DNA of 48,452 nucleotides from an uncultured Arthrobacter sp. (GTDB lineage Bacteria; Actinomycetota; Actinomycetes; Actinomycetales; Micrococcaceae): NCBI RefSeq assembly GCF_902805515.1, contig NZ_CADCTE010000073.1:1-48452 (forward strand). Direction: 5' to 3'. The notes under the pieces are model-generated. The model was not told the origin of the DNA. It ran no database searches and saw nothing but the letters and a program-made list of their open reading frames with translations. How positions within the stretch are numbered: position 1 is the first letter of the stretch; each line of letters begins with the position of its first letter. Both the position numbers and the translations under genes were made by a program. Of this stretch, positions 1 through 48,452 are shown piece after piece.

Positions 1-2
1 CG

Positions 3-323
3 TACGAGCACAAGCCGTGGATCGACGTCATGTGGAAGCATCGGGTCCGGCTGAGCCTGTCAGGGTCACAACACAACTACGAACGGTCGTGTCCGGTGAA
101 CAACGACGACGAATGCGTCCGGGGCGGGATGACCGCATTCCAGGTGTCCACCGGGGGTATCGATCTCCGCCCCTTCACCAGCAGCCCGTCCTACATCGAG
201 AAGCGGTTCAGCGACACCCACGGGTTCCTCCGGCTGACACTCCGGGACGACGGGTCCTTCGACTGGAAGTTCGTTCCAACCTCCGGGCCGAGCAGGGACT
301 CGGGTACGCGTTCCGCACCATAA
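3..323 (+). CDS. Metallophosphoesterase, C-terminal part (cut by window edge)
   Basis: The frame is open from base 3 and ends at a TAA at 321-323; the 5' part lies outside the window. The protein resembles the C-terminal end of calcineurin-like or purple-acid-phosphatase-like secreted phosphatases. It shows the metal-site region as SGSQHNYER, then a glycine-rich GIDLRPF strand, a SDTHGFLRLTL strand and a short DWKFVPTSG tail. Most relatives read SGHQHNYER, so the first histidine of the GHxH motif is serine here; the metal-ligand histidine is kept. The first in-frame ATG (30) is internal to the domain, so it is not the start. It converges with the FMN reductase gene, 37 bases downstream. Confidence 0.75.
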   Translation, partial: YEHKPWIDVMWKHRVRLSLSGSQHNYERSCPVNNDDECVRGGMTAFQVSTGGIDLRPFTSSPSYIEKRFSDTHGFLRLTLRDDGSFDWKFVPTSGPSRDSGTRSAP

Positions 324-360
324 GAGACTGTCTCGGCGCCGACGTCGCCCGCCGACTCCG

Positions 361-1083
361 CTAGGCCCGTGCGGCGAAGGTGCCGCCGGTCGCCAGTCTC
401 ATCAGGTCGGTGTCGAAGGCGACCTCCGGAGCGGCCGTTGCGGGGCGGGCGCTCCCGGCGAAGGTGTGCTGGTACTGGCCCCAGGCGTCGTCGGTGATCG
501 CGGACCTGATGCCGGTAGTGACCATTGCCGCAAGTTCCGTCGCCGCACGTTCGATCCGGGTGGTGAGCGCCCTGTCTCCCCAGTCCTCCGGTGCCGCGAA
601 GAGCGAGGTGGGCGTGGTGAGCGTGCGCATGAACGCAAAGAGCGGCCGCAGCTGATCATCGATCACCAGTGCGTGCCGGGCACTGCCGCCGGTTGCCGCG
701 AGGACCACGGGCACGGCGATGAGGAGATCGTTGTCGAGGATGTCCATGAAGGCCTTGAACAGCCCGCTGATGCCTGCCTTGTAGATTGGGGTCGTCGCGA
801 TGACGGCGGCCGCGGCGGCGAGCCTGTCGATGGCGGCCTGGAGGTCCTCGTCAGGGAAACCGGAAACGATCGCCTGGGCGATGTTGGCGGCGAGGGGGCG
901 CAGCTCGATGATGCTGACCGCAGCCGGGATGCCCTGCCCTTTGAGGCGGTCCAGTGCTTTCTGGGCCAGGCGGTCGGCAAGCATCCGGGAGGAGGAGGTG
1001 TCGCTCATGCCTCCGCTGATGACCACGATGCTGCGGGTCGGCTCCGGGTCCGGGCGGGAGTTCTGGGAGGAGGTGGGGTTCAC
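361..1083 (-). CDS. NADPH-dependent FMN reductase, LLM-partnered (CE1759 type)
   Basis: This 240-residue flavodoxin-fold reductase is expected to supply reduced FMN to a luciferase-like monooxygenase. The N-terminal strand and loop (VVISGGMSDTSSSRMLAD, about residues 20-37) form the phosphate-binding part for FMN. The TTPIYKAGISGLFKAFMD segment (about 98-115) is the second conserved FMN-binding region of NADPH-dependent FMN reductases. Its start overlaps the stop of the MarR gene by four bases (ATGA), and the LLM oxidoreductase lies upstream on the same strand. Family knowledge links this reductase type with CE1758-type LLM oxidoreductases, and that is the arrangement here. The substrate of the pair is not known. 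Confidence 0.88.
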   Translation of the reverse strand: MNPTSSQNSRPDPEPTRSIVVISGGMSDTSSSRMLADRLAQKALDRLKGQGIPAAVSIIELRPLAANIAQAIVSGFPDEDLQAAIDRLAAAAAVIATTPIYKAGISGLFKAFMDILDNDLLIAVPVVLAATGGSARHALVIDDQLRPLFAFMRTLTTPTSLFAAPEDWGDRALTTRIERAATELAAMVTTGIRSAITDDAWGQYQHTFAGSARPATAAPEVAFDTDLMRLATGGTFAARA

Positions 1084-1571
1084 GAGGGGGTCCGTTCGGT
1101 GGTGGGCTTGTTCAGGAGGTCAGGATTGATCACTGCGGTGATCTGCCGGCAGAGGTCGCGAAGCTGTTCGAGCTGGGCGTGGCTGAGGGCGCTGGTCATT
1201 CTGGCAGCGACGGCCCGCGCGTGCTTCCGCCCCACCCGTCTTTGCGCTTCGGTTCCCGCGTCGGTTAGGAGAATGCGGGCTTCCCGCCGGTCCACGTGGT
1301 TCGGACGCTTTTCAACGAGCCCGCGCTCCTCAAGCCGCGTCACGAGTTTCGACATACCCGGCTGGGAGAGCAGGATCCTCCGGCCAAGGTCGCTGATTCC
1401 CAGTCCGCCGTCGGCCTTGGACAGGGTGAAGAGGACGTCGTACTCCCGGTTTGAGAGTTCATCCCAGATCTCGTCGGCGGCGAACCGCCGGCCAAGTGCG
1501 CTCTCTGCCTGAAGCAGGGCCTCCCAGGACTCATTCGCCAGCCGGATTTCGTTTCTGTCTTCCCGGTTCAT
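1080..1571 (-). CDS. MarR-family transcriptional regulator
   Basis: A 163-residue winged-helix regulator. The segment YDVLFTLSKADGGLGISDLGRRILLSQPGMSKLVTRLEERGLVEKRPNHVDRREARILLT, about residues 45-105, is a standard MarR helix-turn-helix and wing, with the DRR...ILLT signature. It sits between the LLM oxidoreductase and the FMN reductase, separated by 12 bases from the first and overlapping the second, so it is transcribed with the genes it probably controls. Two palindromic sites in front of the operon (2800-2817 and 2835-2852) are good candidates for its operators, which would make the operon autoregulated. The ligand cannot be read from the sequence. ATG start with a GGTGA-type ribosome-binding site. 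Confidence 0.88.
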   Translation of the reverse strand: MNREDRNEIRLANESWEALLQAESALGRRFAADEIWDELSNREYDVLFTLSKADGGLGISDLGRRILLSQPGMSKLVTRLEERGLVEKRPNHVDRREARILLTDAGTEAQRRVGRKHARAVAARMTSALSHAQLEQLRDLCRQITAVINPDLLNKPTTERTPS

Positions 1572-1583
1572 CGGATCACCCTT

Positions 1584-2774
1584 CTAGCCGATCAGCGGAT
1601 AGCGGGCCGGTGTCGCGGCGTCGCTGTCCTGGTAGGGCGAGGTGCCGGTGACGTTGTCCCCCCGGTTGGGGTTGGGGCGCGGCTGCCGCGGTGCGGCGTC
1701 GCCGTACTTTGCCTTCGTGAGGGACTCGTGGGTGGGGGCGTCCGCCGCACCAGGGGAACGCCGTGCGGCCATCTCCTTGCGCAGCACGGGAACAACCTCC
1801 GCGCCGAGCAGTTCGAGCTGGTCAAGCACGGCGGCCAGCGGCAGGCCCGAATGGTCCATGACCCAGAGCTGGCGCTGGTAGTCGCCGAACTTCTCCTGAA
1901 ATTCCAGGGTTTTGTCGATGATCTGCTGGGGGCTTCCGACGCTCAGCGGGGTCTGCTGCGCGTAGTACTCCAACGGGGCTCCGTGCCCGTAGACCGGCGC
2001 TTCGTCGAAGTACGGGCGGAACTCGCGCAGGGCGTCCTGGGAGCGCTTGGCGATGTACGCCTGCCCGCCGAGGCCCACGATCGCCTGGGCCCTGGTGCCG
2101 TGCCCGTAGTGCTCGAAGCGCTCGCGGTAGAGGTTGACCAGGGGCAGGAAGTGGAAGTTCGGGGCCAGGATGTTGTTCGCGAAGAATCCGTTGCCATAGT
2201 AGGCAGCCTGCTCGGCGATCTCCGGCGTGCGGATCGCGCCGTGCCAGACGAAGGGAGGCACGTCGTCCAGGGGCCGGGGACTGGAAGTGAATCCCTGGAG
2301 CGGGGTCCGGAAATTGCCTTCCCAGTCGACGACGTCTTCGCGCCACAGCCGGTGCAGCAGGTTGTAGTTCTCCAGCGCCAACGGCAGGCCCTGACGGATG
2401 TCCTTGCCGAACCACGGGTAGACCGGGACGGTGTTGCCGCGCCCGAGGGTCAGGTCCAGCCGGCCCTTGGCCAGATGCTGCGCCATCGCGTACTCCTCGG
2501 CGATGCGGACGGGATCGTTCGTCGTGATCAGGGTGACCGACGTCGAAAGAATGATCCGCTTGGTCAGGGCTGCGACATGGGCCAGCAGGGTTGTCGGCGA
2601 GGAGGAGAAGAACGGCGGGTTGTGGTGCTCGCCGATGGCGAAGACATCGAGGCCGACCTCCTCGGCCTTGACGGCCATCTTCACCGTTGCATCGATGCGT
2701 TCCGCCTCGCTGGGCGTGTAGCCCGTCACCGGGTTCCGTGTGATGTCGCTGACCGAGAAAATTCCGAACTGCAT
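1584..2774 (-). CDS. LLM-class flavin-dependent oxidoreductase (CE1758 type)
   Basis: A 396-residue luciferase-like monooxygenase, expected to use reduced FMN from the reductase two genes downstream. It opens with MQFGIFSVSDIT and carries the barrel strands of the family: VGLDVFAIGEHHNPPF, KRIILSTSVTLI, PVRIAEEYAMAQHLAKGRLDLTLGRG and the ADH-like stretch GLGGQAYIAKRSQDALREF. Family knowledge puts it in the CE1758 subgroup that is found beside CE1759-type FMN reductases. The C-terminal 60 residues, rich in Pro, Asn and Asp, are typical tail sequence. It is first gene of an LLM-marR-reductase operon. Start ATG is preceded by GAAAGG. The physiological substrate is unknown. Confidence 0.9.
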   Translation of the reverse strand: MQFGIFSVSDITRNPVTGYTPSEAERIDATVKMAVKAEEVGLDVFAIGEHHNPPFFSSSPTTLLAHVAALTKRIILSTSVTLITTNDPVRIAEEYAMAQHLAKGRLDLTLGRGNTVPVYPWFGKDIRQGLPLALENYNLLHRLWREDVVDWEGNFRTPLQGFTSSPRPLDDVPPFVWHGAIRTPEIAEQAAYYGNGFFANNILAPNFHFLPLVNLYRERFEHYGHGTRAQAIVGLGGQAYIAKRSQDALREFRPYFDEAPVYGHGAPLEYYAQQTPLSVGSPQQIIDKTLEFQEKFGDYQRQLWVMDHSGLPLAAVLDQLELLGAEVVPVLRKEMAARRSPGAADAPTHESLTKAKYGDAAPRQPRPNPNRGDNVTGTSPYQDSDAATPARYPLIG

Positions 2775-2799
2775 CGTAGGTGCCTTTCACTGGAGGAAC

Positions 2800-2817
2800 T
2801 ACATAACCAGTTATGTA
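2800..2817. promoter_or_regulatory. Palindromic operator candidate, site 1 (MarR)
   Basis: TACATAACCAGTTATGTA is a perfect inverted repeat with 8-base arms around a CA centre. It lies 26 bases upstream of the LLM start, next to the ribosome-binding site. Size and symmetry suit a MarR dimer, and the operon encodes a MarR protein. Confidence 0.6.
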
Positions 2818-2834
2818 TCTTGCCCGTATAACGG

Positions 2835-2852
2835 TGCATAACCAGTGATGTA
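2835..2852. promoter_or_regulatory. Palindromic operator candidate, site 2 (MarR)
   Basis: TGCATAACCAGTGATGTA keeps the core of site 1 (CATAACCAGTxATG) with imperfect arms. The two centres are 35 bases apart, on roughly the same side-spacing as 3.3 helical turns, and the AT-rich bases between them would hold the LLM operon promoter. Confidence 0.5.
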
Positions 2853-3031
2853 TTCCTCCGCCCTCAGTGACATGCAGCACCAGGCCCTGCAGCTCCGGCC
2901 CACCGTAACGTGATCTTGGTACGGCCGAAATGTCACCGCAATGCAGGTTCGTCATGCTGAAGCCATGAAGCGGACAGTGGATCACCCGTCTACAGGGTGA
3001 CATCACTGCATTCCAAGGAAGGGTTTTCATT

Positions 3032-3685
3032 ATGCGAGTCGGTCTCATCAGGGCTCTATCCACCACTGACCGTCGGCTGCTCCACGCCCACGGGCGCCTG
3101 CTGCACCATGTCTTCGGGTACGAGGTGACCACCCGGTGCATTCCCGACCAGCCGCACGGCGTCCATGACGCGGCATCATATGAAGCGGCGGGTCCCAAGG
3201 TCGCTGAGCTGGCCCGTGAGCTGGCAGGAGGGGTCGACGCCCTGATCATCAGCTGCGCTGCGGATCCCGGACTCGAGGAAACCCGCGCCGCCGTCGGGAT
3301 TCCCGTCATTGGGGCCGGTTCCGCCGCAGCAGCGGCTGCCCTCGCCTACGGCGGCCGCGTCGGCGTGCTGGGACTGAAACACCCGGTGCCCACACCGATT
3401 TCCAGCGCCCTGGGGGAGCGGATGATCCTGCCCGCTGGATCCGACGGCGTGGAGACTTCCAACGGCTTCCTGCTGCCCACCGGCATCTTCACCTCCCTGT
3501 CAGGAGCGCAGATGCTTGCCGACGCGGGGGCCGACGTCATCCTGCAGGCGAGCACGGGCCTGAGCAGCATCGGCATGGCAGGGGTGCTGCGCCGTAAGCT
3601 CGGCCTTCCGGTCATTGACGCCGTGACGGCTGCCGGCTCCATGCTGACCGCAGCCATATCGATGCGAACCCCCCAACCCGTGTAG
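3032..3685 (+). CDS. Aspartate/glutamate/hydantoin racemase-family protein
   Basis: A 217-residue protein of the Asp/Glu/hydantoin racemase superfamily, which invert an alpha-carbon with two cysteines. The first catalytic cysteine is present in ALIISCAADPGLEE (about residues 71-84). The strand-loop where the second cysteine is normally found (CTG) reads ILQASTGLSSIG here, with serine in its place. Two-base racemization should therefore be impaired, so the enzyme may do a one-base reaction or something else. The conserved IPVIGAGSAAAAAAL and GRVGVLGL strands support the fold. It is divergent from the LLM operon, with a GGAAGGG ribosome-binding site. No hydantoinase or carbamoylase gene is close by. 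Confidence 0.78.
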   Translation: MRVGLIRALSTTDRRLLHAHGRLLHHVFGYEVTTRCIPDQPHGVHDAASYEAAGPKVAELARELAGGVDALIISCAADPGLEETRAAVGIPVIGAGSAAAAAALAYGGRVGVLGLKHPVPTPISSALGERMILPAGSDGVETSNGFLLPTGIFTSLSGAQMLADAGADVILQASTGLSSIGMAGVLRRKLGLPVIDAVTAAGSMLTAAISMRTPQPV

Positions 3686-3797
3686 GAAAGACCCCGGCCG
3701 GTACGCCTTCATCCTGCAACCGGACCCGGGCTCCGGCAGAGTCCACTTCAGGGGTCGCGCGGCCCACGGTCGAGTTCTGCCCGCGGGCCGCACCGCG

Positions 3798-4454
3798 CTA
3801 GTCACCGCGTCCGGCCTCGGTGCTGATGCACAGCCGGTTGCCTTGGGAGTCTGTGGCCACTACCCACATGGGTGCATGTTGATGATCGAGGGTTGCACCA
3901 GCGTTTGCCAGAGCATCCACAGTCGAGGCGCTTTCGCTGAAGGGGACAGTGACGTCCACGTGAAGACGATTCACGCTGGGAGTAGGGGACTCCTGAAACC
4001 AGACGGCCGGACCCCTGCCATAGGGATCGGTCAGGCTTCCGTCCTCCCGCATCTTGTAGCCCAGAGCCGTTCGCCAGACTTCCGAAATGGCTTCCGGAGC
4101 ATCGGTGTCGATGGCTATCTCCACTGTGCGCAGGAGTTCCGGGAGAGGCGTGACGCCGTGGGCCTGGGCCTGCTTCGATATCTCGCGGGCCAACCTCACG
4201 TCACGCGCCGTCACCCTGTCTCCGGCATCGTGCGACGTGAGCGTGATGAACAAGGTGTCATACCGCCAGTCCACATCAGGGTGGTGGTTGGATTCCTGTG
4301 CCAGCCCACCGATGGTGGCAAGCAGATCCAATGCAGCAGCGGATGATTTACACCTAATTGCAGTCCGCAAAGCACCCAAACCGTAGCGCCATTCCGGCAG
4401 CTCGAGCAGATTTGCGTGGATTTCCTCCTGGTTCAGAACATCTCCTGCTGGCAT
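3798..4454 (-). CDS. Pterin-4a-carbinolamine dehydratase fused to a VOC domain
   Basis: Residues 1-100 are a pterin-4a-carbinolamine dehydratase (PCD/DCoH) domain, with the active-site run ESNHHPDVDWRYDTLFITL followed by SHDAGDRVTARDVRLA. Residues about 108-215 are a glyoxalase-like VOC domain (TVEIAIDTDAPEAISEVWRTALGY ... DSQGNRLCI). PCD enzymes recycle 4a-hydroxytetrahydrobiopterin made by aromatic amino acid hydroxylases; a PCD-VOC fusion is a form seen in actinobacteria. No hydroxylase gene is in the window, so its partner is unclear. ATG start with a very strong GGAGGAG ribosome-binding site 6 bases upstream. It is 39 bases upstream of the permease stop, on the same strand. Confidence 0.88.
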   Translation of the reverse strand: MPAGDVLNQEEIHANLLELPEWRYGLGALRTAIRCKSSAAALDLLATIGGLAQESNHHPDVDWRYDTLFITLTSHDAGDRVTARDVRLAREISKQAQAHGVTPLPELLRTVEIAIDTDAPEAISEVWRTALGYKMREDGSLTDPYGRGPAVWFQESPTPSVNRLHVDVTVPFSESASTVDALANAGATLDHQHAPMWVVATDSQGNRLCISTEAGRGD

Positions 4455-4493
4455 GGTTTTCTCCTCCGGCTTTCGATCCTCGGATGTCCCGGG

Positions 4494-6434
4494 TCAGCCT
4501 ACGTGTACCCAGGGCCTGCGGGACAGATCAGGCTCGGCCTCGCGCAGCACCTCCCGGGTGACGGGTGCGATTTCACCTTCACCCAGGATGAGGAATTTGA
4601 CGAGATTGACCAGGGGGTTGCCTTCGGTCCAGCGGAAGTAGACATGCGGCATGAGCCCGGTGATGTCCCGGAGGTGGAGCATCACGGCGGCGATGGTGTT
4701 GGGCACGTTCGAGCTGTGGACCTGGAGGATGCGGAATCCATGGCGGGTCACCCCGCGAACGTGGAGGTGCGTTTCAAACTCGGACGAGTCATCGACGATG
4801 ACCTCAATGAACAAGGGATCATCTGACGGGCTGAGGTGGCTAACGGTGCAGGCGTGCTGGAATTTGCGGCGGTAGGCCGCGGCGTTGAGCCGCTGGGGCT
4901 CGTGGGCGATCAGCGAGATCTGCCCGGAGTCCTGCGCCGCGACGAAGGACAACGCCCGGTCATCGAGGGTGATCGTGGCGGCACGCAGTTCAAATGCCCG
5001 GCGCGCCCTCGAGGCCAAGGACACCACGAGGATTCCGAGGATGAACAGGGCCGCGATGCCGGCGCCGTCCGGCCTTTCCCACACGTTGGTGAGGGTGGTC
5101 CAGATCAGGATCACGGAGATGATCCCGAAGCCGAGCGCGGCCGGGTGCTGGGCACGGCGGCGGGCGGACAGCGTGACGGCCACCGATGCCGAGGTGATCA
5201 GCACCAGCACCCCGGTCGCGTAGGCGCCGCTCTGGGCCTCGACGTCGGCCTCGAAGGCGAGGGTGACCACGGCGGCGATGAGAGTGAAGACCAGAACCAT
5301 GGGCCGGACTGCCCGCGACCAGGCCGGGGCCATGCCGTAGCGGGGCAGGTACCGCGGGACGAGGTTGAGCAGCCCGGTCATGGCGGAGGCACCGGCGAAC
5401 CAGAGAATGGCGATAGTGCTGACGTCGTAGAGGGTGCCGAAGCCCTCGCCGAGGTATTTGTGGGCGAGGTAGGCCAGAGCGCGGCCGCTGGCCTCGCCGC
5501 CCTCCTCGAACTCCTCCGCCGGGATGAGCAGGGTCGTCACGAAGCTTGAGGCGATCAGGAAGCCGCTCATGATCACGGCCGCCGAAGTCAGCAGTTTCTG
5601 CGCCCCGATGATCCGCCCCTGGGGCCTTTCGTGAGTGTCGCCCGGGGCGCCCTTGATCTGCGGCATGACCACGACGCCGGTCTCGAACCCCGAGAGCCCG
5701 AGCGCGAGCCGGGGGAAGACCAGCAGCGCGACGGCGACCACGGCGACGGGGTTGCTGTGCTGGGCGGTGAGGGTGATCCACCAGTTGCCGACGGGTGCGG
5801 GATTGGCGGTGATCTCGGCGGCGGCGGTCACGACGACGACGAGGTTCAGGGCGAGGAAGGCGGCGACCAGGGCGACGGCGATACCGATCGCCTCGTGGAA
5901 CCCACGGAGGAAGACGACGGCGAGGAGCACCAGGAACACCAGGGTCAAGGCCACCTCCTGGCCGTGCAGCCAGGAGGGCGCGAACGGGTTTTCGATCAGG
6001 TGGGCGGTGGCGTCGGCGGCGGAGAGAGTGATGGTGATGATGAAGCTGGTGGCGGCGAACCCCAGCAGGGCGAGCACGAACACCTTGCCCTTCCATCTGG
6101 GCAGCAGCTTCTCCAGCATCGCGATCGAGCCCTCGCCATTGGGGCTTTCCCTTGCCACCCGCTTGTAGACAGGCAGTGCACCGAACAAGGTGACCGCCAC
6201 GAGGATGAGTGTGGCGATGGGAGCCAGGGCGCCGGCCGCGGCGGCGGCGATGGCCGGCTGGTACCCGAGGGTTGAGAAGTAATCCACCCCGGTCAGGCAC
6301 ATCACCTTCCACCAGGGCTGCACTGCGGATTTGGGCCGGCGCTGGGGTCGGCGCTGGTTCTCGTCGTCGAGGAGCCAGTGACCGAGCCGGCGGGCCCGGC
6401 GGGACTGGATGACGTGCTCTAGGGTTGCGCTCAC
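4494..6434 (-). CDS. APC-superfamily permease, probable KimA-like potassium importer
   Basis: A 646-residue protein with about 12 membrane segments and a soluble C-terminal third (from about residue 480). I chose GTG at 6434 because upstream codons overlap the response-regulator gene. TM1 region [10 protein letters not shown] has Asp51 and Tyr58 seven residues apart, the spacing of the TM1 potassium-site Asp and Tyr known from Kim[11 protein letters not shown] carries an acidic residue where APC proteins place one in TM6. The tail ends in a KUP-like segment ([25 protein letters not shown]). Many annotations would say amino acid permease. Placement behind a KdpDE-like pair supports potassium transport, which remains an inference. 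No riboswitch was recognised in the 116-base leader. Confidence 0.8.
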
Positions 6435-6550
6435 GGGCTCGAATCTACGCCCGGCCTGATGGGGCAAGCGCGCTTCTTGATGGATCCTTAACACCCTCAC
6501 TGGGGCTTTCCGGGCTAAGGCCTTCCACGCGAACGGCCGGGCCGCGCGGA

Positions 6551-7225
6551 TCAGGGCTCGAACCGGTATCCCATCCCGCTTTCGGTGATGAAGTAGCGCG
6601 GACGGGCCGGGTCGGGTTCGAGCTTGCGCCGCAGCTGGTTCAGGTACACCCGCAGGTACTGCACCTCCCGGGCATAGGCCGGACCCCAGACCTCCAGCAG
6701 CAGTTTCTGTTGTGTGACGAGCTGGCCTGGGTTCCGCACCAGCAGCTCGACGAGCCGCCATTCGGTGGGGGTCAGGCGTACCTGTTCGCCGCGGCGCTCG
6801 GCCTTCCTGCCCGCAAGGTCCAGCCGGAAGTCGCCGGTGGTGACCACGGGTGTCCCCGGAGCCGCGGCAGAGCGCCGCTCCGCTGCACGCAGGCGCGCCA
6901 GCAGCTCTTCGAGGCCGAAGGGTTTGGTCACATAGTCGTCGGCTCCGGCATCCAGTGCCTCGACCTTGTCCTCGGGACCGTGGCGGGCGGACAGCACGAT
7001 GATCGGCACCTGGGTCCAGGCCCGCAGGCCGGCGATGACCTGCACCCCGTCCATGTCCGGCAGCCCCAGGTCAAGGAGCACCAGGTCGGGGCGGTGCTCG
7101 GAGGCGGCCGAAAGGGCGGATGCGCCGTCGACGGCGATCACCGGGTGGTAGCCGTGGGTGCGCAGGTTGATCTGCAGCGCGCGCAGCAGCTGCGGTTCGT
7201 CCTCCACTACCAGCACCGTGGTCAC
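6551..7225 (-). CDS. OmpR-family response regulator, KdpE-like
   Basis: A 224-residue response regulator. The receiver domain (residues 1-120) has the acidic pair in VVEDEPQ, the phosphoacceptor Asp in [13 protein letters not shown], the Thr/Ser in IIVLSARHG and the Lys in DDYVTKPFG. Residues about 128-224 form a winged-helix DNA-binding domain ([44 protein letters not shown]). These segments match KdpE closely. It overlaps the sensor-kinase gene by 4 bases and is followed by the permease gene, so its likely target is the permease and its own operon. No kdpFABC genes are in the window. Confidence 0.9.
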
Positions 7226-8691
7226 AGTCGAACCCCCGTTGAAAGGGGCAGTCGGATGATCATGATCAGACCGCCACCCGGTGCCGGTTCGGCAAGCAGT
7301 TCCCCGCCCATCACTTCGGTGAACCCGCGGGCGACCGCCAGGCCCAGTCCCACGCCGGCGGGGCCGGCATCGTCCAGGCGCTGGAAGGGTTGAAACATGC
7401 GCACCATCCCGTCGGCGCCGACTCCGGGTCCATGGTCGCGGATGCGCAGTTCGCCCGCCGGGAAGCCCCCGAGGGTGCCGGAAACCGCAGACGTGACCAC
7501 GATGTCGGTGCTGCCCGCATGCTTCTGCGCGTTCTCGGCGAGATTGGCGATGACCCGTTCGAGCATGCCGAAGTCCGCCTGCACCGGGGGAGCGTTGGGC
7601 TCGAGCAGAATCCGCACATTCGCCGACGGCAGCCCCCGCACGGCGGCGCCGACCACGTCCGGCCAGTGCACGGGCCCCAGGTGCGCGGTTGCTGCATCGC
7701 CGCTCAGCCGCGACATGTCGAGCAGATTGTCGATCAGCGACGCCAGCCGGTCCGATGAGGCCTCGATGGTGCCAAGCAGCTCGTCCTCTTCCTCAGGGGA
7801 AAAGTCGACGCCGGGCTGCCGCAGGCTGGTGACCGCCAGCTTAATCCCGGCAAGCGGTGTTCGCAGGTCATGGGAGACCGCCCGCAGAATCGCGGTGCGC
7901 ATAACGTTTCCCTCAGCCAGCCGGCGGTTCTCCTCGGCGCTGGCGGACAGCTGCTGACGCTGACGCAACGCCGCCAGCTGGGACCCGAAAGCCACAAGCA
8001 GCCGCTGCTCCCGGGACGTCAGAGGCCGGCCGTACAGCACCAGCTTCAATCCACCGGGAACCCGGATTGCAGGATCCCGGTCGCCGGCCGTCCCACGTGC
8101 CGGCAGATCCCCTCCCTCGGAAGCCGACGGCGCGCCGTCCACGGCGAGCATCGTCCAGGTGCCGGGCCCGGTAGCGCGGGCGTCGTCCCCCTCATCCCGG
8201 ACAAACAGCGAGGCTCCTGCCATACCGAAATGGGTGCGTACATGGTGGAGGAAGCCCTGGAGCGTGTCCTCCGCGGCCAGCACGCCCCGGGCAAGTTCAC
8301 CCAGCGTCGCGGCATCCGCCGACGCGATGGCGGCCTCCCGGGAACGACGGGACGCAAGTCCGACCACCAGGGACACCGAGACCGCAACGGCCACGAAAAT
8401 CACCAGGGTGAGCAGGTTCTCGGCGTCGGCGATCTCCAGGGAACCGAACGGCTCCGTCGAGAAGTAATTAAGGATCAGGCTGCTCCACAGCGCACCCAGC
8501 AGCGCAGGCCACAGCCCGCCGACCAACGCAACCGCCACCACCCCGGCGACCTGCAGCAGGACGTCGGCGGCCAGGAAATCACCGCCCGCGGCGAACGTGC
8601 CCCACTCCAAAAGCGGCGGAAGAGCCAATGCCAAAGCAAATCCAACGAGGGTACGCACACGGCCAAGTTCCGGTGCCGCTAATCGAGCCAT
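7222..8691 (-). CDS. KdpD-like sensor histidine kinase without the cytoplasmic N-terminal KdpD domain
   Basis: A 489-residue kinase from ATG 8691, which has a GAGG site 8 bases upstream; starts at 8712 and 8757 are possible. Residues about 8-115 hold four membrane segments of the DUF4118 type found in KdpD. A GAF-like region follows, then HisKA with the phosphoacceptor His in AVSHDLRTPLAGIKL, and an ATPase domain with NLAENAQKHA (N box), DHGPGVG (G1) and GVGLGLAVARG (G2). Full-length KdpD has about 400 additional N-terminal residues with Kdp and Usp domains; these are absent, as in many actinobacterial relatives. The stop overlaps the regulator start by 4 bases. Confidence 0.87.
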   Translation of the reverse strand: MARLAAPELGRVRTLVGFALALALPPLLEWGTFAAGGDFLAADVLLQVAGVVAVALVGGLWPALLGALWSSLILNYFSTEPFGSLEIADAENLLTLVIFVAVAVSVSLVVGLASRRSREAAIASADAATLGELARGVLAAEDTLQGFLHHVRTHFGMAGASLFVRDEGDDARATGPGTWTMLAVDGAPSASEGGDLPARGTAGDRDPAIRVPGGLKLVLYGRPLTSREQRLLVAFGSQLAALRQRQQLSASAEENRRLAEGNVMRTAILRAVSHDLRTPLAGIKLAVTSLRQPGVDFSPEEEDELLGTIEASSDRLASLIDNLLDMSRLSGDAATAHLGPVHWPDVVGAAVRGLPSANVRILLEPNAPPVQADFGMLERVIANLAENAQKHAGSTDIVVTSAVSGTLGGFPAGELRIRDHGPGVGADGMVRMFQPFQRLDDAGPAGVGLGLAVARGFTEVMGGELLAEPAPGGGLIMIIRLPLSTGVRL

Positions 8692-8762
8692 CCCGTAATC
8701 CTCGCAGGTCATCCGCGCTTGGCACCTATCCGAACACCCGAGGAGCAGAGGCCGCACTCCTC

Positions 8763-9752
8763 CTAAAACTCTTCGCTGTCGGGGGCCCTGGGTTCGGGTT
8801 GAACGGTGTCATGCCAGCGCAGGACGCGGAGTGCGCGTAGGGTGTTCCAGCGGCTCGGCCTGCCATCGCCCGCCTCCATCTCGAAGTGGACCAGCCCGGG
8901 GTGCGTATTTTCCAGCAGCCAGCTGCCATCGCGCTGCTGCTTGTCGCGGAGCAGCCCGAAGGCCTCGGACAATCTCGGGTCACAGGGACCGCCGACGGCC
9001 CGGAAGTAGTCGAGACCGCGCAGAACGTCATAGTGCCACTGCACCGGAAACGAGAACTGCAGCCAGTTCGAGTCGATGACCTGCCCGGTGCTCGCACCAC
9101 GGTAGAGGCTACGCGCCAGAAGGTATTCCTCGCCACGTCGCCGGGCATCCGCGACCGGCGTCGTTCCACCGGTACGTTCGTACTCCAACAAGCCCTCCAA
9201 CACGCAGATGGTGGAGTGGAACGAAGATCTGGTGGACCCCCTCTCGGCCTCGCAGTTCCATCCGCCATCATCGAGTTGCTCGGTAATCAGCCGGTTGACG
9301 ATCCCGTCGACGTTCTCGCCGAAGTACGCTCCGATCGCGACGGTTCCTCCATTGATGCACGGCTCAACCTCGCCGTCGAAGAACGGTTCACCGGCGTACT
9401 CCCAGGTGGAGTGCTGTCGCACCCCGCTCAGAGCTGCCCGGACGGCGGGGTGGGTCGGGTCGATGCCGAAGTCACGGAGCAGCTTCAGGGTCGGCTGCGT
9501 TGCAGTCCAGGGCTGACCGTCCGGGTCACCAACTATCGGCTGTGGTGGACGCCAGCCGCGGTCTGGATAGTAGGCTCCGCCGGCCCATTGCCCGTTGGAC
9601 TGGAGGTTGAGGAGCTTTTCCCCCCAGCCGGTCTCGGCCACCCGTGCGCGTTCTGCTGCGACATGGGCCGCAGGTGCGTCGGATAGATCACGGAGCACCT
9701 GCCACCGGATCGCTGGATCGGCATCCAGCAGCCAGGTTAGATCGTCGCTCAT
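8763..9752 (-). CDS. Squalene-cyclase-like alpha-alpha toroid protein
   Basis: A 329-residue protein with QW-like repeats of the terpene cyclase/prenyltransferase toroid fold: NGQWAGGAYY, LDDGGWNCEAERGSTRSSFHSTICVLEGLLEY and RDGSWLLENTHPG. It is half the length of a true squalene-hopene cyclase, and I see no DxDD acid motif, so it should not be assumed to cyclise squalene. The WNCEAERGSTRSSFHST segment is characteristic of a short actinobacterial group often named squalene cyclase. It is 10 bases behind the EamA transporter gene and on the same strand, with an AGGAG ribosome-binding site. Function unknown. Confidence 0.7.
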   Translation of the reverse strand: MSDDLTWLLDADPAIRWQVLRDLSDAPAAHVAAERARVAETGWGEKLLNLQSNGQWAGGAYYPDRGWRPPQPIVGDPDGQPWTATQPTLKLLRDFGIDPTHPAVRAALSGVRQHSTWEYAGEPFFDGEVEPCINGGTVAIGAYFGENVDGIVNRLITEQLDDGGWNCEAERGSTRSSFHSTICVLEGLLEYERTGGTTPVADARRRGEEYLLARSLYRGASTGQVIDSNWLQFSFPVQWHYDVLRGLDYFRAVGGPCDPRLSEAFGLLRDKQQRDGSWLLENTHPGLVHFEMEAGDGRPSRWNTLRALRVLRWHDTVQPEPRAPDSEEF

Positions 9753-9762
9753 CGCTCGTCTC

Positions 9763-10683
9763 CTAATATGTGCTCACGCGTTGTTCGGCCGAGCGGGCCC
9801 TGGGCTTTGATCGGGAGAGAACGACACCGGCCAGAATGATCAGGGCACCGAGCGGCTGATGCCAGGTCAGCGACTCGCCTAAAATTACCGCACCTGCGAC
9901 GACGCCGACTACCGGGGTCAGGTAGGTGACGGAGGAGCCAATGGTCGCTCCCCAGCCCGCGATGATCTGGGTGTTCCAGAGGTAGGCCATGCCTGTGCTC
10001 AGGCACCCCAGACCGAGCATGGCCACGGCAATGGGGACGCTAAGGCGAACGGCTCCGGTCGAGAAAACCGGCGCGAGGGCGAGGGTGGTCACGGCGCCGA
10101 GGCCCACCTGGACGAACGCCACCGAAGCGGCCGGGAGACGGAGGGGGCTGATGAACTTACGGATCCACACCATCGCGATGCCGTAGCACAGGGTTGCTCC
10201 GAGACAGAGCATCTGACCGCGGAGACTCGATGCTGAAGCACCAAGGCTCCACACTCCAACGACGACGGCTGCACCAAGGAAGCCGGTCAGAATGCCGAGG
10301 GCAGCCCTGGGCGTCAGCCGTTCTCCCGGAAGGGCAGCGAAAGCGATCAGCCCGGTGATGAGCGGTGTGGTCGCGTTGTAGATGCTGGCGAGACCGGAAT
10401 CGATTTCGGTCTCTGCCACAGCGAACAGCGTGAAAGGAATGACGCAGAGAAACAGTGAGATGAAGAAGAGGTGCGCCCAGACGGCGAGGCCTTGAGGAAG
10501 GCGGTGTCGTCCGGCCCCGACCACGATCGCCAGCGTTATGGCGCCCAGGACCATCCGCCCGAGTACGACCTGCTGAGGGGACATACCTTCCAGCGCGACC
10601 TTGATGAACAGGAAGCTCAGACCCCACACCGCAGCCAACAGCACGAACCGCAGCGCAAGGCCTGCGTTACTCACCGGGTTCAT
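9763..10683 (-). CDS. EamA/DMT-family transporter (RhaT/RarD-like exporter)
   Basis: A 306-residue inner-membrane protein with ten predicted helices as two EamA repeats. The first half starts LRFVLLAAVWGLSFLFIKVALEGMSP and includes LASIYNATTPLITGLIAF; the second half has LGLGCLSTGMAYLWNTQII and SSVTYLTPVVGVVAGAVILGESLTWHQ, the usual repeat ends. The ATG at 10683 was chosen because an upstream extension shows no membrane or conserved sequence. DMT proteins mostly export small metabolites or amino acids; the substrate here is unknown. The gene lies 52 bases behind the HxlR regulator and 10 bases before the cyclase-like gene, suggesting a three-gene operon. Confidence 0.87.
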   Translation of the reverse strand: MNPVSNAGLALRFVLLAAVWGLSFLFIKVALEGMSPQQVVLGRMVLGAITLAIVVGAGRHRLPQGLAVWAHLFFISLFLCVIPFTLFAVAETEIDSGLASIYNATTPLITGLIAFAALPGERLTPRAALGILTGFLGAAVVVGVWSLGASASSLRGQMLCLGATLCYGIAMVWIRKFISPLRLPAASVAFVQVGLGAVTTLALAPVFSTGAVRLSVPIAVAMLGLGCLSTGMAYLWNTQIIAGWGATIGSSVTYLTPVVGVVAGAVILGESLTWHQPLGALIILAGVVLSRSKPRARSAEQRVSTY

Positions 10684-10735
10684 GCAGGGGAGCCTACCGG
10701 AAGCCATCCAACCCGACTGGCGGGAATCGGACGGG

Positions 10736-11113
10736 TCAGTAGACGCTTGCGTCGTAGCGGCTGCGCGCCGCCTCGATGCCCGGCAGATGATCCGCCGCCC
10801 ATTCAAGGATCGTATCGACCGGCGCTCGAAGGGTCTTGCCCAATGCCGTGATGCGGTACTCCACCGCTACGGGCCGGGCGTCGAGAACGACGCGTTCGAC
10901 GACGCCGTTGCGTTCAAGCCGGCGCAGGGTGCCGGTCAATGATTTCTGCGTGACTGCCGGAATGGCCCGGCGCAACTCATTGAAGCGGCAGGGCCGCTCA
11001 CACAACTCTCCCAGCACCTGCAGCGACCACTTATCGAGCACCTGATCAAGGAGCTCCCGGTGCGGCGCACTCAGCTCAAAGCGGTCCGTGGAATGGGGAT
11101 CAGTATCCGGCAT
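10736..11113 (-). CDS. HxlR-family transcriptional regulator
   Basis: A 125-residue winged-helix protein. The segment LDKWSLQVLGELCERPCRFNELRRAIPAVTQKSLTGTLRRLERNGVVERVV (about residues 26-76) is the HxlR core; PVAVEYRITALGKTL follows as the wing. The ATG at 11113 is preferred over a TTG 27 bases further upstream. HxlR proteins commonly sense redox or aldehyde stress and act on a divergent gene. Here the divergent gene encodes a RidA protein and the genes downstream encode the EamA transporter and the cyclase-like protein. A direct repeat in the 77-base divergent region may be its binding site. Confidence 0.87.
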   Translation of the reverse strand: MPDTDPHSTDRFELSAPHRELLDQVLDKWSLQVLGELCERPCRFNELRRAIPAVTQKSLTGTLRRLERNGVVERVVLDARPVAVEYRITALGKTLRAPVDTILEWAADHLPGIEAARSRYDASVY

Positions 11114-11143
11114 GAAACCTAGTCTCGTTGAAGTGTCCAAAAC

Positions 11144-11172
11144 ATACCAAGTACCTTAACGATACCAACTAC
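11144..11172. promoter_or_regulatory. Direct repeat in HxlR/RidA divergent promoter
   Basis: ATACCAAGTAC (11144-11154) and ATACCAACTAC (11162-11172) differ at one position and lie 18 bases apart start to start. They occupy the short gap between the two divergent genes, the place where an HxlR operator is expected. Confidence 0.45.
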
Positions 11173-11190
11173 GAGCTGAAGGAGATTTCC

Positions 11191-11601
11191 ATGAGCGTTC
11201 GCCTGTCCTCCCCCCAGGGCATGATGCCCTCAACCCCTTACCACCACGTCGCCGTTGCGACCGGCACCCGCCACGTGTACGTTGCGGGCCAGGTTGCTAC
11301 GAACCAGGACGGAGCACCGCAGACGCCAGGCGACCTCGCCGGACAGGTTGCCTCTGCCCTCCGCAACGTCCACGAAGGCCTGACCAGCACCGGCGCCACC
11401 TTCAACGACGTCGTACGCCTCACCTTCTACGTGACAGGCTGGGCCCCTGAAAAAATTGAGGCCTTCATGGCGGGCATCGACTCCGTCGCAGAGGAACTCG
11501 CGATGCCGTCGCCGATGCCTCCCGCATCATTGATCGGAGTCGAATCCCTCTTCGAACCCGGTGTTCTCGTCGAGGTCGAAGCCACCGCCATCCTCGACTG
11601 A
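11191..11601 (+). CDS. RidA-family protein (reactive intermediate deaminase-like)
   Basis: A 136-residue YjgF/YER057c/UK114 protein, which form trimers. RidA proper hydrolyses reactive enamine/imine intermediates from PLP enzymes. Conserved features are YHHVAVATGTRHVYVAGQVATNQDG near the start, QVASALRNVHEGLTSTGATFNDVVRLTFYV in the middle and ASLIGVESLFEPGVLVEVEATAI at the end. The final region lacks the RxxVxVxxLP arginine of archetypal RidA (PASLIGVESL instead), so it may belong to an Rid subgroup without imine deaminase activity. Start ATG 11191 is fixed by AAGGAG 6 bases upstream. Divergent from the HxlR gene. Confidence 0.87.
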   Translation: MSVRLSSPQGMMPSTPYHHVAVATGTRHVYVAGQVATNQDGAPQTPGDLAGQVASALRNVHEGLTSTGATFNDVVRLTFYVTGWAPEKIEAFMAGIDSVAEELAMPSPMPPASLIGVESLFEPGVLVEVEATAILD

Positions 11602-11661
11602 CCAGCCGATGTGAACCGCTCTCCGGCGTCGCCGTTGACACCAGTGCCAGGGCGGGTGCAG

Positions 11662-12093
11662 CTAGCGCATCACCGAGCTGAGGAGCAGGCTCGTCTCGCT
11701 GTTCACGACCCCTTCGATCGAGCGGATCTGCCCGAGCACCGCATCGAACCGGGCGAGGCTGTCCGTGCGCAGTTCCGCCACGAGGTCCCACCCGCCGTTG
11801 GTGGTGTGCAGGGTGGTGATCTCCGGCAGGCCCCGGAGCTGGCGGATCACCCGGTCGGTGGCCCGCCCCTCAACCGCGATCATCGACACCGCCCGGATGG
11901 CCAGCGGATCCATCTCATCACGGACCCGGACGGAAAATCCCACCACGGTGCCTGTCGCGACGAGGCGGTCGAGCCGGCTGTTCACCGTCGCCCGGGCCAC
12001 GCCGAGGGTCCGTGCGAGGCTTGCCACCGAGGCCCTGCCGTCCTCACGGAGGGCCGAGAGGAGCCGGCGGTCGAGGTCATCGAGAGTTGCCAT
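11662..12093 (-). CDS. Lrp/AsnC-family regulator
   Basis: A 143-residue regulator: an N-terminal helix-turn-helix (LDDLDRRLLSALREDGRASVASLARTLGVARATVNSRLDRL, residues 4-44) and a C-terminal RAM ligand-binding domain (VSMIAVEGRATDRVIRQLRGLPEITTLHTTNGGWDLVAEL). It is divergent from the ornithine cyclodeaminase gene with 124 bases between the starts. Lrp-type proteins beside an amino-acid catabolic gene usually activate that gene in answer to its substrate, so ornithine, proline or a related amino acid is the likely ligand; that is an inference from position only. Confidence 0.88.
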   Translation of the reverse strand: MATLDDLDRRLLSALREDGRASVASLARTLGVARATVNSRLDRLVATGTVVGFSVRVRDEMDPLAIRAVSMIAVEGRATDRVIRQLRGLPEITTLHTTNGGWDLVAELRTDSLARFDAVLGQIRSIEGVVNSETSLLLSSVMR

Positions 12094-12217
12094 CTACAGA
12101 AGTTACATCGGCGGGCGGCAAAATGCTCAGTGGCCCAGCAAAAAGCCGGCATCCCGCTCATTGAGTGTGCAAATGGACCAGGCCTAAGCTTTTCCCAAGA
12201 CCACTAAGGAGGCGCTC

Positions 12218-13249
12218 GTGACGCGTTTTGTCGATGTCCGCAATATGGCCCGCTGGGTGGCCAGCCGGGGGCCCGAAAGCGTGATCGGAGGCCTCGTCGA
12301 CTACCTCGAGGCAGACTTCCTGCGCTGGGAAAGCTTCGACAAGTCGCCGCGCGTGGCCAGCCACACCCCGTTCGGGGTGATCGAACTGATGCCCACGAGC
12401 GACAACGAGACCTACGGCTTCAAGTACGTCAATGGGCACCCCTCCAACCCCGGGCGCGGCTTCCAGACCGTCACCGCCTTCGGCGTGCTGGCTGATGTCT
12501 CCAACGGCTATCCGACGTTCCTGACCGAGATGACGGTCCTGACGGCGCTGCGAACCGCAGCCACCTCGGCCCTGGCAGCGAGGGCGCTGGCGAGGCCCGG
12601 CGCACGGCGCATGGCCCTGATCGGTGCCGGCAGCCAGGCGGAATTCCAGGCCCTCGCCTTCCGCGGCGCCCTCGGCATCGACGAACTCAGCCTGTGGGAC
12701 ACCGACCCGGCGGCGATCGAGAAGGTGGTCCGCAACCTGACACCCCTGGGTTTCGAAATCACCGTGGCGTCCTCCGCCGCCGAGGCCGTCGTTGGTGCGG
12801 ACATTGTCACCACCTGCACGGCGGACAAGGCCCGCGCGACCATCCTCACCGACGACATGGTCGAACCCGGCATGCACCTCAATGCCATCGGCGGGGACTG
12901 CCCGGGCAAGACGGAGCTGGACCCGGCGATCCTGCGCCGATCCGCCGTCTTCGTCGAGTTCACCCCGCAGACCCGCATCGAAGGCGAGATCCAGCAGCTG
13001 CCGGCCGACTTCCCCGTCACCGAACTCTGGCAGGTCCTCACCGGCTCCGCCCGCGGGCGCACCGCACCGCAGGAGGTCACGGTTTTCGATTCGGTCGGGT
13101 TCGCGATCGAAGATTTCTCGGCCATGCGCTTCGTCCGCGACGCCGTTGAGGGCACCCGGTTCGTCGAGGACATCGACCTTGTGGCCAATCCCGATGACCC
13201 CAAGGACCTCTTCGGGTTCGTCGGATCGTTTTCCCCAATCCTGACCTGA
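12218..13249 (+). CDS. Ornithine cyclodeaminase / mu-crystallin family protein
   Basis: A 343-residue NAD-dependent enzyme. The Rossmann motif is MALIGAGSQAEFQALAF (about residues 129-145); the substrate side contains ETYGFKYVNGHPSNPGRG, and the catalytic Asp is in HLNAIGGDCPGKTELDP. Ornithine cyclodeaminase converts ornithine to proline and ammonia; relatives act on other amino acids or imines, so the substrate is not certain. GTG start at 12218 has AAGGAGG 6 bases upstream. The Lrp regulator is divergent from it. The length is normal for the family. Confidence 0.88.
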   Translation: MTRFVDVRNMARWVASRGPESVIGGLVDYLEADFLRWESFDKSPRVASHTPFGVIELMPTSDNETYGFKYVNGHPSNPGRGFQTVTAFGVLADVSNGYPTFLTEMTVLTALRTAATSALAARALARPGARRMALIGAGSQAEFQALAFRGALGIDELSLWDTDPAAIEKVVRNLTPLGFEITVASSAAEAVVGADIVTTCTADKARATILTDDMVEPGMHLNAIGGDCPGKTELDPAILRRSAVFVEFTPQTRIEGEIQQLPADFPVTELWQVLTGSARGRTAPQEVTVFDSVGFAIEDFSAMRFVRDAVEGTRFVEDIDLVANPDDPKDLFGFVGSFSPILT

Positions 13250-13311
13250 CCCGCCGGCGCGGACGGGGCGCACAAGGTGATGGACTCCATGGCCTTTTCC
13301 CGGGCCTCGTC

Positions 13312-13995
13312 CTAGCTGTCGTGCTCCGCCGGCAGATCGTCGGCCAGCATCGATGACGTGTCCGGCAGGGTCCGGGCGTTATAGTCAACGATCTGCCAGC
13401 CGCGGTCGGCGTGTTCTTCCAGAACGGTCCAGGCGCAGTTGGCCATGCCGGCGAACATCTCGCGCATGTGGACAGGAGCGTCGAAAAAAGCCATCAGTCC
13501 GCTGCGCAGGGCGGCGCCGTGGCCGACCAGTACGCCGGTTCCGCCGCCCCGCAGGGCCAGGGCCGCCTCCCTCATCACGGTCTTCATCCGATCGTTCACT
13601 TCCGAGGGCAGCTCGGCACCCGGGACCCGGTAATTCTCCTCGGTGAAGAACTTCCGATGGATCTCCGGGTGCTGCTGACGGAACTCCCCGAAGGTGGTGC
13701 CCTGCCGGATGCCGACATCGTATTCGCGTAGCCGTTTGTCATGCACCGTTTCGAGGCCGGTCAGTCGAGCCAGTGCGTCGGCGGTATGCCGGGCACGTTC
13801 CAGGTCGCTCGACCAGATGAATTGTGGCTTGAGCGTCGCGAGCAGGTTCGCCGCCCGCCTCGCCTGGCGGCGGCCGGTCGCATCGAGCGGGATGTCTGCG
13901 TGGCCCTGCGCCTTCTCAAGCACATTCCATTCGGTCTGGCCATGCCGCCACAACACCAGACGGGGACGTTGGCCGTCGGCCCGTAGCTCCTGCAT
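13312..13995 (-). CDS. Histidine phosphatase family protein, candidate glucosyl-3-phosphoglycerate phosphatase
   Basis: A 227-residue phosphatase of the phosphoglycerate-mutase-like branch. The catalytic motif is LVLWRHGQTEWN (residues 13-24). The other active-site groups appear in SSDLERARHTADAL, the acid residue region KRLREYDVGIRQG and VLVGHGAALRSGLMAF. The ending GMANCAWTVLE resembles the GMGNASWTQL of mycobacterial GpgP. It is divergent from gpgS with 200 bases between, so removal of phosphate from glucosyl-3-phosphoglycerate is a reasonable role. That role is inferred; the family includes many other phosphatases. ATG start preceded by GAGGG. Confidence 0.82.
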   Translation of the reverse strand: MQELRADGQRPRLVLWRHGQTEWNVLEKAQGHADIPLDATGRRQARRAANLLATLKPQFIWSSDLERARHTADALARLTGLETVHDKRLREYDVGIRQGTTFGEFRQQHPEIHRKFFTEENYRVPGAELPSEVNDRMKTVMREAALALRGGGTGVLVGHGAALRSGLMAFFDAPVHMREMFAGMANCAWTVLEEHADRGWQIVDYNARTLPDTSSMLADDLPAEHDS

Positions 13996-14195
13996 CAGTT
14001 ACCCTCACTTCCGCTTGTTTCCAATGGCCACGACCCAGATCCCGAGGTGATCCGGTTCCGGCCGGGCGCTTTGCGGTCCCGGATCCAAAGGGTACTGAGC
14101 TATTCCCAAAGGGCCCGCGGAACCGTAGGCTTCGAGCTGATCCTATCGATAGCCGGGACGGGGACCACCGGCGCCCGTGGCGAGAAGGAATTGGC

Positions 14196-15167
14196 ATGCG
14201 CGCAGACGTCCAGGATTGGTATTCGACCCATAGCTTTCAGGGCAGCGTGTTCGACCGGTGGGACCTCGTGGCGCGCAAGCAGGGCCAGCGCGTCAGTGTG
14301 GTGCTTCCTGCGAAGAACGAGGCAGCAACCATTGGGGCGATCGTCACGGCGCTGCGCGCCGAGTTGATGGAGGAGGTTCCGCTGCTGGATGAGCTCATCG
14401 TGATTGATTCGAACTCCAGCGACGATACGTCCGCCGTAGCGGCGAGCGCCGGAGCGCGGGTAGCGCACCAGGACCAGATCCTGCCTGGCGCCGGATGCAT
14501 TCCAGGCAAGGGCGAAGCGCTGTGGAAGTCCCTGGCCATCGCCTCGGGGGACATCATCGTGTTCATCGACGCTGACCTGCACGGGTTCGACGCGCAGTTC
14601 GCCGTCGGCCTGCTCGGCCCGCTGCTGACCGATCCGCAGATCCACTTCGTCAAGAGCTACTACGACCGACCCCTCGATGATGGGCTCCGGCTCATGCCGG
14701 CAGGCGGCGGCCGGGTAACGGAGCTCGTGGCGCGCCCCCTGCTGAATCTGTTCTGGCCCCAGCTCGCCGGCGTCGTCCAGCCGTTGGCCGGAGAGTACGC
14801 CGCCCGCCGCAGCCTGCTCGAATGCATACCGTTTGTCTCCGGCTACGGCGTAGAGATCGGCATGTTGATCGACGTGCTTGAAACAGTCGGCCTGGGTGGC
14901 ATGGCCCAGGTGGACCTCGGCGAACGCCGTCACCGCAACTCCACCGATGGCGAGCTGGCCAGGATGGCGATGCAGATCCAGCTCACCGTGCAGTCGCGGC
15001 TGCACCGGCGCGGGCTCGCCCCGGCTGCCCCGCCCACCGTGGAGCTGACCCAGTTCCTGCGTGACGGTGAACACTACATCGGTGACAGCACCGTCATCGG
15101 GGTATCAGAACGCCCCCCGATGCTTGAGATCGGCCAGCACTCCTTCACCACCGGCAAGTGGGCCTGA
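14196..15167 (+). CDS. gpgS: Glucosyl-3-phosphoglycerate synthase
   Basis: A 323-residue GT-A glycosyltransferase (family GT81). GpgS transfers glucose from UDP- or ADP-glucose to 3-phosphoglycerate, the first step to glucosylglycerate and, in mycobacteria, methylglucose lipopolysaccharide. Recognised motifs are VSVVLPAKNEAATIGAIV (nucleotide-sugar site), IVIDSNSSDDT, the loop IPGKGEALWKSL, the metal motif IVFIDADLHGF, and GYGVEIGMLIDV with RHRNS further on. Length and order match actinobacterial GpgS. ATG 14196 has AAGGAA 7 bases upstream. It is the first of four genes that overlap or nearly touch, divergent from a histidine phosphatase. Confidence 0.92.
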   Translation: MRADVQDWYSTHSFQGSVFDRWDLVARKQGQRVSVVLPAKNEAATIGAIVTALRAELMEEVPLLDELIVIDSNSSDDTSAVAASAGARVAHQDQILPGAGCIPGKGEALWKSLAIASGDIIVFIDADLHGFDAQFAVGLLGPLLTDPQIHFVKSYYDRPLDDGLRLMPAGGGRVTELVARPLLNLFWPQLAGVVQPLAGEYAARRSLLECIPFVSGYGVEIGMLIDVLETVGLGGMAQVDLGERRHRNSTDGELARMAMQIQLTVQSRLHRRGLAPAAPPTVELTQFLRDGEHYIGDSTVIGVSERPPMLEIGQHSFTTGKWA

Positions 15168-15169
15168 GC

Positions 15170-16297
15170 ATGCGGATCCTCATCAACGCCGGACCCTGGC
15201 TGCCCGTCCCTCCCTCCGGCTACGGTGGCATTGAGACGGTCATCGCCACCCTGGTCCCCGAACTGCGCCGCGCCGGCCAACATGTCACCCTGGCCACCGT
15301 CGGCATCAGCACGATCGAAGCGGACAGCTACCTGCATCCGGTGGCCGAGCCGCAGTTCGCCTCGATCGCCCGGCCCTACAACCAGGTGTCGGGTATCGCG
15401 CACGCCCAGATGCAGGGGATCGTGAAGGCCATTTACGACGGCGGCAGCTGGGATCTCGTCCACGATCACCTTGAAGTCGTGGGGCCGGCGGTCTTCGCCG
15501 CCATGGGCCGGGCCGCCCCGCCGGTGCTGCAGACCCTGCACTGGGACCTGGCCAAGCACAAGGCGTTCTACGAATCATTCGACGGCCGCGGCCGGGTCCG
15601 GTTCGCCGCAGTATCGCAGTCCCAGCTGGACAGGGCACCGGAGGCACTGCGGCGTCAGACCATCGGCGTCGTCCCGTTGGCGGCTCCGCCGGGGCTCGAA
15701 ATCCACGCGGACAAAGCAGACCACGCCCTGGTGCTGGCCCGCATCACCCGGGACAAGGGACAGGATGCAGCCGTTCGGATCTGTCGGCAGGCGGGCCTGC
15801 CGCTGGTGCTCGCCGGGCCGGTCGCCGGCATCAACGATCCTGAGGAGCTGGATCGCCGTCTGGCCGCCGGCGACGCCCAGTTGATGTCCCACCCGGATGT
15901 TGCCTACTTCCAGGACGAGGTCCGTCCGCTGCTCGACGGCGACCGGTACCGGTGGATCGGAGGCATCGGCGGCGAGGTGAAGGAACGCGTACTGCGTTCC
16001 GCGCGGGTGCTGCTGGCGCCCAACCAATGGGCCGAGCCCGGAGCAACCGGCGTGGTGGAAGCCCTGTCACGGGGCGTTCCCGTCGTCGGCACGCCGCTGG
16101 GAGTGCTGCCCTCTCTGGTGCAGCACGGCCGCACCGGCTTCCTTGCCGCCGACGAACAGGAGCTGGCCCGGTTCCTTTCCAAACTGGACAGTATCCGTGC
16201 CGAGGACTGTATCGAGGCGGCGTCGGTCTGGACGCCGGAGGCGATGGCTGCCAGCTACCTGCGTCTATACGACCAACTACTTTCGGAGGCCCCATGA
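15170..16297 (+). CDS. GT4-type glycosyltransferase
   Basis: A 375-residue GT-B glycosyltransferase. The N-terminal domain starts MRILINAGPWLPVPPSGYGGIETVIATLVPEL, the usual GT4 acceptor-side opening, and contains DLVHDHLE. The C-terminal donor domain has VLARITRDKGQDAAVRIC, YRWIGGIGGEVKERVLRSARVLLAPNQWAEPGATGVVEALSRGVPVVGTPLG, including the E-x7-E type motif. The start is 2 bases after the gpgS stop (a GTG 12 bases upstream would overlap gpgS). The stop overlaps the next start (ATGA). It could add a second sugar to glucosylglycerate or glycosylate a different acceptor; the substrate is unknown. Confidence 0.85.
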   Translation: MRILINAGPWLPVPPSGYGGIETVIATLVPELRRAGQHVTLATVGISTIEADSYLHPVAEPQFASIARPYNQVSGIAHAQMQGIVKAIYDGGSWDLVHDHLEVVGPAVFAAMGRAAPPVLQTLHWDLAKHKAFYESFDGRGRVRFAAVSQSQLDRAPEALRRQTIGVVPLAAPPGLEIHADKADHALVLARITRDKGQDAAVRICRQAGLPLVLAGPVAGINDPEELDRRLAAGDAQLMSHPDVAYFQDEVRPLLDGDRYRWIGGIGGEVKERVLRSARVLLAPNQWAEPGATGVVEALSRGVPVVGTPLGVLPSLVQHGRTGFLAADEQELARFLSKLDSIRAEDCIEAASVWTPEAMAASYLRLYDQLLSEAP

Positions 16298-17304
16298 CCG
16301 TGAACGTAGCCCTCATCGGCGCCGGATCAGTGGGGCAGCGCCATGCCTCAAACCTGCGTAAACTCGGCGTCCGGATCGCGAGTGTCACCGACGCTCAGCC
16401 GGCTGCGGCCGAAAGGCTGGCCCGCGACGTGGACGCACCGGCGTTCACCGATCCCGATTCGGCGCTGGACCGGGTGGACGTCGACGCGGTCTATGTCTGC
16501 GTGCCTCCCTTCGCCCACGGTCCGGGGGAGCGTGCCGCACTCGGCAGGGGCCTGCCGCTGTTCGTTGAGAAGCCGGTCGGCCTGGGCTTGGAAGGAGCTG
16601 AGGAAATCGGCCGGCTCGTCGAGGCTGCAGGGGTCGTTACGGGCACCGGCTACCACTGGCGGTGCATGGACGTCATGGAGCACGCACGCGGCCTCCTGGC
16701 CGAGGCACCGGCCCTGCTGGCCAGCGGATACTGGCTGGACAAGCGCCCGCCGGTCGCGTGGTGGGGCCGGGTGGACCGATCCGGAGGCCAGGTGGTGGAG
16801 CAGCTGACCCACGTCCTGGACACTGCCCGCTTCCTCCTCGGTGAAGTCGTCGAGGTCTACGCCGCCGGAGTCCGGGACGCGCCGGAAGCCGGCCAGCGGG
16901 CGGCGGGCGGGGAGCCGGACGACGTCGACGACGCCACGGCGGCCACTCTGCGCTTCGCCTCCGGGGCGGTCGCGACGCTGGCGGCGACCTCCGTGCTCCC
17001 CGCCAAGCACCGGGCCGCTTTGCATACCGTGAGCCGCGGCCTGTACCTGGAGGTGTCCGAAGCAGGCCTCAGCAGCTTCGACGGCACGTCCCGAACGGAT
17101 CTCGCCTGCGCGGAGGACCCGCGCGTGGTGGTGGACCGGGAATTCATCGAAGCCGTCCAAGGTCGGCGGGAAGCCACGCGCACACCCTATGCCGAGGCCC
17201 TGCGCAGTCACCGGCTCGGCTTCGCCATCGCCGAATCGGCCCGCGCCGGGCTGCCGGTCACGCTGTCCGAAGACCGGACAGCCGTCGGAGGAGCAGCGCT
17301 GTGA
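16294..17304 (+). CDS. Gfo/Idh/MocA-family oxidoreductase
   Basis: A 336-residue NAD(P)-dependent oxidoreductase. The N-terminal Rossmann fold shows VALIGAGSVGQRHASNLRKLG; the family Lys is in LFVEKPVGLGLEGAEEIG and the catalytic-side His in TGYHWRCMD. The C-terminal domain contains WWGRVDRSGGQVVEQLTHVLDTARFLLGEV. Such enzymes oxidise or reduce sugars and inositols, often at C3 or C4. It is in a run with a glycosyltransferase upstream (4-base overlap) and a zinc-type dehydrogenase downstream (4-base overlap), so the substrate is probably a sugar, glycoside or glycerate derivative. Ribosome-binding site CGGAGG. Confidence 0.88.
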   Translation: MTVNVALIGAGSVGQRHASNLRKLGVRIASVTDAQPAAAERLARDVDAPAFTDPDSALDRVDVDAVYVCVPPFAHGPGERAALGRGLPLFVEKPVGLGLEGAEEIGRLVEAAGVVTGTGYHWRCMDVMEHARGLLAEAPALLASGYWLDKRPPVAWWGRVDRSGGQVVEQLTHVLDTARFLLGEVVEVYAAGVRDAPEAGQRAAGGEPDDVDDATAATLRFASGAVATLAATSVLPAKHRAALHTVSRGLYLEVSEAGLSSFDGTSRTDLACAEDPRVVVDREFIEAVQGRREATRTPYAEALRSHRLGFAIAESARAGLPVTLSEDRTAVGGAAL

Positions 17305-18401
17305 GGCGCCGCAACGTCGTCATCCCGGAGGCCGGCCACCTGGACATTGTCGAGGAACACCTGCCCGACGTACCCGAGGGAGGGCTGCTGCTGGAGACCC
17401 TGGTCACCGGGCTGTCCGCGGGCACGGAACTGGCCTTCGTGAAGGGGGATCACCCGGGGCTGCGGTCGCGCCTGGATCCCGATCTTGGCCTGTTCCTGCC
17501 GGATTCCGCCGACAGCGCCTACCCAATCCGCCGCCTGGGCTACATGGAGGTCGCCCGGGTGGCGGAATCGCGCACCCCCGCCTTCTCGGAGGGGGATATC
17601 CTCGCCGCCGCCTACGGTCACGCCACCGCGCACGTCGCGGATCCCCTCAGTGAGCACCTCGTGCTGCTGGAGGACAACCTTGACCCGCTGCTCGGCGTCT
17701 TCGTGGCCCACCTCGGGCCGATCTGCGCCAACGGCCTGCTGCATGCCGCAGCCGAGGCAACCGGTGGCCAGGTCCGAAGCCTCGCCGACGGTGTGGACGG
17801 ACGCCAGGTGCTGGTCACCGGAGCCGGCCCCATCGGGCTTCTGACCGCCTTGTTCGCCCGCTCACTCGGCGCGCGGGAAGTCGCCGTCGCGGACTCGGAC
17901 CCGCGCCGCCGCCGGCTGGCTGAAGAACTGGGATTCCTCGCCCTGGACCTTGACGACGATCCGGGCAGGCTATTGAAGACGCGGTGGCGCCACGGGCCGG
18001 CGGACCGGGGAGCCGACGTCGTGTTCCAGTGCCGCGGACGTGCCGAAGCACTCCATACGGCCCTCCGGGCCGCCCGCCCCCAGGGAACCATCATCGATCT
18101 GGCCTTCTATACCAGCGGAGCGGACGCCGTTCGGCTGGGGGAGGAGTTCCATCACAACGGGCTGAACCTGCGCTGCGCGCAGATCGGCCGGGTGCCGCGC
18201 GGGCTGGCAGGGTACTGGGACAGGGCACGGCTTTCCGCCGAGACCGTTCGACTGCTTCGCGCCCACGGCGATGTGATCCGCAAGCACCTGGTGACCGACG
18301 TCGTACCGTACGAGGACGCACCGCGGCTCATGCATGAAGTATCGCTGCGCGAACGGCACGTACTGACCGCCGTTTTTGCCGTGGCCCCCGCATACCTCTG
18401 A
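17301..18401 (+). CDS. Zinc-type alcohol dehydrogenase family protein (MDR)
   Basis: A 366-residue medium-chain dehydrogenase/reductase. The catalytic domain opens with MRRRNVVIPEAGHLDIVEEHLP and has TGLSAGTELAFVKGDHP; the coenzyme fold has VLVTGAGPIGLLTALFARSLGAREVAVAD. The segment around the usual catalytic zinc ligands has no Cys-His-Cys set (TGLSAGTE in place of CGSD-like), so I read it as a zinc-independent member similar to BchC-like or threonine-dehydrogenase-like subgroups. GTG start overlaps the previous stop by 4 bases. Together with the Gfo/Idh/MocA gene it could carry out a two-step oxidation/reduction of a sugar hydroxyl. Confidence 0.82.
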   Translation: MRRRNVVIPEAGHLDIVEEHLPDVPEGGLLLETLVTGLSAGTELAFVKGDHPGLRSRLDPDLGLFLPDSADSAYPIRRLGYMEVARVAESRTPAFSEGDILAAAYGHATAHVADPLSEHLVLLEDNLDPLLGVFVAHLGPICANGLLHAAAEATGGQVRSLADGVDGRQVLVTGAGPIGLLTALFARSLGAREVAVADSDPRRRRLAEELGFLALDLDDDPGRLLKTRWRHGPADRGADVVFQCRGRAEALHTALRAARPQGTIIDLAFYTSGADAVRLGEEFHHNGLNLRCAQIGRVPRGLAGYWDRARLSAETVRLLRAHGDVIRKHLVTDVVPYEDAPRLMHEVSLRERHVLTAVFAVAPAYL

Positions 18402-18482
18402 GTACGGATCCGCTGTCCCCACAGCTGCCCTTGGGCCCGTGAACCAAAAGGACCGTGTGCTCGGACGGGAAAGGAATTGACG

Positions 18483-19166
18483 ATGAGGCTTCTGCTGACC
18501 TCTGGAGGCGTCACTAATGCGTCCATCCGAGGGATGCTGGTGGAGATGCTCGGCAAGCCGATCGAGGAGAGTAAGGCCCTCTTCATCCCCACCGCGCAAT
18601 GGGCGCATCCCATGTGCTCACCGCAGACGGTGTGGATGACACTGGCCGAACCCGGCCGGCAGGGTCTGCTCGAGCTGGGCTGGAAGTCAGTCGGCGTGCT
18701 GGAGCTGACGGCATTACCAAGCATTGCAGAAAGCCGCTGGCTGCCCTGGGTGCTGGAAGCAGACGTTCTCCTGGTGGATGGGGGAGAGGCAACCTACCTC
18801 GCGCACTGGATGCGCCAGTCGGGTCTTGCAGATCTGCTGCCGTCCCTCCCGGACACCGTCTGGGTCGGGGTGAGCGCTGGAAGCATGGTGATGACTCCGC
18901 GAATCGGCGCGCAATTCTCGGACTGGAACCCCAGCGGGGGCGACGAAGCGCTCGGTGTGGTGGAGTTTTCGATCTTCCCTCACCTGGATTATCCGGGGTG
19001 GTCCGCGAACACGTCCGAGAGCGCGCATCGGTGGGCTAGGGATCTTGGGGGACCCGCCTATGCGATCGATGACCAAACGGCGATCTCCGTCGTGGATGGC
19101 ACTGTGAAAGTCATCTCCGAAGGGCGCTGGCAGCAGTTCAATTCCGAGAGCGGGCAGAGGCGCTGA
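18483..19166 (+). CDS. Peptidase E-like protein (S51 family, class I glutamine amidotransferase-like)
   Basis: A 227-residue protein of peptidase family S51. It opens MRLLLTSGGVTNASIRGMLVEMLG, contains LLVDGGEATYLAHWMRQSGL and the nucleophile elbow VWVGVSAGSMVMTP with the catalytic Ser, followed by FSIFPHLDYPG with the His. Peptidase E cleaves Asp-Xaa dipeptides; many actinobacterial relatives have unknown substrates. ATG 18483 was chosen for an AAAGG site 8 bases upstream. Its last 29 bases overlap the 3' end of the convergent EAL gene. It is unlikely to belong to the gpgS run, being 81 bases away with its own ribosome-binding site. Confidence 0.85.
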   Translation: MRLLLTSGGVTNASIRGMLVEMLGKPIEESKALFIPTAQWAHPMCSPQTVWMTLAEPGRQGLLELGWKSVGVLELTALPSIAESRWLPWVLEADVLLVDGGEATYLAHWMRQSGLADLLPSLPDTVWVGVSAGSMVMTPRIGAQFSDWNPSGGDEALGVVEFSIFPHLDYPGWSANTSESAHRWARDLGGPAYAIDDQTAISVVDGTVKVISEGRWQQFNSESGQRR

Positions 19167-19923
19167 GCATCATCCGGCGGACAGTGGAGGGTGCGACGTG
19201 CGGTAGTTGCTCGAATGCCGGTTCCGCGAACCAGTACCCCTGAAACAGCCGGATACCAACCGCCTTCAGGAACAGGAACTCTGCCTCGGTTTCGACGCCC
19301 TCGGCTAGCACCGTAATGCCCAACTCCTCCGCGATGGCTACGATGCCTGTGACCACGGCGCGGCGGGCCGGGCTGGTATCGACCCCCCGGACGAGCAACA
19401 TGTCGATCTTGATCAGATCCGGCTGGAACTCGACCAGGAGCCCCAGGCCGGCATGACCGGCACCGAAGTCATCGATGGCGGTGGTAAAACCGTGCCTGCG
19501 GTATTCGGTGATGATGTTTGTGAGGTGCACGGTGTCCGTGACCTCCTCGTTTTCCGTGAACTCGAACATGATGGACGATGTGGGAAAGCTGCACCGCGCG
19601 GCGGCGCGCAGCGTCGCCCGCAGACATGCTGCCGGTTCATAGACCGCGTTCGGCATGAAGTTGATCGACAGCTTGAGATCCTCGCCCGAAGGAAACAGGC
19701 GTGATGCCAGCTCGATCGCCTTGACGCGGCAGTCCTGGTCAAAGCGGTAGCGCTGTTCCGGTGAGATTTTCGACAGGATCTCAGACGCACCCTCACCAGA
19801 CACACCTCGGACCAACGCCTCATAGCCCCATACGCGCTCACTCACCGCGTCATAAATGGGCTGAAAGGCCATGCTGAAATCAAAGCCGGGTTTCAAAGAC
19901 GCCGCGCAACTTTCGCATGCCAT
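19138..19923 (-). CDS. EAL-domain protein, predicted cyclic-di-GMP phosphodiesterase
   Basis: A 261-residue stand-alone EAL domain. The catalytic set is complete: YEALVRG (EAL motif), LSINFMPNAVY (Asn), IMFEFTENEEV (Glu), TAIDDFGAGHAG (Asp-Asp), LIKIDMLLV (Lys) and VLAEGVETEAEF with GIRLFQGYWFAEP at the end. It should hydrolyse cyclic di-GMP. No membrane segment or GGDEF domain is visible. The start at 19923 has GGAGGG 10 bases upstream and gives an N-terminus MACESCAA with a CxxC pair before the domain, possibly redox- or metal-responsive. Its 3' end overlaps the peptidase E gene by 29 bases. Confidence 0.9.
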   Translation of the reverse strand: MACESCAASLKPGFDFSMAFQPIYDAVSERVWGYEALVRGVSGEGASEILSKISPEQRYRFDQDCRVKAIELASRLFPSGEDLKLSINFMPNAVYEPAACLRATLRAAARCSFPTSSIMFEFTENEEVTDTVHLTNIITEYRRHGFTTAIDDFGAGHAGLGLLVEFQPDLIKIDMLLVRGVDTSPARRAVVTGIVAIAEELGITVLAEGVETEAEFLFLKAVGIRLFQGYWFAEPAFEQLPHVAPSTVRRMMLSASARSRN

Positions 19924-20078
19924 GCAGGTGCTCCCTCCGAGGATTTGTCCACCATAGGACATCTACGACACCAAATCCGGGCAGAGGGCGCCTTCAGGGC
20001 CGACTGCGGGCGGCCGCCGGACGTTCCCACTCGATGGAATATCTCCGATTCTTGGAGCCCGAGCGGAAGGAGCTGTCC

Positions 20079-20354
20079 CTACTCGTCGTGCCCTTCCGAT
20101 TCTTCGTCAACCTTATGCCGGGCCTCCTGCTGATGCTGCCTCAGTTTCGCCTCGGCGTCCCTGCGGCGGTAGACAATGGCCTTCGCCTGTTCAGCGGTTG
20201 GGTGGCGGTGTTCCCGTTCCCAGGCATGATCGTTCACCCCGGTCCGCGGAGGTGGCCCTTCATTACGTGCGCTGTCGTTTTCGCCCATACCATATGGTCC
20301 CATGAGGCGCCGGACGGTGTACGGCCAAGGCCCGTCCCAAGCTTCAGAAACCAC
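20079..20354 (-). CDS. Small charged hypothetical protein
   Basis: A 91-residue product with no family I recognise. The last 35 residues are rich in Glu, Arg, Gln and Lys with a heptad-like pattern (AEQAKAIVYRRRDAEAKLRQ), so a short coiled coil is possible. The GTG start has GGGAGG 8 bases upstream, within a 13-base palindrome. It lies between the TetR gene and the EAL gene, all on the same strand. The reading frame has plausible codon use but no further support; it may be a non-coding frame. Confidence 0.5.
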   Translation of the reverse strand: MVSEAWDGPWPYTVRRLMGPYGMGENDSARNEGPPPRTGVNDHAWEREHRHPTAEQAKAIVYRRRDAEAKLRQHQQEARHKVDEESEGHDE

Positions 20355-20408
20355 AGGGAGGACCTCCCGCCCGAGGGATCCTTCATCCCTAAGCAGCGGC
20401 GCAGCCGG

Positions 20409-21014
20409 CTAACCGGTCTGAGCCGCGATGGTGGGATCCAGGGCGTTGAAGGAGGTGTCGATCAGCGTCGAGAGGTCCTCCCGCCCTTCTGATTCCCTCC
20501 AGACCGCCAACGCCGCCGCAAAGCACTCCATGGCCGCCGCTACTCGAACCTGAGTGACGATTGGCGCATCCGGTGCGGCAGAGGTTCGTTGCAGTTCGCG
20601 GACAATATTCGGCCGCCAGTCGAACTGCTTCTCCCGGAACCGGGCGCTGAGTGCCGGTGTCTCGTAGATCAAATCCAGGAATGCCAGGACTTCGCTTGTG
20701 TCCCTAATGAGGAAGTCCACGACCGGATTCAGAGCGCGCCGCAGGGCATGCCAGTCATCGTCTGACCGGGAATCGGAGGCCAAGGCTTCGACGATGGTGT
20801 CTCCGATCGGATCGAAGAGGAACAGGACGACGTCTTCCTTGTTCGTGAAGTACCGCAGGAACGTGCTTCGGGACACTCCGGTAGCACCCGCGAGGTCAGC
20901 AAAAGTGACCTGGTTGAAGCCGGTTGCGCAGAACTCGTTAAACGCAACTCGTGCGAGCTCTGCTCGGACTGCGTGCCTGCTGATGGCTCGGACACTGACA
21001 GGACTGGGAGACAT
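20409..21014 (-). CDS. TetR-family regulator
   Basis: A 201-residue regulator. The DNA-binding domain is residues 12-60: AVRAELARVAFNEFCATGFNQVTFADLAGATGVSRSTFLRYFTNKEDVVLFLF, a canonical TetR helix-turn-helix. The C-terminal region (MECFAAALAVWRESEGREDLSTLIDTSFNAL) is a ligand-binding helical bundle common in actinobacterial TetR_C families. It is divergent from an enoyl-CoA hydratase-like gene with 82 bases between the starts, so it probably represses that gene and itself. The ligand may be an acyl-CoA or related compound, from position only. Confidence 0.88.
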   Translation of the reverse strand: MSPSPVSVRAISRHAVRAELARVAFNEFCATGFNQVTFADLAGATGVSRSTFLRYFTNKEDVVLFLFDPIGDTIVEALASDSRSDDDWHALRRALNPVVDFLIRDTSEVLAFLDLIYETPALSARFREKQFDWRPNIVRELQRTSAAPDAPIVTQVRVAAAMECFAAALAVWRESEGREDLSTLIDTSFNALDPTIAAQTG

Positions 21015-21096
21015 GCGTTAATTCTACCCTGTGTTTCACGAATGAGCTACAGACGCTATAGTGGTACTCAGTGTCAGGTTTGACGCAGGAGTGCCC

Positions 21097-22011
21097 ATGG
21101 TGCGGTGTCTCCACCCTTGGCTGCGTGCGGCCCCTTTGAATCGAGATATTTTGACTTACGACAATCTGCCTGGACTTCACATTTCCATCGACGCAGGAAT
21201 CGCCACGGTGACGCTGGACCATCCGCCCCTGAACCTCATGGATGGTGTCCTGCTGCCCTCGTTGCGCGGATTCCTATACCGCGTGCACGATGATGCCGCT
21301 GTCCGGGTCATCGTGTTCCAGTCGGCCGATCCGGAGTTCTTCGTCGCTCATGGGGACATGGGCTATCTGACAGATCCCGAGGCCCTTCCGGCGGCCACCA
21401 ACGCGGCCATCGCGGCCGCACCGGGCTGGGATGTCCCGGAGGGCCTGAACATCCTCCAGGCTTTGAGCGAGGACGTGCGGAACCTTCCCCAGGTAACGAT
21501 CGGCAAGCTTGCAGGTTTCGCCCGCGGCGCGGGCAACGAGTTCCTCATGAGCCTCGACATGCGGTTCGCGGCCATCGGCAGATCCGGACAGGCCCAGCCC
21601 GAGGTTCAAATGGGCATTCTTCCCGGTGGCGGCGGCACAGTGAATATGACCCGCCTCATTGGCCGTGCCCGAAGCCTGGAACTCATCCTGGGTGCTGAAC
21701 TTGTCGACGCGGAGCTGGCCGAGCGGTACGGCCTCATCAACCGGGCCCTGCCCGCCGATGAGATCGACGCACACGTTGATGCTCTTGCGCGTCGCATCGC
21801 GCGGCTTCGCCCGGAAGTCATTGATGCAGTCAAGACAACCGTCAACGCCATGGCACCGGCAGTGCCATTGGAGACCTATGCGGTGGAAAACACCTCCCTG
21901 TACGCGGCATTCGGCGACGAAGTTTTCGAGCTCGCCGACAAGCTCCTTGCCGCCGGCGTCCAGACCCGCGAAGGCGAACTGGATTACGAGCGGATCTCCA
22001 ACAGCATCTAA
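21097..22011 (+). CDS. Enoyl-CoA hydratase/isomerase (crotonase) family protein
   Basis: A 304-residue crotonase-fold protein. It has IATVTLDHPPLNLMDGVLLPSLRGFL at the N-terminus, an oxyanion region around VTIGKLAGFARGAGNEFLMSLDMRFAA and AQPEVQMGILPGGGGTVNMTRLIG. Both hydratase glutamates appear kept (GNEF and QPEV). The region EFFVAHGDMGYL takes the place of the usual FSAGADL. ATG 21097 was chosen because GGAG lies 5 bases upstream; a GTG at 21061 and a TTG nearer the domain are alternatives. The gene stands alone behind a divergent TetR gene and is followed by a good terminator. Confidence 0.85.
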   Translation: MVRCLHPWLRAAPLNRDILTYDNLPGLHISIDAGIATVTLDHPPLNLMDGVLLPSLRGFLYRVHDDAAVRVIVFQSADPEFFVAHGDMGYLTDPEALPAATNAAIAAAPGWDVPEGLNILQALSEDVRNLPQVTIGKLAGFARGAGNEFLMSLDMRFAAIGRSGQAQPEVQMGILPGGGGTVNMTRLIGRARSLELILGAELVDAELAERYGLINRALPADEIDAHVDALARRIARLRPEVIDAVKTTVNAMAPAVPLETYAVENTSLYAAFGDEVFELADKLLAAGVQTREGELDYERISNSI

Positions 22012-22036
22012 CTTCGACCGAAGCGCAGGACAGCGA

Positions 22037-22072
22037 GAGAAAGGCCCTGCCCACAACGGCGGGGCCTTTCTC
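22037..22072 (+). terminator. Hairpin terminator after the crotonase gene
   Basis: GAGAAAGGCCC (22037-22047) pairs with GGGCCTTTCTC (22062-22072), an 11-base perfect stem with a 14-base loop. It starts 26 bases after the crotonase stop. There is no long T-run, which is common for actinobacterial terminators. Confidence 0.75.
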
Positions 22073-22250
22073 GCGTTGCTCCGAGTACCCCCGAAGACGA
22101 CTGTTCGTAGCGCCACGCACGCGCCAGGGGGCCGCCACTCCCTGCTTCTTCCGACACCGGGGTTACCCGACCGGTCCGGCAGGAGGCGTGAAGCACAGCG
22201 GAGAGCAGAGGCCAAGGGGGGCCGCTCCAGGGGCATGCAGGTGCAGCGGC

Positions 22251-23420
22251 TCAGCGCCGCTTCCGCTTTGCCCGCTGCACCTCCTCCCGCTCTGATCTGG
22301 CGCGCTCTGCGTAACGCTGGGATTTCCCTCCTCCGACCACTTTTTGGTGCCACTCACGCTGGTACGCCCGGGTGGCTGCGGCATCCTTGCGGCGGGCCAG
22401 CGCTGCCATTTCGCGTTGGAGCTTCAGGTAGTTGTTCCAGCGCCGGTCCTCGAGTGTGCCGTCCGTGAGGGCGGCCTGCACGGCGCAGCCGGGTTCCTGC
22501 TGATGGGCGCAATCGGAAAACCGGCAGAGGCTTGCGAGTTCCTCCACATCCCCGAACATCTGCTCCATGCCGTCGTCGGCGTCGAAAAGCCCGAATCCGC
22601 GGACGCCGGGAGTGTCCATGAGGACAGTGCCGTCCGCCAGTGGTACAAGCTCCCGGGAGGTTGTGGTGTGCTTGCCCCTGAAGTCGCCGGAGCGGACGTC
22701 GCCTGTGTGCTGCACGTTGTGGCCAACCAGGGCGTTGATCAGTGTGGATTTACCTGCGCCGGAGGGCCCCAGGAGGACAAGCGTGCTGCGCGGCGGAAGA
22801 TGTGCCAGCAGGTCCTCGATCCCGTTCCCGTTCTCCGCGGAGGTGGTGACCACGTCGACACCTGCCGCCTGCAGCATGACCTGCCCGACGACGTCATCCG
22901 CTACGTGCGCCAGGTCCGCTTTGGTGACAATCACCAGGGGAACGGCGCCTGAGTCCCAGGCGGCGACGAGCGTCCGTTCGAGACGGTTGTGCGTGAGCGG
23001 CCGGTCAACCGGAACCACCACGCCGATCACGTCCATGTTGGCAGCCAGGACCTGGGCGGCGGAGGAGTCCTCGAAGGCGCGCTTCCGGCTGAGCTCCGAA
23101 CGCCGGGGCAGCACTCCAAGAATCTGGCGATCACCTGCGCGGTTGGGTCCTATCCAAACCCAGTCGCCCGTGACCGGCACGCCGGCGTCAAGCGGGTAGG
23201 AAAGGTGCAGGAGGTCCACGCCCACCGCGACCAGGACCAGACTGCGGTCAACCCGCACCACACGGCCCGGCTCGCAGGGATTATCCGCGCTGGAATCAAG
23301 CGGCGGGTTTTCGTCGAAGGAACGCGCGACGACGGGGTTATAGCCGTAAAGGGTTGGCCCGGTGCGACCTGATCTGGATGCACTAACACTGTTTAGGCCG
23401 TGGCCTGAAAAATTATTCAC
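22251..23420 (-). CDS. rsgA: Ribosome small-subunit-dependent GTPase A
   Basis: A 389-residue circularly permuted GTPase that helps late maturation of the 30S subunit. The order is an OB-like N-terminal part (VTGDWVWIG), G4 as VIVTKADLA, the G1 P-loop as LLGPSGAGKSTLINAL, and G3 as LMDTPGVRGFGLF. The zinc knuckle is CRFSDCAHQQEPGC with the CxnCxHxxxxxC layout. The last 45 residues are basic. GTG 23420 was chosen for a GAGG site 8 bases upstream; GTG 23450 is an alternative. G4 is TKAD where many proteins have NKxD. It is a single gene. Confidence 0.93.
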   Translation of the reverse strand: MNNFSGHGLNSVSASRSGRTGPTLYGYNPVVARSFDENPPLDSSADNPCEPGRVVRVDRSLVLVAVGVDLLHLSYPLDAGVPVTGDWVWIGPNRAGDRQILGVLPRRSELSRKRAFEDSSAAQVLAANMDVIGVVVPVDRPLTHNRLERTLVAAWDSGAVPLVIVTKADLAHVADDVVGQVMLQAAGVDVVTTSAENGNGIEDLLAHLPPRSTLVLLGPSGAGKSTLINALVGHNVQHTGDVRSGDFRGKHTTTSRELVPLADGTVLMDTPGVRGFGLFDADDGMEQMFGDVEELASLCRFSDCAHQQEPGCAVQAALTDGTLEDRRWNNYLKLQREMAALARRKDAAATRAYQREWHQKVVGGGKSQRYAERARSEREEVQRAKRKRR

Positions 23421-23746
23421 TGGAATACCTCGGGAAAAGTCCCCGAGCACCGGCCACTACCGGGCAAAGGCCCAAGGTGGTGTGGCGTTCCGCGGGCAGT
23501 GCCCTACGCGGTACGGAAGCTGGAGACGGGGGCGGTTGTTTTGATGGTTTCAAGGCGCCGGGGGCGCACGGCAATGACAGTCATCAAAAAACACCTCCGC
23601 TCTCTGCTGTGGTCCATCGAAATGATGCCGGACCGGTTCCCAACTCTAGCTTCCGCCCGAGGCTTTCGCCATGGCCTTCGCGATCCGGGACCAGAAATTG
23701 CAGCGGTATTCATCAGGCCACTGACTCGGGGGGCTTCTGCACCAAC
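23421..23746. other. Gene-free stretch between rsgA start and acyltransferase stop
   Basis: About 325 bases with no convincing coding frame. Short open frames on both strands lack a ribosome-binding site and recognisable sequence. It should hold the rsgA promoter. No hairpin terminator was obvious behind the acyltransferase gene. Confidence 0.6.
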
Positions 23747-24751
23747 TCAGAGGCTCCTTGTTCGTTGCCCTTCGCTTATTCGCTTTCCATCGCGCCGCGT
23801 CAACGCGGGCAGTTCGAACAACAGAATGACCGAGGCGTGCTCGCGGGTTGAATAGATCCAGGCGAGCCCGAGCGGGACGCCGATGCCAACCAGCAGCAGC
23901 AGCGGCAGAACGTACAACGCCCCGGCAGAGCCGATCGCGTCGGCCAGGGCGAGGGTGATCATGATCGGTCCGAGATGGGCGACGTAGAACACGATCGAGT
24001 AGCGTCCGACGAACCCAAGTGCGGTGGTCACCGGTCCGGCGGGAACTCGGGGAAAGAACCAGCACACGACCACGAGCGCCCCCACCACTCCCCACGCGAA
24101 CTCCCCCTGGTACAGCACCTGCCAACCCGCCACGTTCATTCCACCAATGGTCACCGCGCTCACACCGGCAACAGCCAGGACCCACGGCTTCCCGGTGATT
24201 CCCGTGATCCCCTGCGGGTGCTGGGCGTACCAGGCCCCGAGGAAGAAGAACGCTGAGAGAAAGGCCATGGCCTCCGGGCGGCTGCTGTCGGTGAGCAGAA
24301 ACGACACGCCCCCGGCAGTGCAGGCGATCAGCAGCGGCGGGACGCGTCGCAGCGGATAGGCAAGGGCGTAGAACACGAGGATGAACCAGAGGTACCAGAG
24401 GTACGTCGGCGAATTGTGGAAGAGCTGGATCACCGCCGCAGGGCTGAGGTCGCCGCTTGCAGCGAGAATGATCAGCGACCAGAGAACGTACGGCCAGGCC
24501 ACCTTGGACACCTTGCCGGCGAAGTACTTCCTCCCGGTCTTGGCCACCGACTGCGGCAGCAGGGTCCCGGAGAGGAACATCAGCACGGGCATGCGGAACG
24601 GCTCGAGGAAGAGGTTGAACTGGTCGACGCCCGGAGTCGGGCCGACGCTTATGCGAAGGGCCTCGCCCGCATGGAGTACGACGACCAGCAGGATGGCAAC
24701 CCCACGGCAGCTGTCCAGCCACAATATCCGGGTGTCCGTGGAAGTAGTCAT
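23747..24751 (-). CDS. Acyltransferase family membrane protein (acyltransferase_3, fucose 4-O-acetylase-like)
   Basis: A 334-residue integral membrane acyltransferase with about ten helices. The family signature is at the start: RILWLDSCRGVAILLVVVLHAGEAL, with the His in the first helix, then MPVLMFLSGTLLPQS, the Arg/Gly region of helix two. LWYLWFILVFYALAYPL and GFVGRYSIVFYVAHLGPIMI are conserved helices further on. These enzymes acetylate sugars, polysaccharides or lipids at the membrane. ATG 24751 has GAGGA 4 bases upstream; a longer frame to 24904 adds only polar, unconserved residues. It is divergent from the NADP oxidoreductase gene. Confidence 0.85.
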   Translation of the reverse strand: MTTSTDTRILWLDSCRGVAILLVVVLHAGEALRISVGPTPGVDQFNLFLEPFRMPVLMFLSGTLLPQSVAKTGRKYFAGKVSKVAWPYVLWSLIILAASGDLSPAAVIQLFHNSPTYLWYLWFILVFYALAYPLRRVPPLLIACTAGGVSFLLTDSSRPEAMAFLSAFFFLGAWYAQHPQGITGITGKPWVLAVAGVSAVTIGGMNVAGWQVLYQGEFAWGVVGALVVVCWFFPRVPAGPVTTALGFVGRYSIVFYVAHLGPIMITLALADAIGSAGALYVLPLLLLVGIGVPLGLAWIYSTREHASVILLFELPALTRRDGKRISEGQRTRSL

Positions 24752-25039
24752 GGCGTCCTCCGCGTCGAGTCTCGTTAGTCGAACCCGTGTACCGCCCCTG
24801 GGTTCGCTTAGGTGAGGTTCGCTGTCGGGATGAGTCCGGATGGTTCGACCGGGCTGGTTCTCGATCGGTGATGCCCGGGCATCGGTGGAACCACGCCCGG
24901 GCACGGCGCAGGCGTGTCACTATCCTTGCGGATATTGGCATTGGCGCCACTGGAGGCTGGAGATCGTGTGCGTAAAGCTGAGAGGGAACCGCCCGTCCCG
25001 GCGCTTTGCAATCCCAGAACCACGATGAGGAACACCCCT

Positions 25040-26047
25040 ATGACTGATCAGATGAAGGCCGTTGTGCTCGCCCGTTTCGGAGGTGCCGATGCTTTCGAGC
25101 TGCGCGACGTCCCCGTCCCGAAAGTCGGACCCCGGCAGGTGCGCGTGCGCGTCCATGCGACCGCCCTCAATCCCCTCGATTACCAGGTGCGCCGCGGAGA
25201 CTACGCAGATTACGTCCCCCTCCCTGCGATCACCGGACACGACATCTCCGGGGTGATTGAGGAAGTCGGCTCCCACGTGACCGAGTTCCGTGTCGGCGAT
25301 GAGGTCTCCTACACGCCCCAGATCTTCGGCGGCCCCGGCTCCTACGCCGAGCAGCACGTCGCCGACGTCGGCCTCGTCGGCCGGAAGCCGGAAAATCTCA
25401 CCCACCTGGAAGCGGCCAGCCTGACCCTCGTTGGTGGAACGGTGTGGGAGGCCCTCGTGACGCGGGCTCAGCTTACCGTGGGGGAGACGATCCTCATTCA
25501 CGGCGGCACGGGCGGTGTCGGCACCATCGCGATCCAGGTTGCGAAGGCGATGGGTGCACGGGTGATCACCACCGCGAAAGCCGGCGACCATGAGTTCGTG
25601 CGCTCCCTCGGAGCAGATGCGGTCATTGACTACACCTCCACCGACTACGTGGACGCCGTGGCCGAGCTGACGCGGGGCAAGGGAGTGGACGTTGTCTTCG
25701 ACACGATCGGCGGAGACACCCTCACGAAAAGCCCGCTGACACTCGCCGACTTCGGCCGCGTCGTCACCATCGTCGACATCGCGCAGCCGCAGAACCTCAT
25801 CGAGGCATGGGGCAGGAACGCCGCCTATCACTTCGTCTTCACCCGTCAGAACCGCGGCAAGCTGGACGCGCTCACCGGCCTGGTCGAGCGCGGCCTCGTG
25901 AAGCCGGTCCTCGGCGCGATTCTTCCGCTGGCGCGGATGGGCGAGGCTCATGAACTCCTGGAGAACAGGCGGTCATACGCACTCCGCGGCAAGGTCGCGA
26001 TCGACGTTGCAGGCGACACTGTCGCGCTTCCCCCTCGCATCTCCTAG
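25040..26047 (+). CDS. NADP-dependent quinone-oxidoreductase-like MDR protein
   Basis: A 335-residue zinc-independent medium-chain reductase of the quinone oxidoreductase group. It starts [49 protein letters not shown] and has [45 protein letters not shown] and [25 protein letters not shown]. The coenzyme motif GTGGVGTIA is complete, and no structural zinc cysteines are present. ATG 25040 is preferred; an ATG 15 bases upstream is possible. It converges with the GlxA-type regulator gene 37 bases on. Confidence 0.88.
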
Positions 26048-26084
26048 CCGAACGCTCCCGGCACTCGGGCGAGGATCGCCGTGG

Positions 26085-27032
26085 TCAGCCCCGCCCGGCG
26101 AAGGTGGCGCGGTACTCCGAGGGGGACACATCAAGGAGCCGGCGGAAATGCAGTCGGAGGTTCGATCCGGTTCCCAGTCCGACCTGGTCTGCGATGCGGT
26201 CGACCGACAGCCTCGTGCTCTCCAGGAGTTCGCGGGCGGTGTCGACCCGCGCCCGGAGGATCCATTGCACCGGCGTGGTGCCGGTCTCTTCGGCGAAGCG
26301 GCGCAGGAACGTGCGGGGCGACATCCTGGCGTGTGCGGCCAGTCCGGCGATCGTCAGCTGCTGGTCGAGCCGCGTCAGGGCCCATTCGCGCGTCCCGGCG
26401 AGGGACTCACCATGGGCTGCCGAGCTGGTCTTCGGCAGGTACTGGGCCTGACCTCCGGTCCGGTAGGGCGCGGTGACGAGTCCTCGTGCGATCTCGTTCG
26501 CCGCGCTCACGCCGAGATCGCGCCGAACGATGTGCAGGCAGAGGTCGAGACCGGCGGCGGCCCCGGCCGAGGTGAGGATTGATCCCTCGTCGACGAAGAG
26601 CACGTTCGGTTCGACCGTGATCTGCGGATGCCGCTCCGCGAGCTTCTCCGCCGCATCCCAGTGTGTCGTCGCCCGCAGGCCGTCGAGCAGCCCGGCATCG
26701 GCGAGGGCGAACGCGCCGTAGCAGATCGACGCGACGCGTGCCCCGCGGGATGCTGCGCTCCGGAGGGCTTCGCGCACCTCCACCGGTATCGGCCGACCCG
26801 CCGGAGCGTACCCCGGGACGATGATCGTATCCGCGTCGGCCAGTGCGTCAAGGCCCCGCGGGACCGCGTAGCCGAATCCGCCGTGGGACGGCACGGTTCC
26901 GGCGGTGACCCCGCAGGCCGACACCTCGTAGGGGAACCCCGACTCCGGATGGAACACCTCCGCCGGGATCCCGACGTCCAGCGGGAGTGCTCCGTCGAGT
27001 ACGAGGACCACCACCTGATGAGGTCGCTGCAT
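26085..27032 (-). CDS. GlxA-family regulator: DJ-1/PfpI domain plus AraC helix-turn-helix
   Basis: A 315-residue regulator. Residues 1-165 form a DJ-1/PfpI (class I amidotransferase-like) domain, with VSICYGAFALADAGLLDG carrying the nucleophile-elbow Cys and ATTHWDAAEKLAERHPQI. The AraC-type DNA-binding domain follows from about residue 215: LTIAGLAAHARMSPRTFLRRFAEETGTTPVQWILRARVDTARELLE and DRIADQVGLGTGSNLRLHFRRLLDVSPSEYR. GlxA-type proteins control various catabolic genes. ATG 27032 has GGAG 7 bases upstream. It converges with the quinone-oxidoreductase gene and is divergent from the monooxygenase gene. Confidence 0.9.
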   Translation of the reverse strand: MQRPHQVVVLVLDGALPLDVGIPAEVFHPESGFPYEVSACGVTAGTVPSHGGFGYAVPRGLDALADADTIIVPGYAPAGRPIPVEVREALRSAASRGARVASICYGAFALADAGLLDGLRATTHWDAAEKLAERHPQITVEPNVLFVDEGSILTSAGAAAGLDLCLHIVRRDLGVSAANEIARGLVTAPYRTGGQAQYLPKTSSAAHGESLAGTREWALTRLDQQLTIAGLAAHARMSPRTFLRRFAEETGTTPVQWILRARVDTARELLESTRLSVDRIADQVGLGTGSNLRLHFRRLLDVSPSEYRATFAGRG

Positions 27033-27188
27033 TCTTCGACTCCGATCCGGTCGACGCGTGCCGACCGCGTCATCATTTTCGCACGGTGGCCCATGGCCGG
27101 GCCGGCGTCGTTGGCCGCCCCCTCAGGGCCTGTATTTGTCCACACGGTCAAGAACGGCTAGTCTTGAGCCCTGAAAGGCACAAACAGA

Positions 27189-27548
27189 ATGGAAACGTCC
27201 GACGTGAAAAGCCGTGCAACGAAGACCGCGTTCATCTTTAACTCCTACTACCGGGTGCATCCCGAGGACCGCCAGAAATTTGTGGACGCGGTAGCAGAGC
27301 ACATCCCGCCCACCGCCCAGATGCCCGGGTGCGTGTACTACGTGTTCGCTGCTGACATCCTCGATCCCAACACATTCCACCTCTCCGAGGGGTGGGAGGA
27401 TGCGGACACGATCGAGCGCCATCACAGGTCTGATCTGTTCCAAGAGGCCCTCAAGAAGGCCACGACGTCGGTGCGCATCCTCGAGAACCAGGGACAGCGA
27501 TACGAAATCGCCGCGCAGACCGATGGGCGCCCTCCTCGGCTGAGCTGA
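27189..27548 (+). CDS. Antibiotic biosynthesis monooxygenase (ABM) domain protein, putative quinol monooxygenase
   Basis: A 119-residue dimeric alpha-beta barrel protein. It shows the ABM pattern YYRVHPEDRQKFVDAVAEHIPPTAQMPGCVYYVFAADILDPNTFHLSEGWEDADTIERHHRS, ending LFQEALKKATTSVRILENQG. ABM proteins act as cofactor-independent monooxygenases on quinols or as stress proteins; the substrate is not shown by the sequence. It is divergent from the GlxA-type gene, which may regulate it. Start ATG with AAAGG about 12 bases upstream, a weak spacing. Confidence 0.82.
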   Translation: METSDVKSRATKTAFIFNSYYRVHPEDRQKFVDAVAEHIPPTAQMPGCVYYVFAADILDPNTFHLSEGWEDADTIERHHRSDLFQEALKKATTSVRILENQGQRYEIAAQTDGRPPRLS

Positions 27549-27695
27549 GGGCAGCAGTTCCACTCCATGTCCGACGATCAGTAGAGAAGCGGGCAAGGCA
27601 GCGGGCCCTGTGTTGTTGGGATGCGTGGAAAGGTTCACGGCCAGGACGACGCTACGATGAAGACCCCGGCACTTGCCTCACGAGAAGGAGCGGAT

Positions 27696-28115
27696 GTGGA
27701 AGCCTCACCCGCCCCCGATAACGCGTTCTTCGTGCGATCCGCCGGTACCGGGCAGGAAGGGCTGATCGCCCAGGAGCTCATCGGTTCAGGGGCCGCAGCC
27801 CTCGGCGTCGGACTGGTTCTCGCGGCCTTGCTGATCCGGCTGCTCCACGGCTCCATGATGAGAACCACCGCCGTCCTCGCCGGAACCGCACCCGATCTGG
27901 TCCTTCGATGGCACGACCGGTTCAACACCGTGCACGAGGCACCCTGGTTGGGTCAGGTGCCGGACGACGGCGTCCGCGACCTTACCGTGTTCTATTCGGC
28001 CTCCGACCCCGACCGGTGGCAGTTGCACCGCCCCCACCGGGGAGCCGGCCTGCTGGCTTTGGTCGGTATTGGACTCCTGCTCGCGGGGGTGGCGTCGGCT
28101 GTGCTGCCGCTGTAA
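27696..28115 (+). CDS. Two-helix membrane protein, DUF3592-like
   Basis: A 139-residue protein from GTG 27696, fixed by AAGGAG 5 bases upstream (an upstream ATG frame lacks a ribosome-binding site). Helix one is residues about 29-50 (GSGAAALGVGLVLAALLIRLLHG) and helix two about 119-138 (LALVGIGLLLAGVASAVLPL). Between them is a beta-rich segment, DLVLRWHDRFNTVHEAPWLG and VRDLTVFYSASDPDRWQLH, that resembles DUF3592 (small domain with a V-x-Y-x-P-DP pattern between two helices). Function unknown; it is a short standalone gene. Confidence 0.65.
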   Translation: MEASPAPDNAFFVRSAGTGQEGLIAQELIGSGAAALGVGLVLAALLIRLLHGSMMRTTAVLAGTAPDLVLRWHDRFNTVHEAPWLGQVPDDGVRDLTVFYSASDPDRWQLHRPHRGAGLLALVGIGLLLAGVASAVLPL

Positions 28116-28157
28116 GGACCGGCGGCGACAGGGACCGCTTCTTCGCCCGGACCTGGG

Positions 28158-28892
28158 TCAGCGTCGGGGGAGCCGTTCACCGGTCTCGTCGGCGAGGGCC
28201 GAGAGGAGGTCGTCCTGGAAGGCCGTGTCGTGAACGGAGGGGTCAGGCTCTTGGCGGTGCTGGTGATACCAGTACCCGCCGCTGGTGTGCGCGTCGGGGT
28301 CGTCGCTGGTGGCGAGCCACTCCTGCGTGCGGTGGCCCAGTTCGAGGCTGTCCGGGGCTCCGGCTCCGCCCATCCGGGTGGGCACCCATCCCGGGTCGAC
28401 GGAGTTGGACAGCACATCCGGGAACAGGCGCGCCATCGCCGCGGCCAGAGTGGTGACGTAGAGCTTGCTGTCGCCGTAGGAGCCGGCCTCCCTGCCTTGC
28501 CAGTCGACGCCGCCTACGCGCGGTCGGCCGCCGAAGTGGGACCCGCTGCTGAGGTAGACCAGCCGTCGCGGGAGCGGAAGAAGGGCGGTCAAGAGGTACG
28601 GGGCGATGATGTTGACGGGCATGACCTTTCGCCCGCTCCACACGCCGACGTTGTGGATGACGGCGTCCAGCGGTGCCTGTCCGGCCAGTTCGGCGGCGAT
28701 GCGACGTACGGCGTCGCGATCGGCGAAGTCCCCGATGACGATGCCGGCACCCTGGTCGGTGAGAGGGCGCAGGTGCGCTGCGCGGTCGGCGTTACGGGCG
28801 TGCACGATGACGTCGTGCCCCTGGGCGTGCAGGGCTTCGGCGGTGAGGCGGCCCAGTCCGTCAACCGACCCGGTGATGAGAATGCGACTCAT
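28158..28892 (-). CDS. Short-chain dehydrogenase/reductase (SDR)
   Basis: A 244-residue SDR with the coenzyme motif RILITGSVDGLGRLTAEAL, VIHNVGVWSGRK (NAG-like), a catalytic Ser in LVYLSSGSHFGG and the YxxxK pair in SYGDSKLYVTTLAAAM. The order and length are normal, so it should be active as an NAD(P)-dependent reductase or dehydrogenase; the substrate is unknown. It ends 2 bases before the DUF1801 gene stop... the two lie on the same strand with a 2-base gap, DUF1801 upstream, which suggests they are transcribed together. Confidence 0.87.
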   Translation of the reverse strand: MSRILITGSVDGLGRLTAEALHAQGHDVIVHARNADRAAHLRPLTDQGAGIVIGDFADRDAVRRIAAELAGQAPLDAVIHNVGVWSGRKVMPVNIIAPYLLTALLPLPRRLVYLSSGSHFGGRPRVGGVDWQGREAGSYGDSKLYVTTLAAAMARLFPDVLSNSVDPGWVPTRMGGAGAPDSLELGHRTQEWLATSDDPDAHTSGGYWYHQHRQEPDPSVHDTAFQDDLLSALADETGERLPRR

Positions 28893-28894
28893 GA

Positions 28895-29329
28895 TCAGCC
28901 GGCGGCCTTCCTGACCAGAGTGCGGAGCTTCTTTTCAGCTGCTTCGGTGATCTCCAGCACCGCGAATGCGGTGGGCCACAACTCACCGTCATCGAGTGCG
29001 GCGTCGTCATTGAAGCCAATCGACCCGTACCGGGATTTGAACTTGGCAGCCGGTTGGAAGAACACGATGACCTTGTCGTCCCTGGCATAGGACGGAAAGC
29101 CGTACCAGGTTTTGGGGTGGAGGCCAGGGGCCTCCTCCGACACAATGACGTGCAGTCTTTCCGCGATCCGCCGGTCGGTGCCTTCAAGTCCCTCAATCGC
29201 TGAGAGGCAGTCCTCGTATTCTTTTGCGCGCTTGGCGGCGCCCTTCACTCCCTTCATCGCCTTTAGTTCGGCGGCTCGCTGTTTCATGGCATCGCGCTCG
29301 GCGCTCGAAAATCCGCTGGTGTCACTCAT
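28895..29329 (-). CDS. DUF1801/YdhG-like protein
   Basis: A 144-residue protein of the DUF1801 (YdhG/YjbR-like) type. The basic, helical N-terminal part is SSAERDAMKQRAAELKAMKGVKGAAKRAKEYEDCLSAIEGLEG, and the family core is EEAPGLHPKTWYGFPSYARDDKVIVFFQPAAKFKSRYGSIGFND. ATG 29329 is preferred over an ATG 9 bases upstream. Proteins of this type have been linked to iron delivery in Bacillus; no function is shown here. The SDR gene follows 2 bases later. Confidence 0.82.
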   Translation of the reverse strand: MSDTSGFSSAERDAMKQRAAELKAMKGVKGAAKRAKEYEDCLSAIEGLEGTDRRIAERLHVIVSEEAPGLHPKTWYGFPSYARDDKVIVFFQPAAKFKSRYGSIGFNDDAALDDGELWPTAFAVLEITEAAEKKLRTLVRKAAG

Positions 29330-29338
29330 GATCGGCAT

Positions 29339-29629
29339 CCCTCAATTCCCCATCCAGAGATCACTCCTGCCCGCGGGGGCACGGAGTGCGGCATCACTTA
29401 CCGTAAGCCCGACGGCGCAGGTGACGACAGCCGCGCCGGATCCAACCATTGCAGACTCCACTCTTACCCTGCAGCAGGCGCGTCATTTGCTGAAAGTGCA
29501 CTGTGCGACCGTATTCTCGACGGCAGTGCACTTCTTTTAGGGAGGCGCACCGCCGTCGCTTGGCGGGCTGGCGAGGAGCGGTCCTGCCTCAAACTCCTCG
29601 GGACGGACGGTCAGGGGCCACTGAACCGC
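29339..29629. other. Gene-free stretch with a bulged hairpin
   Basis: No convincing gene. The promoter of the DUF1801 gene should be at the left end. The main structure is the hairpin described separately at 29494-29533. Confidence 0.5.
29494..29533. repeat. Bulged inverted repeat followed by CTTTT
   Basis: AAGTGCACTG (29494-29503) is a perfect inverted repeat of CAGTGCACTT (29524-29533). Inside, CCGT (29509-29512) can pair with ACGG (29520-29523), extending the stem past a 5-base left bulge. CTTTT follows at 29534-29538. It may be a terminator facing right or an operator; no gene ends directly before it on the + strand. Confidence 0.5.
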
Positions 29630-29884
29630 ATGATCTCCGTTGTGAGGATTGGCGGGGGGACAAGCAGCGTCGAGATAAGCGTGGAGGACGCGCGCCCGCT
29701 TCATGAAGAAGTCCTCGCCATAGCCAAGGATGCGTCTGCAGACATGGCCCCGTTGCTGAGAGAGCTGTCTTCGCCCACTGGGAACGTCATGATGCGGGCC
29801 GAAAAGCCCTCAAGCGCCTGGACGTTTGATGCCGAGACCTGGACCACGGCCGCCAAGGAACTCCAGACCCGGTGCGAGCCCTAG
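29630..29884 (+). CDS. Small hypothetical protein
   Basis: An 84-residue product with no family I recognise. It is acidic (MISVVRIGGGTSSVEISVED ... LHEEVLAIAKDASADMAPLLREL ... TFDAETWTTAAKELQ), with mixed strand and helix character and no membrane segment. There is no clear ribosome-binding site before ATG 29630. Codon use is compatible with coding. It converges with the VOC gene. Confidence 0.45.
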   Translation: MISVVRIGGGTSSVEISVEDARPLHEEVLAIAKDASADMAPLLRELSSPTGNVMMRAEKPSSAWTFDAETWTTAAKELQTRCEP

Positions 29885-29923
29885 GGGACCGTCAGCTAGC
29901 CGGATCGGTGCCGGCTTGATCCG

Positions 29924-30631
29924 TCACCCCACCACGCAGAACTCGTTACCCCCGGGGTCGGCCATGCCGATGCCGTCGGCGCAGCCAACGTCGACGTGAG
30001 TAGCCCCCAGTGCCAGCAGGCTCTCGAGTTCGGCGTCGATGGTTGATACGGCGGCTGGCGCGAGGTCGAGATGGAGCCGATTCCTGCCCAGCTTGGGCGC
30101 CACAGGCCCGCCACCCCACGTGATCTTGGGGCCGCCGGTGGGCGCCTGAACCGCGGTCTCACCGGCCTGGTCCCATACCAGGTTCCAGGCCAGTGCATCC
30201 CGCCAAAAGTAACCGACCTCCGCGAGACCGGCGCCGGCCAGCGAGCTGAAGAACGGGCAGCCGGCGAGGAAGCTGCCCCCCGGCTGCAGGATGCACAGTT
30301 CGTTTCCGTCGGGATCGGCAAGGACGACGTGCTCGGCGTCCGGTCCCTGCCCGACATCCAAGTGTTGTGCACCCAACGCCAGCGCTCGGTCCACCGCGGA
30401 GGCCTGCTCGATGATGGACGTCGGTTTGAGGTCGGGATGCATCTGGTTGGGACCCCACTTCTCACCGGCACCGGCGACGAATCGGAGACTGAAGCCCACC
30501 CCGGGCAGTGCCTTGAGCGAGGGTGCGCCCCGTTGGACCGTGACGTCCCGGCCGAGCAGGCCGCCCCAGAATCCTGCGAGACGCTCAGGATCGGGTGAAC
30601 TGAAGGTCAGGGCAATCAACTCGCACACCAT
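29924..30631 (-). CDS. VOC-family protein with two glyoxalase-like domains
   Basis: A 235-residue protein with two VOC (vicinal oxygen chelate) modules. Module one, residues about 3-115, runs from ELIALTFSSPDPERLAGFWGGLLGRDV to VVLADPDGNELCILQPGG. Module two, about 118-234, runs from CPFFSSLAGAGLAEVGYFWRDALAWNL to GIGMADPGGNEFCVVG. Each ends with the DPDGNE or DPGGNE turn of this superfamily. Members include glyoxalase I, dioxygenases and resistance proteins; nothing here selects one. ATG 30631 is preferred over a frame extension to 30688. An 84-base piece of its second module has a degenerate copy at 32677-32760. Confidence 0.85.
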   Translation of the reverse strand: MVCELIALTFSSPDPERLAGFWGGLLGRDVTVQRGAPSLKALPGVGFSLRFVAGAGEKWGPNQMHPDLKPTSIIEQASAVDRALALGAQHLDVGQGPDAEHVVLADPDGNELCILQPGGSFLAGCPFFSSLAGAGLAEVGYFWRDALAWNLVWDQAGETAVQAPTGGPKITWGGGPVAPKLGRNRLHLDLAPAAVSTIDAELESLLALGATHVDVGCADGIGMADPGGNEFCVVG

Positions 30632-30703
30632 GGCGGCTATTCTTTCGGTGCGCCAGTGGCGCGTCAATCGAATAGGCGGCCGGCCCAAACCCCGCTGGAA
30701 TGC

Positions 30704-31117
30704 TTAGACCTGGGTTTCTCCGCCGTCTGCGAACAGTTCGGTGCCGGTGACGAAGCTCGCCTGATCCGAGGCGAGGAACAGTACGACGTTGGCGATTTCG
30801 GCCGGCTGGGCGACGCGGCCGAGTGGCACGTTGCCAGCCATTGCGTCGAGCATGCCCTGTGTTTGGCTCGGGTCGGAGGCGAGTCCGGTGAGGCCGGGCG
30901 TCTCAGTGGGTCCCGGGGCGATCGTGTTCACCCGGATGTGGCGGCCGGCGAGCTCGGCCGCCCACGTCCGCGTGAATGAACGCAATGCTGCCTTCGTGGC
31001 GGCCTAAACGCCGAACGGAGGGTTCCCCTTGCTTGACGCGTTCGATCCCGTAATGATCACGGAGGCGTGATCCGCGAGCATGGGCAGGGCCTTCTGCACG
31101 GTGAAGACTGTGCCCCT
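30704..31117 (-). pseudogene. Short-chain dehydrogenase, disabled: amber at the catalytic Tyr and 5' end lost
   Basis: Read on the minus strand, the sequence gives GTVFTVQKALPML, then ASVIITGSNASSKGNPPFGV, a TAG (31004-31006), then AATKAALRSFTRTWAAELAG and the normal SDR end NTIAPGPTETPGL ... FVTGTELFADGG. In relatives the codon at the TAG is the catalytic Tyr of YxxxK (the sequence would be VYAATK). The protein can therefore not be made as an active enzyme. Homology stops upstream at about 31117, about 90 residues short of a normal SDR start, with no Rossmann glycine motif. Directly beyond the break the opposite strand begins N-acetyltransferase sequence. Confidence 0.82.
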
Positions 31118-31560
31118 GCCGGGCGTACCGGTGCAGTGGTATCAGTTCGCCCTCGGGGAGCGCGAGGGCGGCGTACTCATTGGCGACCTCGCATTAGAGG
31201 TGAATGATGCCAAACCGAGTATGGCCGAATTGGGGTTCACCCTCGCGCCCGAGTATCAGGGGAACGGCTATGGCCTTGAGGCAGTGCGGGGTTTGCTCGG
31301 CTACGCCTTCGGGACACTGCACCTCCGCCGCCTCACCGCGGTTACCGACGCCCTGAACTATTCCGCGGCCCTGCTTCTCGACCGGGTGGGAATGCGGAGG
31401 GAGGCGTATTTCCAGGAGAACATCTTCTTCAAAGGAGCGTGGGGGGAGCGAGTGTGCTTTCGCGATACTGGATCGGGAATGGGCAGCTGGGTGCGGGGTC
31501 GAACCGGATCCGCTGATGACCCGATCCGGGCTTGGGACACCTAGCGATCAGCGACGCTAG
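31113..31560 (+). pseudogene. GNAT N-acetyltransferase, 5'-truncated and frameshifted
   Basis: From about 31113 the + strand reads PGVPVQWYQFALGEREGGVLIGDLALEV, then AELGFTLAPEYQGNGYGLEAVRGLLGYAF (the acetyl-CoA-binding QGNGYG type motif) and HLRRLTAVTDALNYSAALLLDRVGMRREA, a RimJ/RimL-type GNAT. The first 60 or so residues are missing: codons before 31113 are antisense of the broken SDR gene. At TGGGGGG (31440-31446) the frame slips; removing one G restores GAWGSECAFAILDREWAAG, the usual family end, and a stop at 31560. As it stands the open frame continues in the wrong phase to 31544. Confidence 0.82.
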
Positions 31561-31780
31561 GGCCTGGGCCCCAGAGTCTGATGCTGGTGTCCGCCTCAGA
31601 GGCAAGAGGGCCGTTGAACGTCAGCACCTCGACGACCTGTCCCCACGGAGTCTCGAAGAAAAGATTGGTTAGACCGGCGAGCTCAGGTGGTCCGCCTGGA
31701 CTCAGGGGGCGGACCACGACACCTTCCTGGCCGCGCAGGTGCGCTCCTGCCGAGGTGGCTAGCGAGGCGCTCGTCGAGAA
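31541..31780 (-). pseudogene. VOC-family protein, C-terminal remnant
   Basis: The minus-strand frame ends in RPLSPGGPPELAGLTNLFFE, TPWGQVVEVLTFNGPLASEA and DTSIRLWGPGPS, which is the closing part of a VOC dioxygenase-like protein (the TPWGxxVEV turn). Upstream of about 31780 the frame is open but loses any VOC character, and no start with a ribosome-binding site is found. The upper limit given is approximate. It faces the GNAT remnant tail to tail. Confidence 0.65.
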
Positions 31781-31941
31781 GCTAGGCAGCACCGGTAAAA
31801 CGGCCGAGCGACTGGGGGTATCCCGGTAGACGATGTGGTGAACAACGTCCCCGTGTTCACGGTCCCGGGCTGCCTTCACGGCAAGGTACGTCACAGGCCT
31901 GAAGGCGAGTCGCCGGCAGCGGCTTAGCTTGGGCGCGCCGC

Positions 31942-32451
31942 TTATCGTTCTTCCTTCGTGAGTACGGCGAAGACCGCACCGACGACGGTGCCATACACCA
32001 GGTGCGCGGACAGATCGTCGCGAAGCGTCCGTGCGTCGTAGGCCCAGATCGGCTTGTACACCTTCGCCAGCGGGAGCACGACATAGCCGAGCAGCCACAC
32101 CACAGGACCGTACCCAACCGCCCGCACCCACGGGTGTATGGACGCGACACTTGCCACCGCACCGTATTGTCCGCCCCATCCCACACCTGTCGCCCAGTGC
32201 ATGATGTTGGTCGTAGCGCGGGCCCACCCGGGTGGCGGTTCGTGCCCCGTGGCGACTTTTAGGGCTTTCCGCCCGAGCTGCCCCGGAGCAGAGGCGTTCT
32301 CCCAACTCGAGACGTCGCTGGCAAACTCCCAGCGCCAGATCCCGGACTTGCCGCCGCTGCGGCGGTAACGATCATAAAGCACCAAATCCATTGCTGCGGT
32401 GCCGAGAGTGCCGGCCAGCAAGCCGACAGCCGCGTTTCTCACCAATCCCAT
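31942..32451 (-). CDS. Conserved membrane protein, DUF1440-like
   Basis: A 169-residue membrane protein. It starts MGLVRNAAVGLLAGTLGTAAMDLVLYDRYRRSGG, a helix followed by a basic loop, and has three or four more helices including YGAVASVASIHPWVRAVGYGPVVWLLGYVVLPLAKVYKPIW and AHLVYGTVVGAVFAVLTKEER. The pattern of repeated small membrane helices with HLVYG near the end resembles DUF1440 or YagU-type proteins. ATG 32451 has GGGAGGAAG upstream, a strong site. It is the only intact gene between decayed fragments on both sides. Function unknown. Confidence 0.72.
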   Translation of the reverse strand: MGLVRNAAVGLLAGTLGTAAMDLVLYDRYRRSGGKSGIWRWEFASDVSSWENASAPGQLGRKALKVATGHEPPPGWARATTNIMHWATGVGWGGQYGAVASVASIHPWVRAVGYGPVVWLLGYVVLPLAKVYKPIWAYDARTLRDDLSAHLVYGTVVGAVFAVLTKEER

Positions 32452-32676
32452 GGTTCTTCCTCCCTCACCGCCTGCACCATGAAGGCCGGGCACCAATCGG
32501 GGCAACTCTCGACCGCATCGCCGCTCCGAGAGCCAAGCATGCAGTACGCGACGGCCGCCCGTCGACCGCGGTCGCGAGGTGGCCGCGGACGCGTACGACG
32601 TCGTGTGGTCGTCGACGACGGACGTCGCCATGCGACTCCGACTTTATCCCCGGCCGCCCCTCGAACACTAGGCGTA

Positions 32677-32760
32677 GTTCCGGGCCAGTGCATCACGCAA
32701 GAAGTAGCCGGCCTAGGCAGGACCGGCGCCGGCGAGCGAGCTGAAGAACGGGCAGCCGGC
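32677..32760 (-). pseudogene. Remnant of a VOC gene, paralogous to 30182-30265
   Basis: The 84 bases align without gaps to 30182-30265 in the VOC gene; by hand I count 73 matches. On the minus strand it reads AGCPFFSSLAGAGPA, a TAG, then AGYFLRDALARN. The surroundings are unrelated, so only a small piece of the second module survived. Confidence 0.7.
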
Positions 32761-32989
32761 GTCATCGCCGCTCATAGGGTTCGCCAGTTTGTTCACTGCT
32801 CACGCCATCAAAGTCATGCTTCCTCGGACTGACCCCTTCAGATGTGTGCCGAGGGATTATCCGACGGACTCTTTTGCTGGCGAGCAGATACGACAGTCGC
32901 CACTTGGCCGTGCGGCAACGGAGCGTCGACACCATCGCCCGAAAATCGTCGGCTTACAGTCTCCGCTGTTTTGGGATCAAAGGGGACAT

Positions 32990-33031
32990 ATGCGAGTGAT
33001 ACAGAGTATTCGAAGCATCATAAACAGGTAG
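32990..33031 (+). other. 13-codon open frame with strong ribosome-binding site
   Basis: AAAGGGG stands 4-5 bases before ATG 32990; the frame reads MRVIQSIRSIINR and stops. It ends 70 bases before the beta-propeller start. It could be a leader peptide or chance. Confidence 0.3.
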
Positions 33032-33101
33032 AGAATGGTCCCTTTGATGATTGACGGAAATCCTGCGGGATCCCAGAGTTACCCCATGCAAGTCCGTTTC
33101 G

Positions 33102-34808
33102 ATGTTGATGGGGGCCGTGATTAGATTGAGAATTCGGCAAAGAATCGCCGCCATAGCCGTCGCGGCGTTGTTCATCGGCACGTTCTTTGTTCCTCCGGCC
33201 TCCGCGGCGCCTCCTCCGATCGTCCCCGGACGACTCGCCTACCCGGCTGGGGGGACGACCGCCGTGGGCGTCGGCATCAACGCCGCCAATCAGAACGCGC
33301 AACTCGCCGAGAGGATACCGGCCCAGATTAAACCGGGATGGAAGGCACAGCCGCCGCGCTGCCCGAGCGCTGCGACAAGTGAAGCCAGCTCCATCAGCGT
33401 CGCCGGCGCGCGGACCGTTGTGGTGGACAGGCAGTACCAGTGCACCTGGCTTTCGGCCTACAACACATCGACCGGGGCCCTCTTGTGGCGCCACAAGTTC
33501 CATTTCGGGCAGATGGCAAGAACCGAAGGGTCGCGGGTGTACTTCAGCCACGACGACCCGAACGGCGGCACCCTCCTGGATGCGTACGATATCGCGACCG
33601 GCAAACTGCTTTGGTCTTCGGGTCACTGGTACGGCTTCGATAAGATGTCGGTCGGATCCGGGGTCCTCGTGAATGACCACTTCGTGATCGATGCCAATAC
33701 GGGCGCCCTGAAGTTCAAACTGCCGGTCTCGCAGAATCATGGGAATACCATGGTCGCCGGCGGCAAGATCTTCAGCAACCAATCCGACTTCGTGGAAGCT
33801 TTCTCGCCGACCACCGGCCAGCGGCTCTGGTCATACAAGAAACCCGCGCGCACTGCCGGATCGGGAAACAGCACCCCGGCCCTCCATAACGGGCGTCTTT
33901 ACCTCTCCAGTCAGTACGGAGTGGGAACGCTGGTGCTTGACCCGGCCACCGGGAAATACATCCGCACCCTGCCGCGCAGCGAGATGGACATTGCCTTTGA
34001 CGGTCCGATCGGTATTTTCACCCGGAGGGACCATAACGAACCCGATGTGATCTCAGCGGTGCGGCTCGATACCGGAGAGGTCTACTGGTCCAGGAAGCTA
34101 GGCATGCTGGACGTTCATCCGTTCAGAATGTACTCCTCCGGGCCTGTTATCGAGAACGGTCTTGTCTGGATTCTTGCCGCTCCCCACGACGGCGTGGGCG
34201 GGCACCTGATCGCTCTGGACGAGGTGACCGGCGCCGTGCGCAGCACCACGATACAAACCTGTGCGGCACCCCTGGGCCACATTGCCATCGCCCAGCGCCG
34301 CATCTTCACCTCAAGTAACTGCGGTGTGCTCACCTATGTCTCGCGCGAGCTGCTGCCCGATCCTGGCTTCGAACTGGGGACGGGTGGATGGAAGGCATAC
34401 TCCACCGGAAGCCTGACCCCGGTAACCAGCCCGAAACACGAGGGCGCTAAGGCCCTGCGCGTGACGGCCACCTCCAGCAGTCCGGGGAAAACCGGCCTTG
34501 CCCACCACTCCGTCATCACGAACAGCAGACAGGGCAAGCCCTACAGCGCCTCATGCTGGGTGTACTCAACAGGAACGAACCTAAACCTCACCATCCGGTT
34601 GCTCGAACAACCCCAGGACTATTCCACCAGGATCCAGCTGGCCTCCAAGACAATAACCAGTCTCCCGGCCAAAAGCTGGACCAAAATCAGCATCACCGGG
34701 ACGGCGGCGAGATCAGGAGAACGAGTAATCCCTCAAATCTATTCGACGAATCAAACGACGCTTACAGGACATATCGTCTACGACAACTGCTCGGTAACCG
34801 GCGGGTAG
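33102..34808 (+). CDS. Secreted PQQ-like beta-propeller protein with C-terminal carbohydrate-binding-like domain
   Basis: A 568-residue exported protein. An Arg-rich n-region (RLRIRQR) and hydrophobic core (IAAIAVAALFIGTFF) end in VPPASA-AP, a signal-peptidase I site near residue 35. Residues about 60-410 carry propeller blades of the PQQ type: LSAYNTSTGALLWRHKF, LDAYDIATGKLLWSSGH, VEAFSPTTGQRLWSYKK, LVLDPATGKYIRTL, SAVRLDTGEVYWSRK and LIALDEVTGAVRS. After a Cys pair region, LLPDPGFELGTGGWKAYSTG begins a jelly-roll CBM-like domain to the end. It has no dehydrogenase motifs and probably binds or scaffolds at the cell surface. The start is uncertain: ATG 33102, ATG 33108 and GTG 33117 all fit. 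Confidence 0.78.
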   Translation: MLMGAVIRLRIRQRIAAIAVAALFIGTFFVPPASAAPPPIVPGRLAYPAGGTTAVGVGINAANQNAQLAERIPAQIKPGWKAQPPRCPSAATSEASSISVAGARTVVVDRQYQCTWLSAYNTSTGALLWRHKFHFGQMARTEGSRVYFSHDDPNGGTLLDAYDIATGKLLWSSGHWYGFDKMSVGSGVLVNDHFVIDANTGALKFKLPVSQNHGNTMVAGGKIFSNQSDFVEAFSPTTGQRLWSYKKPARTAGSGNSTPALHNGRLYLSSQYGVGTLVLDPATGKYIRTLPRSEMDIAFDGPIGIFTRRDHNEPDVISAVRLDTGEVYWSRKLGMLDVHPFRMYSSGPVIENGLVWILAAPHDGVGGHLIALDEVTGAVRSTTIQTCAAPLGHIAIAQRRIFTSSNCGVLTYVSRELLPDPGFELGTGGWKAYSTGSLTPVTSPKHEGAKALRVTATSSSPGKTGLAHHSVITNSRQGKPYSASCWVYSTGTNLNLTIRLLEQPQDYSTRIQLASKTITSLPAKSWTKISITGTAARSGERVIPQIYSTNQTTLTGHIVYDNCSVTGG

Positions 34809-34920
34809 GGCCGTGTCCGGGTTCCGGCATACCAGCGTCTACGAAGGCATGTCCGAGAGGGTTGATGTCGGACATGCCTTCGTAGACGTCGAAGACGATC
34901 ACCGATGGCGTGAGGGTCAT
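34809..34920 (-). pseudogene. HAD haloacid-dehalogenase remnant, N-terminal end
   Basis: From ATG 34920 the minus strand reads MTLTPSVIVFDVYEGMSDIN then PLGHAFVDAGMPE. Relatives of the type II haloacid dehalogenase-like group read SVIVFDVNETLSD, so the aspartate nucleophile region is recognisable. Homology ends at the stop of the beta-propeller gene. Its ATG overlaps the stop of the alpha/beta hydrolase remnant (ATGA), so the two were once an operon. A perfect 21-base palindrome lies inside it. Confidence 0.65.
34836..34888. repeat. Perfect 21-base inverted repeat, 11-base loop
   Basis: Positions 34836-34856 are the exact reverse complement of 34868-34888, with GAGGGTTGATG between them. It follows the beta-propeller stop by 28 bases and has no T-run. 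It lies in remnant coding sequence, so it may act as a terminator today but probably did not arise as one. Confidence 0.85.
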
Positions 34921-35150
34921 GGGTTGTCGTTCCCTGCGCTAGTCAGGAGCGCATTGATTGCGTCAGCGATCGAGTGAGGGTGATCTTCAGGTGTGAAGTG
35001 CTTCCCTTCTGGGATACGGGCGAGTTCTACCCGAGGTTAGCTGTGAGGCGCCGGCCGTACTCGAGTTTATGGAAGCTATCAACGTCGCCCCACACTACTC
35101 GCACAGTCAGTTTCAGCGCGGGGAGGGGTACGCTGAGCGAAGCGCGGGCG
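34917..35150 (-). pseudogene. Alpha/beta hydrolase remnant, C-terminal end, frameshifted
   Basis: The minus strand reads LTVRVVWGDVDSFHKLEYGR and RLTANLG and then hits TAG; in the next frame it continues VELARIPEGKHFTPEDHPHS and IADAINALLTSAGNDNP to a TGA at 34917-34919. WGDxDxF and the GKHFTPEDHP histidine region are the acid and base of epoxide-hydrolase or haloalkane-dehalogenase-like proteins. A single-base shift at the GGGTAG near 35028 explains the break. The N-terminal two thirds are absent; the radical SAM gene begins at 35196 on the other strand. Confidence 0.75.
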
Positions 35151-35195
35151 GGGAGCTCTACCTCGTGTGTTCGCTTATGTCGGTGGAGGACAACA

Positions 35196-36605
35196 ATGAC
35201 GATTGCGGATTTTTTAGGAAATTTCGAACTTTCGACCCGCCCTGTCCACCCCGAATCGCGTGCTGCCCTGGCGTCCCGATGGGCCGCACTGCCGGAGCAT
35301 GTGAAGACACAGAACCAGGTGCTGGGCCGTTGTGCTATCGGGTGTGAAGGTACCCACGGTGTTTTCCCCAAGTGCAATCTCACCTGCAGCCCGTGCTATC
35401 ACTCAGCAGAAGCTAATCAGGTGCGGGTGGACGGAGACCATACGGTCCGTGAAGTGCAGCGGCAGATGGAATATCTGCGTGCGGTGCGGGGCCCGAGCGC
35501 CCATGCCCAACTCATCGGGGGAGAGGTGAGCCTGCTTGCTCCGGAGGACCATGCTGCCGCGTTGACGGTGATGCGCGCCAATGGACGCGAGCCGATGTCG
35601 ATGACTCACGGGGATTTCGACTATGAGTACCTGTTGGCCGTCGTTCTTGGAGCTGACGGTGAGCCTCGGTTCGACCGGGTGTCCTTCGCGGCGCACTTCG
35701 ATTCACTGATGCGTGGCCGGCGCGGTGCAGTGCGGCCACGGAATGAATCCGAACTCGACCCATTCCGGTTGAAGTTCGCGCGGATGTTTCAGGACCTGCG
35801 TCGTGATCACGGTGTGAGCTCGTATCTCGCTCACAACATGACAGTGACACCGTCGAACTTCGGTGAAGTCGCAGAGGTAACTCGATCTGTGTTGTCCATG
35901 CCCTACGACATGCTGTCCTTCCAGCCGGCGGCATACATCGGAGACGGGCGTCGGTGGAAAGAAGACTTCACGGAGGTCGGGATCGACGACGTCTGGCAGA
36001 AGATCGAGGAGGGCGCCGGCCAGAAAGTGCCCTGGGAGGGGATCCAGGTCGGGGATCCGCGGTGCAACCGGTACAGCACAGGAGTCTTTGCAGGGGAGAA
36101 GTTCTCGGTCCTCGTTGATCCTCAGGACGCTGCCGACATCGCCGCCCGTGACACCCTCCTGGCCCATCATGGCGGGATCGTCTTCATCGGTCAGAACAGG
36201 TGGATTCTCGTGGCGAAGATTGTACGGGCCGTCCTTCGCCACCCCGCAGATGTCGGGGTTCTTCTCGGACACGCCCGACGCATGGTGCGCCGCGCCGGCG
36301 GGCTGCGCTCACTCTGGGACGCTTGGCGAACCAAGTCCTTGAGCATTAAATCGTTTGTCGTCCATAACTTTATGGATGCCGCTGTTGTGGCACCGGCATG
36401 GGACATGATGCAGCAGGGACAGATCAGTGATGAGCCGAAGATACGAGAAGCTCAGGAACGCCTCGGGGCGTGCATGTACACGATGAGCCACCCAGAGACA
36501 GGGCAGCTGGTACCGGCGTGCACGCAACACTCGGTATTGGATCCCGCCGCCAACATTGAACTGCGCCGGTTGCTGCCTTTGCGGGTGAAGAGCACCGTGG
36601 ACTGA
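35196..36605 (+). CDS. Radical SAM protein of unknown function
   Basis: A 469-residue radical S-adenosylmethionine protein. The cluster motif CxxxCxxC is Cys60, Cys64, Cys67 (FPKCNLTCSPCYHSAEAN), preceded by Cys46 and Cys50 in GRCAIGCEGTHG. The QLIGGEVSLL segment takes the GGE role in SAM binding, and MSMTHGDFDYEYL, YLAHNMTVTPSNF and MLSFQPAAYIGDGRRW follow. A later conserved part has GDPRCNR and ends MYTMSHPETGQLVPACTQHSV with two more cysteines. I recall similar proteins in mycobacteria, without a known function. ATG 35196 has GGAGGA 6 bases upstream. It converges with the AhpD-like gene and begins the 36-47 kb cluster. Confidence 0.85.
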   Translation: MTIADFLGNFELSTRPVHPESRAALASRWAALPEHVKTQNQVLGRCAIGCEGTHGVFPKCNLTCSPCYHSAEANQVRVDGDHTVREVQRQMEYLRAVRGPSAHAQLIGGEVSLLAPEDHAAALTVMRANGREPMSMTHGDFDYEYLLAVVLGADGEPRFDRVSFAAHFDSLMRGRRGAVRPRNESELDPFRLKFARMFQDLRRDHGVSSYLAHNMTVTPSNFGEVAEVTRSVLSMPYDMLSFQPAAYIGDGRRWKEDFTEVGIDDVWQKIEEGAGQKVPWEGIQVGDPRCNRYSTGVFAGEKFSVLVDPQDAADIAARDTLLAHHGGIVFIGQNRWILVAKIVRAVLRHPADVGVLLGHARRMVRRAGGLRSLWDAWRTKSLSIKSFVVHNFMDAAVVAPAWDMMQQGQISDEPKIREAQERLGACMYTMSHPETGQLVPACTQHSVLDPAANIELRRLLPLRVKSTVD

Positions 36606-36675
36606 TCTGTACCAGGGACCCGATCGGGGCCGGGGTGTGCCCGCGTGCTCGGACCGGAGGAATGAATGGGTAGGG

Positions 36676-36711
36676 GCGTGCCCGTACCGGGACGGGTCGG
36701 CACGGGCACGC
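36676..36711. terminator. Hairpin between convergent radical SAM and AhpD-like genes
   Basis: GCGTGCCCGT (36676-36685) pairs with ACGGGCACGC (36702-36711), followed on the + strand by GGCTCTTTA. It sits between two convergent stops, so it can serve as a bidirectional terminator. Confidence 0.7.
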
Positions 36712-36717
36712 GGCTCT

Positions 36718-37260
36718 TTAGAGTCCCGGGGCTGCCGGGATGTCGAGGTCGGTCTCGACGAGGTGGTTGAAGTAGTTGGTGAACAGGTTCAGGGCGATGT
36801 GCGCTGAGAGTTCCGTTAGTTCGCTGTCGGTCCACCCCGCATCGAGGCCGGCCTGCCAGGCGGCGTCCTTTACGGCGCCCTTATTGGCGGTGCTCTGGCG
36901 TGTCAGCTCGAGCAGGGCTGTGAGCTTGGGATCGAAGTCGATCGAGCCCTTGCGGATGGCAATGGTCTGGTCCTCGCTGAGCCCTGCGGCTTTGGCTCCC
37001 ATGGTGTGCGCGGACTGGCAGTAGCTGCACTCATCGACGTTTCCGACGACCAGGGCGATCGCTTCCCGGGTGCGGCTGTCGAAGGTGCCGTAATCACCGA
37101 TGACCTGCTGGAGAGCGACGTAGCTTTGCAGGACGGCAGGTGAGTGTGCCATCGCTCCGTGGATGTTCAGGACCTTCCCGAACTTCTGGGCAAGAGCGCC
37201 GAGTTCGGTCTGTACGGCCTCGGGCGCGTTGTCGGTGGTGTGCACAGTGATGCGCGACAT
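36718..37260 (-). CDS. Carboxymuconolactone decarboxylase / AhpD-family protein (YnjA-like)
   Basis: A 180-residue alkylhydroperoxidase-like protein. The redox motif is Cys78-x-x-Cys81-x-x-x-His85 (VDECSYCQSAHTMGAKAAGL), preceded by the acidic Glu77. Helices around it match the CMD fold (MAHSPAVLQSYVALQQV, DSRTREAIALVVGNVDE). Peroxidatic AhpD uses the cysteine pair to reduce peroxides; other members are decarboxylases. E. coli YnjA, of the same family, lies next to ynjBCD, and a YnjBCD-like transporter is encoded 1.7 kb away here. ATG has AAGGAG 6 bases upstream. Direct repeats with AGGTCA lie in its 174-base upstream region. Confidence 0.87.
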   Translation of the reverse strand: MSRITVHTTDNAPEAVQTELGALAQKFGKVLNIHGAMAHSPAVLQSYVALQQVIGDYGTFDSRTREAIALVVGNVDECSYCQSAHTMGAKAAGLSEDQTIAIRKGSIDFDPKLTALLELTRQSTANKGAVKDAAWQAGLDAGWTDSELTELSAHIALNLFTNYFNHLVETDLDIPAAPGL

Positions 37261-37345
37261 AAATACTCCTTCTTAGGGGGGGGTTCCGGGGAAACTGGTG
37301 TCAGCGGCCAGCCCTCAGGCCACCTCCGACGCCGGTCCTGAGACC

Positions 37346-37393
37346 AGTCATGAGACCGATATGAAGTCAGTCATCAGGTCAGTCACGAGGTCA
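37346..37393. promoter_or_regulatory. Direct repeats upstream of AhpD-like gene
   Basis: AGTCATGAG (37346-37354), AGTCATCAG (37369-37377) and AGTCACGAG (37381-37389) recur, with AGGTCA at 37376-37381 and 37388-37393. They lie in the gap between the AhpD-like start and the Crp/Fnr stop. AGGTCA also recurs in the ynjB/TVP38 divergent region. Confidence 0.4.
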
Positions 37394-37434
37394 TGGTCCG
37401 CCTGTGGGGTGCGCCGCGACGGGTAAGTGTGGGG

Positions 37435-38235
37435 TCAGAAAGTGCTGCGGGAAACCCGTCGAAGCCCGTCGGTGTCGTCGATTGTGATGCGTCCGCGTCC
37501 CTGGCGGATGAGTCCGCGCGCAGCGAAGTCGGACATGGTCTTACTGGTGGCTTCCCGTGTGGCACCGAGCAGTCCGGCGAGTTGCTCGTGGGTGAGCTTC
37601 ACGGACCTGGTGTGCGTGAACCTGCTCACGGGTGCGGCCTCGTCGAGTTTGAGCAGCGTGGAGGCGGTTCTGGCGCTCAAGGGGCGCAACGCCATGTCGG
37701 TCAGGCGCTCCTCCAGGCGTGCGACCTGTTCACCAAGGAGCCGGGAAATCTTCACGGCGATTTTCGGGTTCGACAGGAAGTGCTCCTCAACCTGTGCTGC
37801 GCTGAGCTGGCAGACGACCGAGTTCTCGATCGCTTCGGCGTAGTTGCCGTACATCCGCTGGCCGACGAGCAGCATCTCGCCGAAGACCGCGCCCGCCTCC
37901 AGGATCGCGATCGTGAGGGTCTTGCCGTCCTCGGCCACCCGGAAGATCCTGATCCTGCCTTCCTTAAGGATGAACAGGGCCGTAACGGGTTCACTCTGGC
38001 TGAAGACGAGCTCTCCACTGGAGAACAGTTTCGGAGGTGACACCCGGTCCAGAGCAGCCATGTCCTGTGTGGTGAGGTCGGCGAAGATCTCCACAGCGTT
38101 GAGGCAGCTGAAGTGCTCCCCGGTCTCGGCCAAGAGCTCTACCTCCCGTTCGTGGGGTGCCCAGCCTTTGGCAGCAGGGCCGGCGGCTGAGAGGACAGTT
38201 GTCGAGCAGGCATCGTTCATACGCTGAAGCTTCAT
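37435..38235 (-). CDS. Crp/Fnr-family transcriptional regulator
   Basis: A 266-residue regulator. Residues about 42-150 are a cyclic-nucleotide-binding-type beta-roll (IFADLTTQDMAALDRVSPPKLFSSGELVFSQSEPVTALFILKEGRIRIFRVAEDGKTLTIAILEAGAVFGEMLLVGQRMYG). Residues about 180-260 include the HTH, LTHEQLAGLLGATREATSKTMSDFAARGLIRQGRGRITIDD. Three cysteines occur in its N-terminal two thirds but not the four-Cys set of FNR, so a cluster sensor is not evident. The start ATG 38235 overlaps the membrane-protein stop (4 bases); ATG 38220 is an alternative. It may control the surrounding cluster. Confidence 0.88.
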   Translation of the reverse strand: MKLQRMNDACSTTVLSAAGPAAKGWAPHEREVELLAETGEHFSCLNAVEIFADLTTQDMAALDRVSPPKLFSSGELVFSQSEPVTALFILKEGRIRIFRVAEDGKTLTIAILEAGAVFGEMLLVGQRMYGNYAEAIENSVVCQLSAAQVEEHFLSNPKIAVKISRLLGEQVARLEERLTDMALRPLSARTASTLLKLDEAAPVSRFTHTRSVKLTHEQLAGLLGATREATSKTMSDFAARGLIRQGRGRITIDDTDGLRRVSRSTF

Positions 38236-38705
38236 CGACGGCGTAGGACCAGTGCTGCCACCAGTCCCAGAATAAGCCCGTAGATCATGTGTCCCATCAG
38301 CGATGCCAGGGAGGCCCCGTCGATCATGAAGACGGGCATTCCCATCATGGCCGGCATGATCAGCAGCGGACCGAGGACCCACCACAGCGCACCGTACACC
38401 AGCCCGATCAGTGCGCTCTTCACCAACGTCCCGGTCAGCAGACCGGCGACGAGAAGGGTCAGCGCCAGGCCGATGAGGACGGAAATCATCAGGTGCACCA
38501 GGATCCCGACGCCGGCCGACGTCGAGCCGACCATGGAGGCGACCATCGGCAGCATGCCCATCATGGCCATGAGGACGCCGAACACGATTCCGCCGCTGAG
38601 CCCGCCGATGACACCGGCGAGAACCCGCTTGCTCACCGGTGTCGCCGCAGATCCGGAAGCCGGGGTACCTGCAGCACTGACCGGTGCTTCGTGTGAAGCG
38701 CTCAT
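38232..38705 (-). CDS. Small hydrophobic membrane protein
   Basis: A 157-residue membrane protein with a 25-residue Ala/Ser/Pro-rich head and four or five helices (VLAGVIGGLSGGIVFGVLMAMMGML, ILVHLMISVLIGLALTLLVAGLL, ALIGLVYGALWWVLGPLLIM, LMGHMIYGLILGLVAALVL). Met is frequent (MMGMLPM, MPAMMGMPVFM), which is seen in membrane proteins near metal or redox systems but proves nothing. His73 and His142 lie in helices. Family not recognised. It overlaps the Crp/Fnr gene by 4 bases, so they are translated together. Ribosome-binding site GGAAGG. Confidence 0.75.
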   Translation of the reverse strand: MSASHEAPVSAAGTPASGSAATPVSKRVLAGVIGGLSGGIVFGVLMAMMGMLPMVASMVGSTSAGVGILVHLMISVLIGLALTLLVAGLLTGTLVKSALIGLVYGALWWVLGPLLIMPAMMGMPVFMIDGASLASLMGHMIYGLILGLVAALVLRRR

Positions 38706-38914
38706 GATGTGGCCTTCCTTGCCCTGGTGATCGTCGAAACCCCTGCCGGTCCGTTAATCACGCTGATCTGCTGGTACCGGTTCTGCTCGCGGTGCTGGTC
38801 ATGCATCTGACCGCGGTCCTGATCGTGGTTCTGATCGTTGGGGTTCCTCGACGGTAGGCCTGCGCCGCTCAGGGGTTCTGTAATCTGGGACACACTCAGG
38901 CACGGGCGTTCCAT
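38702..38914 (-). CDS. Possible small Gln/Asp/His-rich protein with tetrapeptide repeat
   Basis: A 70-residue frame whose stop overlaps the start of the membrane-protein gene by 4 bases. Residues 27-50 are six four-residue units (DQNH, DQDR, GQMH, DQHR, EQNR, YQQI) encoded by a 12-base degenerate repeat at 38765-38836. The start codon ATG 38914 has no clear ribosome-binding site. The 4-base overlap is suggestive, but the repeat could be non-coding. Confidence 0.35.
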   Translation of the reverse strand: MERPCLSVSQITEPLSGAGLPSRNPNDQNHDQDRGQMHDQHREQNRYQQISVINGPAGVSTITRARKATS

Positions 38915-38994
38915 CCGCGGAGCTGCGCCTCGCCTGACCGACTAAACCGGAGCGAGACAGGGACCGGGAAGCCAACCGGTGAGCTGCCGGCGTT
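38706..38994. other. Gap between ABC ATPase stop and membrane-protein start
   Basis: About 290 bases. It contains the 12-base degenerate repeat and the small frame described separately, and otherwise no gene. It must also hold the promoter for the membrane protein/Crp pair, unless these are expressed from the ABC transcript. Confidence 0.5.
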
Positions 38995-40182
38995 TTACTC
39001 TGTCGGGACCGCCCAGGCGCGCTGGTCCTGCAGGCTCAGAGTGATGACCTGACCAGATAGCAGTGGAGGGTGGCCGGGAACATCAACAGTGAGCGTGACC
39101 CCTGACGCCTCAGTGTTGCCGAGGTTTAGTGGACCTCCTGCAATCAATGACCTCTCGGAAACCTCCGGGGGAGGGTCGGCGGAGGAACCGTGGCGGGTAC
39201 CGGTGGGATTTTCGGAGCTGACGAGTACGCGCACCAAGGTCCTCGCGCCGAGCGAGGTCAGACCGGACACGCACCCCTTGATGGTCGGAGGTTCACCACC
39301 AGCAGATCCGCTGGTGAGTCTGCTGGTGGGTCCCCTGGCGGGTACGAGGGTGAGGGCTTCCTGGCGGATCATAAGATCCGACGGTCCGTCCGTGGCACCG
39401 GTTTGTACGGGCAGGGATCCCAGGACGGAGTGGTGGTGGCCGTCGCTGACCATGCCGGGGACGGTGTTGAGTCCTCCGAGGAGTTCGTTCACGGTGCGGG
39501 TCGCCGGCTGATAGTGGACCTGGTGCACGGTGCCGTGCTGCAGGATACGGCCGTCATCAAGGACCGCGATCGTGTCGGCGAGGATCGAAGCTTCCTGCCT
39601 GTCATGGGTCACCACCACGATTGTGGGGGCCAGCTGGGCGCGGATGTCGCCGATCAGGTCATACATGGTGTGGCGCAACTGCACATCAAGGGACGCGAAG
39701 GGCTCGTCCAGGAGCAGGATGCGGGGGTTGCGGGCCAGGGCGCGGGCGAGGGCGACGCGTTGCTCCTGTCCACCGGAGAGACTGCCGACGGGGCGACGGG
39801 CATAGTCGGCCAGGTGTACGAGCTCGAGGTAGTCCATTGCCTCCGCGCGGGCTTCTTTCCGGCGCGTTCCGGCCATGCGCGCTGCGAAGGCGACGTTGTC
39901 GATGACATTCAGATGCGGAAAAAGCAGAGCCTTCTGAAAGACCAGCGCCATGCCGCGCCGCTCGACGGGAACCATGGCCAGGTCCTCGCCATCGACGAGG
40001 ACGTGCCCACCCGAAGGTGCGTCGAGTCCGGCGATGATGCGCAGCAGCGTCGACTTGCCGCTGCCCGATGCTCCCAGCAACGCGACGCATTCAGAGGGCG
40101 GGACGGTCAGCGACACGGCGTGCAGAACCTCTGTGGACCCGAAGGATCGGGAGATGCTCCGGGCTTCAAGTTTCGAACTCAT
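38995..40182 (-). CDS. ABC transporter ATP-binding protein (YnjD-like) with C-terminal extension
   Basis: A 395-residue ATPase. Walker A is LLGASGSGKSTLL (about residues 35-47), the Q-loop FQKALLFPHL, the signature LSGGQEQRVALARAL, Walker B ILLLDEPFASLD and the switch VVVTHDRQEA. After residue 240 there is a long regulatory-type tail with IRQEALTLVPARGP and a final TLTVDVPGHPPLLSGQVITLSL, like the OB/TOBE-type end of CUT1 or ferric/spermidine ATPases. ATG 40182 overlaps the upstream permease stop by 4 bases. Best read as the energising subunit for the YnjBCD-like transporter upstream. Confidence 0.88.
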   Translation of the reverse strand: MSSKLEARSISRSFGSTEVLHAVSLTVPPSECVALLGASGSGKSTLLRIIAGLDAPSGGHVLVDGEDLAMVPVERRGMALVFQKALLFPHLNVIDNVAFAARMAGTRRKEARAEAMDYLELVHLADYARRPVGSLSGGQEQRVALARALARNPRILLLDEPFASLDVQLRHTMYDLIGDIRAQLAPTIVVVTHDRQEASILADTIAVLDDGRILQHGTVHQVHYQPATRTVNELLGGLNTVPGMVSDGHHHSVLGSLPVQTGATDGPSDLMIRQEALTLVPARGPTSRLTSGSAGGEPPTIKGCVSGLTSLGARTLVRVLVSSENPTGTRHGSSADPPPEVSERSLIAGGPLNLGNTEASGVTLTVDVPGHPPLLSGQVITLSLQDQRAWAVPTE

Positions 40183-41081
40183 AGTCCAGCCTTTCGGGTC
40201 AGCGCCCTCACCCATGTTCCGGCCGGTGTTCTGGCAGGTTTTCTGGCTCGCGTCCTGATGGTGGCCGGCAGCGCGACGGCAGCCAGGATGAGCACCGGCG
40301 GGATGATGACGGCGAGGGACAGGACGGCGACAAGTTGTTCATTGCCCGTTGATGCGGCCGCGGATCCCAGCAGCATCGGTAAGGTCGTCAGTTGCCCTCC
40401 ACCGACCAGCAACGTGGTGATGTAGTCGCCCCACCCGACGAGGAATGCGAGGAAGAACGCCCGGACCGTTGCTGCGGACAGCAACGGGGCCCGTACGTGG
40501 CGAAGGACCTGTCGCGGATCCGCGCCCAGGGTGAGGGCGACGTCCTCGAAACGCTGTTCGTAGGTGGCCAGGGCGCTGCGGAACATGAAGGTGGTGTACG
40601 GCAGTGCGACCACCACCAGGAGCAGGACGACACCGGCGAAGGCCGGGACGTGCAGGCGTAGCAGCGTGATGTTCGCGCCCATCACGAGGGCAAAAGGAGG
40701 CACCGCCAGAGGCAGCAGCAGAATGAGGTCGACGGCCCGGCCGCACCGCCCGGGCAGTGCCTGGGCGGCCAGTGCCCCCATCAGCCCCAGCGGGGTCGCG
40801 ATGACCGCGACAGTGCCGCCGAGCAGCAACGAGGACAAGGCAGCGGCCAGCGTTCCCGGGACTGCGAGCACCGCGAACGCGTCAAGGGAGTAGGTGCCCG
40901 GCAGGACGGCGGGCACCTGCCACAAGCCGGCCACGGACCACAGGACCAGCGGAACCAGCGGAACCAGGATCCAGAACACGAGCAGGACACCGAAAGCCGT
41001 GCGCAGCACCGGCCTGCCGCGCACACCGATACCTACCGGCATGCTTGGTGAGGGACGGCCCCCGGGTCGGAGCGCGGTCAT
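40179..41081 (-). CDS. ABC transporter permease 2 (YnjC C-terminal half-like)
   Basis: A 300-residue permease with six helices. The EAA-type loop that contacts the ATPase is EQRFEDVALTLGADPRQVLRHVRAPLL, after the helix PYTTFMFRSALATY. The first helix is VLLVFWILVPLVPLVLWSVAGLW. It overlaps the upstream permease by 4 bases and the ATPase by 4 bases, so translation is coupled. E. coli YnjC is one protein with two permease halves; here the halves are separate genes, which is usual for actinobacterial versions of such transporters. Confidence 0.86.
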   Translation of the reverse strand: MTALRPGGRPSPSMPVGIGVRGRPVLRTAFGVLLVFWILVPLVPLVLWSVAGLWQVPAVLPGTYSLDAFAVLAVPGTLAAALSSLLLGGTVAVIATPLGLMGALAAQALPGRCGRAVDLILLLPLAVPPFALVMGANITLLRLHVPAFAGVVLLLVVVALPYTTFMFRSALATYEQRFEDVALTLGADPRQVLRHVRAPLLSAATVRAFFLAFLVGWGDYITTLLVGGGQLTTLPMLLGSAAASTGNEQLVAVLSLAVIIPPVLILAAVALPATIRTRARKPARTPAGTWVRALTRKAGL

Positions 41082-42025
41082 CGCAGCCCCCTGGAGCGGC
41101 GCATCATGGCAAGCCCAGCAAGGATCGCCACGATACCGGCTCCAAGAGAGACCAGGGCTGTGGCCATCGCCTCGGGCCTGGCAGCCAGGTCTACGGAACC
41201 GAACAACCGCACAGCACGCACCGACACGGGTTCCGGTGATGTCGGCCCGAGCAGCCAGGCCGCCTCATAAGACCCGAACGTGTAGACGAACACGATGAGT
41301 GCGGACACAGCCAGCGCCGGACGCGAAAGTGGCAGCACGACGTGGATGATCCGCTGCCACGCCGTCGCCCCGAGCGTCGCCGCAGCATCACACATGCCCG
41401 AGACCGACCTCGACATGCTGCCGATGAGCACGAGTGCGACGAACGCTGATTCTTTCCACGCATACTCGAAGATGACCGCCCCGAACCAGGAACCGCCGAC
41501 AAGGGTAGGGAAGGCCGGCGGCAGACCAAGGGTCCGGTCGAGGAACCCGCTGTCGGACAGCAACAGGCCGATGGCACCGGCCCCGATAAGGTGCGGAATA
41601 GGAATGGTCGCCGCACTGAGGCCCGCAATGATCCTTCCCATCCGTGGTGTGGCCAGAACGTACAGGGCGATCACGAATCCCACGATCACCGACGCCACCG
41701 TGGACGCCACCGCGATGTACGCAGAGACCAGCACCGACCTGCCGAGGTCACCCGCGGACCCCGCCCAGGCGTCCGTGCTGAGAACAGGCTCACCAATGAA
41801 CGGCATCAATCCCAGACTCTGTGCCAACGCCCCCACGACGGAAACGCCGATGACCAGCGCGACAGGAACAACCGCGGGTACCGCCAGGACGACGCCCCGC
41901 AGGGTCACAGCTCCCGGGGCACCCCTGGCCGCGTACCGGTCGGGCGTCAGGTCCTGCCGGCTGGAGGGCGCAGGGCTGTGCGGGTCTGCCTGGTGTGGGC
42001 GACTGCCCGTGATCGGGATGTTCAT
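41078..42025 (-). CDS. ABC transporter permease 1 (YnjC N-terminal half-like)
   Basis: A 315-residue permease with six helices (first: VVLAVPAVVPVALVIGVSVVGALAQSLGL). The coupling loop is CDAAATLGATAWQRIIHVVLPLSRPALA. The segment PHLIGAGAIGLLLSDSGFLDR in a periplasmic loop is typical of YnjC/ThiP-type permeases. ATG 42025 overlaps the substrate-binding protein stop by 4 bases; an extension to 42052 adds 9 residues inside that gene. It forms the pore with the permease encoded next. Confidence 0.86.
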   Translation of the reverse strand: MNIPITGSRPHQADPHSPAPSSRQDLTPDRYAARGAPGAVTLRGVVLAVPAVVPVALVIGVSVVGALAQSLGLMPFIGEPVLSTDAWAGSAGDLGRSVLVSAYIAVASTVASVIVGFVIALYVLATPRMGRIIAGLSAATIPIPHLIGAGAIGLLLSDSGFLDRTLGLPPAFPTLVGGSWFGAVIFEYAWKESAFVALVLIGSMSRSVSGMCDAAATLGATAWQRIIHVVLPLSRPALAVSALIVFVYTFGSYEAAWLLGPTSPEPVSVRAVRLFGSVDLAARPEAMATALVSLGAGIVAILAGLAMMRRSRGLR

Positions 42026-43311
42026 CGTGAGGCCGCGATTTCCTGCCGCCACGCCTCGTCAAGGGCCGGCACCCACTCGGCGGAAAGTTCGCCGTGCGCC
42101 TTACGGGACAGCTCGTCATAGGTCGGGACGACAGGGGAGGCCGGAAGCTGGTCGAAAAGGGTCTCATCCTCGGGATCCAGGCGACCGAGGTCAAGGACCG
42201 GGAACTGACCCCACGTATCCGGGTCGGCTTTGGCCGCCTGCTGCTCGGGTGACAGGGCCAGATTCGCGACGACCATCGCACCGGCAGGGTCGGCGGCGTT
42301 CGCCGGTATCGCCAGGAAACTCGCGTTGCCCACGGTCCCCTCCTCAAGGGTGAGGACCTTCGTGGTGTCCGGCAGCGCCCCGGAAGCGACGAGGTCGGTC
42401 AGGGTGGCAGGCCCGTAGGTCATGGCGATATCAACCTCGCCATCGGCGAAGAGCGTGTTCAGTGCCTGCTCGTCGCGCGGATAGGTAGCCCCTTCACGCC
42501 ACAGGGACGGCGCCACGCCGGTCAGGGCGTCAAGGGCCGCCGGGGAGTGCTCGTCGAACGCCTCGTCGCTGAAGTCAAGTGGCACCGCCTCGGCTCCACC
42601 AGCGGCGGCGAGCATCACCTCGCGCAGGAACACGCTACCGGTGAAGTCCGGCGGGGCAGGGTAGGTGAAACGCCCAGGATGGTCCTTCGCCCACTGAAGG
42701 ATGCCCTCGAGGGTGGTCGGCGGGTCGTTCACCGTCGCGGAGTTGTAGAAGAACGTGAACTGGGCTTTGTGCCAGGGCGCTTCACAGCCGTCCACCGGTG
42801 TCCCGAAATCATTCAGGAGCAGGGGATCCTCCGGGTCGGTGAGGTCCATGTTCGGCAGCAACCCGGTCCAGTCACACCGCCACGCCTCAGCCTGCCGGCC
42901 GGTACTGAAGTTGGCGCCATTGACCCAGACAAGGTCCACGGACCCGTCCGAACGCCCTGCCTGGCGTTCGGACAGGACCCGGTTGACGGCATCGGCCGTA
43001 TCGGTGATCGGCACCCGGCGCAGCGTCACTCCCTCAGCCGCCGCAGCCGGAGCCAGAACGTCGTCGACGTACGCATTTCCCTGCTCATCCCCGCCGTACA
43101 TCCACAGGTCGACCGTTTGCCCGTCAGCCTCAGCACGAACGTCATCGAACGACGCGAAAGCCGACGGCGTCTCCGGTGACGGTGCGGCGCAGGAACTCAA
43201 TGCCAGCCCGGCCACAGCAGTCACAGCCGCAGTCATCGGGGCCGCGGACCTCCGCAGTCGGGCATGATGCCGAGTGCCCGGCAGGGAAGGGAATGTACGT
43301 GCGTGATTCAT
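42022..43311 (-). CDS. ABC transporter substrate-binding lipoprotein (YnjB-like)
   Basis: A 429-residue lipoprotein. The signal peptide ends in the lipobox LALSSC with Cys41 (chosen start ATG 43311, GAAGGA upstream). Segments TVDLWMYGGDEQGNAYVDDVLAPAAAA, VDLVWVNGANFSTGRQA, FTFFYNSATV and LWREGATYPRDEQALNTLFADGEVDIAMTYGPATL match the YnjB group of binding proteins within the thiamine/iron/polyamine-type superfamily. The ligand is unknown. It is the first gene of a four-gene overlapping transporter operon and is divergent from the TVP38 gene; 20-base tandem repeats lie in the divergent gap. Confidence 0.85.
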   Translation of the reverse strand: MNHARTFPSLPGTRHHARLRRSAAPMTAAVTAVAGLALSSCAAPSPETPSAFASFDDVRAEADGQTVDLWMYGGDEQGNAYVDDVLAPAAAAEGVTLRRVPITDTADAVNRVLSERQAGRSDGSVDLVWVNGANFSTGRQAEAWRCDWTGLLPNMDLTDPEDPLLLNDFGTPVDGCEAPWHKAQFTFFYNSATVNDPPTTLEGILQWAKDHPGRFTYPAPPDFTGSVFLREVMLAAAGGAEAVPLDFSDEAFDEHSPAALDALTGVAPSLWREGATYPRDEQALNTLFADGEVDIAMTYGPATLTDLVASGALPDTTKVLTLEEGTVGNASFLAIPANAADPAGAMVVANLALSPEQQAAKADPDTWGQFPVLDLGRLDPEDETLFDQLPASPVVPTYDELSRKAHGELSAEWVPALDEAWRQEIAASR

Positions 43312-43373
43312 AAGTCCTTCTGGGGTGGTAAGAGCTGGTTCCAGTATGCTTCGAAGCGGCACCGATCCTTGAC

Positions 43374-43440
43374 GGGCCATATCAGGCCGTATTAGGTCAT
43401 TTCGGGCCGTATTAGGTCATTTCGGGCGACATCAGGCAAT
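43374..43440. repeat. 20-base tandem repeat in the YnjB/TVP38 divergent promoter
   Basis: Two near-identical units of GGCCGTATTAGGTCATTTC pattern start at 43385 and 43405, with diverged partial units before (from 43374) and after (43425). The period is two helical turns. It lies between divergent starts (43311 and 43455), so it is a good candidate for a regulator array. Confidence 0.6.
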
Positions 43441-43454
43441 TACGGCGGGAGACC

Positions 43455-44132
43455 ATGCAGCGCGACGCCGGGAACCATGCGCCGTTGATGACCCCGACCC
43501 GACGGGTCCTGCTGCTGGGTGTCATCGTCATTGCGGCGACCGTGATCGTGCTGGTGGTTCCGCTTCCCGACGTCGACGAGCTGCGCGCCCTGGTCGACCG
43601 GGCCGGCTGGTGGGGGCCCTTCGGGTTCGTCCTCGGGTACGCGGCCATGACCCTGGCCCCTGTGCCCAAGAACGTCCTCTCCATCGGGGCAGGGGTCCTG
43701 TTCGGGTTCCTCCCGGGCCTGGGGCTGGTGTACGTGGCGGCGCTGCTCGGCGCGACCGCCGCGTTCTGGCTCGGGCGCCTGCTCGGCCGCGACGCGGTCG
43801 AGAAGTTCACCGGGACCCGGGTGGAGAAAGTCGACGCCGTCCTCAGCCAGCGCGGATTCATCGCCGTCGTCGGCGTACGCCTGATCCCGGTCCTGCCCTT
43901 CACCGCCATCAACTACTCGGCCGGCCTGACCGCGCTGGGATGGTGGCCCTACCTGCTGGGCACCATGGTCGGGATACTGCCCGGCACCGTAAGCTTCCTC
44001 GCCCTGGGTGCCTACGGCATGGACTTCGGCTGGCCCGCCACACTCGCAGCGGCCGCCCTCGGCGCCCTCACCCTCGCGGGCCTGATCTACACGCTGCGGG
44101 TCCGGCGCAGGAACCGGACCTCCGATGTTTGA
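43455..44132 (+). CDS. TVP38/TMEM64 (VTT domain) membrane protein, YdjX/YdjZ-like
   Basis: A 225-residue VTT-domain protein (formerly SNARE-associated; relatives of DedA). It has an N-terminal helix (VLLLGVIVIAATVIVLVV), then GPFGFVLGYAAMTLAPVPKNVLSIGAGVLFGFLPGLGLVYVAALLGATAAFWLGRLLGRD, the VTT core with the reentrant G-x-x-x-G pattern, and the conserved VVGVRLIPVLPFTAINYSAGLTALGWWPYLLGTMVGILPGTVSFLALGAYG. Such proteins act in lipid or metabolite movement across the membrane. E. coli YdjX and YdjZ, in front of ynjABCD, are of this family. ATG 43455 has GGGAGA upstream. It overlaps the next gene by 8 bases. Confidence 0.88.
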   Translation: MQRDAGNHAPLMTPTRRVLLLGVIVIAATVIVLVVPLPDVDELRALVDRAGWWGPFGFVLGYAAMTLAPVPKNVLSIGAGVLFGFLPGLGLVYVAALLGATAAFWLGRLLGRDAVEKFTGTRVEKVDAVLSQRGFIAVVGVRLIPVLPFTAINYSAGLTALGWWPYLLGTMVGILPGTVSFLALGAYGMDFGWPATLAAAALGALTLAGLIYTLRVRRRNRTSDV

Positions 44133-44787
44133 CAGCCGATTACGGCCCCTGCTGGCGCCGGCACTGAACCGGACCGCCGCCGTGCTGGATGTACCGTGGG
44201 TCAGTCCCAACCGGCTCACAGGGGCCAACCTCGTCCTCGGACTCGCCAGCGCAGGCCTGGCCGCAGCCCAACTGTGGGCACCGGCACTCATCGCATGGCT
44301 CCTGTGCCGGCTGGCAGACGGGATCGACGGCCCGCTGGCCCGACGCCGGGCAGCACAAGCAACACGGGCAGCGCAAGCAGTCCGTGTGGGACAGGCCCCA
44401 GCACCGGATGGCGGTCGAGGGGGATTCTGGGATATTGCTGCTGACTTCATCGTCTATGGGGCGACCGTCGTGGGAGTCGCCGTGGGAGCGACAGCTGCCT
44501 TCGGTGCCCCATGGTTACCCTTCCTCCTCGTCCTGTTCGCTTACTACATCAACGGCAGTGTTTTCCTCGCCTTTTCCTCCATCGCCGAGAAAACAGGGCG
44601 GACCATTGACGACGGCCGGTCCCTGTCCTTCCTCGGAGGTCTCGCCGAAGGAACTGAAACAGTCATCGTGCACAGCCTGTGGCTGCTCCTGCCCTTCCTG
44701 TCCTGGCAGATCGCGCTCGTCTGGGCTTTTCTCGTCTCGGTCAGCGCCACCCAAAGGATCATCACCGGCTACCGCAGGCTCGGCTGA
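44125..44787 (+). CDS. CDP-alcohol phosphatidyltransferase family protein (YnjF-like)
   Basis: A 220-residue membrane enzyme that joins a CDP-linked group to an alcohol. The catalytic set is Asp65, Asp68-Gly69, Ala72-Arg73, then Gly99, Asp103 and Asp107 (GGFWDIAAD). The usual spacing between the AR and G parts is 8-9 residues but is 25 here. The inserted stretch includes AAQATR then AAQAVR, from an imperfect 18-base tandem duplication (44350-44385). All acidic residues are kept, so the enzyme may remain active. E. coli YnjF, in the ynj cluster, is the same family. The start overlaps the TVP38 gene by 8 bases. The alcohol substrate is unknown. Confidence 0.86.
   Translation: MFDSRLRPLLAPALNRTAAVLDVPWVSPNRLTGANLVLGLASAGLAAAQLWAPALIAWLLCRLADGIDGPLARRRAAQATRAAQAVRVGQAPAPDGGRGGFWDIAADFIVYGATVVGVAVGATAAFGAPWLPFLLVLFAYYINGSVFLAFSSIAEKTGRTIDDGRSLSFLGGLAEGTETVIVHSLWLLLPFLSWQIALVWAFLVSVSATQRIITGYRRLG
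44350..44385 (+). repeat. Imperfect 18-base tandem duplication in CDP-alcohol transferase gene
   Basis: 44350-44367 and 44368-44385 match at 13 of 18 positions by hand and encode AAQATR and AAQAVR. It explains part of the longer spacing inside the catalytic motif. Confidence 0.6.
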
Positions 44788-44789
44788 CC

Positions 44790-44827
44790 GACAGGCGCTC
44801 ATCGTCAAGACAGGCGTTCACCGTCGA
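44790..44827. repeat. 19-base tandem repeat, two units
   Basis: GACAGGCGCTCATCGTCAA (44790-44808) is followed by GACAGGCGTTCACCGTCGA (44809-44827); 16 of 19 positions match. It sits in the 87-base gap between the convergent CDP-alcohol transferase and flavoprotein stops. Function unknown. Confidence 0.6.
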
Positions 44828-44874
44828 TCTCGCCAAGCACCTCCAGCCACCCCGAGCAGCGGCCTGAGCATGCC

Positions 44875-46356
44875 TCATGCTTCGCAGGAGGAGCTGCGAA
44901 CCGGTTCTTGGGCTGCGTGTCGGTCTTCTGGGTGGCGCCTGCGCACGGCCCGCCAACGGGTAAGACGGATCAGCAGCGACGTGAGGGCGCGGACGAGAGG
45001 CTTCTTAAGAGACGCACGGGCATCGGCAATGGCTGCGTTCCACAGGGCGTCGTTGTATGTCGGGTAGGGGTGGGTGACCCCCGCGAGGTCTCGGGTGGTG
45101 AGCTTCTGATGGACCGCGAGAGTCAACTCGCCCAGACTCTCTCCTGCCCTCGGTCCGACGATGGTGCCCCCGAGAATACGGCCACGCCTGTCGATGATCA
45201 GGCGGGTGAAGCCTGTGTCCTGGCTCTCGGTGATCGCCCGGTCCGTGTGGGCGTGCTCGATCGTTGAAACGCGGTGTCGCCGGCCATCGGGTCTGGTGAC
45301 GCCTACCGCCGCGACCTCGGGGGAGGTGTAGGTCACCCGGGGCACGACCGTGCTCACTGCCCTGCGCACCCCCAACACAGCGTTTGATGCCGCGGTGCTC
45401 GCATGAACCCCGGCAAGGTGGGTGAAGTCAGGGTTTTGGGTGACGTCTCCGGCTGCCCACACGAGCGGATTCGACGTCCGCATATTCGAACCGACCAGTA
45501 CCTGGCCCTTGTCATCGGTGTCCACGCCGATGAGCTCCAAGCCGAGACCTCTGCTGCGTGGTTGCCGGCCCGCTGCGACCAGGATCATGTCGGCGGGGAA
45601 GGTCCGTCCGTCACCGAGCCGCACGCGACTGACTGGCTCCTGCCCGCCCCCGGCCGAGGTGATGACCTCCTCCACCTCACTGTCCTCGATGACGTGCACG
45701 CCGTCCCGGGTAAGACTGGAGCGGATGATCGTTGCCGCATCGGGATCTTCCCTGGGCAGGATCCGGGACCGGGCGATCATCGTCACATTCGAGCCGAGCC
45801 GGGCGAAAGCCTGTCCCAGCTCACAGGCAATGGGCCCTCCACCGATGATCACCAGACGCGCGGGTAGCTCACGCAAGTCCCATACCGTCTCCGACGTCAC
45901 CACCGGTGCCTGATCCAATCCTGTAATAGGAGGAAGCGCCGGTTCGCTGCCGGTCGCGATGAGGGCCTGCCGGAAATACACCGTCTCCCCACCGATCTCG
46001 GCACGGCCCTGTCCCTTGAAGCGGGCCGCCCCCTGACGGACCGTTACGCCCGTCTCCTCGAGAGACGCCGGAGAGTCATTGGGCTCAATGGTCCTGATCG
46101 CTGCTGCGATCCGCTCTCTGATCTCAGCAAACATCACCGGACCGCTTGTTCCGTGCCGAGCATCGACTGCGCCCGCCGCCGCGGACAGAAGCGTCTTGGA
46201 CGGAACGCACCCTGTCCACAGACAGTCCCCGCCCGTGCGTGAGCGCTCCACCAGCTCGACGCGGGCTCCCAGACGCGCGGCCGTCTTTGCCCCTACAATC
46301 CCTGCCGTTCCACCGCCGATGACCAGAAGGTCAAACACATTTGTACTCGATCTCAT
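44875..46356 (-). CDS. Mercuric-reductase-like FAD-dependent disulfide oxidoreductase
   Basis: A 493-residue flavoprotein. FAD site LLVIGGGTAGIVGAKTAARLG (residues 10-30); redox disulfide GGDCLWTGCVPSKT with Cys45 and Cys50; NAD(P) site LVIIGGGPIACELGQAFARLG; second FAD site VWAAGDVTQNPDFTHLA. The dimerisation domain ends GVTHPYPTYNDALWNAA, where true lipoamide dehydrogenases and MerA have HAHPTxxE; the catalytic His/Glu pair is thus changed. There is no C-terminal Cys pair and no N-terminal MerR-like metal domain. Such proteins are often found fused to, or beside, TVP38-type membrane proteins, as here. The 123-base gap to the divergent methyltransferase holds both promoters. Confidence 0.86.
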   Translation of the reverse strand: MRSSTNVFDLLVIGGGTAGIVGAKTAARLGARVELVERSRTGGDCLWTGCVPSKTLLSAAAGAVDARHGTSGPVMFAEIRERIAAAIRTIEPNDSPASLEETGVTVRQGAARFKGQGRAEIGGETVYFRQALIATGSEPALPPITGLDQAPVVTSETVWDLRELPARLVIIGGGPIACELGQAFARLGSNVTMIARSRILPREDPDAATIIRSSLTRDGVHVIEDSEVEEVITSAGGGQEPVSRVRLGDGRTFPADMILVAAGRQPRSRGLGLELIGVDTDDKGQVLVGSNMRTSNPLVWAAGDVTQNPDFTHLAGVHASTAASNAVLGVRRAVSTVVPRVTYTSPEVAAVGVTRPDGRRHRVSTIEHAHTDRAITESQDTGFTRLIIDRRGRILGGTIVGPRAGESLGELTLAVHQKLTTRDLAGVTHPYPTYNDALWNAAIADARASLKKPLVRALTSLLIRLTRWRAVRRRHPEDRHAAQEPVRSSSCEA

Positions 46357-46479
46357 TCGTGCCTCATCTGTTCGCTCAATTCATCGCTGGTCACCGGCAG
46401 TCCCTTCGGAGGAGGACCGATTAGGGTGTGAGCCTAACTGGTCGTCCCAGCGCCAGACCGTGGCGCCTACATTCGTGGA

Positions 46480-47136
46480 GTGATTCTGATCGCCGAGAAA
46501 TACAGCAGCTTCGCACCCCTCTACGACCTCATGTCAGCAGAAATTCCCATCTACCGCGCTGGCCGGAAGCTCGGCGTCCAATCCCTTGATCTTCGAGCCG
46601 GCGCGCAAGTGATCGACGTCGGGTGCGGTACAGGACTGAACTTCCGGCACCTCAAAGAACGTATCGGATTGGCCGGGACCATCGTTGGGATCGACCGGAG
46701 CGCTGAGATGCTCGCGCAAGCCCGACGAAAAGCCACCCGACATGGGTGGACCAACATCATCCTCATCCAGGCCGATGCCACCACGACACCCTCCGAATCC
46801 ATTATCGAATCAATTACGTCCCAAGGGGGCCGGCCACTCTCCGACGCGGCCCTGGCAACCTACGCCCTGTCCCTCATGAACCCTTGGGAGGCGGGATGGA
46901 ACATGATGCGCAAGCTCACCGCACCGGGCGGGCGCCTTTGCATCGTCGACATGCAGGAACCCACCAGCCGCATCCCGGGAACGCGCGCCCTGGCACGCCT
47001 GGCCTGCAGCCTTGGCGGAGCCGACATCACCGCCCACCCCTGGAAGGCAGTCGAAGCAGACTGCGTCGACGTGACGGACGGAACTGCACGCGCAGGACAC
47101 CTGCAAATCCGGACCGGGCGTCAAACCGCGACCTGA
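46480..47136 (+). CDS. Class I SAM-dependent methyltransferase
   Basis: A 218-residue methyltransferase. Motif I is QVIDVGCGTGLNFRHLKERIG (residues about 43-63) and motif II IVGIDRSAEMLAQARRKA; LSDAALATYALSLMNPWEAGWNMMRKLTAPGGRLCIVD forms the later strands with the usual PGG turn. The GTGLNF loop recalls lipid or quinone methyltransferases, but the substrate cannot be read. GTG 46480 has GGAG only 4 bases upstream, so the exact start is uncertain. It is divergent from the flavoprotein gene and closes the ynj-like cluster. Confidence 0.83.
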   Translation: MILIAEKYSSFAPLYDLMSAEIPIYRAGRKLGVQSLDLRAGAQVIDVGCGTGLNFRHLKERIGLAGTIVGIDRSAEMLAQARRKATRHGWTNIILIQADATTTPSESIIESITSQGGRPLSDAALATYALSLMNPWEAGWNMMRKLTAPGGRLCIVDMQEPTSRIPGTRALARLACSLGGADITAHPWKAVEADCVDVTDGTARAGHLQIRTGRQTAT

Positions 47137-47710
47137 CGAGTCAGATAAGGGATCCGCTGAAGTGAATCGCGTCGACGGACTGCACATACTTCTGCAGCTC
47201 ACTCAGCACAGAGCGACCGGGTTCACTCTCGGGAAACACCTCCGTGTGGTCCTCGAGCCGGTGCCACGTCACCTGCTCCCGATCAACCCTCGGATACAGA
47301 TCCGCCGAACGGGACGCGCACCACCAGCACGAGCCATCGACTCCTGCCAGCGCGGTGCGAGCCTTACTACCGCTACCGAGACTATGAGCCCCACCCCCAG
47401 CTCTGTAATTCAAGACACCAAGCCAGCACTTCGTGAGGCACCCGACGCGGGGCTCACTCGGTGGCGAGACCTTATCGCGGTTGGAATGGGCCGTCTTCAA
47501 GACAGTGATGTCGTGCACAATGACCGGTCGGCAGATGAGCCCGCTGAGATTCTGCTCTGTTCCTACGAGGGGGGACGCTGCAGCGTCCACGCCCACCGGC
47601 GCGATCCTGGAGGGGCGGGGCAGGCACGTTAGATCCGCATACCCTTGTAGGTGGAAGCGCCTGCGGATCAGCCGCCGAGGTGAGTGCCGTTGTCGGTCGG
47701 CAGGTTTGTG
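47137..47710. other. Gene-poor stretch
   Basis: About 570 bases. Open frames on both strands (such as minus 47141-47596, whose C-terminal part is LEDHTEVFPESEPGRSVLS-like) show no family I recognise and no good ribosome-binding site. I see no hairpin or repeat of note. Confidence 0.5.
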
Positions 47711-48234
47711 TCAGTTGGGCGGGTAGGCGTCGTTCGGGAAGCCGGGTTCCTCGGGCTCGGTCGGGTCGCGCGGCTGTCCGGGCTGGGCCGGGTATTCCGC
47801 CAGTTCGATCGGCTGATCTGATTCCGGCTGCGCCTGCGCATCTTCCCGATTCTGCTCCCGGCCGTCAGCGTCGTCCACCCCGGCGTGTTGGGAGCTGCCC
47901 GTCCCGGAAACGGCCGATCTGGACGAGCCTCGACGGGCCCGCCGGTGGCTTCAATACCCATGAACAGGCCCTGATGCGTCCCGGTCAGGGTGTCGGCAAG
48001 GGCAACATCATCCTCGGTCTCGGTGAGGTGGTTGACGTCGACCCTGAGGTCGGGAAAGGCACTGCGCAGTTCCGTGAACAGGTCCCGGAAGCCGCCGAGG
48101 CCGGTCCCCTGCACGGGGGCGGGGTCGTGGTCCACGCAGTCCGGTGCGACTACCTGATCGAACGCCGCGTGATCGCCGCTGTTGATGGCCTCACCCAAGC
48201 GCTCCAGCGCCGCAATGTTCTGATCCCTGCCCAT
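47711..48234 (-). pseudogene. Ester cyclase (SnoaL-like), frameshifted
   Basis: From ATG 48234 (AAGGAC upstream) the frame reads MGRDQNIAALERLGEAINSG then DHAAFDQVVAPDCVDHDPAP, the SnoaL/ester-cyclase core, and reaches GTHQGLFMGIEATGGPVEAR. There the phase changes: QIGRFRDGQL, the family's next strand, continues in a second frame, and a third frame carries AQPESDQPIELAEYPAQPGQ and ends FPNDAYPPN at the TGA 47711-47713. The reading frame in phase with the start runs on to 47668 without family character. A small deletion near 47928 and a second shift near 47905 would explain this. Sequencing error is possible for one or both. Confidence 0.72.
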
Positions 48235-48306
48235 CCAAAGTCCTTCCGCTGTGTTGGCCGGAGCCACTGCGGGGGCGGAGGAGGATCTCGGCGGTGGCCG
48301 TTGTGG

Positions 48307-48340
48307 CGGTGCCGGATCAGGAGAACCTGATCCGGCACCG
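48307..48340. terminator. Perfect 15-base hairpin with AGAA tetraloop
   Basis: CGGTGCCGGATCAGG (48307-48321) pairs completely with CCTGATCCGGCACCG (48326-48340). The loop is AGAA. There is no T-run on either side. It may end transcription of a gene beyond the window or insulate the ester-cyclase promoter. Confidence 0.65.
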
Positions 48341-48347
48341 GTTCGTG

Positions 48348-48445
48348 CTGGTACTGCTTCACGTCTGGTACTGCTTCATGCCTGGTGGTGCTTAGGTGTG
48401 ATGGTGCTTAGGCGTGATGGTGCTTAGGCGTGATGGTGCTTAGGC
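48348..48445. repeat. Short tandem repeats (17-base and 16-base units)
   Basis: Two units of CTGGTACTGCTTCAYGY pattern lie at 48348-48381, followed by GGTGCTTAGGYGTGAT at 48387-48402, 48403-48418 and 48419-48434 and a partial unit to 48445. The two unit types share GGTxxTGCTT. The array continues to the window edge. Units have no spacers, so it is not CRISPR. Confidence 0.75.
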
Positions 48446-48452
48446 CTGGTCG

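Follow-up and report, generated by a model that had tools for sequence, protein, structure and literature searches.

A recurring ynj-type gene cluster with a radical SAM protein of Tes-like predicted fold in an uncultured Arthrobacter

The cluster and its importer

What does the ynj module do, and does it make a lipid? For the E. coli K-12 ynj importer, no settled function was found in the literature searched, as far as the accessible parts of these sources go. The actinobacterial form adds enzymes of readable chemistry and allows the second question to be put directly. The cluster studied here lies at positions 35196..47136 of contig NZ_CADCTE010000073.1 (GCF_902805515.1) from an uncultured Arthrobacter sp., a soil actinobacterium. 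The window, which is the whole stretch of DNA that was analysed, comprises 48,452 nt. The genes that a sequence-only reading had named are present as open frames at the following places, with the families assigned by profile search and, for the CDP-alcohol transferase, by its motif.

35196..36605, + strand: radical SAM protein of 469 aa, Tes-like by predicted fold; CX3CX2C at C60/C64/C67, invariant C50, C290, C426 and C442
36718..37260, - strand: AhpD/CMD-family protein with CxxC (PF02627); accessory
37435..38385, - strand: Crp/Fnr-family regulator (profile match); accessory
38232..38705, - strand: membrane protein of 157 aa beside the Crp/Fnr gene; accessory
38995..40215, - strand: ABC transporter ATPase in the YnjD position (profile match)
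40179..41081, - strand: ABC permease 2, matching the C-terminal part of the fused E. coli YnjC
41078..42052, - strand: ABC permease 1 (profile match)
42022..43380, - strand: YnjB-family solute-binding protein (NF008633/PRK11622); lipoprotein-type N-terminus, judged by eye
43375..43434, no strand: 10-bp-phased repeat in the divergent ynjB/VTT promoter
43455..44132, + strand: VTT/DedA protein of the YdjX/YdjZ type (PF09335); 8-bp overlap with the next gene
44125..44787, + strand: CDP-alcohol phosphatidyltransferase of the YnjF family; catalytic motif complete
44875..46356, - strand: MerA-like FAD/NAD(P) flavoprotein (Pyr_redox); CLWTGC redox pair, Tyr at the catalytic-His position
46480..47136, + strand: class I SAM methyltransferase of the UbiE type (profile match)

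The cluster genes are consecutive, yet they lie in five strand blocks and do not form one operon. When the intergenic stretches of the cluster were scanned for simple inverted repeats as operators, no site shared between them was seen. Since the frame of the Crp/Fnr gene overlaps the next gene, its true start is probably downstream. Neither Pfam (at 1e-3) nor NCBIfam (at 0.01) gave a match for the 157-aa membrane protein.

The proposal that a module of E. coli was kept in a distant phylum holds for YnjBCD, the VTT protein and the CDP-alcohol transferase. The solute-binding protein scored 448.3 bits with NF008633/PRK11622 (COG4134; cut-off 203) and was identical to E. coli YnjB at 138/373 positions (3e-67). 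With its two permeases and the ATPase the importer is complete. The VTT protein matched YdjX at 4e-26 and YdjZ at 9e-20, and YabI and YqjA at just 0.001 and 0.54. No Pfam match at 1e-3 was obtained for the CDP-alcohol transferase, which is 35% identical to E. coli YnjF. The residues D65, D68, G69, A72, R73, G99, D103 and D107 were invariant in 19/19 homologues including YnjF and complete the motif of CDP-alcohol phosphatidyltransferases, D-x2-DG-x2-AR ... G-x3-D-x3-D. The AhpD gene had also been counted as a member of the module. An AhpD-like gene is indeed present in both organisms, but the match to YnjA is weak (26% identity over 120 positions, 7e-6) and the gene is an accessory.

The metal-bound or electrophilic compound suggested in the sequence-only reading is one candidate ligand among others, as the fold search with YnjB did not separate ligand classes. 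The sequence of YnjB matched polyamine-binding proteins weakly (E about 0.01). In the available parts of two papers, YnjB is tabulated under polyamine transport (PMC9397018) and YnjC under thiamine/sulfate transport (PMC9184624). These matches and tables would fit a plain nutrient importer, thiamine- or polyamine-like, beside unrelated genes that co-travel in islands. The many YnjB importers found elsewhere without the other genes, and the presence of decayed extra copies, which suggest mobile islands, point in the same direction.

Recurrence of the gene set across genomes

The surroundings of YnjB were compared in the best 80 of 588 confirmed stretches from a scan of 597. After 24 loci under 15 kb were excluded, 29 actinobacterial and 27 non-actinobacterial loci were scored with profiles that had been built from the counted loci themselves, and the counts favour close relatives. 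Ten genomes supplied the controls, with two windows at fixed positions in each; one of these genomes, G053, has the cluster at another place. The locus set and the genome set are not independent (L078 = G057, L064 = G050, L085 = G072).

The cluster families co-occur more than by chance, and they recur well beyond the host genome, a point on which the sequence-only reading had staked its proposal. Five partner families are found around YnjB across many genera with their order conserved, and the partners recur near the radical SAM protein also where YnjB is missing. Both observations argue against a plain importer beside unrelated genes, which we regard as very unlikely.

Among the 29 actinobacterial loci from the best 80, a full-length flavoprotein frame was aligned from 28, all with the Tyr; L054 is not among them. 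The AhpD/CMD gene was found in 3 (Fisher 0.20 against the controls), the Crp/Fnr gene in 6 (Fisher 0.03) and the 157-aa membrane protein in 5; these three are accessories. A pair similar to the Crp/Fnr and small membrane protein genes occurs in Deinococcus taeanensis. In the 27 non-actinobacterial loci from the same best 80, a VTT protein or CDP-alcohol transferase was seen in just 5 and a motif-bearing flavoprotein in 3, the latter count being 5 minus L128 and L130, whose alignments lack the CxxxxC pair. None of these 27 loci had a radical SAM protein of the window type. The sequence-only reading had the flavin step gained in the actinobacterial form. This is not supported, since Metabacillus, Planococcus, Chloroflexota, Deinococcus taeanensis and an E. 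coli plasmid also have a MerA-like gene in the vicinity of YnjB.

Around the importer of Deinococcus aetherius, no VTT protein, transferase or radical SAM protein is annotated within 9 kb, and in Aliiroseovarius only the transferase, of the partners, adjoins the importer. When 1256 unassigned frames were clustered, every family was confined to 10 or fewer of the 108 loci, and no further core family was obtained this way. In the YnjB loci without the module, no common theme was seen in the Pfam matches of ten neighbour families: malate synthase, amidohydrolase, AsnC, HTH, fatty acid desaturase, phosphonate-binding protein, transglycosylase, GGDEF, an APH/choline-kinase-like family and one family without a match.

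In the phylum sample, 12 genomes have the radical SAM protein and 36 have YnjB. Five of the 12 are without YnjB, and three of the seven with both (G000, G072, G295) carry them on one contig. Nine neighbourhoods of the radical SAM protein, covering 9 of the 11 other genomes with it (G242 and G264 gave short fragment matches only), contained a MerA-profile match in six cases, four of which are full-length frames that carry the motif, and YnjB in two. A seventh family-level match of the radical SAM protein, in G048, is a remnant, and this genome is without YnjB.

The gene set could also be an island for oxidant defence or thiol redox, in which the AhpD protein, the flavoprotein and a redox-sensing Crp/Fnr protein would guard the membrane while YnjBCD imports an antioxidant. 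The cluster contains the AhpD CxxC protein and the Crp/Fnr gene, msrA and msrB lie near the module in Metabacillus, and DoxX-type genes do so on the E. coli plasmid and in Roseomonas. COG0398 VTT proteins are linked to aerobic metabolism in the available part of PMC10127716. However, the counts of AhpD and Crp/Fnr in the actinobacterial loci are low, the radical SAM, methyl and CDP-alcohol steps would have no role, and the accessible text of PMC3688515 lists ydjXYZ-ynjABCD with the FNR-regulated operons of anaerobic growth. We consider such an island quite unlikely.

The radical SAM protein and a possible lipid pathway

The radical SAM protein scored 22 bits with PF04055, under the Pfam cut-off of 29.5, and has the CX3CX2C motif. 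C60, C64 and C67 were kept in 20/20 aligned homologues, and C50, C290, C426 and C442 were likewise invariant in all 20. Upstream of the motif, the only cysteines are C46 (Cys in 7/20) and C50. A match to the archaeal tetraether-lipid synthase Tes (GDGT-MAS, MJ0619) by predicted fold came from the second alignment, at 16% identity. When alignment A3, which is larger, was used, the threshold of 0.01 was passed by no solved structure, and in Foldseek's own ranking peptide-modifying radical SAM enzymes were at the top with no Tes in the first 50. The score with the Tes family model NF045702, whose cut-off is 450, was 20.2 bits. In the host genome the Tes model from NCBIfam picks another protein (56 bits); it matches in 14/14 control genomes, above the cut-off in 3. 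The NCBIfam hints to TrsS, Tes and viperin were dropped as evidence. We conclude that the protein probably has the shape of the tetraether-lipid synthase, judged by its predicted fold; no named family could be matched to it.

The sequence-only reading had guessed that an imported compound modifies a lipid or cofactor, and the membrane-lipid part of this guess is strengthened because of the Tes-like predicted fold. We tentatively propose, at somewhat less than an even chance, that the cluster serves to build an unusual phospholipid of the membrane and to modify it. YnjB, the two permeases and the ATPase would import a small hydroxylated or phosphorylated precursor. The YnjF-type enzyme would then link an alcohol to CDP-diacylglycerol with release of CMP, a reaction class backed by the intact motif. 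The Tes-like enzyme might generate a radical on an alkyl chain of this lipid and couple it to either carbon or sulfur; an auxiliary iron-sulfur cluster would be bound by the spare cysteines of the enzyme. The methyltransferase could methylate the product or an intermediate. From the roles of their families, the flavoprotein would give or take electrons and the VTT protein may carry the lipid across the membrane. Against the lipid proposal stand the top ranks of Foldseek, the outcome with alignment A3, the low score of the Tes model and the N-terminal sites of Tes that the protein lacks. The same holds for the scarcity of the partners outside Actinomycetota, the genomes that have the radical SAM protein without YnjB or on another contig, the msrA/msrB genes in Metabacillus that fit oxidant defence, and the importers with none of VTT, transferase and radical SAM annotated nearby in D. 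aetherius or with the transferase alone in Aliiroseovarius. A colistin effect could be due to uptake of colistin itself; PMC9184624 cites a lower uptake of a cationic dye after deletion of ynjC.

A narrower form of the proposal is a bacterial counterpart of tetraether-lipid chemistry, in which aerobic actinobacteria would import a precursor of the head group via YnjBCD and make a phospholipid with the YnjF-type enzyme, followed by Tes-like coupling of alkyl chains or sulfur insertion, and the E. coli operon would be the same pathway minus the coupling. We hold this to be unlikely. If true, it would add a family of Tes-like enzymes in aerobic bacteria and bear on the makers of unusual membrane lipids that serve as climate markers, a subject of the accessible part of PMC13274423.

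The flavoprotein raises another explanation. Among solved structures it matches mercuric reductase best, and like MerA it has a Tyr in the position of the catalytic His of lipoamide dehydrogenase. In a pathway for metalloids or for selenium/arsenic, a metalloid or organometalloid could be imported, reduced by the MerA-like protein, attached to carbon by the methyl and radical SAM steps and transferred to a lipid by the CDP-alcohol transferase; arsenosugar phospholipids are a model for a metalloid carried on a lipid. The radical SAM protein has distant relatives that adjoin arsS in Burkholderia glumae (27%) and TIGR04282 in Roseomonas (28.5%), the latter with VTT and MerA-like genes. An alphaproteobacterial relative (L192), found with the Roseomonas protein as query and scoring 237 bits with the profile of the window protein, adjoins TIGR04282, TIGR04283, DUF547 and a YnjB importer. 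On the other side, ArsS (TIGR04167) had no match at 1e-20 in the host genome, whose assembly is about 91% complete, and occurred in 8/396 genomes, none of them among the 12 with the radical SAM protein or the 36 with YnjB. The methyltransferase scored 40.7 with the arsenite methyltransferase model, far under the cut-off of 263. The flavoprotein remained under the cut-off of TIGR02053 (MerA; 354.7 bits against 454.45) and its end has one Cys in place of the C-terminal vicinal pair of MerA. The name "arsenosugar" given to TIGR04282/04283 comes from a database label. Membership in the arsenosugar pathway was rejected since no ArsS was found in the host genome; the chemistry is kept as an alternative to the lipid proposal to which we give little weight.

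Comparison with known systems

To our knowledge, no ligand, product or phenotype is known for the radical-SAM form of the ynj cluster, and no description of it was found in the open-access literature searched. The window protein shares the radical SAM CX3CX2C with Tes. Tes has a C-terminal auxiliary Fe-S cluster near its lipid pocket, and the invariant C290, C426 and C442 of the window protein, together with C50, are candidate ligands of such a cluster. It is without the N-terminal rubredoxin site and the N-terminal cluster cysteines of Tes (C73/C77/C80 in the available part of PMC9433317).

Fusions of TVP38/TMEM64-type (COG0398) DedA proteins to Pyr_redox flavoproteins are described in the accessible text of PMC10127716. 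The window likewise has a VTT protein and a Pyr_redox flavoprotein together, but as separate genes and with the importer, the CDP-alcohol transferase and the radical SAM protein in addition. Arsenosugar-type clusters (ArsS, TIGR04282, TIGR04283, DUF547) contain a protein distantly related to the radical SAM protein. None of the families recognised among the genes of the window cluster was TIGR04282/04283 or DUF547.

The cluster is a recurring gene set related to the poorly understood E. coli operon. Both have YnjB with permease and ATPase, a YdjX/YdjZ-type VTT protein, YnjF and an AhpD-like gene as neighbours. The permease is split in two in the window and fused as YnjC in E. coli. YdjY, a ferredoxin-type Fe-S protein that E. 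coli K-12 has instead of the flavoprotein, between its two VTT genes, the second VTT gene and the rhodanese YnjE are absent from the twelve cluster genes; YdjY in this position and YnjE are present in E. coli and in a locus of Bacillota (L121). In the lipid proposal, the ydjXYZ-ynjABCDEF operon would be the form of the pathway without radical SAM, methyl and flavoprotein steps and with an Fe-S protein instead. Compared with that operon, the cluster adds the Tes-like radical SAM protein, the MerA-like flavoprotein, the methyltransferase, the Crp/Fnr regulator and the small membrane protein.

Gene content of the cluster and its divergent promoter

The window is a single 48,452-base contig of a draft genome totalling 3.74 Mb. 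Reading frames and profile searches located all the genes that the sequence-only reading had claimed for 35196 to 47136, as described there. They are arranged in this order:

(+) strand: radical SAM protein
(-) strand: AhpD, Crp/Fnr, small membrane protein, ATPase, permease, permease, YnjB
(+) strand: VTT protein and CDP-alcohol transferase, overlapping by 8 bp
(-) strand: MerA-like flavoprotein
(+) strand: methyltransferase

At 33051-34808, immediately upstream of the radical SAM gene, lies a gene for a PQQ beta-propeller protein that looks secreted and has a CBM_4_9 domain. The C-terminal part of the protein encoded at 31942-32631 matches the membrane family DUF6789 (PF20587), which the small membrane protein of the cluster resembles by eye.

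The divergent promoter between ynjB and the VTT gene contains a repeat with exact 10-bp phasing at 43375-43434. Its 21-bp unit is present in two copies with 0 mismatches, and no further copy was found elsewhere in the window when up to 3 mismatches were allowed. The 12-bp core of the unit was absent from all fetched loci except two that are identical to the window's own stretch. At the Rhodococcus, Lolliginicoccus and Nocardioides loci, a GGGAA...TTCCC pair was seen by eye in place of the repeat.

Recurrence of the gene set

The cluster is real and recurrent. Named genomes were scanned by YnjB alignment, and the best 80 of 588 confirmed loci were analysed, the nearest YnjB being that of Arthrobacter sp. 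B1805 (89%). Loci of at least 15 kb numbered 56, 29 actinobacterial and 27 other, and the controls were 20 windows, each 20 kb long, drawn from ten genomes in the window's family.

Families near YnjB (best 80 of 588 loci, at least 15 kb): actinobacterial loci; controls; other loci
MerA-like flavoprotein: 29/29; 2/20; 5/27
CDP-alcohol transferase: 28/29; 0/20; 5/27
VTT: 25/29; 0/20; 5/27
Methyltransferase: 20/29; 2/20; 1/27
Radical SAM: 18/29; 0/20; 0/27
Crp/Fnr: 6/29; 0/20; 0/27
Small membrane protein: 5/29; 0/20; 0/27
AhpD: 3/29; 0/20; 0/27

In the 29 actinobacterial loci, each of the first five families was enriched against the controls (p <=4e-5), whereas Crp/Fnr (p 0.03), the membrane protein (0.06) and AhpD (0.20) did not stand out. 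The co-occurrence beyond this genome that had been proposed was thus borne out by the neighbourhood search. The membership was drawn too broadly, since the five partner families recur but the latter three are optional. A check of active-site motifs reduced the MerA-like genes in the non-actinobacterial loci from 5/27 to 3/27. Actinobacterial loci often run in the order methyltransferase, flavoprotein, CDP-alcohol transferase, VTT, YnjB, permeases, ATPase and radical SAM, as in Cryobacterium, Microbacterium and Rhodococcus.

A sample of 396 genomes from the phylum had the radical SAM protein in 12 (two as fragments), YnjB in 36 (at 1e-40) and both in 7 (Fisher 1.6e-5; 1.1e-4 without the window's own genome). 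Both lay on one contig in 3 of these 7 and on separate contigs of draft assemblies in the other 4, so linkage is established in 3/7 alone.

Among 61 genomes of the family, 6 had strong YnjB matches and a seventh (G056) a fragment. Strong radical SAM matches occurred in 6/61, every one among these 7 (Fisher 1.3e-7), and genome G048 had a radical SAM remnant without YnjB. The fetched neighbourhoods contained parts or most of the gene set, rearranged and at about 42-86% identity. Genomes G053 (loci L033, L034, L035) and G035 (L036-L038) each carry two or three partial copies, some of them decayed by stop codons or gene splitting, a pattern that would fit frequent gain and loss of the island.

Enzymes and a possible lipid product

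The closest solved structure to the flavoprotein is mercuric reductase. In the flavoproteins of the module the CxxxxC pair is retained, and a tyrosine (xYPT/S in nearly all) stands at the position of the lipoamide dehydrogenase histidine, which makes an ordinary disulfide reductase unlikely. The CDP-alcohol transferase has a complete motif. The methyltransferase (METHYLTRANSFERASE) is UbiE-like, with 39-55% identity among ten, and none of the families listed (best 25 of 51 matches) reached the NCBIfam cut-off. The radical SAM protein is shaped, by its predicted Tes-like fold, like a lipid-tail coupler.

A complete importer, a phospholipid-synthesis enzyme, a putative phospholipid flippase, the radical SAM protein, the methyltransferase and the flavoprotein thus travel together. 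Their simplest joint product may be a modified membrane lipid, a proposal that we keep tentative and at somewhat below even chances because we infer every step past the reaction class. The chief rival is a metalloid-to-lipid route, which has most steps in common with the lipid reading and differs in the imported substance. Within the 396-genome phylum sample, ArsS and the module did not occur in the same genomes.

Other phyla and the E. coli operon

VTT, a MerA-like gene, the YnjB importer and CDP-alcohol transferase occur together in Metabacillus, Planococcus, one Chloroflexota genome and a veal-derived E. coli plasmid. The form of the module that includes the flavoprotein is thus widespread; here the sequence-only reading, which had the flavin step gained in the actinobacterial form, was too narrow. 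In Deinococcus taeanensis the importer is accompanied by a CMD gene, a MerA-like gene, Crp/Fnr and a small membrane protein similar to that of the cluster, with neither VTT nor transferase annotated within the stretch examined. The Deinococcus aetherius importer stands without VTT, transferase or radical SAM, and Roseivivax and Aliiroseovarius have importer and transferase only.

On the veal plasmid (CP063738, IncC; L044), the ynj-like island comprises VTT, two flavoproteins, the YnjB importer, CDP-alcohol transferase and a CMD gene, and an IS150-type element adjoins the VTT gene. Plasmids of Salmonella, Klebsiella and Citrobacter, several of them from bovine or milk sources, gave similar YnjB matches. 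In the alphaproteobacterium G664, an 11-kb stretch (L192, 614-11634) holds a YnjB importer, TIGR04282 and TIGR04283 glycosyltransferases, DUF547, two radical SAM genes and an APH-type kinase. Five Sneathiella-type loci (L081, L087, L099, L100, L104) put the importer family to a different use, with an AsnC regulator, fatty-acid desaturase and phosphonate-binding genes, and in 4/5 also amidohydrolase and malate synthase genes.

E. coli K-12 has the order ydjX, ydjY, ydjZ, ynjA, ynjB, ynjC, ynjD, ynjE, with ynjF on the opposite strand. A Bacillota locus (L121) has rhodanese, VTT, Fe-S protein, VTT, YnjB, two permeases, ATPase and CDP-alcohol transferase in a row; since this nearly matches E. coli, the E. 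coli-type layout is probably old. The table of FNR-regulated operons in PMC3688515 includes ydjXYZ-ynjABCD and ynjE, and its text describes ynjE as directly activated. A BaeR envelope-stress regulon list includes ynjABCD (PMC2731931), and YnjBCD is labelled an uncharacterised transporter (PMC9207381). A ynjC mutation is described as giving fitness to E. coli under colistin (PMC9184624), and Klebsiella ynjC is reported under positive selection (PMC8767333).

E. coli YnjB (3e-67) and YnjF (2e-24) are clear relatives of the window's YnjB and CDP-alcohol transferase, as are YdjX (4e-26) and YdjZ (9e-20) of its VTT protein, whereas two further DedA proteins of E. coli that were compared, YabI (0.001) and YqjA (0.54), are not close. 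The AhpD protein matches YnjA marginally. The cluster is a variant of the known but unsolved ynj system.
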